Origin: Apoderus coryli
Lineage: Eukaryota; Arthropoda; Insecta; Coleoptera; Attelabidae
Length of the DNA: 64,000 nucleotides
Reading direction: 5' to 3'
Assembly: GCA_911728435.2 (NCBI GenBank)
Contig: OU452207.1
Span: 14,967,682-15,031,681, forward strand
Shown here: positions 1-64,000 of the stretch, piece after piece
Layout of the letters: every line of letters starts with the position of its first letter
Position numbering within the stretch: the first letter of the stretch is position 1
Notes under the pieces: model-generated
The model's database searches: none
Seen by the model: only the letters and a program-made list of their open reading frames with translations
Told to the model about the DNA's origin: nothing
Translations under genes and position numbers: made by a program

Positions 1-1
1 A

Positions 2-625
2 TCAGATCGTGGATATTTTAAAATTCATGTAATTATTAATCAAATATATATGCTGTATCAAACAATGTATGATATTTTTGAAAAAACTGAAATAGCTATA
101 TCATTTGCAAAACTTAATACTCTTCATAATTCTATAATTGATCCAATTGAATTGATTAAAGAGATACAAAAATTTGAAAATATACTAAATTCTGATAAAT
201 TACCGCTAGAAGCAACTAGTGAAAATATTCTAAATTTTGAACAAATAATTGAAATTAAAAGTTATTCAAAAGGTTCAGTTATAACATTCATATTAGAAAT
301 ACCATTAGTTGAATCGAGCATATATCATTATTATCAATTATACCCTTTACCAATCCCAGAAAATCAATCTTCTCAATTTTATATCAATTTACCTCATAAA
401 CCTTACCTAGCACTTGGCGATGTTAAGTATTCTTATATGGACCGGACTTGCATTCAATTACTTCCAAACGAATACCTATGTAAAGAAGCACATACAGCAT
501 TCATTAATGAAGATCCACCATGTGACGTCCAATTAATATTATTTAAATCAAATATAACCACATGTAAACCATTCCGAATTATTTTAAAAGAAGTTCAAAT
601 AAATAAAATAATAGAAAATGGATAG
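2..625 (+). pseudogene. Errantivirus-type envelope fragment (central part)
   Basis: The frame is already open at the left edge, so the protein is cut by the window; the first in-frame ATG is at 50. The 191 residues after it have the character of the envelope of insect endogenous retroviruses, related to baculovirus F proteins: a hydrophobic LEIPLV stretch, then a YYQLYPLPI segment, then a Cys-containing region ending at a TAG. The next ORF continues the same protein in another frame, so one indel near 620 separates them. This is a viral-type glycoprotein relic in genomic DNA. Family assignment is by pattern recognition only. Confidence 0.6.
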
Positions 626-1101
626 TGACAGTGCCACAAAAATTAGTTGTTCCTATTTCTTGTAAAAATACTAAAGACAATGTAATGTTATTCGGATCAT
701 ATCTAGCCGAATCAATTAGTGACTGTAAAATACAAATAAAAACATTTTTACTTCAAACATATCAATCAAATTCATTAATGTATGACGAAACATCATTGCC
801 ACGAATAAACCTATCAGAATTGTATAATCGCAAAGACAATATGGTCTTTAATCCACCAACATTAGACTTAAACGTAATCAACCTGAAAGAAACTCAAAAC
901 ATTGTTACGACGCTTCAAGAACAGAAGAGACGAATCGAAGAATTATCAACTCCAATTGAGACTAATCGAATTAATATATGGACAATTTTATTATATCTAT
1001 TATTATTAACCATTTGTGTTTTATTAGTATATAAGTTAATATTTAAGAAATATTTTAATATCAATGTTTTAAAACATGAATCAGAAAATATTGTAATTTA
1101 A
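625..1101 (+). pseudogene. Errantivirus-type envelope fragment (C-terminal part with membrane anchor)
   Basis: About 158 codons continue the envelope remnant in a shifted frame; only a GTG is available as start, as expected for a broken reading frame. Near residues 118-141 a hydrophobic stretch (WTILLYLLLLTICVLLVYKL) forms a single membrane span, followed by a short basic cytoplasmic tail. A polypurine tract and a likely LTR follow within 90 bp, which is the normal order at the 3' end of an env-bearing insect retroelement. Cys residues upstream would lie in the ectodomain. The fragment cannot be functional because the upstream half is out of frame. Confidence 0.6.
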
Positions 1102-1177
1102 GTTGATAATGATTTAATAATTATTTAATGACTTTATAGCTTGCTACAAATCAACCCCTCAGGGTATATTTTTCGCT

Positions 1178-1389
1178 AAGGGTGGAGGAGTTACATCCAC
1201 GCATTTTGTAATTATTTTTGCATTGTATTCACTTACATATTACTTGTTCAGCATTTTCAGCATTTTCTTATCTTAAGTTAAAATATTATAAATGCATGTA
1301 GACTTAAGAAGAAAGACAGTACAATTGTAACCATAAACTTGAATAAAGCTTTTTTTAAAAATATTTATACCGAGTGGTCAAATATAACT
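1178..1389 (+). repeat. Polypurine tract and probable 3' LTR of the env-bearing element
   Basis: The purine run AAGGGTGGAGG at 1178-1188 is followed at 1189 by AGTTAC, the AGTTA-type start seen in gypsy-like errantivirus LTRs. About 200 bp later the sequence ATATAACT ends at 1389, giving complementary AGTTA/TAACT ends. An AATAAA lies near 1342 as a possible polyadenylation signal. The other LTR is not in the window, so the right boundary rests only on the complementary ends. Confidence 0.5.
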
Positions 1390-1577
1390 ATAGATTCATA
1401 TAAATAGCACAGAATAAGTAATATTCTGTGTAAATAGTACTTATCATGTTTTTATTTAAATACTCAAAAATTATAAACCGTAAACACAACAAATCAATAT
1501 AGAATTAACTACACTTTTTATTTTATACACCACGTATTATTATTATTATTATTATTAGCGGATGCTGACGACCAAAT
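1390..1577. other. Spacer with hairpin and ATT microsatellite
   Basis: No coding potential. A short inverted repeat (CACAGAATA with its complement, about 1409-1431) and a (TAT/ATT)n run at about 1535-1557 are the only structures. The shared repeated block begins at about 1578. Confidence 0.6.
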
Positions 1578-2017
1578 TTCCATTTCCAAATTGATTTCTG
1601 TCTCTTGCCTGTAGGTCCATATTTTCAATGCTTCAGGTTATTTCGTTTTTTTTTAAAGTTACCGCCTAAGCGAGCACTAACTATTATTGGCCTCTTGCCC
1701 TTTCTCAGTAGGATACAGCCAGCACAGTTTATTTTTATCAAATATAGTTACAAGTTACAATGCATAGTACTACTGTTTACTTTTAACCTCCAAGCCCCAT
1801 AATATAACCTATTTATTTATGACATGAAACTAGAAGTGTCAACCAAACAAAAATAAGTGACACCAACGTTAGAAAAAAATATTACCAAATTATGAAAAAC
1901 CAACGAAGCCAAAATACAAGATACTGTAGTTCCAAAAATAACGTCCACCACTATTAAGGTTAACGTTATTTTAATACTGCCAAATTATGACAAACCAACG
2001 AATCATGATAGAAGAGA

Positions 2018-4277
2018 TACGTTAACCTTAATTTAACACCAACGATTTTCAAATAGAGAGATGTGATAGTTCTAAAATAACGTCACCTATGATGATAATC
2101 ATATTATAGGCGCCATTTTTAGGCTAGCAGAGTTAAAAAATACCTATCTAATATATTTATAGTAGGTATTTAGTATAAAATTTTAGAAGGTTATTGAATT
2201 TGACAAGTGGATTTATTATTTAAATTAGTATTTATCAGATTATAACAACATTAATTAATAAGCATCATGTACAGGGTGATGCAAAAAAAAAAAAACATTA
2301 ATTAGCCGACATTTAACAAATTTTCCAGATTGCAATCAAATAAATTTTAAATGTTTAGAAATTTTTAGCATACACTTTAAATTTATATACGGGGTGAGTC
2401 AAAAATGTATTTGTTTATTTTTTTTAAGGACAGAAAAGTAATATTTTCAGTATTTTTTTAGATTTCAATTCAAGATTTTTAGAGGTGAAACTATAAACTC
2501 ATAGAGGTTATATACGAGGTAACTCAAAAATGTTTCTATTTATTTCTCAAGACTTTTAGACACGCCAGGACCTAATAAATAGAAAAATTTTAAATTTTTT
2601 TAGTTTGTTAGAATGGTCTCATACATTTTTAGCATCAGCACTTTAAATTTATATACGCGGTGAGGCAACAATTTATTTATTTATTTTGTTAAAGACAAAA
2701 AAGTAATATTTTCAGTAATTTTTTGATTTCAATTCAAGATTTTTTTGAAAGCTAAACTATATCCTCCTAGAGGTTATCTACGGGGTAACTCAAAAATGTT
2801 TATGAATGTTATTTATTATTTAAGACCTTTAAAAGAGAAACTTTTCTTTAAAAGAGAAACTTTTAGCATAGGCTTTAAATTTATATACGGGGTGAGTCAA
2901 AAATGTATTTCATTATTTTGGACAAAAAAGTAATATTTTGAATAATTTTTTGATTTCTTTGGGTTTCAATTCAAGATTTCTTTGAAAGTTAAACTATAAT
3001 CTCCTAGAGGTTATCTACGGGGTAACTCAAAAATGTTTCTATTTATTTTTAATAGGTAGAAACATTTTCAGATTTTCAGCTCTGACAATACTTTTTTATA
3101 ATTAATTTTTGAATTTTGTTTATGAATTTTTTTTTTGAATTTTTTTTTTTTATTTTTTTTTGAATTTTTTTTTTTTGAAAATTTTTTTTTTTTAATTTTT
3201 TTTTTGAAAATTTTTTTTTTAAATTTTTTTTAAAATTTTTTTTTGAAAATTTTTTTTTTTAAATTTTTTTTTTTAACTTTTTTTTTTAAGATTTTTTTTT
3301 TATTTTTTTTTTTAATAGAAACATTTTTTTTCCTTGAAATTTTTTTTCTTGATTTTTTTTTTATTTTTTTTTATAACCCTCAATCACTTTTTTCATAGAT
3401 AAAACTACCACACAACGACTGGGAAATCCCGCAAGGGATTTCTTGTTAATAATTATAAATGCTGCTAGTGCTGTCTTTGTCGTCGAAAATCTGCAAAAAG
3501 GCCGCATTTAAAGCCACCATAACTAAAGTTACGCCGTAAAAAGTACCTGCAGTGCAGTCTGGCAATTTTATTTTCGAAACTTTTAAATAGGCTACTTTTC
3601 AACTGTGATTTAATGCGGTCTCACTATTTTATTAATTAATTTAATTACATCTACACAGTTAATTGAAGTGTGCGACGCAGAGGGAGATATTCTTCTGGGG
3701 CTATTCACAAATATATGATCACATCCATCCATCTGACGGCTTTCATGGCACTGTCACTTTAGGTTATTATCACTTTTTCAGTAAATTACTTTAAATACAC
3801 AATGACAACTTCTAAATTTACTACAACTATATCGAATAACCTTTTTATAACACTACAATATACAACATGTTGATAGAAATTGATTTTAAACATAAAAATA
3901 ATGCCGAAAACTCTTAGGCTATTAATGTAAACAAAGAAAATAATAATAAACTATTTGACACAGCAATTTGTCTGTCGGTTAGAAAAAACATTCTGACCAA
4001 AACCAAATTATGACGTGAAACTAGAAGTGTCAACGAAACTAAAATAAGTGACACCAACGTTAGAAATTTTAGCAAATTATGACGTGAAACTAGAGGCGCA
4101 ACTATATTGGAATTTGTCGATTTTTCTTGGAAAACCATTTTCATGACTTTATTCTTGGAAAAAAAATATGGGAGAAGCAATTTCGTATATTTTTAGTCGC
4201 AATCGTGTCAAAGAATGACGTACACATTCGTAAATTCTATTGAAAAAGTATTAATCTTTAAAAATATGACTCAAAAA
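2018..4277. repeat. 2.26-kb segment absent from copy 3
   Basis: In copy 3 the sequence passes directly from the equivalent of 2017 to that of 4278 across a shared GAT. Two facts favour a deletion in copy 3 rather than an insertion here. A motif of about 70 bp at 1815-1890 (GAAACTAGAAGTGTCAAC and following) recurs at 4010-4095. A perfect 14-bp inverted repeat (ATTAAGGTTAACGT at about 1956, its complement at about 2020) spans the left breakpoint. There are no genes in it: the minus-strand ORF at 3914-4180 is produced by the internal repeat. Confidence 0.7.
2271..3446 (+). repeat. Interspersed repeat with ~250-bp internal repeats, poly-T region and terminal hairpin
   Basis: Three imperfect units start at about 2393, 2651 and 2883, each with a GGGGTGAGTCAAAAATGTA-like motif and, about 120 bp on, a GGGGTAACTCAAAAATGTTT-like motif. 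A T-rich tract with scattered GAA follows (3100-3380), then a unique end with an 8-bp hairpin (GAAATCCC-gcaa-GGGATTTC, 3423-3442). The left end reads ACAGGGTGATGCA. An inverted relative lies at 46060-46822. No protein is encoded. A terminal hairpin suggests a rolling-circle (Helitron-like) end, but no CTRR end follows. Confidence 0.65.
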
Positions 4278-4540
4278 ATTTCGATATCAATAAATAATTG
4301 TTTGTATTGGAAGCACCTAGCTGACAAAGCTTATATGAAAATTTCCAGTCAAAACTGATGCTTACTTATCTAAAACATAATGCAAATATACTGAACCCTA
4401 CCTCCAAAGAAGTAGATAATGTCCATAGTGTCAAATTATAACATAAATCAATCTGTCATTATAATTATGGTGTACTAAACTGTCTATAGTAAAACAACGT
4501 AAATATAATAATTTCCAAAATTATTACTGTAAAAGACAGA

Positions 4541-4718
4541 ATGGAAATTGAAAAAGAATATATACCGGAAGGTAAGTGTACAATTATATAAAATAGGGTT
4601 ATCACCGTACACTTTGATGAAATTATTTACAATAATATATAATAACATTCCGCAACGACTTAACTGACCATTATTTGTAGGAAAAACTCAAAATATGATA
4701 CCAAGAGAGAGGATATAG
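4541..4718 (+). other. Possible two-exon mini-ORF, broken (copy 1)
   Basis: ATG at 4541 opens 31 bases (MEIEKEYIPEG) that end at a good donor (G|GTAAGT). An acceptor TTTGTAG lies about 100 bp later, and the joined frame is maintained until a TAG at 4716-4718. The equivalent in copy 3 runs further, to a stop at 35172. I do not recognise the peptide. The good splice sites may be chance in AT-rich DNA. Confidence 0.25.
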
Positions 4719-4844
4719 AAAATAAATAACATGGCTCATTTTCCACATTAGTTTTACAACATATATGCAAACATTGGGGTCATAAAAGGAGAGGTTTTAG
4801 TTCATGTGTTACCAGTTACGAATGAGGAATAAAACTATGAATCT

Positions 4845-5831
4845 TTATTCATAGTATATATATGGCAATGTTAAATATCGACCGTTTATGTTGTTAGATT
4901 GCTTTGGTGGGTTTCCATTATAAAATGTATGTATTCTTTTCGAAAAGACTGAGTTGAATAGTTTGTTGAGATAGGAATTTTTTCTTAAGACCTTTTTTGC
5001 ATGTAGAATTGCTTGTTTTCTGAAATCTGTGTCTGATAGGTTAATTGCCCTGTCTGCTATTCCGATTATGACTGTTTCTTTCTGTTTAATATGATGTTGG
5101 GAATTAAAATATAGGTATCTACCCGACCAAGTGGGTTTGGTATACCGTGATCGTACCGTTTCCTCTGTGTAGGGTGAGGTCGACAAAGTTGATTTTTAGA
5201 TCTTTCTCGAGTTCTAGAGTGAATTTGAGTCCAGGTTTTGAATAACAATATTTTCTAGGTCTTCCATCACCAGTTGTTCAATTGAGCTCGATATTGCCGC
5301 ACCCATGGCGCATCCATCGGTTTGTTTGAAATATTTGTCTTGGTATGTGAAATACATAGAAGTTAGGGTAAAGTCTATGGCTGCTAAAAATTCGGTGAGT
5401 GGGATATCTGTGTGTTGTTTGATAGTGTTCCATTGGTTTTCTATTACGGTTTTGGCTTTCTCTATTGGGGTTTTTGTATATAAAGATATTCTCTCCTCTA
5501 AGGACACCAGAATGTAGTAGTTATCGGGAAATGTTACATTGTTTATTTTGTTTTTAAAGTCCCATGAGTCTTTTATGTAGTATTCATTTTGGTTTATGAC
5601 ATTATTTAAGATTTCATTAAGGAATTTAGAAAGTTTTTCGAAAGGAGATTGGATACAAGAAACTATAGGTCATTCTGTTTTCTTTGTGTAATTTGGGGAG
5701 GCCGTATATGCGAGGGTGGATGGCGTTGTGAATTTTTAGTTTTTTAGCATTTATAGGTGAAATGTACATTTTTTTCTCCCATTGTTCTTTTTTTGGTAAA
5801 CATTTGTTGGGTCGTTCTTAATTTGTTTATA
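4845..5831 (-). pseudogene. Penelope-like element reverse transcriptase, copy 1
   Basis: Read on the minus strand, this part begins with YKQIKNDPTN, runs through IYGLPKLHKEN (RT fingers), then SLYTKTPI and GCAMGAAISSSIEQLVMEDLE (palm), then TKPTWSGRYL and GIADRAINLS (C-terminal RT/linker). These are PLE signatures. The catalytic YxDD block expected after VMEDLE is missing: the sequence jumps out of frame to the LEKDLKINFVDLTL region, so roughly 50 residues were deleted and the enzyme is dead. A small indel near 5672 also breaks the fingers. No GIY-YIG endonuclease is seen after LPYIYYE at 4845. Upstream coding is split off by the pogo element at 5832-7066. Confidence 0.85.
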
Positions 5832-7066
5832 AGGTAAATGTACCAGTGCCTGACGCATTAGGGAATGTGCAGAAATTATCACATTTTTATGATGTGTGAA
5901 TATGTTTTTTGACATACATACCTTCATGACAGTTTTAACGGAACATCATTCTTTTAAAAAATGAGGTCTAGCTATGTATACAAAAGGGCGTTAATAAAAT
6001 AAACATAATTTTTTGAATATCGGCGTATGTACCTATTCCTGACCCTAGTGAATAAAGGTTGCTCCTAAGTATGACATTATCGTAACCTTTAGTTGACCCT
6101 TGAACAAGGCTGGTGTTTTATAGTACGTTGCTGCGAATAACTCTAGGAACCTACATGATATAAATCGCAATTTAAATAAAAAATTCATTTGTAAATATAA
6201 AAAAAAAACATAATTTACTTCAAATTAAAAAGCATTTGCAAAAATATTTAAATTACAAATCATATGACAAAACTTGTCCTAATTCTTTGACAGTTTTATC
6301 ACCTCTACGAGCAAGCACTTTGTTTCCTTTTGGATTAAGGAAAAATACAGATTCATCTGCATTGAATATTCTTGTGGGATCCTGAAGAATGTCCGTCTGA
6401 TCAATCGCTAATAAATGCTCATATACTTCATGTTCAGTTGAATTGTGGTCACAGATGCTCTACTTGTTCTTAGATTCTGTGGTGTTCTCAAGCTTATATC
6501 TGGATGCCGCTTGAGAAACCATTCATACAACTTCCTACCAGGATTATCGTGTTTACCTAAACCCTTTTTTAACTCTGTAGCTAATTTTTCTACATTTACC
6601 AGAAAATTATCTTTAGAAATAGGAAATCCTGCTTTCGTCATATGTCTATAAGCCGCTTGACTAGAATGACCCTCGTCAAAATAAATAAAATATTGATATC
6701 TGCTGGTTTTTTTATAGTTTTTCCTATTTACCAAGTTATACCATGCTTATAAAATTCATCTACATCTAGCACCAAATAATAGTGTGTAATCTAAAAACTG
6801 TTTTATATAACCTACCTGTTATCATGAATGGATATCGTTTCTTACACAAAGCGCGAAGACCATGACACTCTCACAATGACGGCTTCAAAACAATAGTTAA
6901 CCCAGTGGTACGAACATACTCGCAATATATTTTGTTTAAGAATAGGTTGCTACATCCCACAAAAATCGCAAGAAAACTTACAAATAATACCGTAATGCTT
7001 AATAAAACCAAATAAATGGAAATGTGTCATCTATTGGTACAGGGTCAGGTACTGGTACATTTACCT
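5832..7066 (-). mobile_element. pogo-like DNA transposon remnant, copy 1
   Basis: Terminal inverted repeats of about 25 bp (AGGTAAATGTACCAGTGCC at the left, complement of AGGTAAATGTACCAGTACC at the right) enclose 1.24 kb. TA lies next to both ends, the target preference of pogo/Tc1/mariner elements. The flanks are the two halves of one PLE coding region (NLLADTSRY on the right, YKQIKNDPTN on the left), so the element inserted into a PLE. The transposase inside is truncated, making this copy non-autonomous. The same element at the same site is in copies 2 and 3. Confidence 0.8.
6270..6734 (-). pseudogene. pogo/Tigger-type transposase fragment, copy 1
   Basis: The 108-residue ORF (6734 to 6408) carries the CENP-B/pogo DNA-binding pattern: AGFPISKDNF, then LYEWFLKRHPDISLRTPQ and a SRASV end. 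In a shifted frame, at about 6280-6440, the start of the DDE nuclease domain is visible: IFNADESVFFLNPKGNKVLARRG, with the Asp of the first catalytic position. The rest of the DDE domain is absent. One frameshift lies near 6440. pogo-like transposases are usually about 450-600 residues, so more than half is lost. Confidence 0.8.
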
Positions 7067-7124
7067 TATGTACTTGTGTCAGCAAGTAGGTTGTTAATCT
7101 TTTTGTCATAGTCCGTTATAGTTT
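7067..7124 (-). pseudogene. PLE coding fragment between pogo and gypsy insertions
   Basis: On the minus strand this short stretch encodes DKKINNLLADTSRY, the segment just before YKQIKNDPTN in a PLE reverse transcriptase. It is continuous with 16359 onward once the gypsy element is removed. The last four bases (GTTT, 7121-7124) are the left copy of the gypsy target duplication. Copies 2 and 3 have 12 extra bases here. Confidence 0.75.
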
Positions 7125-8774
7125 TGTGACGTTATTTTTACTTGCAATAAAAAAAATGATGTTAAACAAAAATTTTTTTGGTGACACAAAAACACGGCAG
7201 CTCTTCGCCTGGTGGCACTAGGTCGAAGGTCGAAGAATCTTTCTTGGTTACTCTTCCTTGTTGAGCGCCACTTGTTTTTTTATAGGGTTAAAACAAGAAA
7301 CCCTTTCAACAAATTAAGAAAACACACTAGTTATACCTATAAATTTATTCAAACCTTCATCAAGTTTATTGATAAAACGAAAAGTAATAACCGGAGAAAA
7401 TATATCAGTTAAGCTATGTAAAAAGGATTTTAAAATTTCATCATTTAAATTACTATCACGTGCACAATTATTAATTACGCATTCTTGAAATTCATGAATT
7501 TCACTTACACAGTGAGCCAATAAATTAAATAATCTGTGAATCATTAATCAATCAATTCGCATTTTGTTTTCACAAAATTTAGCTAATAGTTTTAATAATA
7601 CTACTAAATGGGTTACGTTAGTAATAAAAAAAAATCTGGCCTTTATTTTTTCTTCGTACTGAATGCTCCACAGGTTGACGGAGTGAGGTGAAGATTACGT
7701 GGTGAAAGGTAGTGATCAATGTTATAATTCGTATCCTTCGGTATTATCACGTAGAACCGTAGTTAAACTTTCGGTAATCCAAAAAAAAACCCTGGGAAGA
7801 AATTATTTATGTAAAAAAACCTTGATAGAATTTCTATGTTTTTTTTTTTTATTTACGTTCCCCAGTAAGCAGCTGGGGGTATGTGAACAGGAAACGCTTG
7901 TACAAAATCCAAGTAGGATAGAATGAAGTTTGTATAAGTCAAACAGACACTATAACAAAATTAGAAAGACCAATAAGTTTGGGTTTTTTGAAAAAAAAAA
8001 AGGAGGATAAAGTACTTACATGTTGTATAAAACCACTACACAACAATCTCGAAAACTGGATATAATATATGGTGATACATAACTGAACCGGTATATTATG
8101 TTTGTTAAATTTCACCGATTGATTATCAATTTCAAATCCCAAAAACTTGGAACAGAACCAAATGAAACATTAACTTTTTCAAATCTATTGCCACCGAAGA
8201 CTCTACCAGTAATGAATTGTCCTAGCGAAAAGGTAAGGTCAATTTGTTGTTGTGTGAATGTCGCATGTATTTTGGAAGTGCGTACGAACTTTACCACTAG
8301 CGAGAAAAAGAGAGAATATATTTATATTGAGAGTTGTATTGGATAGTAAAAGAAAGTGTTCATTAAAGGAAATCTGTAATTAGAAATGTTACAGGTAGTA
8401 TTCAGAAGATGATACAGGTAGGTTCCAAAGTATAGGTAAGTATTAAAGTAATCATTAGTTATATTATTTATTTGTTTATAAATCAGTAAATATTTACGTT
8501 TATTACTTAACTTATTTAATTTATCCTTCAGGTTTTTTGAAGCGCATAAAAGATGACAAAGAAGTCACCTAAAGGCTCAGATATATAAGCAATAACTGAC
8601 ATTATATAAGATATAATAATTAAATGTATATTTATATTTTAGGGTTTGAATATCGTAAGTAAGTTATTTTATTTTTTTGTTGTTCTATATAGTACTCAAT
8701 AAACAACTAAATTAAATTTAATAAAATTATTCTAGTTTGCTTTGTTTTAAAACATTACAAAAAAAAATGCTACA
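7125..8774 (-). repeat. 3' LTR of the gypsy element
   Basis: It begins TGTGACG and ends GCTACA on the plus strand. It is unusually long for a gypsy LTR (1650 bp). It contains several small ORFs on both strands (for example 7314-7544 minus, 76 aa) that are not conserved between the two LTRs: the 7314-7544 frame has a stop in the other copy. I treat these as chance ORFs. Confidence 0.9.
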
Positions 8775-9215
8775 CTGCCTTTCTCCCTAAAGAAAAATAT
8801 ACTATCCTAATAGGATATTTTTCAAAAGTAAGTAGGGCAAAAGTTGAGGTTGATAACTTCGCGTATCACACGGCCTATGGCGTCAAAATCAGTAAAGGTC
8901 AAAATCAGTAAAAATCCAAATATGGGCGATCAAATTCGTTAATGTCTACTCAACTGTTAGATAACTATAATAAAAGAAATACCTAATTAAAGGGAAACTT
9001 CAGGAAATATGCAAGAAAATATAATTTGAGAATTTATCTAATATTTTATCTCATGTATCTTAAACTAAAAGTTTAAACATTTTTTCTTAAATAAACTTTA
9101 ACCTAAGTGTAAGAAATAATATTTTATAATAGAATATACAATATTTACAATCAATTTAACGACATATCAATGGTTACAAGAACATCTAGTTCCTTAAAAA
9201 CCATTATCGGTAAAA
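8775..9215 (-). promoter_or_regulatory. Polypurine tract and 3' untranslated region of gypsy element
   Basis: On the minus strand AGGGAGAAAGGCAG (complement of 8775-8788) abuts the 3' LTR and is the likely plus-strand primer for reverse transcription. The remaining about 430 bp has no coding potential that I can see. Confidence 0.7.
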
Positions 9216-9957
9216 CTAAACAGCATCTTCATCAAGATCGCATGACTGCGATGAAACATTACTAGATTCATCATGACCTTGTGAATACGGCTTTAGGTCC
9301 TTCACATGCCATTTACCGGCAGGACTTCCATCTTCATTACACAGACCGTATACTAAACGAGAAAACTTTTTTGTCACAGTTGACAAAATATATTTTGGCG
9401 ATAATTTGGCGGAAAATCGTGCGGCAGCATTGGAAGCAACTTTATTTGGTCTCCATACTAAATCTCCAACAAAATACTCTACGTCACGGTTACGTAAATT
9501 GTAAGACCGAGCATTTCGCACATAAGCTTTATGCAGCTTATCCCGAATTTCACGATACAATATTTCTAAATCCTTCAAATTTGAAGCATATTGCGTACGA
9601 TCGCTGGGAAGAATTTCTATATCCTCGATATTAGGGGAAAATGTCTCATAAAACTTTGCTGAAAGAGGCACATGTCTACTGAAATTAAGGAACGCCGGGG
9701 TGAAACCTGTAACTTCGTGTTTTGATGTGTTAATAGCTTGCTGGATTTTTGCAATATCTTTGTCCCACTCGGTATGTTCATTGATATAACATCGCAAAGT
9801 CTGACCAACCGTCCGATTATTTCTTTCGACAAAGTTGCACTGCGGCGAATAGACAGCGTTGTACCAAACCTTACGAACGTCATAACGAGAACATATATCA
9901 CGGAAAATCTTGCCGGTAAACTGGGGAACGTTATCAAGAATTATGATTTCAGGATCA
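9216..9957 (-). pseudogene. gypsy integrase, C-terminal half
   Basis: In this frame are the second and third catalytic positions of the DDE integrase core: the Asp in ILDNVPQFTG and the Glu in NFVERNNRTV, about 36 residues apart. The bases around 9800-9955 belong to it although no ATG precedes them. A C-terminal segment VWRPNKVASNAAARFSAKLSPKY and WHVKDLKPY matches the GPY/F-type integrase tail. It is separated from the upstream half by a one-base frameshift near 9960, where the upstream frame stops just after EEEVW. The DNG triplet usual at the second Asp is DNV here. Confidence 0.85.
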
Positions 9958-11358
9958 CCAAACTTCCTCTTCTAGAATTTTTGCAATAGTTTTTGCCGTT
10001 GCGTTACGGATCGGAAACAACAGAGTATACTTAGAGTACCAGTCAGCGATAACAAATAAGAATGTATAGCCTCGTTTTGATCTGGGGAGTGGTCCGATCA
10101 AATCTAGTGCTATGATTTGGAAAGGGCATTGAGCGATTTTTTCTCTTCCCATTTTTCCAGCTGTAGCTACATTTGGATATTTTTGAGAACCGCACGTACG
10201 ACATATTCTACAGAATTTCACAATGTCACTGTGCATCTTAGGCCAGTAATAGTGTTCTCTAACGCTAGCTAAAGTCTTATAGACTCCAAAGTGACCTGCT
10301 GTGGGTGGATCATGACAAGCACGAATAACCTCGGTACGCTGAGATTTTGGAACTAGCATTTTCCATTCTGAAAGATTTGTTGATACTGGAGACTTGAAGG
10401 GAATAAATTTATACAAAATATCGTTCTGAATTTTCCATTGAGGATATTTGTCGGGATCAGATAAAATTTTCTGACGAAAGGAAGCATACCATTTGTCACT
10501 GTCCTCAGGCTTAATAGAAATTAACCAAATTTGTGGAGTTTCTTCTCGTATTCTAGACAAAGCGTCCGGTACAACGTTATTCACTCCTTTGCGGTGAACC
10601 AAATCGAAACTGTGGGCGCGCAAATTGTTAAGCCAAAAAAGGCTATAATGATCTGTCACAACAATAAACCGAGTTGCTTCGACATAACCACGAAATTTTT
10701 CTATAGAAAAAAGTACGGCAAGACATTCCCGCTCAACAACTGAATAATTACGTTCACTTCGCGAAAGACTACGGCTTGCGTAAGCTATCACACGCTCTTC
10801 TCCATCAAGAACCTGAGTTAGGACTCCTCCAAGACCGGTATCGGAAGCATCACAATGAATTGTAAATATTTGTGAAAAATCTGGTTGACAAAGAATGGGG
10901 GCAGAAATTAAAAGTTCTTTTATTTTTGTAAAAGAAGATTCAGCTGCATCGGTCCATTGAATCTGTTGATTTTTCTTCTTACCTTTTAGTAAATTATTGA
11001 TTGGGGAAACAAGGGTCGAAAAATCTTTAATAAAACGTCTATACCATGAACAAAGCCCAATAAAACGTTTTACCTCAGTCGTCGTACATGGACGAGGGTA
11101 ATTAACCATGCAGGATACCTTATCAGGGTCAGTCCTTAGTGAATTTGAACCAACTATAAACCCTAAGAATTTTAAGCTAGTTTTAAAAAACTCGCATTTA
11201 CTTAGATTTATTGTGAGATTAGCATTTTCAAGTTTAGTTAACACCTCGGATAATAACTTAATATGCTCCTCGAAAGTTGCTGAACAAATGATAATATCGT
11301 CCAGGTAAGTAAAAATATTAGGCTCGTATTGTGGTCCGAAAATAGCGTCTACCAGTCT
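9955..11358 (-). pseudogene. gypsy RT (C-terminal), RNase H and integrase N-terminal part
   Basis: The frame is open from just after the stop at 11359 to 9955. Order: YLDD, the catalytic RT motif (11296-11307); the RT thumb (FLGFIVGSNSL, IGLCSWYRRFI); RNase H (FTIHCDASDTGLGGVL with the first Asp, VIAYASRSLS, ERECLAVLFSIEKFRGY with the Glu, VVTDHYSLFWL); the integrase HHCC zinc finger (H near PPTAGHFG, CRICRTC); and the first catalytic Asp (IIALDLIGPLP). It would be part of one Pol polyprotein with the next upstream ORF, being in the same frame and separated by a single TAG. Confidence 0.9.
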
Positions 11359-12504
11359 CTATTGGGTTTGTGCAGCATTACAAAGTCCAAAAGGCATGGT
11401 AACAAATTGAAATAACCCTCTACCTATAACGCTAAAAGCAGTCTTTTCTCTGGATGAATCGTCCAACGGTATCTGCCAGAAAGCTTTACGAAGATCAATC
11501 GACGAAATAAAATTAGCACCTCGCAGCATTCCCAAAATACGGTCAACACTTGGTAATGGGTAAGAATCATGTTTTGTGATCTCATTAAGTAGGCGTCCGT
11601 CAAAAACAAACCTGTATTCGCCATTAGACTTCTTGACTAGCATGACAGGAGATGACCAAGGACCTTTTGACGGTTCTATAACTCCTAACTTTAACATGTC
11701 GTCTAATTCCTTATTTAAAATTGCTGACATATAGGGCGACGTCGGGAAAGGTCTCTTTTTAATTGGTTTGGCATCAGCGGTATCTATATTGAGTTTTATA
11801 ATATGAGTACGACCTAACCGTTCTTCACTACTAATCTCAGTAAATGATTGTATAACAGTTTCCGCACATAAACGTTGCTCATCCGATAAATCATTTAAAG
11901 AGCTCAAGGTAGGTACGACAGACCATGATTCAAAAGCATTGTCTGATACACTTATATCAGAATCTATATAATCACTTTGTATATGCCATGAATTATTTTT
12001 AAAATTAACAAAAATTTTAAATTGTTTAGCGAAATCGCATCCGAAGATAAAGGCTTGAGGTAGGGACGGGACAACCAAAGCTTTAATAATCAGAGTGCAA
12101 TTACCAATAGAAATCGGCAAGTCAACAACCCCTTTAACTTCATTTTGCGTTCCATCCGCGGTACAAATACTTTTACATAAAGATTTATTTACAAAAATAC
12201 TAAAATTTTTCAAGATGCTTAGTCCGCTAGCACCTACAACAGAAATAGTAGCCCCTGAATCTAATAATACTGTAATATCAAAATCGAAAATTCTCACCTT
12301 AATATAGGGTATATTATCAAAAGATTTAGAAACAAATAGTGGAGCCACATTATTAACCAAATTCGTCCTATAAAAATTCAAAACAAAATTCTTCCATGTG
12401 TCCCATTCCTTTTTATTAAAATAATTAAAATGATTATTTGCCGAAATATAGGGTGTTGTGGAACGGCGGAGTTTTTCCACCCCTACTAAACGTTTTTTGT
12501 ACAA
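11359..12504 (-). pseudogene. gypsy protease and RT (N-terminal part)
   Basis: 381 codons. The aspartic protease active site LLDSGATISV is near residue 80. RT follows: KRPFPTSPYM, GVIEPSKGPWSSPVMLVKK, YRFVFDGRLLN, FISSIDLRKAFWQIPL (first catalytic Asp region) and FVTMPFGLCNAAQT. A TAG at 11359-11361 interrupts RT about 50 bp before YLDD; the frame is open again directly after it, so this is a simple nonsense mutation. The ORF start lies downstream of gag in another frame, consistent with a gag-pol frameshift arrangement or with decay. Confidence 0.9.
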
Positions 12505-13885
12505 CGTGTACAGGTACTAACTTTAACATTTTCCAATCCGCATCGATAACAAAATTGGTTACGCTTAGCAGTACAATTAGAAAATGTATGATTTAGCAAT
12601 CCACAATTCAACATTTCAATTGCGGACGAGAAGCATTATTATTAACCACTGAAGAAGTTGACGGTCCGTCATTTACACGACCTGAATTATTATTATTATT
12701 ACTTACATTACGATTGTTTGATATATTACGATGTGAAAAAGCATTTCTATTATCGGGTCTATAATTACTACGTCTAGCAAAATTTGAACTATCACTTTGA
12801 TTCCTATTCTCAGAAAAACTTGCAACTGTTACATTAGAACCTCTTGAATTATTTTTACTTTTTAAATAGTTAACCTCATCTAACTTATAACAAATATCCG
12901 AAAATTGTGCAACTGTATTGATTTCAGCTAAAGCTAAGTGACTTAAATATTCGGGATTAACGTTCTGTTTTAAATGTTTAATTCGGGTAGTTTCAGCAGG
13001 ATATCTTGATAAACGATGAAAAAGTGTATTCATCTGAGCAAGTAAAATTGCAATAGTCTCATTTTTCCTTTGTTTTCTGGATTTAATCTGGTCCCAAATT
13101 TCTTCGTCTGCATCAGAGGGTAAAAAGTCTCTTTTTAATAGCTCAATAAGCTCTTGCCAGTTTCTCACGCTATCTTTAACGCTCCTAAACCAGGCGAAAG
13201 CATTACTTACAAATAGTTCTACTGCCGATTCAAAAAGATTCTGCTCCGAAACTTTACGTGCATGCGCTAACTCGGTAACACGTTCTATAAAATTAAAAAC
13301 CCCCTTTGGATCACCCGAAAACTTTACGTCCCAATCTGAAATTGGTTTAACATTACTTTGTGTTACAGGAATCGGTACATGAACAACCGGTTTAGCTATT
13401 CCAATTCTATCAATTAAAGCTGGTCGATTACTAGCTTTCTTATATAAATCTGCCTCTAGAGTAAGACATGTTGCCTGAGCTTCTCTTTTAAAATTCGTTT
13501 CATCTACATTATCTTCGTCCATTTGTAAACGCAAAATTCTACCTAAAACATGAGCTAACCTTGATCTGATTCTACAAAATGCTGGATCGGCTTCTCCGCC
13601 CTCAAAATCAATAATAGCTTCCGTGATTGAATCCATTGACCTATTAATTGCTTCCTGTTCTCTAAGAAAAGTAGTGACATAATTTTCAAGAGAGATTCTA
13701 CATCCTGGATTGTCTTTTTCTTTAGCTAACAGACGCGTAAGAATTTTTCGTTTATCCGCTACGTTATGTGCTGTTACTGTACTCCTAATAGCTAATTCAT
13801 AGTCTAATTCAAAATCTAAAAGATATGAACTCTTTAAAATACCCTCGAAATCCATTTTATTAAAATCAAAGTCAAGGCCCGACAC
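12480..13885 (-). pseudogene. gypsy Gag
   Basis: The 425-codon ORF (13885 to 12608) starts MSGLDFDFNKMDF. The central capsid-like region (SGDPKGVFNFIERV, AFAWFRSVKDSVRNWQELIELLKRDFLP, SRKQRKNETI) matches the Retrotrans_gag family. The C-terminus is rich in Asn, Ser and Arg. The ORF ends in the first Cys of a zinc knuckle; in a shifted frame at 12480-12610 the rest of a CX2CX4HX4C knuckle is visible, with a second, degenerate one after it. A single-base loss near 12610 explains this. It packages the element RNA. Confidence 0.85.
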
Positions 13886-14682
13886 AAAGAAACACTCGTT
13901 CAGTTATAGCACCCAACAGATAGGCTAAATCAGATTTACAAAACTCTCACAAATTTTCCGACTAAACTCGCGCAACTATAAAAAATATCTTGTAACCAAA
14001 CTGAACTATAACAATAATTCATCATAAATCGAAAATACTATATGAAAGAACTTCAGTAGTCAACAAAAACATTCCTATCAGGAAATTAATTTTCAAATTG
14101 ACAATTAAATTCTGTTGTGTAATTATTTATCTGCTAGTCATAAATATTCAAAAACGAAGGCAAATTGAATAACAAAAGAGTCAAAATAATTGAAAAAAAA
14201 AAATATTGGACACCCTGTATAACAAATGCAATCTCAATAGTTCAGTTTTACCACTAAAGGAAAAAATTAAAACATTTAAAATATCGAAAATAGAAGCGAA
14301 CATCTAAATAGAAATGAAAATCTGTGGAAAATTTAAATAATTTTATCAGAAAGAACGATAAAAATATCTGAGAATGTCATAATAAAATTTTAAATATAGC
14401 GAATCAAAACCTGAATATTCCTCAAAAATCAGAAAAATATTTATTTCAATCTAAATGAAATCTTAATTTTTAAATATTTCAATATTATAAACAAACATTT
14501 ACTAGTCTGAATAAACTTATCTGCAGTAGAAATATGTTGATCGATATCAGCGGAAAAAAACTGCCCGGTATGGTCAAGTGTGTGTAAATATAAAATATAA
14601 TAAGAACTACTTCTTTCGATAATAAGAACGTTTATTAAATTCGAAAAGGAGCCAAGAAGTTTTCAAAATTGTTGGAAAATAT
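13886..14682 (-). other. 5' leader of the gypsy element
   Basis: About 800 bp between primer site and gag with no sizeable ORF on the coding strand. It contains ACACCCTGTATA near 14210, a short sequence also seen at mariner ends in this window, which may be a chance match. Confidence 0.6.
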
Positions 14683-14702
14683 GCCCCACGTTATGGGCGC
14701 TA
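14683..14702 (-). promoter_or_regulatory. Primer binding site, probably tRNA-Lys
   Basis: On the minus strand, TAGCGCCCATAACGTGGGGC begins 9 nt after the 5' LTR. It resembles the complement of the 3' end of tRNA-Lys (TGGCGCCCAACGTGGGGC), as used by gypsy-group elements, with one substitution and one inserted base. Confidence 0.65.
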
Positions 14703-14711
14703 TTTATTTTG

Positions 14712-16358
14712 TGTGACGTTATTTTTACTTGCAATAAAAAAAATGATGTTAAACAAAGATTTTTTTGGTGACACAAAAACACGGCAGCTCTTCGCCTGGT
14801 GGCACTAGGTCGAAGGTCGAAGAATCTTTCTTGGTTATTCTTCCTTGTTGAGCGCGACTTGTTTTTTTATAGGGTTAAAACAAGAAACCCTTTCAACAAT
14901 TTAAGAAAACACACTAGTTATACCTATAAATTTATTCAAACCTTCATCAAGTTTATTGATAAAACGAAAAGTAATAACCGGAGAAAATATATCAGTTAAG
15001 CTATGTAAAAAGGATTTTAAAATTTCATCATTTAAATTACTATCATGTGCACAATTATTAATTACTCATTCTTGAAATTCATGAATTTCACTTACACAGT
15101 GAGCCAATAAATTAAATAATCTGTGAATCATTAATCAATCAATTCGCATTTTGTTTTCACAAAATTTAACTAATAGTTTTAATAATACTACTAAATGGGT
15201 TAGGTTAGTAATAAAAAAAAATCTGGCCTTTATTTTTTCTTCGTACTGAATGCTCCACAGGTTGACGGAGTGAGGTGAAGATTACGTGGTGAAAGGTAGT
15301 GATCAATGTTATAATACGTATCCTTCGGTATTATCACGTAGAACCGTAGTTAAACTTTCGGTAATCCAAAAAAAAAACCCTGGGAAGAAATTATTTATGT
15401 AAAAAAACCTTGATAGAATTTCTATGTTTTTTTTTTATTTACGTACCCCAGTAAGCAGCTGGGGGTATGTGAACAGGAAACGCTTGTACAAAATCCAAGT
15501 AGGATAGAATGAAGTTTGTATAAGTCAAACAAACACTATAACAAAATTAGAAAGACCAATAAGTTTGGGTTTTTTGAAAAAAAAGGAGGATAAAGTACTT
15601 ACATGTTGTATAAAACCACTACACAACAATCTCGAAAACTGGATATAATATATGGTGATACATAACTGAACCGGTATATTATGTTTGTTAAATTTCACCG
15701 ATTGATTATCAATTTCAAATCCCAAAAACTTGGAACAGAACCAAATGAAACATTAACTTTTTCAAATCTATTGCCACCGAAGACTCTACCAGTAATGAAT
15801 TGTCCTAGCGAAAAGGTAAGGTCAATTTGTTGTTTGTGTGAATGTCGCATGTATTTTGGAAGTGCGTACGGACTTTACCACTAGCGAGAAAAAGAGAGAA
15901 TATATTTATATTGAGAGTTGTATTGGATAGTGAAAGAAAGTGTTCATTAAAGGAAATCTGTAATTAGAAATGTTACAGGTAGTATTCAGAAGATGATACA
16001 GGTAGGTTCCAAAGTATAGGTAAGTATTAAAGTAATCATTAGTTATATTATTTATTTGTTTATAAATCAGTAAATATTTACGTTTATTACTTAACTTAAT
16101 TAATTTATCTTTCAGGTTTTTTGAAGCGCATAAAAGATGACAAAGAAGTCACCTAAAGGCTCAGATATATAAGCAATAACTGACATTATATAAGATATAA
16201 TAATTAAATGTATATTTATATTTTAGGGTTTGAATATCGTAAGTAAGTTATTTTATTTTTTTGTTGTTCTATATAGTACTCAATAAACAACTAAATTAAA
16301 TTTAATAAAATTATTCTAGTTTGCTTTGTTTTAAAACATTACAAAAAAAAATGCTACA
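14712..16358 (-). repeat. 5' LTR of the gypsy element
   Basis: 1647 bp, matching 7125-8774 throughout with roughly 15-20 substitutions and a few homopolymer length differences by eye. It should carry the promoter for minus-strand transcription. Confidence 0.9.
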
Positions 16359-16843
16359 GTTTGGATTTTGTTTTAAGAATATCTTAGTTTTTTTTAATTT
16401 TTTAAAAAGAGTTTTTGACTCATTATTAAGATTTTGTTGGGCGAATCGGTTTTTAAAAATTCGTTATGATATTTGCACATTTTTATCGTATGTCGTCTTT
16501 GGTTTTTGTAGTAAAATTTTCTATTGCGTATTCTATATTAGTAAGGATTTCTGGAACAGGGATTTCAGTGTGTTTTTTCAAGAGATGCTGCAAAATTTGG
16601 AGCTAAGCTTAGTATTTCTAATACTTCATTAGGTATTTGTAAGTCTGTTAAATTCTCCACCCAGTCTGAGATTAAATTAGGAGCATTACTGTTATTTGGG
16701 TGTTGTTCAGCAACATGTTGATTTTTCCAATATTGGACCATGAGAAAAATGAAAAACACAAATTCGATTTCACTAAAACAAAGATCCTGAAAACTGAAAA
16801 TAACACTAAAAAAAGGGAAACATACGGAACAATTTTTATCCAA
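16359..16843 (-). pseudogene. PLE N-terminal coding region, copy 1
   Basis: Read on the minus strand, the ORF 16843 to 16565 ends with NLTDLQIPNEVLEILSLAPNFAAS, the pattern at the start of PLE reverse transcriptases (a segment ending LSLGPNF-like). It continues in other frames with an EYAIENFTTKTKDDIR-like segment toward 16380. Several indels break it. With the gypsy element removed it joins 7067-7120 and then the RT at 4845-5831, on the other side of the pogo insertion. The first half of the 92-residue ORF is hydrophobic and probably not genuine coding. Confidence 0.65.
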
Positions 16844-17762
16844 AAAAATCCTAATAGCGTTAACTCAAAAACTGACACAAAATCGCTAAGCAAAGTCTCA
16901 TTATTAAACTAAAAACCAAAACGTTAACAATCCTTTCTATTTTCTTAGCTAAAACACACTGTAACAATAATCATCCTTCTTATTTAATTTCACCACCCTA
17001 TACATCTAAAAGTGCGATAGTTTTAAATATGTTTTTTGTTGCTTTCATTCCAAATCTAAACAGATAGCTAAACCGTAGAAAGATTCTAATACAAGGAAAA
17101 TATTTTAAATGCAAAATAATTATTATTAATACTGGTATGTACAGAAATGAATATTTTATTATGAATTTTAATATTTTGTAATTATCATCAACCAATTAAT
17201 TTGACAATAATTGTATAACCATGCAAGTCTTTTTTCTACATTATGTGAATGTTTCGTTATTTTCTTTGTGGTAAGTTTTACTATATTGTATCTTTGTTTT
17301 TGAAATGTTGTTATTGACCACATGACTTGTAATTTTTAGATTGAAAAAGACTTGAACTTTCAGTCGAAACGTCTCAAAATAAAATTTTAAACAAAAAATG
17401 GGATGATATTTCATGTTTTACTATCCAGACTTGAATCCAAGAATCCGAAATCAAGAATATAAATATTGGAAGTCTAAGAAAATTTAATTACGAAGAAAAA
17501 ATATATATATATATAAATTTTAGATAAATGACAAAAAGGTCATACAATTATTGCTTTCTTTCTTTTTAGTTTCTTTGACCTTTTTTTATAAGTTTTAGGG
17601 ATTTTTTTTCTTGATTTTAGGTCAATAACTACTTATATTTTATATAGTAATGTATTTTTCTTGAACCTTGTTACAGTTTTTTTATTCTTTTCCTTTCTTG
17701 GGATTTAAGGTTCTTATAAGCAAATTTTTTTTCCTTTCGAAATATGTTTATTTCATGTCAAA
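16844..17762. other. PLE 5' flank, non-coding
   Basis: No credible ORF. Conserved with 22290-23203 and 38080-39224. It includes a plus-strand hammerhead-like stretch at 17333-17385, a TATATA run at about 17503-17516 (site of the 223-bp insertion in copy 3), and T-rich tracts. Confidence 0.6.
17333..17385 (+). ncRNA. Degenerate hammerhead-like motif, plus strand (copy 1)
   Basis: GACT-loop-AGTC forms a stem II, followed by GAAACGTC, the sequence typical of PLE hammerheads with a 2-bp stem III and cleavage after C. The upstream core reads TTGAAAA instead of CTGATGA, so cleavage is unlikely. Copies are at about 22780-22830 and 38560-38605. Confidence 0.3.
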
Positions 17763-17805
17763 GTATGTACAAAATTTCGGCTTATTCGCCTTCCTCAGGT
17801 ACATC
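17763..17805 (-). ncRNA. Hammerhead-like motif in PLE 5' region (copy 1)
   Basis: Minus strand: ATGTAC, CTGAGGA, GGC-loop-GCC, GAAA, TTTT, GTACAT. Stem I (ATGTAC/GTACAT, 6 bp) and stem II (GGC/GCC) are intact. The core has CTGAGGA where hammerheads have CTGATGA, and stem III is nearly absent. It lies upstream of the PLE N-terminus on the same strand, where PLE pseudo-LTR hammerheads are known to sit. Confidence 0.4.
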
Positions 17806-18427
17806 TCGTTTCTAAAAAAATTTTTTTTTGTAAACAAAATTAAAAATAATCAAGTAAGTGGTACATTTACACTACTTCACAACAACATTCAGTGTAAAAA
17901 GGTAATATATATAACACATACACAATTACATATAATATTCTTAATTATTTTCTATTTTTTTTGTTTGTATTTGTTTTTACCTTACCAACATCGCATGATT
18001 CTGTGGAATTTTTGGTAGTATACCACTTTTAGTAGGTATTTTGTTTGAATGAAAATTTTTATTCAATAGAATTTCAATTTTATAAGGAAAAGCCATATTA
18101 TGGAATTTGATGTCAATAACACACTGAAAATAAATTAACAACAAGAAAATACAACTATAAACAATGTGACAAACAAATATTTAAAAAATATATAAAAAAA
18201 TTAATTAAAATAGTGCCTTAATTTAATAAATAATAAATAAATTAATAAACAGTGCCTAAATCATCGTTTTTTTCAGTTTAGTTGCTTGGTTATAATAGTT
18301 CTCTTTGAGAAAAGAAAATACATTTAATATCGGCAATGCGCCCATCTCCACATCACTGTATCCTTCTACTATCGTTAAAAAGCAGTGATGTCTGTAAAAC
18401 ATTAAAGTTACAAGTGACTGGACAGTC
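17806..18427. other. Non-coding part of repeated block
   Basis: AT-rich, no credible ORF on either strand. Shared with 23247-23861 and 39267-39888. The last about 60 bp (from AAAAAGCAGTGATGTCTG) are also the left end of the blocks at 32820 and 42749. Confidence 0.6.
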
Positions 18428-18644
18428 ATGGACTGTTTTAATGACTTATTTAGTGGGGACAATACTACGTGGCAGGCTCCACACCAGCAGCAAGTAGGCC
18501 AACAACATGGATTGGTGGTGAATACTGATATTCTTCGGGCCGATGATCATAATTTATCGTCGACCGACTCAACCACTCCTCCACCACAAAGTAGTGGAGT
18601 GTTGTTGAACGAAGAAGACCGGCGCTGCGTAAACAGTATTCGAG
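18428..18644 (+). CDS. Unrecognised exon-like ORF, copy 1 of five
   Basis: 72 codons starting MDCFNDLFSG, rich in Gln, Thr, Ser and Pro (QQQVGQQ, STTPPPQSSG) and ending NSIRG at a possible splice donor (CGAG|GTAAAT). The composition is unlike the neighbouring transposon genes and resembles a low-complexity exon of a host regulatory protein, but I do not recognise it. The frame happens to run on to 18919 through mariner-end sequence. It may be a captured host exon carried with the mariner remnant to its right. The reverse strand also has a 67-codon ORF over the same bases. Confidence 0.35.
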
Positions 18645-18734
18645 GTAAATTAGTATTCTTTGACTCAAGTCAGTCTTTAAGTTTATTTTTAATTAAAGAA
18701 AGTCTCTATAGAGAAGCAATCCAACCCATACAGG

Positions 18735-19840
18735 GTTATTCACGCTTTATGGCGTGGTATATTGTGGCCAAGCTACTTGACTTTGAAATTTTTTTTTATT
18801 GGACGTGTGGGCATCTACTATGGCTACTTTTTAAAATTGGTTTCATATTATACAGGGTTATAAAGTATCAAAGTTATGTTTTTTTAAATGAAATCCCCTG
18901 TATATTATTGCACTTTTAGACCCTCTGATCAAATTAAGTGTCAGTTTCATTAAGGTTTATAATACCTAAACCTTAACGTTTTTTAAATAAATTGAATTTT
19001 GTCCAAATCTAGCATAATTTTCATCTTTCAAATAGTTAGGAAATATTTAAGTCATGTTGAATCTCGTGATGATAATGAGGCGGGGCTCCATCTAATTGAA
19101 ACCACATGGTTGTTCTCCTGTTTAAAGGAATTTCCTCTAATAATACAGGAAGTTGGTGTAGAAGAAAATCGAGAAACAAAACAACAAAATTGGAGTCCTA
19201 TTAAATATGGGTCCAATGTTCCACCCTACACATTAATGGACCGCCTATTTTGATTGCTGATAATTCTGTATTCATGCGGATTTGAGTCAGAATAATAATG
19301 GTAGTTGTGTCTGTTCACGAGACCATTGTTGTGAAATGTACATTCGTCACTAAATAACACATTATCAAAAAATATTTCATGTGCTGCCACTTCATCTTAC
19401 ACCCAAATGCAAAATTCAATTCTATTGTCAAAATCATTTCCAGAAAGCTTTTGACAAAGCTGAATTTTAAAAGCATAAAATCTATGTTTGCCTGACTAAT
19501 ATTGGTGTTTTTGGATATCTGATTTTGACTAATATTAGGATTTTCGATAACTGAACCGACTATAGCAAAAATAGTTTCTTCATTTTCGGAGACAATTTTT
19601 CTTGTAACGTATTTCTTATAGCTAACACGTCCAGTTTCCTTAAACTGATTTAATAGTCTCTCAAAATCAGCTGGACTTGGATGATTTCGTATGGGAAATC
19701 TTTGAGCATAAACTCGAGAAGCCAATAAAGAATTTTGATGACATTCTCCAAGGATTAATATCATAATCAATACGTTCTTCTTTTTGATGAGAAAGAGAAA
19801 TCGTACTATAAAATTAGTATCGAAAAGCAAATCTCGATGA
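18735..19840 (-). pseudogene. mariner-like transposase with DUF4817-type domain, copy 1
   Basis: The minus-strand coding runs from about 19830 down. The N-terminal helix-turn-helix (ECHQNSLLASRVYAQRFP, NHPSPADFERLLNQFKETGRVS) matches the DUF4817 domain attached to Tc1/mariner-type transposases in arthropods. Next is LFSDECTFHNNG (first Asp, near 19340), then the FQLDGAPPHY motif (second Asp, near 19090). The third catalytic acidic residue and the C-terminus are missing, and several frameshifts are present. The left end has ACAGGG-type terminal sequences at 18738 and 18851. No opposite terminal repeat is visible beyond 19840, so the element is incomplete. Confidence 0.8.
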
Positions 19841-19906
19841 TAAAATTTCCATTTCCAAATTGATTTCTGTCTCTTGCCTGTAGGTCCATATTTTGAATGC
19901 TTCAAG

Positions 19907-20477
19907 TTGTTCAATTGAGCTCGATATTGCCGCACCCATGGCGCATCCATCGGTTTGTTTGAAATATTTGTCTTGGTATGTGAAATACATAGAAGTTAGG
20001 GTAAAGTCTATGGCTGCTAAAAATTCGGTGAGTGGGATATCTGTGTGTTGTGTTCCATTGGTTTTCTATTAGGGTTTTGGCTTTATCTATTGGGGTTTTT
20101 GTATATAAAGATATTCTCTCCTCTAAGGACACCAGAATGTAGTAGTTATCGGGAAATGTTACATTGTTTATTTTGTTTTTAAAGTCCCATGAGTCTTTTA
20201 TGTAGTATTCATTTGGGTTTATGGCATTTTTTAAGATTTCATTAAGGAATTTAGAAAGTTTTTCGAAAGGAGATTGGATACAAGAAACTATAGGTCTTAA
20301 GGGGATGTTTTCTTTGTGTAATTTGGGGAGGCCGTATATGTGAGGGTGGATGGCGTTGTGAATTTTTAGTTTTTTAGCATTTATAGGTGAAATGTACATT
20401 TTTTTCTCCCAATTGTTTATGGTTTCATTGTTCTTTCTTTGGTAAACATTTGTTGGGTCGTTCTTAATTTGTTTATA
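19907..20477 (-). pseudogene. PLE reverse transcriptase, copy 2 (truncated)
   Basis: It holds the RT fingers and palm from YKQIKNDPTN through HPHIYGLPKLHKENIPLRPIVSC, SPFEKLSKFLNEIL and DNYYILVSLEERISLYTKTPI to GAAISSSIE (frame-shifted). Unlike copies 1 and 3 the IPLRPIVSC segment is intact, so this copy keeps the ancestral state there. Everything C-terminal of GCGNIELN is lost by the deletion at 19906, including the YxDD region and linker. Confidence 0.85.
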
Positions 20478-21725
20478 AGGTAAATGGACCAGTGCCTGAC
20501 CCATTAGGGAATGTGCAGACATTATCACATTTTTATGATGTGTGAATATGTTTTTTGACATACATACCTTCATGACAGTTTTAACGGAACATCATTCTTT
20601 TAAAAAATGAGGTCTAGCTATGTATACAAAAGGGCGTTAATAAAATAAACATAATTTTTTGAATATCGGCGTATGTACCTATTCCTGACCCTAGTGAATA
20701 AAGGTTGCTCCTAAGTATGACATTATCGTAACCTTTAGTTGACCCTTGAACAAGGCTGGTGTTTTATAGTACGTTGCTGCGAATAACTCTAGGAACCTAC
20801 ATGATATAAATCGCAATTTAAATAAAAAATTAATTTGTAAATATAAAAAAAAAACATAATTTACTTCAAATTAAAAAGCATTTGCAAAAATATTTAAATT
20901 ACAAATCATATGACAAAACTTTGTGACAAATAGTGTCCTAATTCTTTGACAGTTTTATCACCTCTACGAGAAAGCACTTTGTTTCCTTTTGGATTAAGGA
21001 AAAATACAGATTCATCTGCATTGAATATTATTGTGGGATCCTGAAGAATGTCCGTCTGATCAATCGCTAATAAATGCTCATATACTTCATGTTCAGTTGA
21101 ATTGTGGTCACAGATGCTCTACTTGTTCTTAGATTCTGTGGTGTTCTCAAGCTTATATCTGGATGCCGCTTGAGAAACCATTCATACCACTTCCTACCAG
21201 GTTTATCGTGTTTACCTAAATCCTTTTTTAACTCTGTAGCTAATTTTTCTACATTTACCAGAAAATTATCTTTAGAAATAGGAAATCCTGCTTTCGTCAT
21301 ACGTCTATAAGCCGCTTGACTAGAATGACCCTCGTCAAAATAAATAAAATATTGATATCTGCTGGTTTTTTTATAGTTTTTCCTATTTACCAAGTTATAC
21401 CATGCTTATAAAATTCATCTACATCTAGCACCAAATAATAGTATGTAATCTAAAAACTGTTTTATATAACCTACCTGTTATCATGAATGGATATCGTTTC
21501 TTACACAAAGCGCGAAGACCATGACACTCTCACAATGACGGCTTTAAAACAATAGTTAACCCAGTGGTACGAACATACTCGCAATATATTTTGTTTAAGA
21601 ATAGGTTGCTACATCCCACAAAAATCGCAAGAAAACTTACAAATAATACCGTAATGCTTAATAAAACCAAATAAATGGAAATGTGTCATCTATTGGTACA
21701 GGGTCAGGTACTGGTACATTTACCT
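20478..21725 (-). mobile_element. pogo-like DNA transposon remnant, copy 2
   Basis: Same ends and same PLE target site as copy 1: AGGTAAATGGACCAGTGCCTG at the left and the complementary ACCAGTACCTGACC at the right, with TA beside each end. The identical site shows that the insertion came before the block duplication. Confidence 0.8.
20925..21393 (-). pseudogene. pogo-type transposase fragment, copy 2
   Basis: A 108-residue ORF (21393-21067) with the CENP-B/pogo DNA-binding region (AGFPISKDNF, WYEWFLKRHPDISLRTPQ), then out of frame the start of the DDE domain (FNADESVFFLNPKGN). It keeps the Trp at the WYEWFL position where copy 1 has Leu. The distal DDE domain is absent. Confidence 0.8.
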
Positions 21726-22289
21726 TATGTACCTACTTGTGTCAGCAAGTAGGTTGTTAATCTTTTTGTCATAGTCCGTGTCGGTCATAATTATAGTTTG
21801 GATTTTGTTTTAAGAATATCTTAGTTTTTTTTAATTTTTTAAAAAGAGTTTTTGACTCATTATTAAGATTTTGTTGGGCGAATCGGTTTTTAAAATTCGT
21901 TATGATATTTGCACATTTTTATCGTATGTCGTCTTTGGTTTTTGTAGTAAAATTTTCTATTGCGTATTCTATATTAGTAAGGATTTCTGGAACAGGGATT
22001 TCAGTGTGTTTTTTCAAGAGGTGCTGCAAAATTTGGAGCTAAGCTTAGTATTTCTAATACTTCATTAGGTATTTGTAAATCTGTTAAATTCTCCACCCAG
22101 TCTGAGATTAAATTAGGAGCATTACTGCTACATTTGGGTGTTGTTCAGCAACATGTTGATTTTTCCAATATTGGACCATGAGAAAAATGAAAAACACAAA
22201 TTCGATTTCACAAAAACAAAGATCCTGAAAACTGAAAACAACACTAAAAAAAGGGAAACATACGGAACAATTTTTATCCAAAAAAATCC
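21726..22289 (-). pseudogene. PLE N-terminal coding region, copy 2 (gypsy-free)
   Basis: It contains the intact empty site of the gypsy element (TATAGTTTGGATTTTG near 21793) and the same N-terminal PLE coding (MTDTDYDKKINNLLADTSRY near 21730-21790, then the LEILSLAPNF segment). It is broken by several indels. Confidence 0.7.
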
Positions 22290-23203
22290 TAATAACGCTA
22301 ACTCAAAAACTGACACAAAATCGCTAAGCAAAGTCTCATTATTAAACTAAAAACCAAAACGTTAACAATCCTTTTTTTTCTTAGCTAAAACAAACTGTAA
22401 CAATAATATCATCCTTCTTATTTAATTTCACCACCCTATACATCTAAAAATGCGATAGTTTTAAATATGTTTTTTGTTGCTTTCATTCCAAACCTAAACA
22501 GATAGCTAAACCGTAGAAAGATTCTAATACAAGGAAAATATTTTAAATGCAAAATAATTATTATTAATACTGGTATGTACAGAAATGAATATTTTATTAT
22601 GAATTTTAATATTTTGTAATTATCATCAACCAATTAATTTGACAATAATTGTATAACCATGCAAGTCTTTTTTCTACATTATGTGAATGTTTCGTTATTT
22701 TCTTTGTGGTAAGTTTTACTATATTGTATCTTTGTTTTTTGAAATGTTGTTATTGACCACATGACTTGTAATTTTTAGATTGAAAAAGACTTGAACTTTC
22801 AGTCGAAACGTCTCAAAATAAAATTTTAAACAAAAAATGGAATGATATTTCATGTTTTACTATCCAGACTTGAATCCAAGAATCCGAAATCAAGAATATA
22901 AATATTGGAAGTCTAAGAAAATTTAATTACGAAGAAAAAATATATATATATATAAATTTTAGATAAATGACAAAAAGGTCATACAATTATTGCTTTCTTT
23001 CTTTTTAGTTTCTTTGACCTTTTTTTATAAGTTTTAGGGATTTTTTTTCTTGATTTTAGGTCAATAACTACTTATATTTTATATAGTAATGTACTTTTCT
23101 TGAACCTTGTTACAGTTTTTTTATTCTTTTCCTTTCTTGGGATTTAAGGTTCTTATAAGCAAATTTTTTTTTTCCTTTCGAAATATGTTTATTTCATGTC
23201 AAA
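22290..23203. other. PLE 5' flank, copy 2
   Basis: Non-coding, collinear with 16844-17762. It carries the plus-strand hammerhead-like stretch at about 22780-22830 and an uninterrupted TATATA run near 22940. Confidence 0.6.
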
Positions 23204-23246
23204 GTACGTAAAAAATTTCGGCTTATTCGCCTTCCTCAGGTACATC
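23204..23246 (-). ncRNA. Hammerhead-like motif in PLE 5' region (copy 2)
   Basis: Same layout as at 17763. The 3' arm of stem I has changed (GTACGT then AAAAAA), weakening the 6-bp stem. The core remains CTGAGGA. Confidence 0.35.
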
Positions 23247-23861
23247 TCGTTTCTAAAAATTGTTTTTTTTTGTAAACAGAATTAAAAATAATCAAGTAAG
23301 TGGTACATTTACACTACTTCACAACAACATTCAGTGTAAAAAGGTAATATATATAACACATACACAATTACATATAATATTCTTAATTATTTTCTATTTT
23401 TTTTTTTTTTTGTATTTGTTTTTACCTTACCAACATCGCATGATTCTGTGGAATTTTTGGTAGTATACCACTTTTAGTAAGTATTTTGTTTGAATGAAAA
23501 TTTTTATTCAATAGAATTTCAATTTTATAAGGAAAAGCCATATTATGGAATTTGATGTCAATAACACACTGAAAATAAATTAACAACAAGAAAATACAAC
23601 TATAAACAATGTGACAAACAAATATTTAAAAAATATATAAAAAAATTAATTAAAATAGTGCCTTAATTTAATAAATAATAAATAAATTAATAAACAGTGC
23701 CTAAATCATCGTTTTTTTCAATTTAGTTGCTTGGTTATAATAGTTTTCTTAGAGAAATGAAAATACATTTAATATCGGCAATGCGCCCATCTCCACATCA
23801 CTGTATCGTTAAAAAGCAGTGATGTCTGTAAAACATTAAAGTTACAAATGACCGGACAGTT

Positions 23862-24078
23862 ATGGACTGTTTTAATGACTTATTTAGTGGGGACAATACT
23901 ACGTGGCAGGCTCCACACCAGCAGCAAGTAGGCCAACAACATGGATTGGTGGTGAATACTGATATTCTTCGGGCCGATGATCATAATTTATCGTCGACCG
24001 ACTCAACCACTCCTCCACCACAAAGTAGTGGAGTGTTGTTGAACGAAGAAGACCGGCGCTGCGTAAACAGTATTCGAG
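23862..24078 (+). CDS. Unrecognised exon-like ORF, copy 2 of five
   Basis: Same 72-codon sequence as copy 1, ending at the same possible donor (CGAG|GTAAAT). It is of the long type, with NLSS between the DDH and TDSTTPPP segments. The frame stays open to 24353 through mariner-end sequence. Confidence 0.35.
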
Positions 24079-24169
24079 GTAAATTATTATTCTTTGACTC
24101 AAGACAGTCGTTAAGTTTATTTTTAATTAAAGAAAGTCTTTATAGAGAAGCAATCCAACCCATACAGGG

Positions 24170-25029
24170 TTATTCACGCTTTATGGCGTGGTATATTGTG
24201 GCCAAGCTACTTGACTTTGAAATTTTTTTTTATTGGACGTGTGGGCATCTACTATGGCTACTTTTTAAAATTGGTTTCATATTATACAGGGTTATAAAGT
24301 ATCAAAGTTATGTTTTTTTAAATGAAATCCCCTGTATATTATTGCACTTTTAGACCCTCTGATCAAATTAAGTGTCAGTTTCATTAAGGTTTATAATACC
24401 TAAACCTTAACGTTTTTTAAATAAATTGAATTTTGTCCAAATCTAGCATAATTTTCATCTTTCAAATACTTAGGAAATATTTAAGTCATGTTGAATCTCG
24501 TGATGATAATGAGGCGGAGCTCCATCTAATTGAAACCACATGGTTGTTCTCCTGTTTAAAGGAATTTCCTCTAATAATACAGGAAGTTGGTGTAGAAGAA
24601 AATCGAGAAACAAAACAACAAAATTGGAGTCATATTAAATATGGGTCCAATGTTCCACCCTACACATTAATGGACCGCCTATTTTGATTGCTGATAATTC
24701 TGTATTTATGCGGATTTGAGTCAGAATAATAATGGTAGTTGTGTCTGTTTACGAGACCATTGTTGTGAAATGTACATTCGTCACTAAATAACACATTATC
24801 AAAAAATATTTCATGTGCTGCCACTTCATCTTACACCCAAATGCAAAATTCAATTCTATTGTCAAAATCATTTCCAGAAAGCTTTTGACAAAGCTGAATT
24901 TTAAAAACATAAAATCTATGTTTGCGTGACTAATATTGGTGTTTTTGGATATCTGATTTTGACTAATATTAGGATTTTCGATAACTGAACCGACTATAGC
25001 AAAAATAGTTTCTTCATTTTCGGAGACAA
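24170..25029 (-). pseudogene. mariner-like transposase remnant, copy 2 (5' truncated)
   Basis: It holds the catalytic-region sequence (LFSDECTFHNNG near 24770, FQLDGAPPHY near 24520) but stops at 25029, inside the region after the DUF4817 domain. The helix-turn-helix part is lost. An unrelated AT-rich stretch follows. Confidence 0.75.
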
Positions 25030-25430
25030 TGATAAAATTTGTTTATTGCTTGTTTTTATTGCTTGTTTTTATTGAATTTTTCAAATCCACCAAGATATAA
25101 AAATATGTTCTCTCTCGATTTGTGAAAATACTTATAGTTTTGATGATCTTTCAACGACTAAAAAAAAAGAAGTCAATATAACAGTTTGTTTTTGTTTGTA
25201 ATGCGAAATAGGAAGTTAAACGGCAAGTGTTATATATTATATTTATTTATTTTTATAATGTTTTTCATCATTTACTATTTAATCTTATTTTGATCGAGTT
25301 CAATAACCTTCCTTCGTTGCTCTCAACTAGGCACTCTGGTGTGATGTGATGCGTCAATTCAGTTATTTCAATAATAATAATTGTTATTAATGGGAATTGG
25401 TACGAGGGTCGTCCAATAAGATAGAAAAAC
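25030..25430. other. Unassigned spacer
   Basis: No ORF. A 13-bp TTTATTGCTTGTT direct repeat lies near 25045-25070. The sequence TACGAGGGTCGTCCAATAAG at 25400-25419 resembles ends of insect DNA transposons, but no partner end was found. Confidence 0.5.
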
Positions 25431-25576
25431 AAAGTATTTAATTGAGAGAGGGATGTTTTTGGCGACACCTAGCGTGAACAGGCAATATGCCGGGTGAAAC
25501 ACAGTTCACTAATGATGGCCGGACAAGAAGTAACAGTAGTCAATCAATTCTCGTGCTAGTATAAGCTCTTTGTAGA

Positions 25577-25682
25577 TGTTGGAAATTTGGGTCACACTGC
25601 CTGCCGATCACCACTGATGTGTCGTGGATCGACGAAACGGCCGTCTGGTGAAAGCATGGTAGTGTGAAACAAATTTCCAACA
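25577..25682 (+). ncRNA. Hammerhead ribozyme motif 1 (type I), probably impaired
   Basis: Stem I CACCA/TGGTG (25609-25613 with 25646-25650), core CTGATGT (25614-25620), stem II GTCG/CGAC with loop TGGAT, GAAA (25634-25637), stem III ACGG/CCGT without a loop, cleavage expected after C25645. The core should be CTGATGA; here the last A is T, which should lower activity. Stem I is extended by outer pairing, including TGTTGGAAATTT with AAATTTCCAACA. Confidence 0.85.
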
Positions 25683-25913
25683 TAACTTAAAGTCTTGTTG
25701 CTTTATGTAACAAGCAATTCTTAAATAAAGCCTCCCTGCTAGGGGATTCGGGCGCATCTAGTGTTGGCAATAGGATATAATGGAGTTGTTACTTCTTGTC
25801 CGGCCATCGTTAGTGAACTGTGTTTCACCCGGCATATTGCCTGTTCACGCTAGGTGTCGCCAAAAACATCTCTCTCTCAATCAATTCTCGTGCTAGTATA
25901 AGCTCTCTGTAAA

Positions 25914-26019
25914 TGTTGGAAATTTAGGTCACACTGCCTGCCGATCACCACTGATGAGTCGTGGATCGACGAAACGGCCGTCTGGTGGAAGCATGGTAGT
26001 GTGAAATAAATTTCCAACA
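25914..26019 (+). ncRNA. Hammerhead ribozyme motif 2 (type I), complete core
   Basis: Stem I CACCA/TGGTG (25946-25950 with 25983-25987), core CTGATGA (25951-25957), stem II GTCG/CGAC with loop TGGAT, GAAA (25971-25974), stem III ACGG/CCGT, cleavage expected after C25982. Every conserved core position of a hammerhead is present. Stem III has no loop, so a monomer could not close it; such motifs are known to act as dimers in PLE and retrozyme transcripts. Outer arms TGTTGGAAATTT and AAATTTCCAACA close the hairpin. It lies exactly 337 bp after motif 1. Confidence 0.92.
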
Positions 26020-26084
26020 TAACTTAAAGTCTTGTTGCTTTATGTAACAAGCAATTCTTAAAGTATTTAATTTTGCAATCGTTT

Positions 26085-26390
26085 CTCCAACTTAATTAAT
26101 TAGACCAAATAAAAAGTTCCGCCGTGGACGAGGGTCTCTTCTTCTTCAGACGACGATGTTTATTCACCTCTTCGCTCAACAAAATCAATCTCTTGTCAGC
26201 CGACACCTCTACAAATCCTAGTTGCCTTTACACATTCGCTGTTTTGGCTGATTCTGTATTGTACCAGGGTTAAGATTTTTAGGGCATTAAAGATCGACTT
26301 TCGTATACATATAGCCATAGGAAAAGCGGAAGCAATGGTCGGCAACCGCATGGAATTAAACAATTGGGATCTTGTTAAAAATGCCCTTAA
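26085..26390 (+). pseudogene. Errantivirus gag, 5' part (copy E1)
   Basis: Matches 40575-40873. The last about 80 codons read through RALKIDFRIHIAIGKAEAM and NRMELNNWDLVKNAL, typical of gypsy/errantivirus capsid proteins. The upstream part is broken by stops and I cannot place the gag start. The gene is cut at a TTAA (26387-26390) by the 4.46-kb element and resumes at 30847. Confidence 0.7.
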
Positions 26391-26404
26391 GAGGGGCGTT
26401 TGAA

Positions 26405-26935
26405 TAAAATCGCTTGCAGACCTATTTTTGCGCATGGTAGACTCCACTAATACGTATCTGGTAGCAAAAATTTTGATAGGGAGTTAAAGAGTAAAGATGG
26501 GATTAGGTATTGAAGTATTTTGAAGTTGAAATATTGGATAGTTAGTTCAAAAACAGAGTTAGAAAATCATCATATTTCGCTTTGCAGGCATAATTTTGCG
26601 CATGGTAGTCGCCACTAAGACGTATCTGCTAGCAAAAATTTTCATAGGGTTTTAAAGACAAAAGATGGGATTAGGTAATGAAGTATTTTCAAGCGGAAAG
26701 ATTAAATAGTTAACTCATAAATTGAGTTCAAACATGGGTAATTTTTTCACATTTACAGATATATTTTTGTGGATGGAAATCTCCACTAATACGTATCTGG
26801 TAGCAAAAATTTTAATAGGGTTTTAAAGACTAAGGTTTGGATTAGGTAATAAGCTATTTTGACGCTACAACAATAAATAATTACTTAATAAATTGAGTTC
26901 AAAGTCAGCAACTTTTTCCTCATTTTGTGCTATGA
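26405..26935 (+). repeat. Three tandem ~170-bp repeats
   Basis: The motif (G)CATGGTAG followed by CCACTAA and ACGTATCTG starts at about 26432, 26600 and 26771, a spacing of 168 and 171 bp. The units match along most of their length with scattered differences. They are subterminal in the TTAA element and could be transposase-binding repeats. No function is shown. Confidence 0.75.
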
Positions 26936-27642
26936 TTCTAATATTTAATAATGATAATATTACTTTATTACCTTATTTACATATTTAACAATCACTTGTA
27001 ATTAAAATTGTACGTGAAAACTTTCTGTATTAGACAATATCCATATTTAAAAAAATCCCTCATATTTCCCTTCAAATATCCGCCATTTTCTTATAATTTT
27101 TTTATAAATGTAGGCAACAAACATATAATGCGTAGTTGGGACAGTATTGAAGAGATGGCGCTGTTTATACACAGTGAGACAAAAATCTAATGGTTTTGTC
27201 GTACTTATATTATTAATATTTAGTTGTATGTGGTATAGTATATTATGTATATGCGTATGTACTAGGAGTAGGGATTATTAACTTTAGCCATGTACAGTAA
27301 TATCAGAGAATAAATAAACATCTATGGTAATATTATGTAGGTATACCTACTGTTAGAGGATAAATACAAGAAGGAATAAAGTACGAGTAGTTAGTTTGTT
27401 ACGTTAGTAGTAAGGAAATAATACAATTATAATAATTATTAAAATTCTGTTTGGTTACGTAGATCATATATTTTTGATTATATTATAACTAGTCGGGAAA
27501 GTTTTAGGGTGACAACCGATTTTTTATGATCTATAGAGAGATTACAAGAACTCCCGACTGGTAGTTATTATAAAATTATAAGATACCCTTGGTGGGGGTT
27601 TAAATAGCGGTTAAAATTTCACCAGTTAGGTAGTTGGAACGT
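26936..27642. repeat. Interior of TTAA element with a small foldback
   Basis: No ORF of note. At about 27478-27575 complementary arms (ATAACTAGTCGGGA and TCCCGACTGGTAGTTAT) fold into a MITE-like hairpin. At 27612-27645 the sequence AAATTTCACCAGTTAGGTAG matches, in reverse, 46390-46425. Confidence 0.5.
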
Positions 27643-27756
27643 ATATACAGGGTTATTCACGCCATACGACACGGAATTCTGTGGTTAAACTATTTAATTT
27701 CCTTAAAGTTTTATTCGTGGGTTCGATAAAAATGATTTATGGCTACATTTTAAAAA

Positions 27757-29731
27757 TATTGTGAGTCTATACAGGGTGTCCCAAATATAAGAAATTAACC
27801 ATAGTTGCATTTTTTTAAATGGAATGCCCTGTATATGAATAAATTTTTAGATTCCCTGTTCAAAACAAAACCTAAATTTCATTTAGGCACATCTAACCTA
27901 AACCTGATAGTTTTTTAAATATTTATGTTTTAATAAAAATATAGACATAATTTGAATGAAAAAATTCACACCTATTTGTTTGTTCTTTTTAAGCCAGTCT
28001 AGGCTGATAAATATCTCATCACTTGTTACGCCAAATATAAAAAATCACCAATACCAAATACAGGGTGTCCAATAATATAACTTATATGAACGTAAAGTTT
28101 AATTCTAAATAACTTGTGTATTTCAAATGCAACACCCGGTATATGAGGTAAAAATTAGATGCACAAAGTAATTCTCTGTCAAATATTATATAATACTTTC
28201 CTATGGGTAACTCTTGACGTTTTCGTGGAAAATGCACATATTCATAATATTATGCGAATTTTTAATTGAACCTGTTAATTTCATGTAGACCACCCTGTAT
28301 TTGATCATGATGAAATTAATTATCTATTAATCACTATGAGGTTTTCTTATAGATATGTATATTTTTTTAATGTATGGAAAAAGCACATATTGGTAGTAAT
28401 AGGAAGAATTTTTTAAAATTATATTAGTCATGTCGGCCATGAGAATTTGACAAACCATAATTTAAACAATAACATAATAAATAAATAAATTTTTCACTTA
28501 AATTAAATAACAAGATATACCTTCATAAAAACTGATAAATTTTATAATAAATGTTCAAAATGATTGGACTCTAGGCACATATGAATCCTTTTCTTAAATC
28601 CTTCAACAACTTTAACCTGGTGTAACGCTTCTAAACGCTTCATTTATTTGGTTCTTCATCTCCTCTATTAAAAAAGTTTTCATTTGCGATGATTTTGTTC
28701 CTGGCCCATGTACAAAATTCAACACGATTTAAAATCAATATTGAAAAGTTCTTGATGCAGTTGCACTGTGTTTGGGTGGTATCTTTCGTTAAACTGCCTT
28801 AACAGTCTCTCGAAGACCGCTTTTTTGGGGTGATTTTGCGCCAGGAGCCTTTGAGCGTAAACTCGCGATGCCAGTAAAGCGTTTTTGGACCATTCTCCCA
28901 GAATAAAAATCATGTCTATTCTTTCTCCTTTGGAATAGGTTCGCATTTTTGAATTGAATTAAATCAAATGTCACAGATAAAAAACTGTTTTCTGAAAAAT
29001 TCTCAACTCTTAAGTAAGAATTTTCAACAGACTATTCGACAGTAAATATCAAATTAAAAGAAATGTATTCTATCTTCTCAAATTCTCATGGCTGACTTGA
29101 TAAATATTATATTTTTGAAAATTCTTCCTCTTATTGCCAATATGTGTGCCTCTTCCATGCAAAATTAAAGATAAGTATACATATCTATAAGAAAACTTTA
29201 ATTTAACTATAATTTTTGCATCATCAAATACATGGTGGTCTACATGAAACTAAGAGATTCAATTTCAAATTTCCCTAATATCATGAATATGTGCATTTTC
29301 CAAGTATTATAATATTTGACAGATAATTACTTTATGCATCTAATTTTGACCTCATATACTGGGTGTTCCATTTGAAATAAACAAGTTATTTAGAATTAAA
29401 CTTTACGTTCATATAAATTATATTATTGGACACCCTGTATTTAGTATTGCGGGTTTTTTATATTTGGCGTAACAAGTGATGAGTGGGTATATTTTTCAGC
29501 CCAGACTGGCTTAAAAAGAACAAACAAATAGGTTTGAATTTGTTCTTTCATATTATGTCTATATTTTTATAAAAATTTAAATATTTAAAAAACTGTCAGG
29601 TTTAGATAAGATGTACTTTAATGAAAGAACGGGGAATCCAAAAATATATTCATATACAGGGCATTCCATTTAAAAAAACACAACTATGGTTCATTTCTTA
29701 TATTTGGGACACCCTGTATAGACTCACAATA
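27757..29731 (-). mobile_element. mariner-like element with ~0.65-kb inverted arms
   Basis: The left arm 27757-28453 and right arm 29077-29731 are reverse complements with scattered substitutions and small indels. Both outer ends read TATTGTGAGTCTATACAGGG, and each arm contains further internal ACAGGGTG-type motifs. About 620 bp lie between the arms, with a DUF4817-type fragment on the minus strand. About 110 bp outside the left arm (from ATACAGGGTTATTCACG at 27648) also matches the ends of the other mariner remnants here, so the original element may have started there. Confidence 0.8.
28719..28974 (-). pseudogene. DUF4817-type transposase N-terminal fragment
   Basis: 75 codons, MRTYSKGERIDMIFILGEW, then ASRVYAQRLLAQNHPK and FERLLRQFNE, the helix-turn-helix start of the same transposase family as at 18735-19840. 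The frame leaves the match after FNE. No DDE residues are present, so this copy cannot move on its own. Confidence 0.75.
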
Positions 29732-30846
29732 CCTAATACCCTACTTAATTTTTAAAAATTTTACTGTTAAAATAATCACTGTACCAATCGTAAATCAAAT
29801 AGATAGGTACTATGTTAAACCGCATATTAAACTAAAACTTAATTTTTCTCGAAAATGCAGCATTCTATCATATTGAGATAAGAATACCTCATATTTCCTA
29901 AGAATGTTGTCAGAATTCTCCAAAAGTTAGTGAAAAAGAAGTTTTTTATTAAAAATGTCCGTTGATACCCGTTTAGACGCCTAAGTTCGCAATTTAATTC
30001 AGCAGTGTATGGCTAACGAATGCTTCTATTTAGGGAAATATCTTTTTCACCTTTCACTCCAATGGCTAAAGGCGCTTTCGCGATACCTTTAAAAAACCTA
30101 TGCTAAGCCGCCATCTTTTAAAAACTATAACTCCAGCAATTTTGCATTAGAAGTTTGGCGTTGAATTGCCATGAAATCTGCTCTAGAATTTGTGGCTTTC
30201 GCTTGGTCCATTAGTTTCTGGACACATTGTATACTATTAGGAAAGACACTCTTTGATGCATGAAATAAGCGTCTCATGGTTTTGAAACTGACAAACTAAA
30301 ACAACAGGGCTAACCTAATACATTTTGAAAAACACTGCAAGCATACAGGGCGGTCCAAAGAAGAGATAAGTATGTATTATCATAGTTCTGTTTTTTTTAA
30401 ATAGAACACCCTGTATGGGAGTATTTTAATAGTCCCTCAAAAATAACTGGGATTCGTTTTAAGGTGTCATTTACCTATGTTTTACGGTTTTCACAAAAAT
30501 CATCAATTTGTGAAAATATTTAAAAATCTTGACTATTTATCGCAAATAAAACCAGTTTTTTTACATTCATCCTTTTTATGTATATAGTATCGTATATAAC
30601 TATGACTAGTCTACGCGAAGATAAGCATCAAACGTATAAGAATGTGAAAATAATTTACGCAAAATAGAAATATGACATTTTAGGGTCACTATGTATTAGT
30701 TTTTGGCGACACCTATTGAGGAGAAGAATGTATTAAAATATTCTATAAAATTACTCTAAGTTAAGAAATGAATGATTCGGAATACAATGAGATTCACTAG
30801 CGCCACCATCGGACATTTTTGTAAGTAACCATTTCGGATTCCCCTC
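29732..30846. other. Right part of the TTAA element
   Basis: No credible ORF. At 30344-30418 ACAGGGCGGTCCAAAG and AACACCCTGTATGGG form the ends of a short degenerate ACAGGG-type piece. Confidence 0.5.
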
Positions 30847-31503
30847 TTAAACAATGTTTCTCAGACAGAAGAGATTTGGATTGTTTATTCCAAGAATTAA
30901 CAAGAACACGCCCTTATAAAAATGAACATTTAATAAATTTTGGTAGTAGATTACAGTTATTACGCAGTCCAGTAGTTCAAAGAATTAGCAATGACACAGA
31001 CACACGACGCAAAAGTTTGTCAAATTGTACATTGTGATAAAACAGCATTAAACACATTTATAGCAGGTTGTACTGGTGTTCTCAGAAATAACATGCACAT
31101 TAAGAAATCCGAGTCTTTAGAGAACGCAATGGCGTACGTAACAGAATTTGACAATTTCGAAAGATTGTATGGTAATTTCAATTTCGATCACAAATCCCAA
31201 AATCAGTCTAATCAATTAATTCGTCCAAAGATACCTATTCAAAATCAAAACCTTCAACCCTCGTACTATCAACCTTTCCAAAATTCAGGTTTTCAGAGAC
31301 CTCAAAATTTCAATAATTTTATGTCTACTGCAAATCGCAACTTTAATAACACAAATCAACACTTTTCGACAAAACCAGCATTTCCAAGTCAACCAATAAA
31401 CGTTAGACCTATACCAAACTCAAATACAAGGTATCCAACTAATCGAGAAGTATTTGGTCTTACGAAATCTCTGATACATCATTACCAGAGCAATCAGAAT
31501 TAG
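30847..31503 (+). pseudogene. Errantivirus gag, 3' part (copy E1)
   Basis: It resumes with QCFSDRRDLDCLFQELTR after the TTAA element, then RNNMHIKKSESLENAMAYV and an Asn/Gln/Pro-rich tail (LIRPKIPIQNQN, PSYYQPFQNSGF) without a zinc knuckle, as is usual for errantivirus Gag. The ORF from 30991 has 170 codons. It differs from copy E2 by small indels and has lost the PQNVFK segment before protease. Confidence 0.75.
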
Positions 31504-31549
31504 AAATCGAGAAAAATAATGAAGATGAAAATTTTCAGTTAACCCAAAC

Positions 31550-32225
31550 TCCAAAACATACAACTTAACAGAAATTAATATATCTTCCAATAATTCATTA
31601 CCTTATATAGAAATAAAAAAACCTAAAATTAAATTACTTATAGACACTGGCAGTTCAAGATCAATAATAAAACCTTCAATAATAGAAAAATATTATCCGC
31701 ATACTATATATCATTGTAAATCAACAATCAAAACACCCTTAGGAAGCAAAGATATCCTTTATCACGCTTCAGTTCCTGCATTTTCTGAATTTAAAACTGA
31801 TAAAAATATAAATTTTATTCTCTTTGATTTTCATGACTTCTTTGATGGAATAATAGGATTAGAAGATATGAAAAATTTAAATTTAAACATCGATCTTACA
31901 AATCAAAGACTAGTTAACGACTTTAGTGAAATTTCTTGTAAATATAGAGAACCCACAGATGTCACTTTCTCTTTTACAGTAGAAGCTAATGAAAGAGTTT
32001 TAAAAAAATTACCTGTAAATATATATCAAGGCGACATATTAATTAATGAGACTTACATTGGTGAGTTATATATACCTCAATCATTAACAACAGCACACGA
32101 CGGCTATGCTTTCATAGAAATTCAAAATTGTAAAGATCACGCAATGTCTATAACTTTGGAAAAACCAATACCTGTTATTCCTTTTGAAAACAACAATTAT
32201 GAAATATTTACTCTTTTTTGGAAAC
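31550..32225 (+). pseudogene. Errantivirus protease and linker (copy E1)
   Basis: The protease active site LLIDTGSSRS is encoded near 31638-31665, followed by FDGIIGLEDMKNLNLNIDL. The ORF 31868-32257 continues this frame with ANERVLKKLPVNIYQ and TTAHDGYAFIEIQNC, the linker between protease and RT in errantivirus Pol. A deletion and frameshift near 32213 remove the SEPIQGNSF segment still present in E2. Confidence 0.7.
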
Positions 32226-32239
32226 TAAAAATAATAATA

Positions 32240-32819
32240 TACAAATCGAAAACCTAATTCGCACTAATCATATGAACTCAGAAGAAAGAGCAGCTATTAT
32301 TAAACTTTGTAAGGAATATCAAGATATTTTCTTCAAACCAGGGATAAACTTACATTTACCTCAAAAGTTAAACATGAAATTAAAACTACAGATGAAATAC
32401 CAATTCATACTAAATCTTATCGATAGCCTTTTATACATAAAGCTGAAGTTCAAAACCAAATCAAGGATATGTTAGAAAAAGACATCATTCGATCATCTTC
32501 AAGCCCATGGTCATCACCAATATGGATCGTGCCCAAGAAAGCCGACGCCTTTGGCAAACAGAAGTGGAGACTTGTTGTCGATTACCGTAAAATTAATGAC
32601 AAGACAATTGACGATAGGTACCCCATACCTAATATAAATGAAATACTAGATAAACTTGGAAGATCAAATTACTTTTCTGTAATTGACCTTTTCATTCTTT
32701 GGAATACCAAAACAAATCGTTTCTGACAATGGTACAGAATTTAAAAATGAAGTTGTAAAAGAATTATTAAAAACCCATAATATAAAAATACATTTTACTA
32801 CACCTAATCATCATGAATG
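32240..32819 (+). pseudogene. Errantivirus RT N-terminus fused to an integrase fragment (copy E1)
   Basis: RT fingers and palm are seen as [44 protein letters not shown] and NYFSVIDL, across two frames. Directly after VIDL the sequence jumps to [18 protein letters not shown], an integrase core with its second Asp, and stops at a TGA at 32817-32819. Everything between (catalytic RT motif, RNase H, integrase start) is deleted. The same fusion is present at 42650, so it predates the duplication. Confidence 0.8.
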
Positions 32820-33087
32820 AAAAAAGCAGTGATGTCTGTAAAACATTAAAGTTACAAGTGACTGACAGTTATGGACTGTTTTAATGACTTATTTAGTGGG
32901 GACAATACTACGTGGCAGGCTCCACACCAGCAGCAAGTAGGCCAACAACATGGATTGGTGGTGAATACTGATATTTTTCGGGCTGATGATCATACCGACT
33001 CAACCACTCCTCCACCACAAAGTAGTGGAGTGTTGTTGAACGAAGAAGACCGGCGCTGCGTAAACAGTATTCGAGGTAAATTATTAT
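32820..33087 (+). CDS. Unrecognised exon-like ORF, copy 3 of five (short type)
   Basis: ATG at 32871. Same protein as at 18428 but with ILRADDHNLSS replaced by IFRADDH, a 12-bp loss shared only with the copy at 42799. The possible donor is retained. The block begins at 32820 right after the integrase fragment's stop codon. Confidence 0.35.
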
Positions 33088-33164
33088 TCTTTGACTCAAG
33101 ACAGTCGTTAAGTTTATTTTTAATTAAAGAAAGTCTTTATAGAGAAGCAATCCAACCCATACAG

Positions 33165-34335
33165 GGTTATTCACGCTTTATGGCGTGGTATATTGTGGCC
33201 AAGCTACTTGACTTTGAAATTTTTTTTTATTGGACGTGTGGGCATCTACTATGGCTACTTTTTAAAATTGGTTTCATATTATACAGGGTTATAAAGTATC
33301 AAAGTTATGTTTTTTTAAATGAAATCCCCTGTATATTATTGCACTTTTAGACCCTCTGATCAAATTAAGTGTCAGTTTCATTAAGGTTTATAATACCTAA
33401 ACCTTAACGTTTTTTAAATAAATTGAATTTTGTCCAAATCTAGCATAATTTTCATCTTTCAAATACTTAGGAAATATTTAAGTCATGTTGAATCTCGTGA
33501 TGATAATGAGGCGGAGCTCCATCTAATTGAAACCACATGGTTGTTCTCCTGTTTAAAGGAATTTCCTCTAATAATACAGGAAGTTGGTGTAGAAGAAAAT
33601 CGAGAAACAAAACAACAAAATTGGAGTCCTATTAAATATGGGTCCAATGTTCCACCCTACACATTAATGGACCGCCTATTTTGATTGCTGATAATTCTGT
33701 ATTTATGCGGATTTGAGTCAGAATAATAATGGTAGTTGTGTCTGTTCACGAGACCATTGTTGTGAAATGTACATTCGTCACTAAATAACACATTATCAAA
33801 AAATATTTCATGTGCTGCCACTTCATCTTACACCCAAATGCAAAATTCAATTCTATTGTCAAAATCATTTCCAGAAAGCTTTTGACAAAGCTGAATTTTA
33901 AAAGCATAAAATCTATGTTTGCCTGACTAATATTGGTGTTTTCGGATATCTGATTTTGACTAATATTAGGATTTTCGATAACTGAACCGACTATAGCAAA
34001 AATAGTTTCTTCATTTTCGGAGACAATTTTTCTTGTAACGTATTTCTTATAGCTAACACGTCCAGTTTCCTTAAACTGATTTAATAGTCTCTCAAAATCA
34101 GCTGGACTTGGATGATTTCGTTTGGGAAATCTTTGATCATAAACTCGAGAAGCCAATAAAGAATTTTGATGACATTCTCCAAGGATTAATATCATAATCA
34201 ATACGTTCTTCTTTTTGATGAGAAAGAGAAATCGTACTATAAAATTAGTATCGAAAAGCAAATCTCGATTATAAAATTTCCATTTCCAAATTGATTTCTG
34301 TCTCATGCCTGTAGGTCCATATTTTGAATGCTTCA
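33165..34335 (-). pseudogene. mariner-like transposase with DUF4817-type domain, copy 3
   Basis: The most continuous copy: a 196-codon ORF from 34336 to 33746 spans ECHQNSLLASRVYDQRFP, NHPSPADFERLLNQFKETGRV and the linker up to the first catalytic block, which is then out of frame. FQLDGAPPHY is near 33510. Left-end ACAGGG motifs are at 33161 and 33282. No third acidic residue and no right terminal repeat. Confidence 0.8.
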
Positions 34336-34976
34336 AGTTATTTCGTTGTTTTTTAAGTTACCGCCTAAGCGAGTACTAACTATTATTGGCCTCTTGCCCT
34401 TTCTCAGTAGGATACAGCCAGCACAGTTTATTTTTATCAAATATAGTTACAATTTACAATGCATAGTACTACTGTTTACTTTTAACCTCCAAGCCCCATA
34501 ATATAACCTATTTATTTATGACATGAAACTAGAAGTGTCAACCAAACAAAAATAAGTGACACCAACGTTAGAAAAAAATATTACCAAATTATGAAAAACC
34601 AACGAAGCCAAAATACAAGATACTGTAGTTCCAAAAATAACGTCCACCACTATTAAGGTTAACGTTATTTTAATACTGCCAAATTATGACAAACCAACGA
34701 ATCATGATAGAAGAGATCGATATCAATAAATAATTGTTTGTATTGGAAGCACCTAGCTGACAAAGCTTATATGAAAATTTCCAGTCAAAACTGATGCTTA
34801 CTTATCTAAAACATAATGCAAATATACTGAACCCTACCTCCAAAGAAGTAGAGAATGTCCATAGTGTCAAATTATAACATAAATCAATCTGTCATTATAA
34901 TTATGGTGTACTAAACTGTCTATAGTAAAACAACGTAAATATAATAATTTCCAAAAATATTACTGTAAAAGACAGA

Positions 34977-35172
34977 ATGGAAATTGAAAAAGAATATATA
35001 CCGGAAGGTAAGTGTACAATTATATAAAATAGGGTTATCACCGTACACTTTGATGAAATTATTTGTTGACATTCCGCAACGACTTAACTTACCATTTGTA
35101 GGAAAAACTCAAAATACGATACCAAGAGAGAGGATACAGAAAATAAATAACATGGCTCATTTTCCACATTAG
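34977..35172 (+). other. Possible two-exon mini-ORF (copy 3)
   Basis: Exon 1 34977-35007 (MEIEKEYIPEG), donor G|GTAAGT, a 94-bp intron, acceptor TTTGTAG, exon 2 35102-35172, stop TAG. Spliced, it would give 33 residues. There is no recognised domain. The copy-1 version has a premature TAG. Weakly supported. Confidence 0.25.
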
Positions 35173-35265
35173 TTTTACAACATATATGCAAACATTGGGG
35201 TCATAAAAGGAGAGGTTTTAGTTCATGTGTTACCAGTTACGAATGAGGAATAAAACTATGAATCT

Positions 35266-36268
35266 TTATTCATAGTATATATATGGCAATGTTAAATATC
35301 GACCGTTTATGTTGTTAGATTGCTTTGGTGGGTTTCCATTATAAAATGTATGTATTCTTTTCGAAAAGACTGAGTTGAATAGTTTGTTGGGATAGGAATT
35401 TTTTCTTAAGACCTTTTTTGCATGTAGAATTGCTTGTTTTCTGAAATCTGTGTCTGATAGGTTAATTGCCCTGTCTGCTATTCCGATTATGACTGTTTCT
35501 TTCTGTTTAATATGATGTTGGGAATTAAAATTTAGGTATCTACCCGACCAAGTGGGTTTGGTATACCGTGATCGTACCGTTTCCTCTGTGTAGGGTGAGG
35601 TCGACAAAGTTGATTTTTAGATCTTTCTCGATTTCTAGAGTGAATTTGAGTCCAGGTTTTGAATAACAATATTTTCTAGGTCTTCCATCACCAGTTGTTT
35701 AATTGAGCTCGATATTGCCGCACCCATGGCGCATCCATCGGTTTGTTTGAAATATTTGTCTTGGTATGTGAAATACATAGAAGTTAGGGTAAAGTCTATG
35801 GCTGCTAAAAATTCGGTGAGTGGGATATCTGTGTGTTGTTTGATAGTGTTCCATTTGTTTTCTATTAGGGTTTTGGCTTTCTCTATTGGGGTTTTTGTAT
35901 ATAAAGATATTCTCTCCTCTAAGGACACCAGAATGTAGTAGTTATCGGGAAATGTTACATTGTTTATTTTGTTTTTAAAGTCCCATGAGTCTTTTATGTA
36001 GTATTCATTTTGGTTTATGACATTTTTTAAGATTTCATTAAGGAATTTAGAAAGTTTTTCGAAAGGAGATTGGATACAAGAAACTATAGGTCATTCTGTT
36101 TTCTTTGTGTAATTTGGGGAGGCCGTATATGCGAGGGTGGATGGCGTTGTGAATTTTTAGTTTTTTAGCATTTATAGGTGAAATGTACATTTTATTCTCC
36201 CAATTATTTATGGTTTCATTGTTCTTTTTTTGGTAAACATTTGTTGGGTCGTTCTTAATTTGTTTATA
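35266..36268 (-). pseudogene. PLE reverse transcriptase, copy 3
   Basis: It contains the same segments as copy 1 (IYGLPKLHKEN, SLYTKTPI, GCAMGAAISSSI, TKPTWSGRYLNF, GIADRAINLS) and the same deletion of the YxDD block. It also shares the small change that destroys IPLRPIVSC, which copy 2 lacks, so copies 1 and 3 are the closer relatives here. No GIY-YIG domain follows. Confidence 0.85.
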
Positions 36269-37514
36269 AGGTAAATAGACCAGTGCCTGACCCATTAGGG
36301 AATGTGCAGAAATTATCACATTTTTATGATGTGTGAATGTTTTTTGACATACATACCTTCATGACAGTTTTAACGGAACATCATTCTTTTAAAAAATGAG
36401 GTCTAGCTATGTATACAAAAGGGCGTTAATAAAATAAACATAATTTTTTGAATATCGGCGTATGTACCTATTCCTGACCCTAGTGAATAAAGGTTGCTCC
36501 TAAGTATGACATTATCGTAACCTTTAGTTGACCCTTGAACAAGGCTGGTGTTTTATAGTACGTTGCTGCGAATAACTCTAGGAACCTACATGATATAAAT
36601 CGCAATTTAAATAAAAAATTCATTTGTAAATATAAAAAAAAAACATAATTTACTTCAAATTAAAAAGCATTTGCAAAAATATTTAAATTACAAATCATAT
36701 GACAAAACTTTGTGACAAATAGTGTCCTAATTCTTTAACAGTTTTATCACCTCTACGAGCAAGCACTTTGTTTCCTTTTGGATTAAGGAAAAATACAGAT
36801 TCATCTGCATTGAATATTGTTGTGGGATCCTGAAAAATGTCCGTCTGATCAATCGCTAATAAATGCTCATATACTTCATGTTCAGTTGAATTGTGGTCAC
36901 AGATGCTCTACTTGTTCTTAGATTCTGTGGTGTTCTCAAGCTTATATCTGGATGCTGCTTGAGAAACCATTCATACCACTTCCTACCAGGTTTATCGTGT
37001 TTACCTAAACCCTTTTTTAACTCTGTAGCTAATTTTTCTACATTTACCAGAAAATTATCTTTAGAAATAGGAAATCCTGCTTTCGTCATATGTCTATAAG
37101 CCGCTTGACTAGAATGACCCTCGTCAAAATAAATAAAATATTGATATCTGCTGGTTTTTTTATAGTTTTTCCTATTTACCAAGTTATACCATGCTTATAA
37201 AATTCATCTACATCTAGCACCAAATAATAGTGTGTAATCTAAAAACTGTTTTATATAACCTACCTGTTATCATGAATGGATATCGTTTCTTACACAAAGC
37301 GCGAAGACCATGACACTCTCACAATGACGGCTTCAAAACAATAGTTAACCCAGTGGTACGAACATACTCGCAATATATTTTGTTTAAGAATAGGTTGCTA
37401 CATCCCACAAAAATCGCAAGAAAACTTACAAATAATACCGTAATGCTTAATAAAACCAAATAAATGGAAATGTGTCATCTATTGGTACAGGGTCAGGTAC
37501 TGGTACATTTACCT
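36269..37514 (-). mobile_element. pogo-like DNA transposon remnant, copy 3
   Basis: Ends AGGTAAATAGACCAGTGCCTG and the complement of AGGTAAATGTACCAGTACC, TA on both sides, same PLE target position as copies 1 and 2. Confidence 0.8.
36705..37182 (-). pseudogene. pogo-type transposase fragment, copy 3
   Basis: A 108-residue ORF (37182-36856) with AGFPISKDNF and WYEWFLKQHPDISLRTPQ, then the out-of-frame DDE start with FNADESVFF. It has the same truncation as the other copies. Confidence 0.8.
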
Positions 37515-38079
37515 TATGTACCTACTTGTGTCAGCAAGTAGGTTGTTAATCTTTTTGTCATAGTCCGTGTCGGTCATAATTATAGTTTGGATTTTGTTTT
37601 AAGAATATCTTAGTTTTTTTTAATTTTTTAAAAAGAGTTTTTGACTCATTATTAAGATTTTGTTGGGCGAATCGGTTTTTAAAATTCGTTATGATATTTG
37701 CACATTTTTATCGTATGTTGTCTTTGGTTTTTGTAGTAAAATTTTCTATTGCGTATTCTATATTAGTAAGGATTTCTGGAACAGGGATTTCAGTGTGTTT
37801 TTTCAAGAGGTGCTGCAAAATTTGGAGCTAAGCTTAGTATTTCTAATACTTCATTAGGTATTTGTAAATCTGTTAAATTCTCCACCCAGTCTGAGATTAA
37901 ATTAGGAGCATTACTGTTATTTGGGTGTTGTTCAGCAACATGTTGATTTTTCCAATATTGGACCATGAGAAAAATAAAAAACACAAATTCGATTTCACAA
38001 AAACAAAGATCCTGAAAACTGAAAACAACACTAAAAAAAGGAAAACATACGGAACAATTTTTATCCAAAAAAATCCTAA
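37515..38079 (-). pseudogene. PLE N-terminal coding region, copy 3 (gypsy-free)
   Basis: It contains the empty gypsy site near 37580 and the NLTDLQIPNEVLEILSLAPNF segment in the ORF 38068-37790. It is broken by indels. Confidence 0.7.
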
Positions 38080-38732
38080 TAACGTTAACTCAAAAACTGA
38101 CACAAAATCGCTAAGCAAAGTCTCATTATTAAACTAAAAACCAAAACGTTAACAATCCTTTTTTTTTCTTATCTAAAACAAACTGTAACAATAATCATCC
38201 TTCTTATTTAATTTCACCACCCTATACATCTAAAAGTGCGATAGTTTTAAATATGTTTTTTGTTGCTTTCATTCCAAACCTAAACAGATAGCTAAACCGT
38301 AGAAAGATTCTAATACAAGGAAAATATTTTAAATGCAAAATAATTATTATTAATACTGGTATGTACAGAAATGAATATTTTATTATGAATTTTAATATTT
38401 TGTAATTATCATCAACCAATTAATTTGACAATAATTGTATAACCATGCAAGTCTTTTTTCTACATTATGTGAATGTTTCGTTATTTTCTTTGTGGTAAGT
38501 TTTACTATATTGTATCTTTGTTTTTTGAAATGTTGTTATTGACCACATGACTTGTAATTTTTAGATTGAAAAAGACTTGAACTTTCAGTCGAAACGTCTC
38601 AAAATAAAATTTTAAACAAAAAATGGAATGATATTTCATGTTTTACTATCCAGACTTGAGTCCAAGAATCCGAAATCAAGAATATAAATATTGGAAGTCT
38701 AAGAAAATTTAATTACGAAGAAAAAATATATA
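38080..38732. other. PLE 5' flank, copy 3
   Basis: Non-coding, collinear with 16844-17500. It carries the plus-strand hammerhead-like stretch at about 38560-38605. Confidence 0.6.
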
Positions 38733-38955
38733 GATAACTTAATGTCTTGGGTTGATCAGCAAATATTTTTGATTAAAACTCTTTTACGTTATGCCAAGCT
38801 TTCGATATATTTTTATATCTTCCTCGGGGCTACAAATATAAAAGTAAGCTAAGTATAAATATATATAAAATTTAAAAATATGTTTACCTTAGTATACGCG
38901 GCAAGTTTTACATTAGTAAAAATAATATAAATTGTAAATTAAAGAACATTAACTT
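38733..38955 (-). mobile_element. 223-bp hammerhead-like short insertion
   Basis: Absent from copies 1 and 2, which have an uninterrupted TATATA run here. AAAAAATATATA lies on both sides (38721-38732 and from 38956), a likely 12-bp target duplication. On the minus strand, GCC, CCGAGGA, GATATA-AAAA-TATATC, GAAA, GCTT, GGC forms a hammerhead-like fold with a strong stem II but a changed core (CCGAGGA for CTGATGA). It is probably a short non-autonomous retroelement mobilised by PLE-type machinery. Confidence 0.55.
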
Positions 38956-39224
38956 AAAAAATATATATATATATAAATTTTAGATAAATGACAAAAAGGT
39001 CATACAATTATTGCTTTCTTTCTTTTTAGTTTCTTTGACCTTTTTTTATAAGTTTTAGGGATTTTTTTTCTTGATTTTAGGTCAATAACTACTTATATTT
39101 TATATAGTAATGTATTTTTCTTGAACCTTGTTACAGTTTTTTTATTCTTTTCCTTTCTTGGGATTTAAGGTTCTTATAAGCAAAATTTTTTTTTCCTTTC
39201 GAAATATGTTTATTTCATGTCAAA

Positions 39225-39266
39225 GTACGTACAAAATTTCGGCTTATTAGCCTTCCTCAGGTACAT
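39225..39266 (-). ncRNA. Hammerhead-like motif in PLE 5' region (copy 3)
   Basis: Same as at 17763, with stem I arms GTACGT/GTACAT and stem II GGC-TAATAA-GCC. The core is CTGAGGA. Confidence 0.35.
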
Positions 39267-39888
39267 CTCGTTTCTAAAAATTGTTTTTTTTTGTAAACAG
39301 AATTAAAAATAATCAAGTAAGTGGTACATTTACACTACTTCACAACAACATTCAGTGTAAAAAGGTAATATATATAACACATACACAATTACATATAATA
39401 TTCTTAATTATTTTCTATTTTTTTTTTGTATTTGTTTTTACCTTACCAACATCGCATGATTCTGTGGAATTTTTGGTAGTATACCACTTTTAGTAGGTAT
39501 TTTGTTTGAATGAAAATTTTTATTCAATAGAATTTCAATTTTATAAGGAAAAGCCATATTATGGAATTTGATGTCAATAACACACTGAAAATAAATTAAC
39601 AACAAGAAAATACAACTATAAACAATGTGACAAACAAATATTTAAAAAATATATAAAAAAATTAATTAAAATAGTGCCTTAATTTAATAAATAATAAATA
39701 AATTAATAAACAGTGCCTAAATCATCTTTTTTTTCAATTTAGTTGCTTGGTTATAATAGTTTTCTTAGAGAAAAGAAAATACATTTAATATCGGCAATGC
39801 GCCCATCTCCACATCACTGTATCCTTCTACTATCGTTAAAAAGCAGTGATGTCTGTAAAATATTAAAGTTACAAGTGACTGGACAGTT

Positions 39889-40101
39889 ATGGACTGTTTT
39901 AATGACTTATTTAGTGGGGACAATACTACGTGGCAGGCTCCACACCAGCAGCAAGTAGGCCAACAACATGGATTGGTGGTGAATACTGATATTCTTCGGG
40001 CCGATGATCATAATTTATCGTCGACCGACCCAACCACTCCTCCACCACAAAGTAGTGGAGTGTTGTTGAACGAAGAAGACCGGCGCTGCGGATATTCGAG
40101 A
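39889..40101 (+). pseudogene. Unrecognised exon-like ORF, copy 4 of five (damaged)
   Basis: Long type, but a short deletion after DRRCG removes part of the NSIRG end, changes the frame and alters the possible donor (GAGATAAAT). The ORF stops after 71 codons. Confidence 0.35.
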
Positions 40102-40189
40102 TAAATTAGTATTCTTTGACTCAAGTCAGTCTTTAAGTTTATTTTTAATTAAAGAAAGTCTTTATAGAGAAGCAATCCAACCCATACAG

Positions 40190-40571
40190 GGTTATTCACG
40201 CTTTATGGCGTGGTATATTGTGGCCAAGCTACTTGACTTTGAAATTTTTTTTTTATTGGACGTGTGGGCATCTACTATGGCTACTTTTTAAAATTGGTTT
40301 CATATTATACAGGGTTATAAAGTATCAAAGTTATGTTTTTTTAAATGAAATCCCCTGTATATTATTGCACTTTTAGACCCTCTGATCAAATTAAGTGTCA
40401 GTTTCATTAAGGTTTATAATACCTAAACCTTAACGTTTTTTAAATAAATTGAATTTTGTCCAAATCTAGCATAATTTTCATCTTTCAAATAGTTAGGAAA
40501 TATTTAAGTCATGTTGAATCTCGTGATGATAATAAGGCGGAGCTCCATCTAATTGAAACCACATGGTTGTT
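40190..40571 (-). pseudogene. mariner-like remnant, copy 4 (3' end only)
   Basis: It contains the terminal ACAGGG motifs and the FQLDGAPPHY region near 40540, then breaks at 40571 where errantivirus gag begins. Confidence 0.7.
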
Positions 40572-40574
40572 CTC

Positions 40575-41475
40575 CAACTTAATTAATTAGACCAAATAAA
40601 AAGTTCCGCCGTGGACGAGGGTCTTCTTCTTCAGACGACGTTGTTTATTCACCTCTTCGCTCAACAAAATCAATCTCTTGTCAGCCGACACCTCTACAAA
40701 TCCTAGTTGCCTTTACACATTCGCTGTTTTGGCTGATTCTGTATTGTACCAGGGTTAAGATTTTTAGGGCATTAAAGATCGACTTTCGTATACATATAGC
40801 CATAGGAAAAGCGGAAGCAATGGTCGGCAACCGCATGGAATTAAACAATTGGGATCTTGTTAAAAATGCCCTTAAACAATGTTTCTCAGACAGAAGAGAT
40901 TTGGATTGTTTATTCCAAGAATTAACAAGAACACGCCCTTATAAAAATGAACATTTAATAAATTTTGGTAGTAGATTACAGTTATTACGCAGTCCAGTAG
41001 TTCAAAGAATTAGCAATGACACAGATTTAACACACGAAGCAAAAGTTTGTCAACTTGGTGGTGTTCTCAGAAATAACATGCACATTAAGAAATCCGAATC
41101 TTTAGAGAACGCAATGGCGTACGTAACAGAATTTGAAAATTTCGATAGATTGTATGGTAATTTAAATTTCGACCACAAATCTCAAAATCACTCTAATCAA
41201 TTAATTCGTCCAAAGATACCTATTCAAAATCAAAACATTCAACCCTCGTACTATCAGGTTTTCAGAGACCTCAAAATTTCAATAATTTTATGTCTACTGC
41301 AAATCGCAACTTTAATAACACAAATCAACACTTTTCGACAAAACCAGCATTTCCAAGTCAACCAATAAACGTTAGACCTATACCAAACCCAAATACAAGG
41401 TATCCAACTAATCGAGAAGTATTTGGTCAACCACAAAACGTTTTTAAACAGACACTGGCAGTTCAAGATCAATAA
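40575..41475 (+). pseudogene. Errantivirus gag (copy E2)
   Basis: Uninterrupted by the TTAA element: ORF 40820-41368 reads MVGNRMELNNWDLVKNALKQ, then DLDCLFQELTRTRPYKNEHL, LGGVLRNNMHIKKSESLENA and an Asn/Gln-rich tail. The CDKTALNTFIAGC segment seen in E1 is deleted. The gag end (NVFKQTLAV) is fused by deletion to protease, removing the protease start. Confidence 0.75.
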
Positions 41476-42323
41476 TAAAACCTTCAATAATAGAAAAATA
41501 TTATCCGCATACTATATATCATTGTAAATCAACAATCAAAACACCCTTAGGAAGCAAAGATATCCTTTATCACGCTTCAGTTCCTGCATTTTCTGAATTT
41601 AAAACTGATAAAAATATAAATTTTATTCTCTTTGATTTTCATGACTTCTTTGATGGAATAATAGGATTAGAAGATATGAAAAATTTAAATTTAAACATCG
41701 ATCTTACAAATCAAAGACTAGTTAACGACTTTAGTGAAATTTCTTTTAAATATAGAGAACCCACAGATGTCACTTTCTCTTTTACAGTAGAAGCTAATGA
41801 AAGAGTTTTAAAAAAATTACCTGTAAATATATATCAAGGCGACATATTAATTAATGAGACTTACATTGATGAGTTATATATAGCTCAATCATTAACAACA
41901 GCACACGACGGCTATGCTTTCATAGAAATTCAAAATTGTAAAGATCATGCAATGTCTATAACTTTGGAAAAACCAATACCTGTTCTTCCTTTTGAAAACA
42001 ACAATTATGAAATATTTACTTCTGAACCTATTCAAGGAAACTCTTTTTTGGAAACTAAAAATAATAATATACAAATCGAAAACCTAATTCGCACTAATCA
42101 TATGAACTCAAAAGAAAGAGCAGCTATTATTAAACTTTGTAAGGAATATCAAGATATTTTCTTCAAACCAGGCGATAAACTTACATTTACCTCAAAAGTT
42201 AAACATGAAATTAAAACTACAGATGAAATTAAACTGACAATCGTTTTACCACTTCACCAAACACTTCTTTTAAATCTCGACGCGTTCTACGCCAAAGGTT
42301 CTACTCATCGATTATACAGATGA
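41453..42323 (+). pseudogene. Errantivirus protease end and linker (copy E2)
   Basis: DTGSSRS of the protease active site is near 41453 in one frame. The ORF 41676-42323 then gives the linker (ANERVLKKLPVNIYQ, EPIQGNSFLETKNNN, CKEYQDIFFKPGDKL). About 90 bp not found in E1 are inserted near 42230, flanked by ACAGATGAAAT repeats. Confidence 0.7.
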
Positions 42324-42748
42324 AATACCAATTCATACTAAATCTTATCGATACCCTTTTATACATAAAGCTGAAGTTCAAAACCAAATCAAGGATATGT
42401 TAGAAAAAGACATCATTCGACCATCTTCAAGCCCATGGTCATCACCAATATGGATCGTGCCCAAGAAAGCCGACGCCTCTGGCAAACAGAAGTGGAGACT
42501 TGTTGTAGATTACCGTAAAATTAATGACAAGACAATTGACGATAGGTACCCCATACCTAATATAAATGAAATACTAGATAAACTTGGAAGATCAAATTAC
42601 TTTTCTGTAATTGACCTTTTCATTCTTTGGAATACCAAAACAAATCGTTTCTGACAATGGTACAGAATTTAAAAATGAAGTTGTAAAAGAATTATTAAAA
42701 ACCCATAATATAAAAATACATTTTACTACACCTAATCATCATGAATGA
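42324..42748 (+). pseudogene. Errantivirus RT N-terminus fused to integrase fragment (copy E2)
   Basis: Same structure as E1: RT from [20 protein letters not shown] to NYFSVIDL, then a direct jump to the integrase DNGTEFKN segment, and the same stop codon before the exon-like block. RT motif spelling is closer to consensus here (RPSSSPW, KADASGKQ). Confidence 0.8.
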
Positions 42749-43015
42749 AAAAAGCAGTGATGTCTGTAAAACATTAAAGTTACAAGTGACTGACAGTTAT
42801 GGACTGTTTTAATGACTTATTTAGTGGGGACAATACTACGTGGCAGGCTCCACACCAGCAGCAAGTAGGCCAACAACATGGATTGGTGGTGAATACTGAT
42901 ATTTTTCGGGCCGATGATCATACCGACTCAACCACTCCTCCACCACAAAGTAGTGGAGTGTTGTTGAACGAAGAAGACCGGCGCTGCGTAAACAGTATTC
43001 GAGGTAAATTATTAT
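42749..43015 (+). CDS. Unrecognised exon-like ORF, copy 5 of five (short type)
   Basis: ATG at 42799. Identical in type to the copy at 32871 (IFRADDHTDSTTPPP), behind the same integrase stop codon. Possible donor retained. Function unknown. Confidence 0.35.
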
Positions 43016-43089
43016 TCTTTGACTCAAGACAGTCGTTAAGTTTATTTTTAATTAAAGAAAGTCTTTATAGAGAAGCAATCCAACCCATA

Positions 43090-43445
43090 CAGGGTTATTC
43101 ACGCTTTATGGCGTGGTATATTGTGGCCAAGCTACTTGACTTTGAATTTTTTTTTTATTGGACGTGTGGGCATCTACTATGGCTACTTTTTAAAATTGGT
43201 TTCATATTATACAGGGTTATAAAGTATCAAAGTTATGTTTTTTTAAATGAAATCCCCTGTATATTATTGCACTTTTAGACCCTCTGATCAAATTAAGTGT
43301 CAGTTTCATTAAGGTTTATAATACCTAAACCTTAACGTTTTTTAAATAAATTGAATTTTGTCCAAATCTAGCATAATTTTCATCTTTCAAATACTTAGGA
43401 AATATTTAAGTCATGTTGAATCTCGTGATGATAATGAGGCGGAGC
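43090..43445 (-). pseudogene. mariner-like remnant, copy 5 (end only)
   Basis: ACAGGG motifs at 43090 and 43211 and the start of the APPHY region; it ends at 43445 (GGCGGAGC), where errantivirus RT resumes with the SGFHQLE motif. Confidence 0.7.
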
Positions 43446-43950
43446 AAGTGGATTTCATCAGCTGGAAATAAGCCCTTGTTCAAAAGGAGATAAAATCATT
43501 TTTAGGAATATTCGGATATTATCGAAAATTCATTAAAAACTTTGCCAAAATAACCAAACCATTAACTCAATGTTTAAAAAAGAATGAAAAAGTAATAATG
43601 ACTCCAGAATACGTTAATAGCTTTTTAACATGTAAAGAAATTTTAACATCAGAACCTATCTTAACTTATCCCGATTTCGAAAAACCGTTTGAACTTACAA
43701 CAAGATGCATCTAACTATGCTATAGGATCAGTTCTATCCCAAATTGGACACCCTATATGTTATGCGTCTAGAACTCTCAACCGCAGAAATAAATTACTCA
43801 ACGATAGAGAAAGAGTTATTAGCTTTCGTTTGGAGCTCTAAATACTTTAGACCTTATTTATTTGGCCGAAAATTTCAAATTTATACCGATCACAAACCTC
43901 TTCAATGGCTATTCTCTCTTAAGGAACCAAATTAATTCGATGGCGTCTAA
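43446..43950 (+). pseudogene. Errantivirus RT thumb and RNase H (E3)
   Basis: It begins with SGFHQLE, which normally follows directly after VIDL(A) in RT, then jumps to [18 protein letters not shown], so the YxDD-containing part is deleted. Next come [48 protein letters not shown] and [14 protein letters not shown] of RNase H, with several frameshifts. Confidence 0.8.
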
Positions 43951-44561
43951 TGATCGAAGAGCTTGATTACACTTTACATTATAAAGAAGGTAAAAAGAAC
44001 CAAGTAGCAGACTTTCTATCTAGAAATCCCCCTAGTGATGAATTAAATGCTTTAGAAAATGAATCAGTTGTTGTTAACATAGGAGATTTAGAACAAGAAA
44101 TCAGTAGAGCACTCTCTAATATAGATATCCTTCCAGAAATTAACGACGAAGATTTATCCCAAATCTTAGGACCAGATAATTTAAACCCTAAAAATAGTAA
44201 CAAGAATAAAATAAATATTCTGTCTGATATACAAATAAGACCACCTAATATCGAATTACAACCTAATAATGAATCTGATTTAGAAACTGTTCACACTGCA
44301 CTAGAAAACCCTAATTTTAATATCCCAATATCTGAAAGATCATTAAATGTTTATAAAAATCAAATAATAATGACGTGTGGCGACACATTGAACACACAAG
44401 TTCGAAAAGAGAAAATTTTTGAAAATACTAGATACTTCGTAACATTTCAAAAAAGTAACATCGAACAAAACATTGTAAATTTTGCAAAAGAATATTCAAC
44501 CCTAAACAAAACTATGCTTTATACTTTCAAAAGCATTTTCCTCCTGAACTCTTTACATTAA
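43950..44561 (+). pseudogene. Errantivirus RNase H-integrase linker (E3)
   Basis: 203 codons: MIEELDYTLHYKEGKKNQVA and DFLSRNPP mark the end of RNase H and the connection region. The rest (rich in Asn, Ile and Asp) is the poorly conserved spacer before the integrase zinc finger. Confidence 0.75.
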
Positions 44562-44614
44562 CCCTTCAAAAGTACTTTAAAAATTCATCTTTTAAACTCT
44601 TACAGTGTACAAAG

Positions 44615-45430
44615 ATGTTAAACGATGTAGTGACAGTAGAAGAACATAATAACATAATTAAATATCATCATGTCTACAAAACAGGACATCGCGGAATCAA
44701 CGAAGTAAAAGCAGCTTTCAATTCTAGATATTACTGGCCGAAGATGAATGAAGATATCGAAACTTTTATCAATAATTGTGAAACTTGCCTCAAAAATAAA
44801 TACGATCGAAACCCACCAGTAATTAAATTTAATTTAACACCTACTTCTTCAAAACCATTTGATCACATTCACATGGATGTTTTCAAAATAGCAAACGAAC
44901 CATTTTTGACAATTATAGATTCTTTTTCTAGATATGGTCAAGCATATAAAATAAAATCGACAACTGGAACATCTGTTGTTGAATCTTTATTAAATTTTAT
45001 TTCACATCATGGATTACCTTATAAAATCACCACTGACAATGGCAGTCAATTTAAAAATGATGATCTAGAAAATTTTTGTAAATTACATAGGATAGAATTA
45101 CATTTTACAACAGCCAAAAATAGTAATTCCAACTCCCCGGTAGAACGATTTCATTCTAGTCTTATCGAGCATATTCGCTGCATACGCGAAGAAGATAAAC
45201 AATTTTCAACAGAACAAATAATGAAATACGCTATACTAAATTATAACAATTCAATACACAGCGTGACAAAATTTACACCATTCGATATAATAAAGGGACA
45301 CATAAGTAATCCCAATCCATTCGACTTAAATGATCATTTAATTATATCTTCATACGTTCAAGACCATAAACAATTAACGAAAAAACTATATGAAACTATT
45401 AAAGATCGAAATGAAAAAAACAAAAACTAA
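44615..45430 (+). CDS. Errantivirus integrase (E3), core apparently intact
   Basis: 271 codons. Zinc finger HHCC: H in KYHHVYKTGHRG, then CETC. Catalytic core: first Asp in HIHMDVFKIANEP, second Asp in KITTDNGSQFKND, Glu in NSPVERFHSSLIEH, all in one frame with usual spacing. This is the best-preserved domain of the errantivirus copies. It overlaps the next ORF by about 40 bp in another frame, so Pol as a whole is still broken. Confidence 0.85.
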   Translation: MLNDVVTVEEHNNIIKYHHVYKTGHRGINEVKAAFNSRYYWPKMNEDIETFINNCETCLKNKYDRNPPVIKFNLTPTSSKPFDHIHMDVFKIANEPFLTIIDSFSRYGQAYKIKSTTGTSVVESLLNFISHHGLPYKITTDNGSQFKNDDLENFCKLHRIELHFTTAKNSNSNSPVERFHSSLIEHIRCIREEDKQFSTEQIMKYAILNYNNSIHSVTKFTPFDIIKGHISNPNPFDLNDHLIISSYVQDHKQLTKKLYETIKDRNEKNKN

Positions 45431-45728
45431 AATTATTACAAAGTTAAACGAAAATCGCGATGAACCCATCGACTATTCAAATGAAGACACTGTATATATT
45501 AAAACAAAAGAAAGAGACAAGAAATTACCAAAATTTAAAAAGACCAAACTTTTAAGCCAGTCTGACATTAAGTTAAAAACTAACTCTGGCACATATCACA
45601 AAAGTAATGCGAGGAAACCCCGTAATAATACTAAACAATCTTTACAGGGTGACCAAGAAGAGAATGAAGCTCATAATCCTTTACCTGGTACTTCAAGCGC
45701 TGACATCAGTCACACCAGTAACGGATGA
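45390..45728 (+). pseudogene. Errantivirus Pol C-terminal tail
   Basis: 112 codons rich in Lys, Asn and Ser (IITKLNENRDEPIDY, DTVYIKTKERDKKLPKFKK) continue the integrase C-terminus in a shifted frame. It ends HTSNG, just where env begins. Confidence 0.65.
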
Positions 45729-45845
45729 CATAAACATTACCCCAATTAACAATTTAATACTTCTAATTCAATTGGGAAGTTCACGTTTAGTTTATACCAA
45801 ACATACTTTTCTTTATTATTTAGATTTTAGTAATATTACAAGAAG
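45715..45845 (+). pseudogene. Errantivirus env N-terminal fragment
   Basis: In the frame starting near 45715, PINNLILLIQLGSSRLVYTK and HTFLYYLDFSNIT match the mature N-terminus of insect retroviral envelopes. The match stops at about 45845; unrelated sequence follows. No signal peptide was identified. Confidence 0.6.
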
Positions 45846-46059
45846 GAGGCTAATCAAAAATGGAAGTGGTGAGACTTCTGTTAAAAAAATTCTGTCGTAT
45901 TTTTTAATTACTTTTTCACTTTGTTCGCAGATGGAAAGTAGTGGCCTTCGTCATTTTCATTTTTGTTTGGTTTAGACAAATGTATGTAATTATTATTTTA
46001 ATGTTTTTATTAGATTAAATAAAATTAGTATTAAGAAAATATGATTTTTATTGTAGTTA
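45846..46059. other. Unassigned AT-rich segment
   Basis: No supported feature. A short ORF remnant (MESSGLRHFHFCLV near 45931) is not recognised. Confidence 0.5.
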
Positions 46060-46822
46060 AAGAAATCCCTTCGGGATTTCCCAGTCGTTTTGTGGTAGTC
46101 TTATCTATGATAAAAGTCATTGGGGTTCTAAAAAAAATCGTAATTTAAAAAAAAAAAAAATTTTTATTAATTTTTTTTTTGTATTTTTCTTGATTTTTTT
46201 TATTAATTTTTTAAAATTTTTTGTTTTAATTTTTTTGTATTATTATTTTCTTGATTTTTTTTAATTTTTGAATTTGAATTTAAAAAAATAAAAAAAAAAA
46301 AAAGTATTGCCACAGCTGGGATCCGAACCCCTACCAATGACGCCACAGAAACCTGATAACAATTATTGTATTTTAATTGTAATAATATAGGTTCCAACTA
46401 CCTAATTGGTGAAATTTTATGATCCCATTCTAACTGAAAATAGTGTGAAACTCAAAAAAAATATATAAAAATCTTCAAATTAAAATTTTTTTGAAACATT
46501 TTTGAGCCACCCTGTGCAATAATTTCATAAACCATTCTAAAAACCTAAACAAAACATTTTTAAGTTACCCCGTAGATAACCTTTAGAAGCTTATAGTTTC
46601 ACTTCAAAGAAATTTTGTATTGATGTCTAAAAAAATCAAAACATTACTTTGTTGTCCTTAAAAAAATAAACAAATACATTTTTGACTCACCCTTTATTTA
46701 AATTTAAAGTGTACGCTAAAATTTTTTAAAGATTTAAAAGTTTTTCGATTGCAATCTGAAAAAAAAGTTAAATGTGCACAATCAATAACACATTCAAAAA
46801 TGAACTGGGATCACTTTGTATA
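46060..46822 (-). repeat. Inverted relative of the repeat at 2271-3446
   Basis: The hairpin GAAATCCC-ttc-GGGATTTC (46062-46080), CCAGTCGTTTTGTGGTAG, the T/A-rich tract, and the AAGTTACCCCGTAGATAACC and TTTTTGACTCACCC motifs are the reverse complement, in reverse order, of 2271-3446. Only about one of the internal 250-bp units is present. The outer end reads GGGATCACTTTGT. Confidence 0.7.
46304..46360 (-). other. tRNA-like / SINE-like fragment
   Basis: The minus strand has GTGGCGTCATTGGTAG followed by GGTTCGGATCC, the latter matching the RNA polymerase III B box. The spacing is too short for a tRNA and no full cloverleaf can be drawn. Probably the 3' part of a tRNA-derived sequence. Confidence 0.35.
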
Positions 46823-47479
46823 TACTGAAACTCATCAAAAACATCAAATTTTTTACTTTAGACGAAATTAAAGAGCATCGAAAAGTGTCTTATTCCATAG
46901 AAGAGGTTATGCAACCGTAAATACCATAATGATGTGTTGGAGGTTGCATAAGCATAAGAGATTAAATCTAATCAGTTAAAGGTCATTGATTGGTTGTAAT
47001 TATTGAAATTGTAGCCCGTCTGCACATATTCAAAGATGTTAATATCTCTCCCACCTCAATGATATCTCTGTACATATAACGGGATCATTGAACTTTTTTG
47101 TATTATTATTGAAATTGTAACCTTTCTGGTGGGAATCAATTTTCTAATGGCAAAAAATATGTCAACTTGTGCACACTCTTAGACAAGGAAAGAGAGTGGA
47201 CCCGTAACTGTGCCGGTCGTTGTGTTACCACCTAGCACTTATGCCTTAGATTCAGAGGCGTAACATACTTAACTTATGTGATATTTTTTTGAAATTTTAT
47301 TTAATTTTGTTGATTAATAGTTTTAATAAAAAAAGATATGTGCATGTTGATGTATTAATAGTAATAATAACAATTCTTTATTTCAAATAAATCTACCTAC
47401 ATATCCACAATCACACGAGCATACAAATAAATGAAACGACGTCAAAAAAGAGAAAAACAAAAAAAAATTGATACTCCTA
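46823..47479. other. Unassigned spacer
   Basis: No ORF, repeat or RNA gene that I can support. Confidence 0.5.
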
Positions 47480-47760
47480 ACTACATATCAAAATAATCCG
47501 CCAATTGATATGGTTCTAGTTCCACTAGTAATTTCTTCATTCTTAAATATCTTCAATCTATTTATTTCTTTGATACTGATTGGTAGTTTGTTCACAAATC
47601 TAATTATCATATTATATAATGCTGATTTTTCGGTTAGAGATAATCTGTGAGTGAGAGGTACTGCAGTAGACACAACACCAATACATACCGTTTTTAATGT
47701 CCTTTAAATAGAATGAGTTTTGTTAATTGATTTCGAGAATGGGATTTAATTTTTGAGACT
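47480..47760 (-). pseudogene. Non-LTR retrotransposon C-terminal fragment
   Basis: The minus-strand ORF of about 61 codons, VPLTHRLSLTEKSALYNMI and VNKLPISIKEINRLKIFKNE, has the pattern found at the C-terminal end of CR1/Jockey-like LINE ORF2 proteins. No RT domain remains. Confidence 0.55.
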
Positions 47761-49120
47761 GTAGTTTTGTTATGAAATATACACGAACATTAAGACATTT
47801 AACACAAATAGATTTTATTAAAAAGTATATTATGTGATTTGCTGGGCTATCTAGTGCATGTTGTTCTAAAGATTGAATTAAAAAGCTAAAGTGACATTAT
47901 TTTATTGACTTTTAACGCAAAAATGTGTAAAAAACAAATTTTTTCGAAAAATATAATGTCTACGCCCCTGGTAAAGTAAACATCTATAGAGGTTTCTATC
48001 AATAAATAATGCTTTATCATGTTGATTTCAAATGAATTGTTGTATCAAACAGTTTTAATTAGGTAAACTGAAACCTGTTATACTACATACTAAAAGATAA
48101 TAGCCTAAAGATTACTTATAATTATTAAAAACTAATAAAAACTAGAAGCGACTTGATACATCATTCTAAGTTTTACCTATTAAACGAAATTCTGGACTCC
48201 TTTTGTTCACTGCGACTTGGGCATCCAAAAGCCACACAATGTACCATTTTATTAATATACAAAATAAATTTCTATTCCCAATTTTCACAAATAAAATCAT
48301 CAAAAATGCAAACGTAGTTTTCTGTTTTTCAGCACCTATAAAATGGCCGCCGCATTAAAAGCGTAACACTTGCCATACATTCAGATATACGAACGTGCGG
48401 TATCCCCTCTCTTTCCTAATCTAAGTGCACACTAGTCTGCCAGATTTAGTTCATGTGAATAGTAGTAAAATAAAAATAAGTATAAATTAGTAGTTTTTTT
48501 ACATAAAATAATGTTTTAATATTTGTTATATTATTGTGGGAGTTGAGTAAATGAAATTTGTTGGAAAATGAAGTATCTAATAATTTTACATGTGTAAATC
48601 TGTTGTGTAATGTGTGCATTTATTGAGGAAAATCTGGTGAAATATGTTGGTGGTGAAAGTGTGGCATCACCGAGTTTTTCATCTTGTCTTCAGTGTTGTC
48701 AGACTTTGGATGAATTGCATTGAATGAAATACAAATAATGTGGAATTTTTTCAATAACCAAATTATTTTAGATTTTAGCAAAAATAAAATAAACTTGGGG
48801 AAATTGAGCTTATGTTTAAACTAGCATATTCACGTGTTTCGGTTGTAAACAGATTTCGGATTAATTACGCTATTGCAGAAATAATAAGTACGAGGTGTAG
48901 GATAGAGATAATTTGAAACACATTCTGGCAGCAAAGCATTGTAAGTTGGTATGTTGTTTCAGCGAGTAGATTCCATAAGAATAACACACAAATCTGTTTT
49001 CTTTTCTACTGACTTTACTTTAATGAAAAATGTGACGTTTTGGAAACTATTTTAAAAATGTTTCGCTTCAAAGGAGCCTCAACAAAAGTAAACGTTGCAG
49101 TGCGCTGACTTTTTAAACGT
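47761..49120. other. Unassigned region
   Basis: AT-rich, no supported ORF. TATAAAATGGCCGCCGC at 48337-48353 looks like a TATA box or a start context, but nothing coding follows. Confidence 0.5.
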
Positions 49121-49490
49121 ATGTTAAAACACATGGCATATTTTACACTTGATTTGATTGACAGAAATCCTGGCCTAGGCTTTACCCTGTTTTCGTTGAA
49201 GATTAGAGTGAATAAGGGCTTACACAATTTATATTTCTTGATTAAGCAAATAAATAAATTAAGTGAAAACTTTATTATAGTTAAGGATAGTATTATAGTT
49301 GTAAATGCTTCAAATCCAATTTCATATCATGGCTTAGCTGAAAACATGCTTAAACGTACAGAATTCCTAATTGAAACTACAAAGAAAAAACTTGAAAATA
49401 TATTTCCTTCATTTAATATACAACGTCGCAGGAAAAGAGGTTTATTAAATGTTGTAGGTAAAGTTAACAAATGGCTATTCGGTACCTTAG
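49121..49490 (+). pseudogene. Insect retroviral env fragment with cleavage site and fusion peptide
   Basis: The ORF contains a furin-type cleavage site RRRKR followed by GLLNVVGKVNKWLFGTL, the fusion-peptide start conserved in baculovirus F and errantivirus envelopes, preceded by the FLIETTKKKLENIF helix. At 49491 the coding is cut by the LTR of the outer BEL/Pao element; the last codons of the apparent ORF (to 49555) are LTR sequence. The rest of env would lie beyond the right window edge. Confidence 0.7.
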
Positions 49491-50047
49491 TGGTTTGTTC
49501 CTGCTTAAGCCAGGAGAGAAAAGCGGACTGTAATAATAAATATTTCCTTTTGTAAATGAACTCTAAAATCATACCTTAAAAAACCACCCTGTCTTTCTTC
49601 TAGTTCACTAACACATTCCTTCGATATATCGCAGATGCCGGCCGGCCGTTTCTTCACTCTTCTAATTCCATATAAAAAACACTTCACTTGAGTTTATTAC
49701 CGAGCGGTTGCCATTAATTAAAATAATATTTATTAACACTTGCAAATATGATTTGTTGCGAATTTTATTAATAGTAATAATAGCGGAAAAGCACGTTCAA
49801 CAATGTCCAGCAAAAAGAAATTTATTTTTGCACACACGACAGAGAATGTCCTTGACATATATCGTCTTGGCACACAGAGCGCGGAAGTGAGGTGGACATT
49901 TTAAAGTAAATAGGTAGGTACTCATTTAATATTAAAATCAAAACAAATAATCTCTCCTGGACCCATCAACAGAAAATTAAATTAATTTAATAATAGAAAA
50001 AAAACCCAAACAAATAGAACGAAAGATAACATAAAGGGGACGAACCA
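49491..50047 (-). repeat. 3' LTR of the outer BEL/Pao element
   Basis: It starts TGGTTTGTTCC and ends GGGGACGAACCA, complementary ends. Just outside (50050-50065) is CGCCCACCAAAATAC, whose complement is the same polypurine tract type as in the inner element. It shares the GGCCGGCCG-containing stretch with the inner LTR. The partner LTR is not in the window, so the boundaries rest on these two signs and on the interrupted env at 49490. Confidence 0.75.
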
Positions 50048-50076
50048 TACCGCCCACCAAAATACATATTTGTATT

Positions 50077-51000
50077 TTAGGTCGCCTCTATAGGCAAAGG
50101 GCACAGCTTAGAAACTGGCCTTTTCAACATACCCGATGCCGTTTGTAACGTAACAACCCGGATAATGCCGTCTGACCCAGGATGAGTGGACACTATACGG
50201 CCCATGGGCCAATGTAATGGAGATGACTCTTGTTTGAGTAGAACTAAGGTTCCAGGCTGAATTGAAGCAGTCGGAGAATGCCACTTGGCCCTTTGATGTA
50301 GGGTATGTAGGTATTCAGAGGACCACCTACGCCAAAAGTCCTGGTGCATGCGGGTAAGCAACTGCCATCTGGTGAGGCGATTCAAAGGAGTTTCAAGTAA
50401 ATTAGGCTCCGGGAATATAGCAAGCGGTGCCATGGTCAGAAAATGACCAGGCGTAAGAACACTGAGATCGTTGGGATCATTGCTAATCGCAAATAATGGC
50501 CTTGAGTTAAGGATACCTTCAATCTGAATAAAAACCGTAGATAGTTCCTCATAGGTCAATATCTGCGAACCGATTACTCTGTATAAGTGTGTCTTGACAG
50601 ATTTTATGTTGGACTCCCATAGACCCCCGAAGTTTGGCGACGAAGGGGGATTACGGCTAAAAGCAATAGTTTCCTTAGATGCAGCAACCCGCGCAAACTC
50701 GCTCAACTGAGAATCTGTGTTTACAAAATTTGTTCCGCAGTCGTTATAAATATGTTCGCAGCGTCCACGTCGGGCGATGAAGCGGCGCAATGCCGCCAAG
50801 AAAGCATCACCGGACAAGGAAGAAACAAGTTCCAGGTGAACTGCCTTGGTCGCAAAGCAGATAAATAAACAAAGGTAAGCCTTAGTAGTTTTTGCTCCTC
50901 GAATTTTAGACATAGTTATTGTGAATGGACCCGCGTTATCTACTCCAACATGCGAAAAGGGCTTCAACTCAGATACCCTTGATATGGGTAGATCACCCAT
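50077..51000 (-). pseudogene. Outer Pao integrase core and C-terminal domain
   Basis: 307 codons: first catalytic Asp in HVGVDNAGPF, second in IYNDCGTNFV, Glu in NFGGLWESNIK, then the ILNSRPL and LTPGHFL motifs and the Pao-type C-terminal domain (LTRWQLLTRMHQDFWRRWSSEY, GTLVLLKQE). The domain is in one frame, but its N-terminal zinc region is separated by stops. Confidence 0.85.
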
Positions 51001-51009
51001 TGGAGGTGT

Positions 51010-52008
51010 AGAAGACCTAGGGTTAGATTTAAAACACCGAACGCATTTGGAAAGTACGCGACGTACAGAACGTTTCGAAGAGAGTATCCAAAATTGTCGA
51101 GATCAAATAAAGTGGGTTGTTTGGACACCTGCGTGCAGAAATTTAAGATGAGCAGATCGAATAATGAGATCTGTCAATGTACAGCGACTCGATAACAAGA
51201 TAGGAAATTTGCGGTCGGGAGAAAGGTTTGGAGCATGTGTCAATCAACCACCCACTCGCAAAATACCCTGATAGTCCAAATAAGGCGATAATTTCCTGAG
51301 ATATCTTGAGGGTAGTTTTTTACTTTCAATCAGCTTAATTTCATCCCCGAAAAATAAGCTTTGTGTATGTTTAATCAAGACCAAAAGAGCCTGGTAATAT
51401 TCTGAAGAAGTAATATATTGGGGTGCAGGAGTATGAGTTTTAGTTACGGAAATAAATCTGAGTACATAGACGAGGATGCGAAGTGATGAATCCAAGGATG
51501 AATAATTTTCCAAAAAATCGTCTAAAAAATTATACTGAATCGCGGTAGTTAATGTAACATGGCGTTCCTCTTCCAAAACTTCCGAAGAACGGTCAATATT
51601 CGAGTTCTGCGCAAATTGCACCTCGTCGGAGTTCATAAAAGCCGGTCCCGCCCACCACAAAGAATTCCGGAGCAACTCAGATGACAGTATACCACGGGAA
51701 CCAAGGTCTGCGGGATTATCGGGCTAATTAACATGAAGCCACGAAACGTCAGGTGTATTGGAATGGATAAAAGACACTCTGTTGCTTACAAATGTCTTCC
51801 AACGATGTGGAGAAGAGCGAATCCAACTCAAAGCAACAGTAGAGTCGGACCAGCAACATATGCGACGAAACGTCTCAATGTTTTTAAAAACCGATAAAAC
51901 ATAGCTAGTTAAGCGGGAAACCAGAACTGAAGCGCATAGTTCAAGTCGCGGAAGTGATATTTTTTTAAGAGGAGCAACCTTTGATTTTGAACAAACAAAG
52001 CGAGTCAT
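51010..52008 (-). pseudogene. Outer Pao RNase H and integrase N-terminal part
   Basis: The ORF 52008-51724 carries PLKKISLPRLELCASVLVSR and CWSDSTVALSWIRSSPHRW of RNase H, with the Asp-Ser-Thr active-site block present. The ORF 51675-51244 continues with the connection region. The integrase zinc finger near 51020-51230 is out of frame. A stop at 51724 and frameshifts split these. Confidence 0.8.
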
Positions 52009-52914
52009 TGTTTCACTGGAGGAACAAAATCGGAAATAAACAACCGCACAATAGCCTCGTTCCCTAGCGTCTCCAAGTGTAATTCACAAAAGTCAAAGGT
52101 GTCGGGTAATAAGCGGCGATGCAATGAAAATTCATTAATGGACGCAATATCGGTCAAATACTTCTCCCACAAACGGACAACCTCATTAGAAGGTACTTCA
52201 TCCCAGCCTAGCTTAAGGTACCAAAGATGCTGTATAAAATGTTTGAGGAGAAATATCACTGGAGACAAAAACCCCAGAGGATCAAACACTCGAGCCAAGT
52301 GAGACAAAAGATTTCTCTTCGTACATATCCTGTCACCGGACTGACTAATATATTTAAAACAATCCGAGCCAGGTGTCCATTGCAGCCCCAAAACCTTAAG
52401 TGATGATTGAGATCCAGAATCAGTGTCAAATGAAAGCGGGTCTAACGACAAGTCAGACAAAGGAAGATGACTAAGCAGTGAGGGCACATTACTTGACCAT
52501 TTTCTTAATTCGAAACCTCCACAGGCGAGAAGCGATATCAATTCCATTTTAAGGACTTGCGCAGATTCTATAGAAGCGGAACCAACAACTAGATCGTCAA
52601 CATATGTATTCTAGTGCCTCAGACGCTAAAGGAAATTGAGAAACGTGATCGTCCGCTAGTTGGAACAGTGTGCGAATAGCAAGATAAGGTGCAGAAGATA
52701 CTCCATATGTTACAGATTTCAATCGGAAATCCTGTAAGGGTTCATCAGTAGAAAACCTCCAAACAAATCTTTGATAATCCTGATGTTCAGGCGTAACCCA
52801 AATCTGACGAAACATTTTGGTAATATCAGCTGTCAAAACAACAGGATGAACACGAAATCTCATTAAGATTGAAACAATATCTTGTTGTAGTTTAGGGCCA
52901 ATATGTAAGTGGTC
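52005..52914 (-). pseudogene. Outer Pao RT, C-terminal two thirds
   Basis: It starts at the inner-element junction with LHIGPKLQQDIVSILM, then VVLTADITKMFRQIWV (first Asp), SVTYGVSSAPYLAIRTLFQL, a frameshift, the catalytic TYVDDLVVG near 52595, then FELRKWSSN, VLGLQWTPGSD and ARVFDPLGFLSPV. Confidence 0.85.
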
Positions 52915-53557
52915 TGTTGTGTAAACTTAAAGCTCACGAGAAAAATGGACCGTAGGCAGATATTGGAGAATAAAATTAAATGAAATCAAGAACGAGGCCT
53001 TAGGACTTACCTAGTTTCGGTTTGACGATATTTTACTTGAAATATCCTTTACGCCGTGATCTTTGGCCGGCCGGCCTCTTCTTTCTCTAACTTCCGTTAC
53101 AACATTTACACCACTTCGGCACGTTACACACAATACAATCAAACACAATAAATCCTTATTTGCGGTACAAAATAAATGTTTAAATAATATAACCGTTGCG
53201 AAGGGCAAAAACGGCGGCGGTGCTGCATATACAACAGTCAAAATATTAACAATAATTTCCCTTTAGAACAAAATGCACATTTAATGTCTATTTTTAATTG
53301 ACCAATAGGAAACGAAGCGACGCGACGGTAGGTCCGTCCTAAAAGGCCACCATACACGCGCAAATTTATTTGAAATTAGTTATACGAAAATGTACATTGA
53401 ATTCACCTATGAATTATTGCAATCATAGTATGCAATAAATGGTAATGAATTTATATTTGAATTATTTATCAATTCACACTAAATATTATTAATTATATGT
53501 TGAGGATGATTTAACAAATTTAAGAAAACTAAAATAATAAAGAGCGTGGACGCAACA
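52915..53557 (-). repeat. 3' LTR of inner Pao element
   Basis: Boundaries from comparison with 59405-60047. It contains the GGCCGGCCGGCC palindrome near 53068, also seen in the outer LTR. The small ORFs inside are not conserved genes. Confidence 0.93.
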
Positions 53558-53607
53558 TTCTGCCCACCAAAATACTTTGTATGATACAAAGTATTTTCAA
53601 CTTAAAA
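53558..53607 (-). promoter_or_regulatory. Polypurine tract of inner Pao
   Basis: The complement of 53559-53572 reads TTTTGGTGGGCAGA, immediately before the 3' LTR; the same motif precedes the outer LTR. Confidence 0.65.
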
Positions 53608-55368
53608 TTAGTTTAATGGAAGCGCACAAAGTTTAGTAATTGGGCGACGCACAACACCATTACTTATCCGGAGAGATGCAACTCTTGCTCGGCCATCATT
53701 GCCATAAAATAATTCTACCACTCGTCCAAGAGCCCACTGACGGGGATGTAAGTTCTCAGATTTTATAAGAACTAGCGTATCGGGCATTAAAGGAGGGTTT
53801 TCGGCATACCATTTGGTGCGCTGATTGAGAGTGTGCAAGTACTCTCTTGACCAGCGATCCCAAAAATGTTGGTACACTCTAGTCAGCAGCTGCCATCGAG
53901 TTAACCGATTTACAGGAGTACCAAGTAGATATTCCTCCGGAGGTGAATCCAAATTGTCCAACGTCAGAAAATGGCCAGGTGTCAGAACTTTAAAATCATT
54001 CGGATCACTACTAAGTGGAGTGAGGGGGCGAGAATTGACTATAGCTTCTATTTGGACCAGTATTGTTAAAAACTCTTCATAGGTCAATATTTGGTCACCA
54101 ACTACTCGAAACAAATGCGTCTTTACATTCTTCACCGCTGCCTCCCAAAGTCCTCCAAAATTAGGACCAGATGGCGGGTTGAACTTCCACTCAATATGTT
54201 CCGTGCCAGCAACATCTGACATCAAACGATTCAGCTCTCTATACGCCCCAACGAAATTCGTACCACAGTCGCTATACATCTCAATACAGCGACCGCGACG
54301 AGCAATAAACCTCCTTAATGCTGCAAGAAATGCCTGCGTGGAAAGTTCCGAGGCCAACTCTAAATGGATAGCCTTTGTGGCCATACAAATAAAAAGGCAG
54401 ATGTATGCCTTGGAACTGCGCCCTCCGCGGTGCTTGGACAAGGTAACTTTGAAAGGACCTGCGAAATCTACTCCAGATCGCAAAAAACATTTGACATTAG
54501 AAACGCGCGCATATGGCAAATCACCCATAGTGGGGGGCAAGCAAGGCTGCGGTCGTGTTTTCCAACACTGAATACACTTCGATAACACTCGCCGAATAAC
54601 ACGCTTCGATGAAACAATCCAAAAGGTTTGCGAAATAATTGACTGCGTTGTCTGTATACCACAATGGAAATACTTTCGATGAACATCATTAATCAATCTT
54701 TCTGTAAAAGTACAGTTGCCGGGTATCAAAATAGGAAACTTATTGTCGAAGGGCATGCGAGCATGTCTTAAACGACCTCCCACTCGGAGCACCCCTTGGG
54801 GATCAAGAAAAGGAGCTAGTTTTTGGAGGGGTTTTGAGAGTTTATTGTTGTGCCGAACAAGGTCAATTTCGTTAGCAAAATGCAAGGATTGTGAATGCTT
54901 AGCAAAAGTAAGAAGAGCGCAATGTAATTCATAAAACGAAAACCCCAAAGAAAATACCCGATGCGGGGATTTTAGGGCAGCAACAAATCGAAGAACATAA
55001 GCCAAGATGCGCTTAGCTTTGGATAAAGAAGAATAATTTTCTAGAAGTTTGTCAAGAAAATTTGAGTTTGAAGTAGCTAACGACACCAATAACCGTCTCT
55101 CCTCTTCCAAAACCGAAGCATGATCACCCGGGGTTGGAGGAATCAAACAGGGCTGTTCATTTGTAGTAAGGAAACTTGGTTCTGCCCACCATAAGGAACA
55201 CTGTAGCAGGTCACTGGGAAGCAGTCCACGAGATCCAATATCAGCAGGATTTTGAGCCGAAGGTACATAGAACCATGAAGATGGCGGTGCTCTTTCCTGA
55301 ATATATGAGACGCGATTTGACACAAAAGTTTTCCATCTATGAGGTTCGCCTCGAATCCAACTTAACAC
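53608..55368 (-). pseudogene. Inner Pao RNase H end and integrase
   Basis: 586 codons in one frame. The start LSWIRGEPHRWKTFVSNRV is the end of RNase H; ADIGSRGL follows. The integrase zinc region (HRKYFHCGIQT, CIQCWKTR) precedes the core with Asp in SGVDFAGPF, Asp in MYSDCGTNFVG and Glu in NFGGLWEAAVK, then VNSRPLTPL, LTPGHFL and the C-terminal domain (LTRWQLLTRVYQHFWDRW). Integrase looks intact. The frame's first Met lies inside RNase H, so it is not a separate gene but the tail of Pol after a deletion. Confidence 0.9.
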
Positions 55369-56858
55369 AACTCAAGTCGCGGTACAGAAAGCCTTTTCAA
55401 GGGCGCGATTTTAGACTTGGCACAGACAAAATATGTAGAAGAGGAAGTTGTTGTGTTCGGAAAAACAAAATACAAAACTGCACAGTAACCTTTTTCACTA
55501 GCGTCGCCGAAACAATGCATTTCACACGAGGGAAATGACGCGGGAGCTAGCTGACGAGGTAATGAGAAGTCCTCAAGGCATTTAAACTCCTTCTGATACG
55601 TTTCCCAAAGTCGAGAAATGTACGAAGGAGGTTCATCGTCCCAACTCAATTTGAGCGTCCAAATCTGTTGGATCAGATGTTTAATCAAAAATGTCATAGG
55701 TGACAAGATGCCTAGAGGATCAAATATGCGTGCGAGATTGGATAAGATATTACGTTTTGTACAAACGTCCGAAGTAGTTTTAACTGAAAAACGAAAGGAG
55801 TCGGTAGAGGGTATCCATCGAAGACCGAGAATCTTCAGAGCGTCATTTTCGGAGTCAAAATCGCGTGAATCAATAGAACGGTGAGATGCGGGTAAATCTG
55901 ACAACAAGTTAGGGTCATTGCTAGCCCATTTGCGTAGAGCAAAACCACCAAGTTGAAGCAAATCGATTAACTGAGCCTTGATAATGCGAGCCTGCTCAAA
56001 GGTAGGGCAGGATATGACCAAGTCATCCACATACATGCCCGTGCGCAGAGCGGTTGCTGCCTCAGGAAATTCATGCCCATAAGAATCAGCAAGAAAGAGA
56101 AGACTGCGCAAAGATAAATATGGAGATGAAGAAACTCCATATGTGACGGTTTTCAAGCAGAAATCTTGGAGGGGGTCACTAGGATTAAAACACCAAATGA
56201 TGCGCTGATAATCACAATGATTTGGGTTAACCAATATTTGCCGATACATCATTTTTATGTCAGCACTTAGAACATAAGTGTGAAGGCGAAGATTTAGTAG
56301 CAATGTAGAAATGTCTTGTTGGAGCTTAGGCCCAACTAGAAGGTGATCATTAAGAGAAGTTTCACCAGGGCGTTTTGCGGAAGCATTGAAAACAACCCTT
56401 AGTTTTGTACTCAAACTATCAGGTCGTAAAACGCAGTGGTGGGGAATATAGTAAGAATTTGTAGATAAAGGGGTAACAGGTGCCATGTGATTGAGAGCAA
56501 GATACTCCTGCATAAATTGCCGATACTGATTATAAATGACCGGTGAGTTGAGCAGGCGATTTTCAAGCGACAAAAAACGCTTTACAGCTAACTCACGACT
56601 CCATGGAAAGCTAGGAAGTTCAGATTTAATGGGCAAATCGACCATAAATCTGCCGGACACCAACTGAGTTGTTTTAGTGAAGATTTGTTCACAAAGCACA
56701 TCATTATATGAGGAATGAACCTTCTCAGGGATATTTTCTAATTCCCAAAAACGCTCAATCTGCTTATCCAACGAAACATCAGCGCGGAGCAGAAAAAGAC
56801 ATAACAGAATCTTGCGGCGGAGTAGGTGATTGACACTTACCCATAAGAATGAACCCAA
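55362..56858 (-). pseudogene. Inner Pao reverse transcriptase
   Basis: 498 codons: SLDKQIERFWELENIPE, YIPHHCVLRPDSLSTKLRVV, SLNDHLLVGPKLQQDIS, VLSADIKMMYRQI (first Asp), TVTYGVSSSPYLSLRS, MYVDDLVISC (catalytic, 56022-56033), FALRKWASN and ARIFDPLGILSPM. It ends LSVPRLELC and a stop. Compared with the outer copy, about 40-50 residues that include the SDSTV block of RNase H are missing between LELC and LSWIRG. The start overlaps gag-protease in another frame. Confidence 0.9.
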
Positions 56859-58698
56859 AAATAGTGTTTATAGCGGTAGGTTCACCTTCACTTCCCGATA
56901 CAGAGCCATCCAACACAATTTTCGTAAAAACATCAACACCCAAAAGCAAATCAATACTGCCAGGGTTGTAAAACTCAGGATCGGCAAGTTGTAGCCCATG
57001 AATGTGTTGCCAATGAGCACTAGAGATTGTTTTATAAGGGATATGTTCACATATGGTGTCAATAATGTCAATAACAAGAGCATCAACTGTCAAACTGGGT
57101 TGAACATGATAAACAGGTCGCAACGATAAAGAAATGTTGCCATTGCGACTAAGTGACGTCATAGAATTTATGCCTTGAATTCTGATAGAAGACTTGTCAG
57201 GCCGTAATCCTAATCGCTGGATAGATTTTCGCGTAATGAGTGACACCATACTGCCGGTGTCAATTAGGCACCGAACCACCTGAAAATTACCAGTAGAATC
57301 AAGAATCCTAACCTTTGCTGTGCCTAGTAAAATACTAGTCTGTGAACCGGAAAACGTCGTCTGAACGACCGCGACCTCAGCAGATTTTTTGTAGTTTGAA
57401 GGGGTAGAAACCTCATGAGACGTAGATGGAGTGGGATTTAGAGTAGGAAGTGATGAATTTGAACCAACAAAGTGCGGAGAAAAGTTTATAGCAGGAGCAC
57501 TAGAGCTCGTAGAATTTTGAGAAGAATTAGGACCAAAAGAACTTGATCCTACGAAATGTAAGAGAGTATGATGATTTTTGCCGCATTTGTGACAACGCTG
57601 AACACTTTGACACCTTGAGGTTGAATGCGATTGACTTAGACAATTAATACAGGCTGACTTAACTTTAACAATTTTGTATCTGTCAGAAGGGGAACGCTTT
57701 AAAAATTCAGTACACTTATAAATCGAATGATTGGAATCGCAAAAAAGACATTTACCTGTGGAAGAATGCTTCACGGTTTGGACGAATAAACTTGTTTGCG
57801 GTTTAGTAAATTTACTTTGTTTAGGAACTGAAAAGTCATCCAACGCCTCGCATCGATTGTTCAAAAATTCTACCAATGAGTCATAGGTAGGTACCTCAGA
57901 AGAGTTGTGACGCAATTTGAATTGAGTAGAAATATCTGGATCTAATTTACTTTCAAGAGTATAAACTAAAATCAAACTCCAGTGATGCACAGGATATTTG
58001 AGAATACGTAGTACCTCCAAATGATCCTGGAATATAGCTAAACGCTTCTTTAACTCGCTAGTACTGTTATTTTTCATAGCTTGGGCATTAGCGATGGCGG
58101 ACCAGTGTGTCATCGCAATAATTCGCGGCTTTTTAAATGCTTTCACCAAAGTGTCATAAGCTTGAGTATAGTACTCAGCACCAAATGGAATATTCTGAAT
58201 CGCCTGAAAAGCAGCACCCCTCAACGACATGCGCAAATACTTATATTTTTGAATGTTTGAAATTTTAGCATTATTGCCCACAATAGAATCAAAAAGTTCT
58301 ATGAAAGAATTAAATTCCAACACATCTCCTGAATAGACGGGAATATCAATAGTCGGAAGCGGTATATTTATGTTAGAGTCATCAGTTCCATTGGTAGGAG
58401 GAGCAGGCTGCGCTTTCTTACTCAATTCCACATGTTTATATTTAATGAAGAAATAGTTTCTGTCGAATTCTTGCCGAACCTTATCCTCCTCGTCAAAAGA
58501 AGCATCATCAGTGAGCCCGATAAGAATATTATGACTCTCATAAAAGGAGGTCTTTATTGATTCTAAGTGTTTTAAAAGCGGAACAAGGTTGATGTCAGCT
58601 TCAGCGCGTTGCATCAATTCATACATTTCCTGAAGACGATTCATACTAGTTTTACGATGTATTTTAGTACGAGCAGCCGCTCTTTCGGTAGTCGACAT
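56779..58698 (-). CDS. Inner Pao Gag-protease
   Basis: 639 codons from MSTTERAAARTKI. The capsid region (IPLPTIDIPVYSGDVLEF, LRGAAFQAIQNIPF, LESKLDPDISTQFKLRHNSS) matches the DUF1759 family of BEL/Pao Gag. Zinc knuckles CLFCDSNHSIYKC and CHKCGKNHHTLLHF are near residues 310-380. The protease follows (DUF1758 type) with VRCLIDTGSMVSLITRK, active Asp at about residue 480. It ends in another frame than RT after FGFILMGKCQSP, suggesting a single frameshift or a recoding site near 56790. Confidence 0.9.
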   Translation of the reverse strand: MSTTERAAARTKIHRKTSMNRLQEMYELMQRAEADINLVPLLKHLESIKTSFYESHNILIGLTDDASFDEEDKVRQEFDRNYFFIKYKHVELSKKAQPAPPTNGTDDSNINIPLPTIDIPVYSGDVLEFNSFIELFDSIVGNNAKISNIQKYKYLRMSLRGAAFQAIQNIPFGAEYYTQAYDTLVKAFKKPRIIAMTHWSAIANAQAMKNNSTSELKKRLAIFQDHLEVLRILKYPVHHWSLILVYTLESKLDPDISTQFKLRHNSSEVPTYDSLVEFLNNRCEALDDFSVPKQSKFTKPQTSLFVQTVKHSSTGKCLFCDSNHSIYKCTEFLKRSPSDRYKIVKVKSACINCLSQSHSTSRCQSVQRCHKCGKNHHTLLHFVGSSSFGPNSSQNSTSSSAPAINFSPHFVGSNSSLPTLNPTPSTSHEVSTPSNYKKSAEVAVVQTTFSGSQTSILLGTAKVRILDSTGNFQVVRCLIDTGSMVSLITRKSIQRLGLRPDKSSIRIQGINSMTSLSRNGNISLSLRPVYHVQPSLTVDALVIDIIDTICEHIPYKTISSAHWQHIHGLQLADPEFYNPGSIDLLLGVDVFTKIVLDGSVSGSEGEPTAINTIFGFILMGKCQSPTPPQDSVMSFSAPR

Positions 58699-59379
58699 GA
58701 CTAATGACTTATCTTAATTCGAGAACCGTACAATATAATTTAATGTGAAACAATTTTAGCAAGGTTAATAATTCTACGAGAGTTATTATGGAATATTATT
58801 AGGCGACAAACAAAAATAGTAATATTTCTAATTTTGTGGAGAACTCGTAGCAAGGCAGAGCAAAATTGCCAATCAGATGCTAAATAAATTAATTCGACGT
58901 GTGATTCATAATAAATATTTGCTTTATTTGTAGTGAAAGAAATTTACTGTATTTAATTCCAGTAATAAATACCTAATATGCTAAGAAAATTTTAACAAAA
59001 TAATTAGGTACTGAAACTATTCTGCGATAAGAATAGGTGTGTATGCAAATATGATAATAATAACGAACGAAAATAGCTGTGTCCACTGACCAAACACTAC
59101 GTGCGGGAAACAAAGATAAATAAAACGTATGTAGGTACTAAACACAGTCTAAGTACGTAGGTATATGTACTGTATTAAATTATATTTAGGTCTAATTTCT
59201 GAAGTAATGGAATAGGTAGAAATATAGATACTTTTTTTTGTGTGTGTTTGAGAATAATTTAAAGATTTATGTGTTATTATTCATATAATAATCCAAACAA
59301 TGCCGAAATGGCGAATCCGAAACGCAAAATAATTATAAATAAAGAATTCACATTAAATTCAATGTACACTATCTGCCCG
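58699..59379 (-). other. 5' leader of inner Pao
   Basis: About 680 bp with no coding potential, between primer site and gag. Confidence 0.6.
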
Positions 59380-59399
59380 ATCCGGCTCGACTAGGACCA
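59380..59399 (-). promoter_or_regulatory. Primer binding site of inner Pao, possibly tRNA-Tyr
   Basis: On the minus strand TGGTCCTAGTCGAGCCGGAT lies 5 nt after the 5' LTR. It resembles the complement of a tRNA-Tyr 3' end (TGGTCCTTCGAGCCGG), with a short difference in the middle. Confidence 0.5.
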
Positions 59400-59404
59400 T
59401 AAAA

Positions 59405-60047
59405 TGTTGTGTAAACTTAAAGCTCACGAGAAAAATGGACCGTAGGCAGATATTGGAGAATAAAATTAAATGAAATCAAGAACGAGGCCTTAGGACTTAC
59501 CTAGTTTCGGTTTGACGATATTTTACTTGAAATATCCTTTACGCCGTGATCTTTGGCCGGCCGGCCTCTTCTTTCTCTAACTTCCGTTACAACATTTACA
59601 CCACTTCGGCACGTTACACACAATACAATCAAACACAATAAATCCTTATTTGCGGTACAAAATAAATGTTTAAATAATATAACCGTTGCGAAGGGCAAAA
59701 CCGGCGGCGGTGCTGCATATACAACAGTCAAAATATTAACAATAATTTCCCTTTAGAACAAAATACACATTTAGTGTCTATTTTTAATTGACCAATAGGA
59801 AACGAAGCGACGCGACGGTAGGTCCGTCCTAAAAGGCCACCATACACGCGCAAATTTATTTGAAATTAGTTATACGAAAATGTACATTGAATTCACCTAT
59901 GAATTATCGCAATCATAGTATGCAAGAAATGGTAATGAATTTATATTTGAATTATTTATCAATTCACACTAAATATTATTAATTATATGTTGAGGATGAT
60001 TTAACAAATTTAAGAAAACTAAAATAATAAAGAGCGTGGACGCAACA
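59405..60047 (-). repeat. 5' LTR of inner Pao element
   Basis: 643 bp. The five differences from 52915-53557 that I see by eye lie in the second half of the repeat. Confidence 0.93.
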
Positions 60048-61096
60048 TGGTCATTCAAAGAGGTTTGATTAGGAAGGTGTGCAGAAGCATTAAAAACCAC
60101 CCTCAGTTTGGTGGTGAGGCTATCTGGTTTTAAAACACAATGGTGCGGGATGTAATAGTGATTTGTTTCTGTTGAGGAAGATATACAAACAGGTTCCATA
60201 TGATTCAGCTCCAAATACTCTCTCATAAACTCGCAATATTGCTTGTAAACGTCGGGCAATTTCAGAAGTCGACGCTCCAACGAAAAAAACCTCTGAACTG
60301 CTAAAGAACGAATACCCGGAAAAGCTGGAGAAGGATCTTTAAAAGGAAGATGCACAATAAAGTGACCTGAAGAATCTTTAGAATGGGTGTTAGAAAATAT
60401 ATCTTCGCAATCTGTTTCATCCTTTGAAAGGCAATGAACCTGAGGAACCTCCTCAAGCGACCAGAATTTTTTTACTTCCTCCTCCAAGGAGGGGGAAATA
60501 TTAGAATTTACTTCACAAAATAAGGAAGTAATAGCAGTTTTCGAAACATTACTCTCAAAATTTCCCATCAAGATGAATCCAAGAACAGTGTTGATAGCAT
60601 CAGGTTTTCCTTGGCCACCCCGTATCTGACCATCAAGTAATATCTGAGGGAATACATCAGCACCCAGAAGTACATCGACAACATCAGGTTTGTCAAAGTC
60701 AACATCAACCAAAGTAAGGTTTTTAATGTGAGACCACGCTGTAGTGGAAATAGGTACTGAAGGTAAATTTTCGCAAATTTTTGGTAAAATGACAGCATCT
60801 ACTGAAAACGCGGTATGCGGAGGATGCATGGAACGAAGCAAAAAAGTAACACAGCCCGAGTTAGCCAAAGTATTCATAGGTCCAAGACCATTTATGTTGA
60901 CAGAAAAATTAGTAGGTCGTAAGCCCAACTTACGAACACACTTTTGCGTCATAAAGGAAGTCATACTTCCGGAGTCCAGAAGTGCGCGTACTTGATGAAA
61001 ACTTCCCTTAGAGTCGCGAATTTCGATTAATGCGGTAGATAATAAAACGCTGGTTTTTTGACAAGCAAAACCAACATGAGTTGACGGTAGATCCAA
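60048..61096 (-). pseudogene. Outer Pao protease and RT start
   Basis: A frame of about 350 codons: ALLDSGSMTSFMTQK (protease active Asp), DVLLGADVFPQILLDGQIRG, NTVLGFILMGNF, KKFWSLEEVP, YIPHHCVLKPDSLTTKLRVV, then LPNQTSLNDH, where the inner element begins. The residues that appear to follow NDH are inner-LTR sequence. Confidence 0.85.
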
Positions 61097-61147
61097 TGCG
61101 GGTTGATGATTGACGATATCGTTATTTTGAGCGGTAGAAACAGGAAC

Positions 61148-61669
61148 TTATGCGGGTGAATTGCTGATACTTGAATGCGAAGAACTGTTATCAAAATGCA
61201 ACATAGTATGGTGCCGCTGCTTGCATTTACGACAGGTGGAAACCGACTTACATTTTTTCGATGTATGCGAACTGCTTAGACAATTTATGCAGAGGTTATT
61301 AGATTTCGCCATCTGATAACGTTCGGAAGGAGTTTTATCAACAAAGGTTGGACATTTATAGATAATATGTTCCTGTTTACAAATTGCACATTTAGAATTT
61401 GAAACATGTGCCAAAAAAGATGAAGAATTTTTTGAAAAATGAGTGCCTTTTAAATTATGAAGAGTCTCAGAATTTTTGAGTGTTTTGGTTTTGATAGAAA
61501 TATTGAGGTTGTCTAAGGCACAACAATTTTTTTCCAAAAATTTTGTTAAATCAGAGTATTTAGGTAATTCTGAAGAATTATGTTGAAGTTCGAAACGAGA
61601 AATAATATTAATATCCAATCTCTTGAATAACATGTGTACCAATATGAAATCCCATTGGTCGACAGGCAA
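61148..61669 (-). pseudogene. Outer Pao Gag, C-terminal part with zinc knuckles
   Basis: 173 codons: RLDINIISRFELQHNSSELP, then CAICKQEHIIYKC, NNLCINCLSSSHTSKKC and CRKCKQRHHTMLHF. This is the nucleocapsid part, separated by a stop from both capsid and protease. Confidence 0.8.
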
Positions 61670-61744
61670 ATTAAATTTTTTTAAGGCTAGAAGATTTTCC
61701 GAAAATATGTCTAAAAGTTTGCGAAGTTCATAGGCGTTGTCAGA

Positions 61745-62381
61745 TCAGGCTTTCGGAGCTTTTTCAATATTCGACCAGAGAGTTGAAGCAACAAGGCGCG
61801 TATTTTTATATCGTTTAACCAGTGAATCGTAAGCGATATCATAATTTGCGGCAGCCATGGGCAAGTGTTGAACAAGTGCCAGCGCGGGTCCTTTCAGTGA
61901 TGAAACAAGGTAATTAAATTTTTCTATCTTACTAAGATTGGAATTAGAATGAATTAGTGCATTAAATAAATCCAAGTAAGATATAAATGCGGTGACATCA
62001 CCACTAAAGGAGGGTAATTCGATTTTTTGAAGAACATGTGCAGCAGGAGTGCTATTTTGACTCATATTCAAAGCTTGATCGGGTACCTGTACTTCCAGTT
62101 TGATGCATTTGCTATACAACGCTTTAGTTGTGTAATATTTGGTGTCAAAACTTTTTCTGACAGCATCTTGCTCCGCAAAATTTTCATTCTCAATGGGTGT
62201 ATTAGCTATAATGGTATTGTGTTGGGTAGCAAATGCATCCTTGATCTCATCGATATGCTCATACATCATCTTGAAAACCAAATGACCACTAGTATCAGTT
62301 TTACAAGCTTCCGCCACGTTGAATGGCAGTCTGTCGTAAAGATTTGTATTTCGCTAACTTATCTACACCTGGAGTAGCCAT
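61745..62381 (-). pseudogene. Outer Pao Gag, N-terminal part
   Basis: The likely start ATG is at about 62379-62381 (MATPGVDKLAKYKSLRQTAI). A frameshift near 62310 leads into the ORF 62317-61745, with IELPSFSGDVTAFISYLDLF and SSLKGPALALVQHLP of the DUF1759-type capsid. It ends with a stop after KAPKA. Confidence 0.8.
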
Positions 62382-62500
62382 GTTCGAAGAGAAAAAGATC
62401 TGCGATTTTTTTTGCTTTACGAAAGTAAAAGTTAAAACTGAGTCGCAAGCCAAATTCCCAAAACCAATGCGGAATAAAAGTGCTTATTATGTTATACAAG
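62382..62500 (-). other. Outer Pao leader fragment
   Basis: About 120 bp upstream of gag before the non-LTR element. No primer site or LTR was recognised here. Confidence 0.5.
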
Positions 62501-62707
62501 AATAATAATAATAATAATAATAATGATTTATTGTGAAAATGTAGAATATATACAATTGCACAAAAAGGATAGAGATTTGGCCAATGCCACTCTTCCACTC
62601 TTCCTTAAAAAAGCATATACAAATAAAGAAAGAATGTACAAAACAAAAACTCTTAAAACTAGAATAAACAAATTTTCATTTTAAATTAATGTAAAAAGTT
62701 AATCACA

Positions 62708-63085
62708 CTATGAATAAATTCTGAGCTTCAATTGTCTCTGAAATAATTCCAATGGCAAATCAATTATATCAATACATTTATTTAGCAGTAGTGAGGCCAT
62801 ATACGAGAAACTGCCCTCAAATTTTGCTGTCATATGCTTAGGGATAGTAAAGGAATCAATACGTACATTAACATCATGAACATTAGAACGTCTACACAAC
62901 AACTTATACAAATATTGAGGGTCACGAGCATGGTATATCTTATGTAGCAATGAAGTATATAAATACTCATATCTCACATCCAACTTTGGCTCACCCAATC
63001 TCTCAAAAAAAGGAGTGACATGTGCAGCAAAAGGAACCGTGCAAACAAACCTTATACAAGAATTCTGCACTCTCTGCAACTTCAT
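62708..63085 (-). pseudogene. LINE ORF2 C-terminal region
   Basis: 125 codons, MKLQRVQNSCIRFVC, then FFERLGEPKLDVRYEYLYTS and LYKLLCRRSNVHD, the region C-terminal to RT in Jockey/I-like ORF2. It follows the RT ORF after a frameshift near 63085 and ends LKLRIYS. Confidence 0.75.
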
Positions 63086-64000
63086 TTTATTTTAATGAAA
63101 CAAAAAATAAAAATATACCGGAAAACAATAATCCAAATGCGGATAAATAAGAGCTTTACCAATTTAAGTTTAGTAGGCTCATCAACCAGGTGTTTAAGAT
63201 GGTATATCGAACGCAATTTAAAAAGTGAATTCCTGCATACATTGCCACAATGCTCGTTAAAATTTAGCTCAGAATCCACGATTACTCCTAGATCTCGAGC
63301 TTTATGCATCCAGGGGATAACATCATTGTTAATCTTAACATTAAACTCTTGAGTAACAAAACTACCGTGGCGCTCGTTGCCAATGCACATTGCCACCGTC
63401 TTCCTAGAGTTCAGGAGCAAACCATTGTTTACACACCAACAAGAAAACTGAGACAGCTCTCCATTTATTACATCAATTGCAGTCTCAGCACTGGCTAGGG
63501 GAAAAGACAAGTATACCTGGATATCGTCCGCATAGAGGTGTATGGTAGAGAGCTGGAATGACCCCACAATGTCAAATACATAAACAGAAAACAACAATGG
63601 TCCAAGAATACTCCCTTGTGGAACACCACTATTGGTCACCAAAAAATCTGAACATTTGCCATGCAATTTCACCCGCTGTCTTCGACCACACAGATAACTT
63701 CTGAACCATGTCAACGACACACCATCAAATCCAAGGTATTTAAGCTTGGCAAGCAATAATTCAAAATTAACACGATCGAAAGCTTTACTTTGATCCAGCA
63801 GAACAAGTATCGTTAACATGGATCTGTCCATGGCGGTAGCAAGGTCACTCATGACGCTCAGAAGCGCGGTGGTTGTGCTGTGCTTCTCCCGAAAGCCTGA
63901 TTGAATAGACGGCAAAATGCTATTCTCACGTATATAGTCTAAAACTTGACGACCAATTATTCGCTCAAATATCTTCGACATTGCGGGAAGTATGCTAATT
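63082..64000 (-). pseudogene. LINE ORF2 reverse transcriptase
   Basis: The RT domain is nearly complete in one frame, apparently open to the window edge: MSKIFERIIGRQVLDYI, IQSGFREKHSTTTALL, VLLDQSKAFDRVNFELL (first Asp), SGVPQGSILGPLLFSVYV, IHLYADDIQVYLSF (catalytic YADD) and KARDLGVIVDSELNF. It is of Jockey/I/CR1 type. The frame is lost at 63082 with a hydrophobic nonsense tail, showing a frameshift before the C-terminal region. Confidence 0.88.

Follow-up and report, generated by a model that had tools for sequence, protein, structure and literature searches.

Head-to-head insertion of a hammerhead retrozyme with two fixed end sites in the genome of Apoderus coryli

Plant LTR retrozymes are non-autonomous elements that carry a hammerhead ribozyme and produce circular RNA, as is proposed here for an element of the beetle Apoderus coryli. 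Unlike that element they have a type III hammerhead, an LTR, PBS and PPT, and 4-bp target-site duplications (TSDs), according to passages of PMC7229834. The non-LTR retrozymes of animals, as described in the same passages, resemble the present element in their type I hammerhead with a conserved core, tandem units (170-400 nt there), low GC content, TSDs of more than 4 bp when present, lack of LTR, PBS and PPT, weak palindromic stem III (axolotl) and the presence of Penelope-like elements (PLEs) in the host genome (PMC7229834). In amphibian retrozymes with such a weak palindromic stem III, cleavage was better as dimers, and retrozymes, their RNA circles and a suggested mobilisation by PLEs have already been published (PMC7229834, in part). 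PLEs with a GIY-YIG endonuclease, a pLTR and a tail share further features with the A. coryli element, namely head-to-head copies, partial tandems, AT-rich targets, a type I hammerhead and two reverse-transcription start sites, which in PLEs bound the tail (passages of PMC3846280 and PMC11167929). Head-to-head PLE copies were attributed to antisense self-priming (PMC3846280, in part), while recent in vitro work, as excerpted, linked the PLE tail to two start sites and found that the PLE enzyme cuts and extends both target strands (PMC11167929).

The locus described here lies in a 64,000-nt stretch of the A. coryli genome (C16:14967682-15031681), referred to below as the window. Two hammerheads 337 nt apart were found inside a single 616-bp insertion at 25444-26059, flanked on the left (25431-25443) and on the right (26060-26072) by the 13-bp TSD AAAGTATTTAATT. 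The left part of the insertion is a short inverted arm of 92 nt on the minus strand (the B-arm, 25444-25535), which is the reverse complement of 25787-25878 and has its outer end at a site termed B. It is followed at the head-to-head junction by a 4-nt filler, GTAG (25536-25539), and then by a plus-strand arm of 520 nt (the A-arm, 25540-26059), equal to 1.54 laps of a 337-nt unit, with its outer end at site A (CAAGCAATTCTT). One complete unit occupies 25646-25982 on the plus strand, between the two expected cleavage sites. The sequence-only reading had correctly recognized a hammerhead and a 337-nt unit, in keeping with cleavage sites 337 nt apart, but its span of 25914-26019 corresponds to the second ribozyme with its long stem I, and the inverted arm, the TSD and the two-ended structure of the 616-bp element had escaped it. 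An empty site at C17:13461974-13462187 matched the joined flanks end to end without the insert (87%) and has the target once, with one mismatch; it is missing 14 nt abutting the target on the left, including the target's first base, and 12 nt just to the right. No stop-to-stop frame of 110 aa, and so no ORF for a reverse transcriptase (RT) or GIY-YIG endonuclease, was found in the 616 bp. As a circle, the unit at 25646-25982 had a predicted energy of -107.4 kcal/mol (z -4.9), and none of 100 shuffled sequences was equally low. Directly downstream of the insertion, about three tandem copies of a 168-171-bp repeat were seen at 26417-26903.

The core of the second ribozyme (25951-25982, plus strand) reads CACCA-CTGATGA-GTCG(TGGAT)CGAC-GAAACGGCCGTC-TGGTG, exactly as previously given; every core base is intact, the extended stem I spans 25913-26020 and cleavage is predicted after C25982. 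The first core (25614-25645, plus strand) reads CTGATGT, with A9 changed to T, has an extended stem I at 25576-25683 and would be cleaved after 25645. Since the upstream ribozyme has lost A9, the window locus is probably a decayed copy; its units differ at 6 positions in 186 nt, as in an older locus. The paired change of 25589G-25670C versus 25926A-26007T was considered as selection within the locus and rejected because both forms are family variants (G in 5 and C in 2 of 39 majority units, window included in the latter). The Rfam hammerhead model RF00163 matched 25945-25988 at 32.3 bits (E 2.5e-5 in a 4-kb search, 4e-4 in the 64-kb window) and the first core at 29.8 bits (E 2.6e-3 in the 64-kb window). 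A default Rfam run lists no match in the window because 32.3 bits is below the gathering cut-off of 34, so that the covariance hit expected by the sequence-only reading was obtained with a low E-value but narrowly below threshold. Judged on its conserved core (CUGAnGA, GAAA and NUH) and three helices, the motif is a genuine type I hammerhead. The loopless 4-bp hairpin that had been proposed for stem III is, in contrast, impossible within one molecule, there being no loop. The octamer ACGGCCGT is self-complementary. A monomer could thus form at best A-U and C-G pairs closing a GGCC loop, whereas 8 bp are available between two molecules or two tandem units. Minimum-energy folds of the region, the circle and the alignment paired the core bases otherwise and did not give the hammerhead, so the evidence for the hammerhead fold is the covariance match and the conserved core, and not the energy. 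Cofolding of a ribozyme dimer returned pairings other than a double hammerhead and was not used.

A search of the 428-Mb assembly (129 contigs) for the exact core pattern gave 2163 matches (1068 + 1095), compared with none for the control pattern read backwards; the pattern had no matches in a viral contig collection or in a collection of genome contigs. With its small tandem units bearing a type I hammerhead, GC content of 0.44, TSD of more than 4 bp and interspersed copies, and with no ORF, the window element is by these features a copy of a non-LTR retrozyme, and the earlier suggestion that the type I hammerhead belongs to a small non-coding retroelement is borne out by the 337-nt unit, the TSD and the thousands of genomic cores. 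We grouped 152 matches into 40 insertions, of which 39 were fetched and L001 is the window copy; these are the best-scoring of 1567 candidates for a 523-nt query and not a random sample. Full units of the family were 335-341 nt long, and the stretch from CTGATGA to CCGTC was unaltered in the majority unit of 36 of 39 insertions, the second ribozyme of the window included.

To compare the insertions, positions were numbered around the circle from the first base after cleavage (phase 1), and both outer ends were classed by motif scan. The outer ends fell into two clusters. Site A (CAAGCAATTCT) lies at phases ~78-84 and site B, a CATC with pyrimidines after it, at ~233-240; the two are separated by ~158 and 179 nt around the circle. 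In a predicted fold of the 336-nt circle (-110.6 kcal/mol), site A is unpaired directly after a CTTGTT/AACAAG hairpin, and the B stretch is unpaired too. Among the 40 best-scoring insertions, 27 had one A-type and one B-type end, none had two B ends, one (L042) had two A ends and 12 had at most one classed end. Hence 27 of the 28 insertions classed at both ends have one end of each type, a regularity that we call the one-of-each rule. The exception, L042, is A+A by motif, but its left end lies ~20 nt past A and it has no TSD; L045, with neither end classed, has a variant A motif on the left. L042 and the 12 others (13 of 40) fall outside the two-ended scheme as read. Two-ended copies have a minus arm on the left and a plus arm on the right, a head-to-head order that points the 3' sides of the unit to the outside. 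For neighbours no more than 1.5 kb apart among the first 100 core matches listed on C1, the orientation was minus-plus in 14 cases, plus-plus in 9, minus-minus in 8 and plus-minus in none. In LINE-1 twin priming, the second target strand primes on the RNA and yields an inverted arm, as a minority outcome and with no fixed second site. Here, by contrast, this is the commonest mapped structure, the second site is fixed and the arms extend over several laps. Animal non-LTR retrozymes were described, in the passages cited, as tandem dimers to multimers (PMC7229834), compared with 27 of 40 insertions here that are head-to-head with two fixed end sites.

All 27 of the A+B insertions were flanked by TSDs of 10-16 bp (12 bp in 13, 13 bp in seven, 14 bp in five, and 10 and 16 bp in one each). 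As a control, 702 mismatched flank pairs had a common word of at least 10 bp in 31 cases and of at least 12 bp in 3. The TSDs of four of the 27 (L047, L051, L059, L066) mean little because they consist of simple or repeated sequence; the TSD word of L051 occurs 17 times in its locus. In the other 12 insertions, repeats of 8-12 bp were found in seven (L032, L038, L040, L045, L046, L060, L062) and of 5-6 bp in five. The TSDs have a GC content of 12%. On the two strands of the 27 insertions, T occurred at +2 after the cut in 18 and 19 cases and at +3 in 21 and 22, compared with a local T frequency of 0.33. The cut site is thus near-symmetric, with a T-rich triplet on each strand, and fits one endonuclease cutting both strands. 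A microhomology between TSD and RNA at site A was discarded, as it is biased by the choice of the TSD boundary.

A second retrozyme family was sampled through the first ten core loci on C1 by position, of which six belonged to the second family and four to the first. The second family has a 333-nt unit that is 70% identical to the first over 392 aligned columns, with an identical 42-nt ribozyme core region, and its hammerhead scored 33.8 bits with RF00163 (cut-off 34). One A-type and one B-type end with repeats of 12-16 bp were found in L072, L076 and L079; read by eye, L075 was A+B with an imperfect duplication, and L070 was A+B, its A-arm measuring ~8 nt and its repeat 13 bp. L071 had one end. 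In the first-family loci, L077 was A+B with a 13-bp TSD, L073 and L074 had one inner junction common to both and no clear TSD, and L078 had one end. In a seven-unit alignment of both families, 14 of 75 predicted pairs were changed on both sides and still paired, and nine of these lie in the extended stem I. Five pairs were broken, in one sequence each. The ribozyme core hardly varies between the families and so offers no covariation test.

We also analyzed the PLEs of this genome. A search for homologues of the PLE RT gave, as the best of 2426 candidates, 116 places, many of them in open frames of 780-862 aa; among these places, opposite-strand neighbours within 5 kb were head-to-head in 18 of 18 cases, and one further pair was minus-minus. 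At the locus L080/L081, where both ends were read by eye, the left end is tailless, the right end has 36 nt more and the TSD is 11 bp; a GIY-YIG domain was detected at the end of the frame (28.7 bits, Pfam cut-off 22.6). The PLE end of this locus matched the retrozyme at E 0.027 at best, and a PDB search with a PLE endonuclease piece returned none. In L080 (C1:42773400-42775400), reading by eye revealed a minimal hammerhead-like motif 3' of the endonuclease frame (~42774318-42774283). It runs CTGAGGA ... GAAACGTT, its stem III is the palindrome ACGT, and it had no Rfam match at E 1. On either side of its head-to-head junction, the autonomous PLE locus C1:42774186-42784541 contains two matched segments at a distance of 3093 nt, all four with 100% identity, which suggests multi-lap copying of PLE RNA as well. 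A search with the pLTR end and tail of one PLE family identified 14 both-strand loci, every one with one tailed and one tailless outer end, and 13 further loci on one strand only, all tailed. This search scored 40 of 647 candidates, so two-tailless pairs could be missed and two-tailed pairs should have had an advantage; even so, no two-tailed pair was present among the matches listed. Within the window, PLE-like fragments at ~4.8-5.7, 19.9-20.6 and 35.3-36.1 kb are interrupted and shared no blastn match with the 800 bp around the retrozyme. The pieces tried had no Pfam match, while their homologue P0005 has an RVT_1 domain and, used as a query, leads to long open PLE frames elsewhere in the genome. 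Repeats of 1-3 kb with 96-98% identity also occur in the window (4281-7116, 19905-21779 and 34717-37568; 16355-19596, 21792-25030 and 37581-40575), some of them containing interrupted PLE RT pieces, and the window is rich in transposable elements, among them ORFs that, from their Pfam domains, we take to be of Ty3 and BEL/Pao type. Separately, four hammerhead cores at 333-nt intervals, the spacing of the second family, were found ~6 kb from a head-to-head PLE with 820-aa open frames at C1:16352232-16363442.

The explanation that we favour, and consider likely, is that PLE machinery copies one RNA circle, made by the hammerhead, through rolling-circle reverse transcription primed from both strands of the cut target. 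Transcripts of an array would self-cleave at the hammerhead, probably paired as dimers via the ACGGCCGU palindrome, and the ~336-nt monomer would be closed into a circle by a host ligase. Penelope-like machinery, presumably an RT with a GIY-YIG endonuclease, would take this circle as template. Both target strands would be cut, mostly 12-14 bp apart, at a near-symmetric site with (G/T)TT after the cut on either strand. One 3' end would then prime at site A, just 3' of the conserved hairpin, and its counterpart at site B, which lies roughly half a circle from A; each would give a cDNA arm of a few nucleotides to ~9 laps. The two arms would finally be joined head-to-head, apparently through 1-4 nt of shared sequence in 12 of 27 insertions, and fill-in of the 3' overhangs would create the TSD. 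No asymmetry of the enzyme would be needed for the one-of-each rule, provided that use of a site by one strand makes it unavailable to the other. In vitro, the PLE start sites were alike on both strands in the part of PMC11167929 cited, and offer no reason for the rule.

The RNA circle itself we infer from the ribozyme, the identity of units and the arms of several laps, and the main alternative is double-ended target-primed reverse transcription on a linear multimeric transcript that the ribozyme has left uncut. We regard this as improbable, though an mRNA of several units has been proposed for the PLE of anole, and hammerhead mutants were without effect on insertion in vitro (both in passages of PMC11167929). 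Arm lengths bear on the matter: in 25 insertions with a junction of less than 60 nt, A-arms were 0.35-8.7 laps and B-arms 0.02-7.2 laps long, and a linear template would have to account for arms of 8.7 and 7.2 laps in one insertion, for a ribozyme kept unaltered in nearly all majority units and for inner ends that are not clustered. The comparison of 112 full units from 39 insertions gave a mean of 0.45 differences for the 116 pairs within an arm (range 0-6), 0.24 for the 111 pairs across the arms of one insertion (range 0-1) and 5.44 for the 5989 pairs between insertions (range 0-16). Thirteen insertions have full units in both arms. Their maxima across arms summed to 7, as against a permuted mean of 54 and minimum of 13, and no value among 100000 permutations was this small; a difference of at most one change was, nevertheless, also seen in 33 of 156 pairings of arms from different insertions. 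Unit length was equal across arms in each of these 13 insertions, L051 being off by one base; L056 has units of 339 and 341 nt within one arm. In 21 of 27 multi-unit insertions, all units differed by at most one change, which also argues against a linear multimer, the older window copy being more diverged. Arrays are, however, homogeneous within a locus, and the transcript of a homogeneous array could also give identical units; for 15 of the 27 an identical unit occurs in another insertion, so that unit identity is weaker evidence than the means suggest. The longest two-ended retrozyme seen, L057 (C19:14637500-14642900; 7.2 + 8.7 laps), has 14 full units with at most one difference; matches of microRNA models at its junction were below cut-offs and probably reflect the inverted junction.

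Self-priming, in which the cDNA or an antisense template snaps back and copies its own arm, has been proposed for head-to-head Penelope copies with palindromic junctions in Adineta vaga (passages of PMC3846280). It predicts a mirrored arm, with a palindromic junction and the same site at both outer ends. The arms of the 27 insertions overlapped by 1-4 nt in 12, abutted in three and were separated by filler in 12. Inner phases were spread (Rayleigh P 0.20 and 0.67), and the distance between the two of an insertion averaged 86.5 nt (84 expected) and was within 20 nt in 4 of 25 (3.0 expected). As the inner phases are scattered and mutually unrelated, the junctions are not palindromes; this, together with unlike outer ends in 27 of 28 retrozyme insertions and in 14 of 14 PLE loci, makes self-priming a poor candidate. 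Some second arms are short (8 nt in L033, found by motif scan and not blastn, and 35 nt in L035, besides the 92 nt of the window copy). The filler of four insertions (L034, L058, L061, L068) is an extra 44-119-nt piece of the unit itself between the arms, resembling a template switch or a third priming. L064 is irregular, with a neighbouring piece, as is L040 (C10:17398737-17401047), with three minus-strand pieces and ~350 bp of other sequence between. An inner end lay within 3 nt of the expected cleavage site in 4 of 25 insertions, against about one of 50 ends expected by chance; this hints at run-off on cleaved RNA, which is not claimed, given chance ends and a partly palindromic motif.

Two DNA-level explanations are very unlikely, and equally so. 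Foldback elements carry inverted arrays between TSDs and so look alike, but a foldback-type DNA transposon with tandem arrays as inverted termini should have termini that end identically, whereas the retrozyme's ends differ in 27 of 28 insertions, and an RNA template is in keeping with the compensated stem I changes and with copies of a single arm. A satellite of the ordinary kind, dispersed through unequal exchange or DNA circles and with the hammerhead as a relic, would suit units that are homogeneous per locus, and newt hammerhead repeats were originally termed satellites (PMC7229834, in part), but dispersed small arrays with two fixed outer ends, TSDs at all 27 two-ended loci, an empty site and the absence of plus-then-minus neighbours among the first 100 cores listed on C1 speak against it.

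Returning to priming by both strands on an RNA circle, the retrozyme, as judged from its copies, behaves like a PLE, with head-to-head copies, a TSD and two alternative 3' ends. Compared with the PLEs in the passages of PMC3846280 and PMC11167929, the retrozyme differs in that it has no ORF, in its start sites, which are about half a circle and not 36 nt apart, and in its hammerhead, which has a long stem I with internal loops. PLE TSDs of 8-10 bp are given in the excerpted PMC3846280, versus 11 bp at the PLE locus of this genome. We lean slightly towards a more general proposal, that PLE-type RTs are two-headed, placing two cut strands on two fixed start sites of one (circular) RNA, so that every full event would consist of two head-to-head rolling-circle arms; on this view the optional PLE tail would be a trace left by the second start site, and retrozymes would be the minimal RNA that serves both. 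The open-licence papers searched, preprints excluded, yielded no account of retrozymes in head-to-head order or of a one-of-each rule. The new part is the insertion architecture; the retrozyme class itself is known. Because lap number, start site, junction and template identity are legible in each young, TSD-bounded copy, the mode of insertion can be measured in a 336-nt retrozyme. From the one-of-each rule it follows directly what a purified PLE enzyme should do, and the retrozyme offers a minimal RNA for the test. The two-ended pattern, found also in the PLEs of this genome, is useful for understanding how the PLE class moves.
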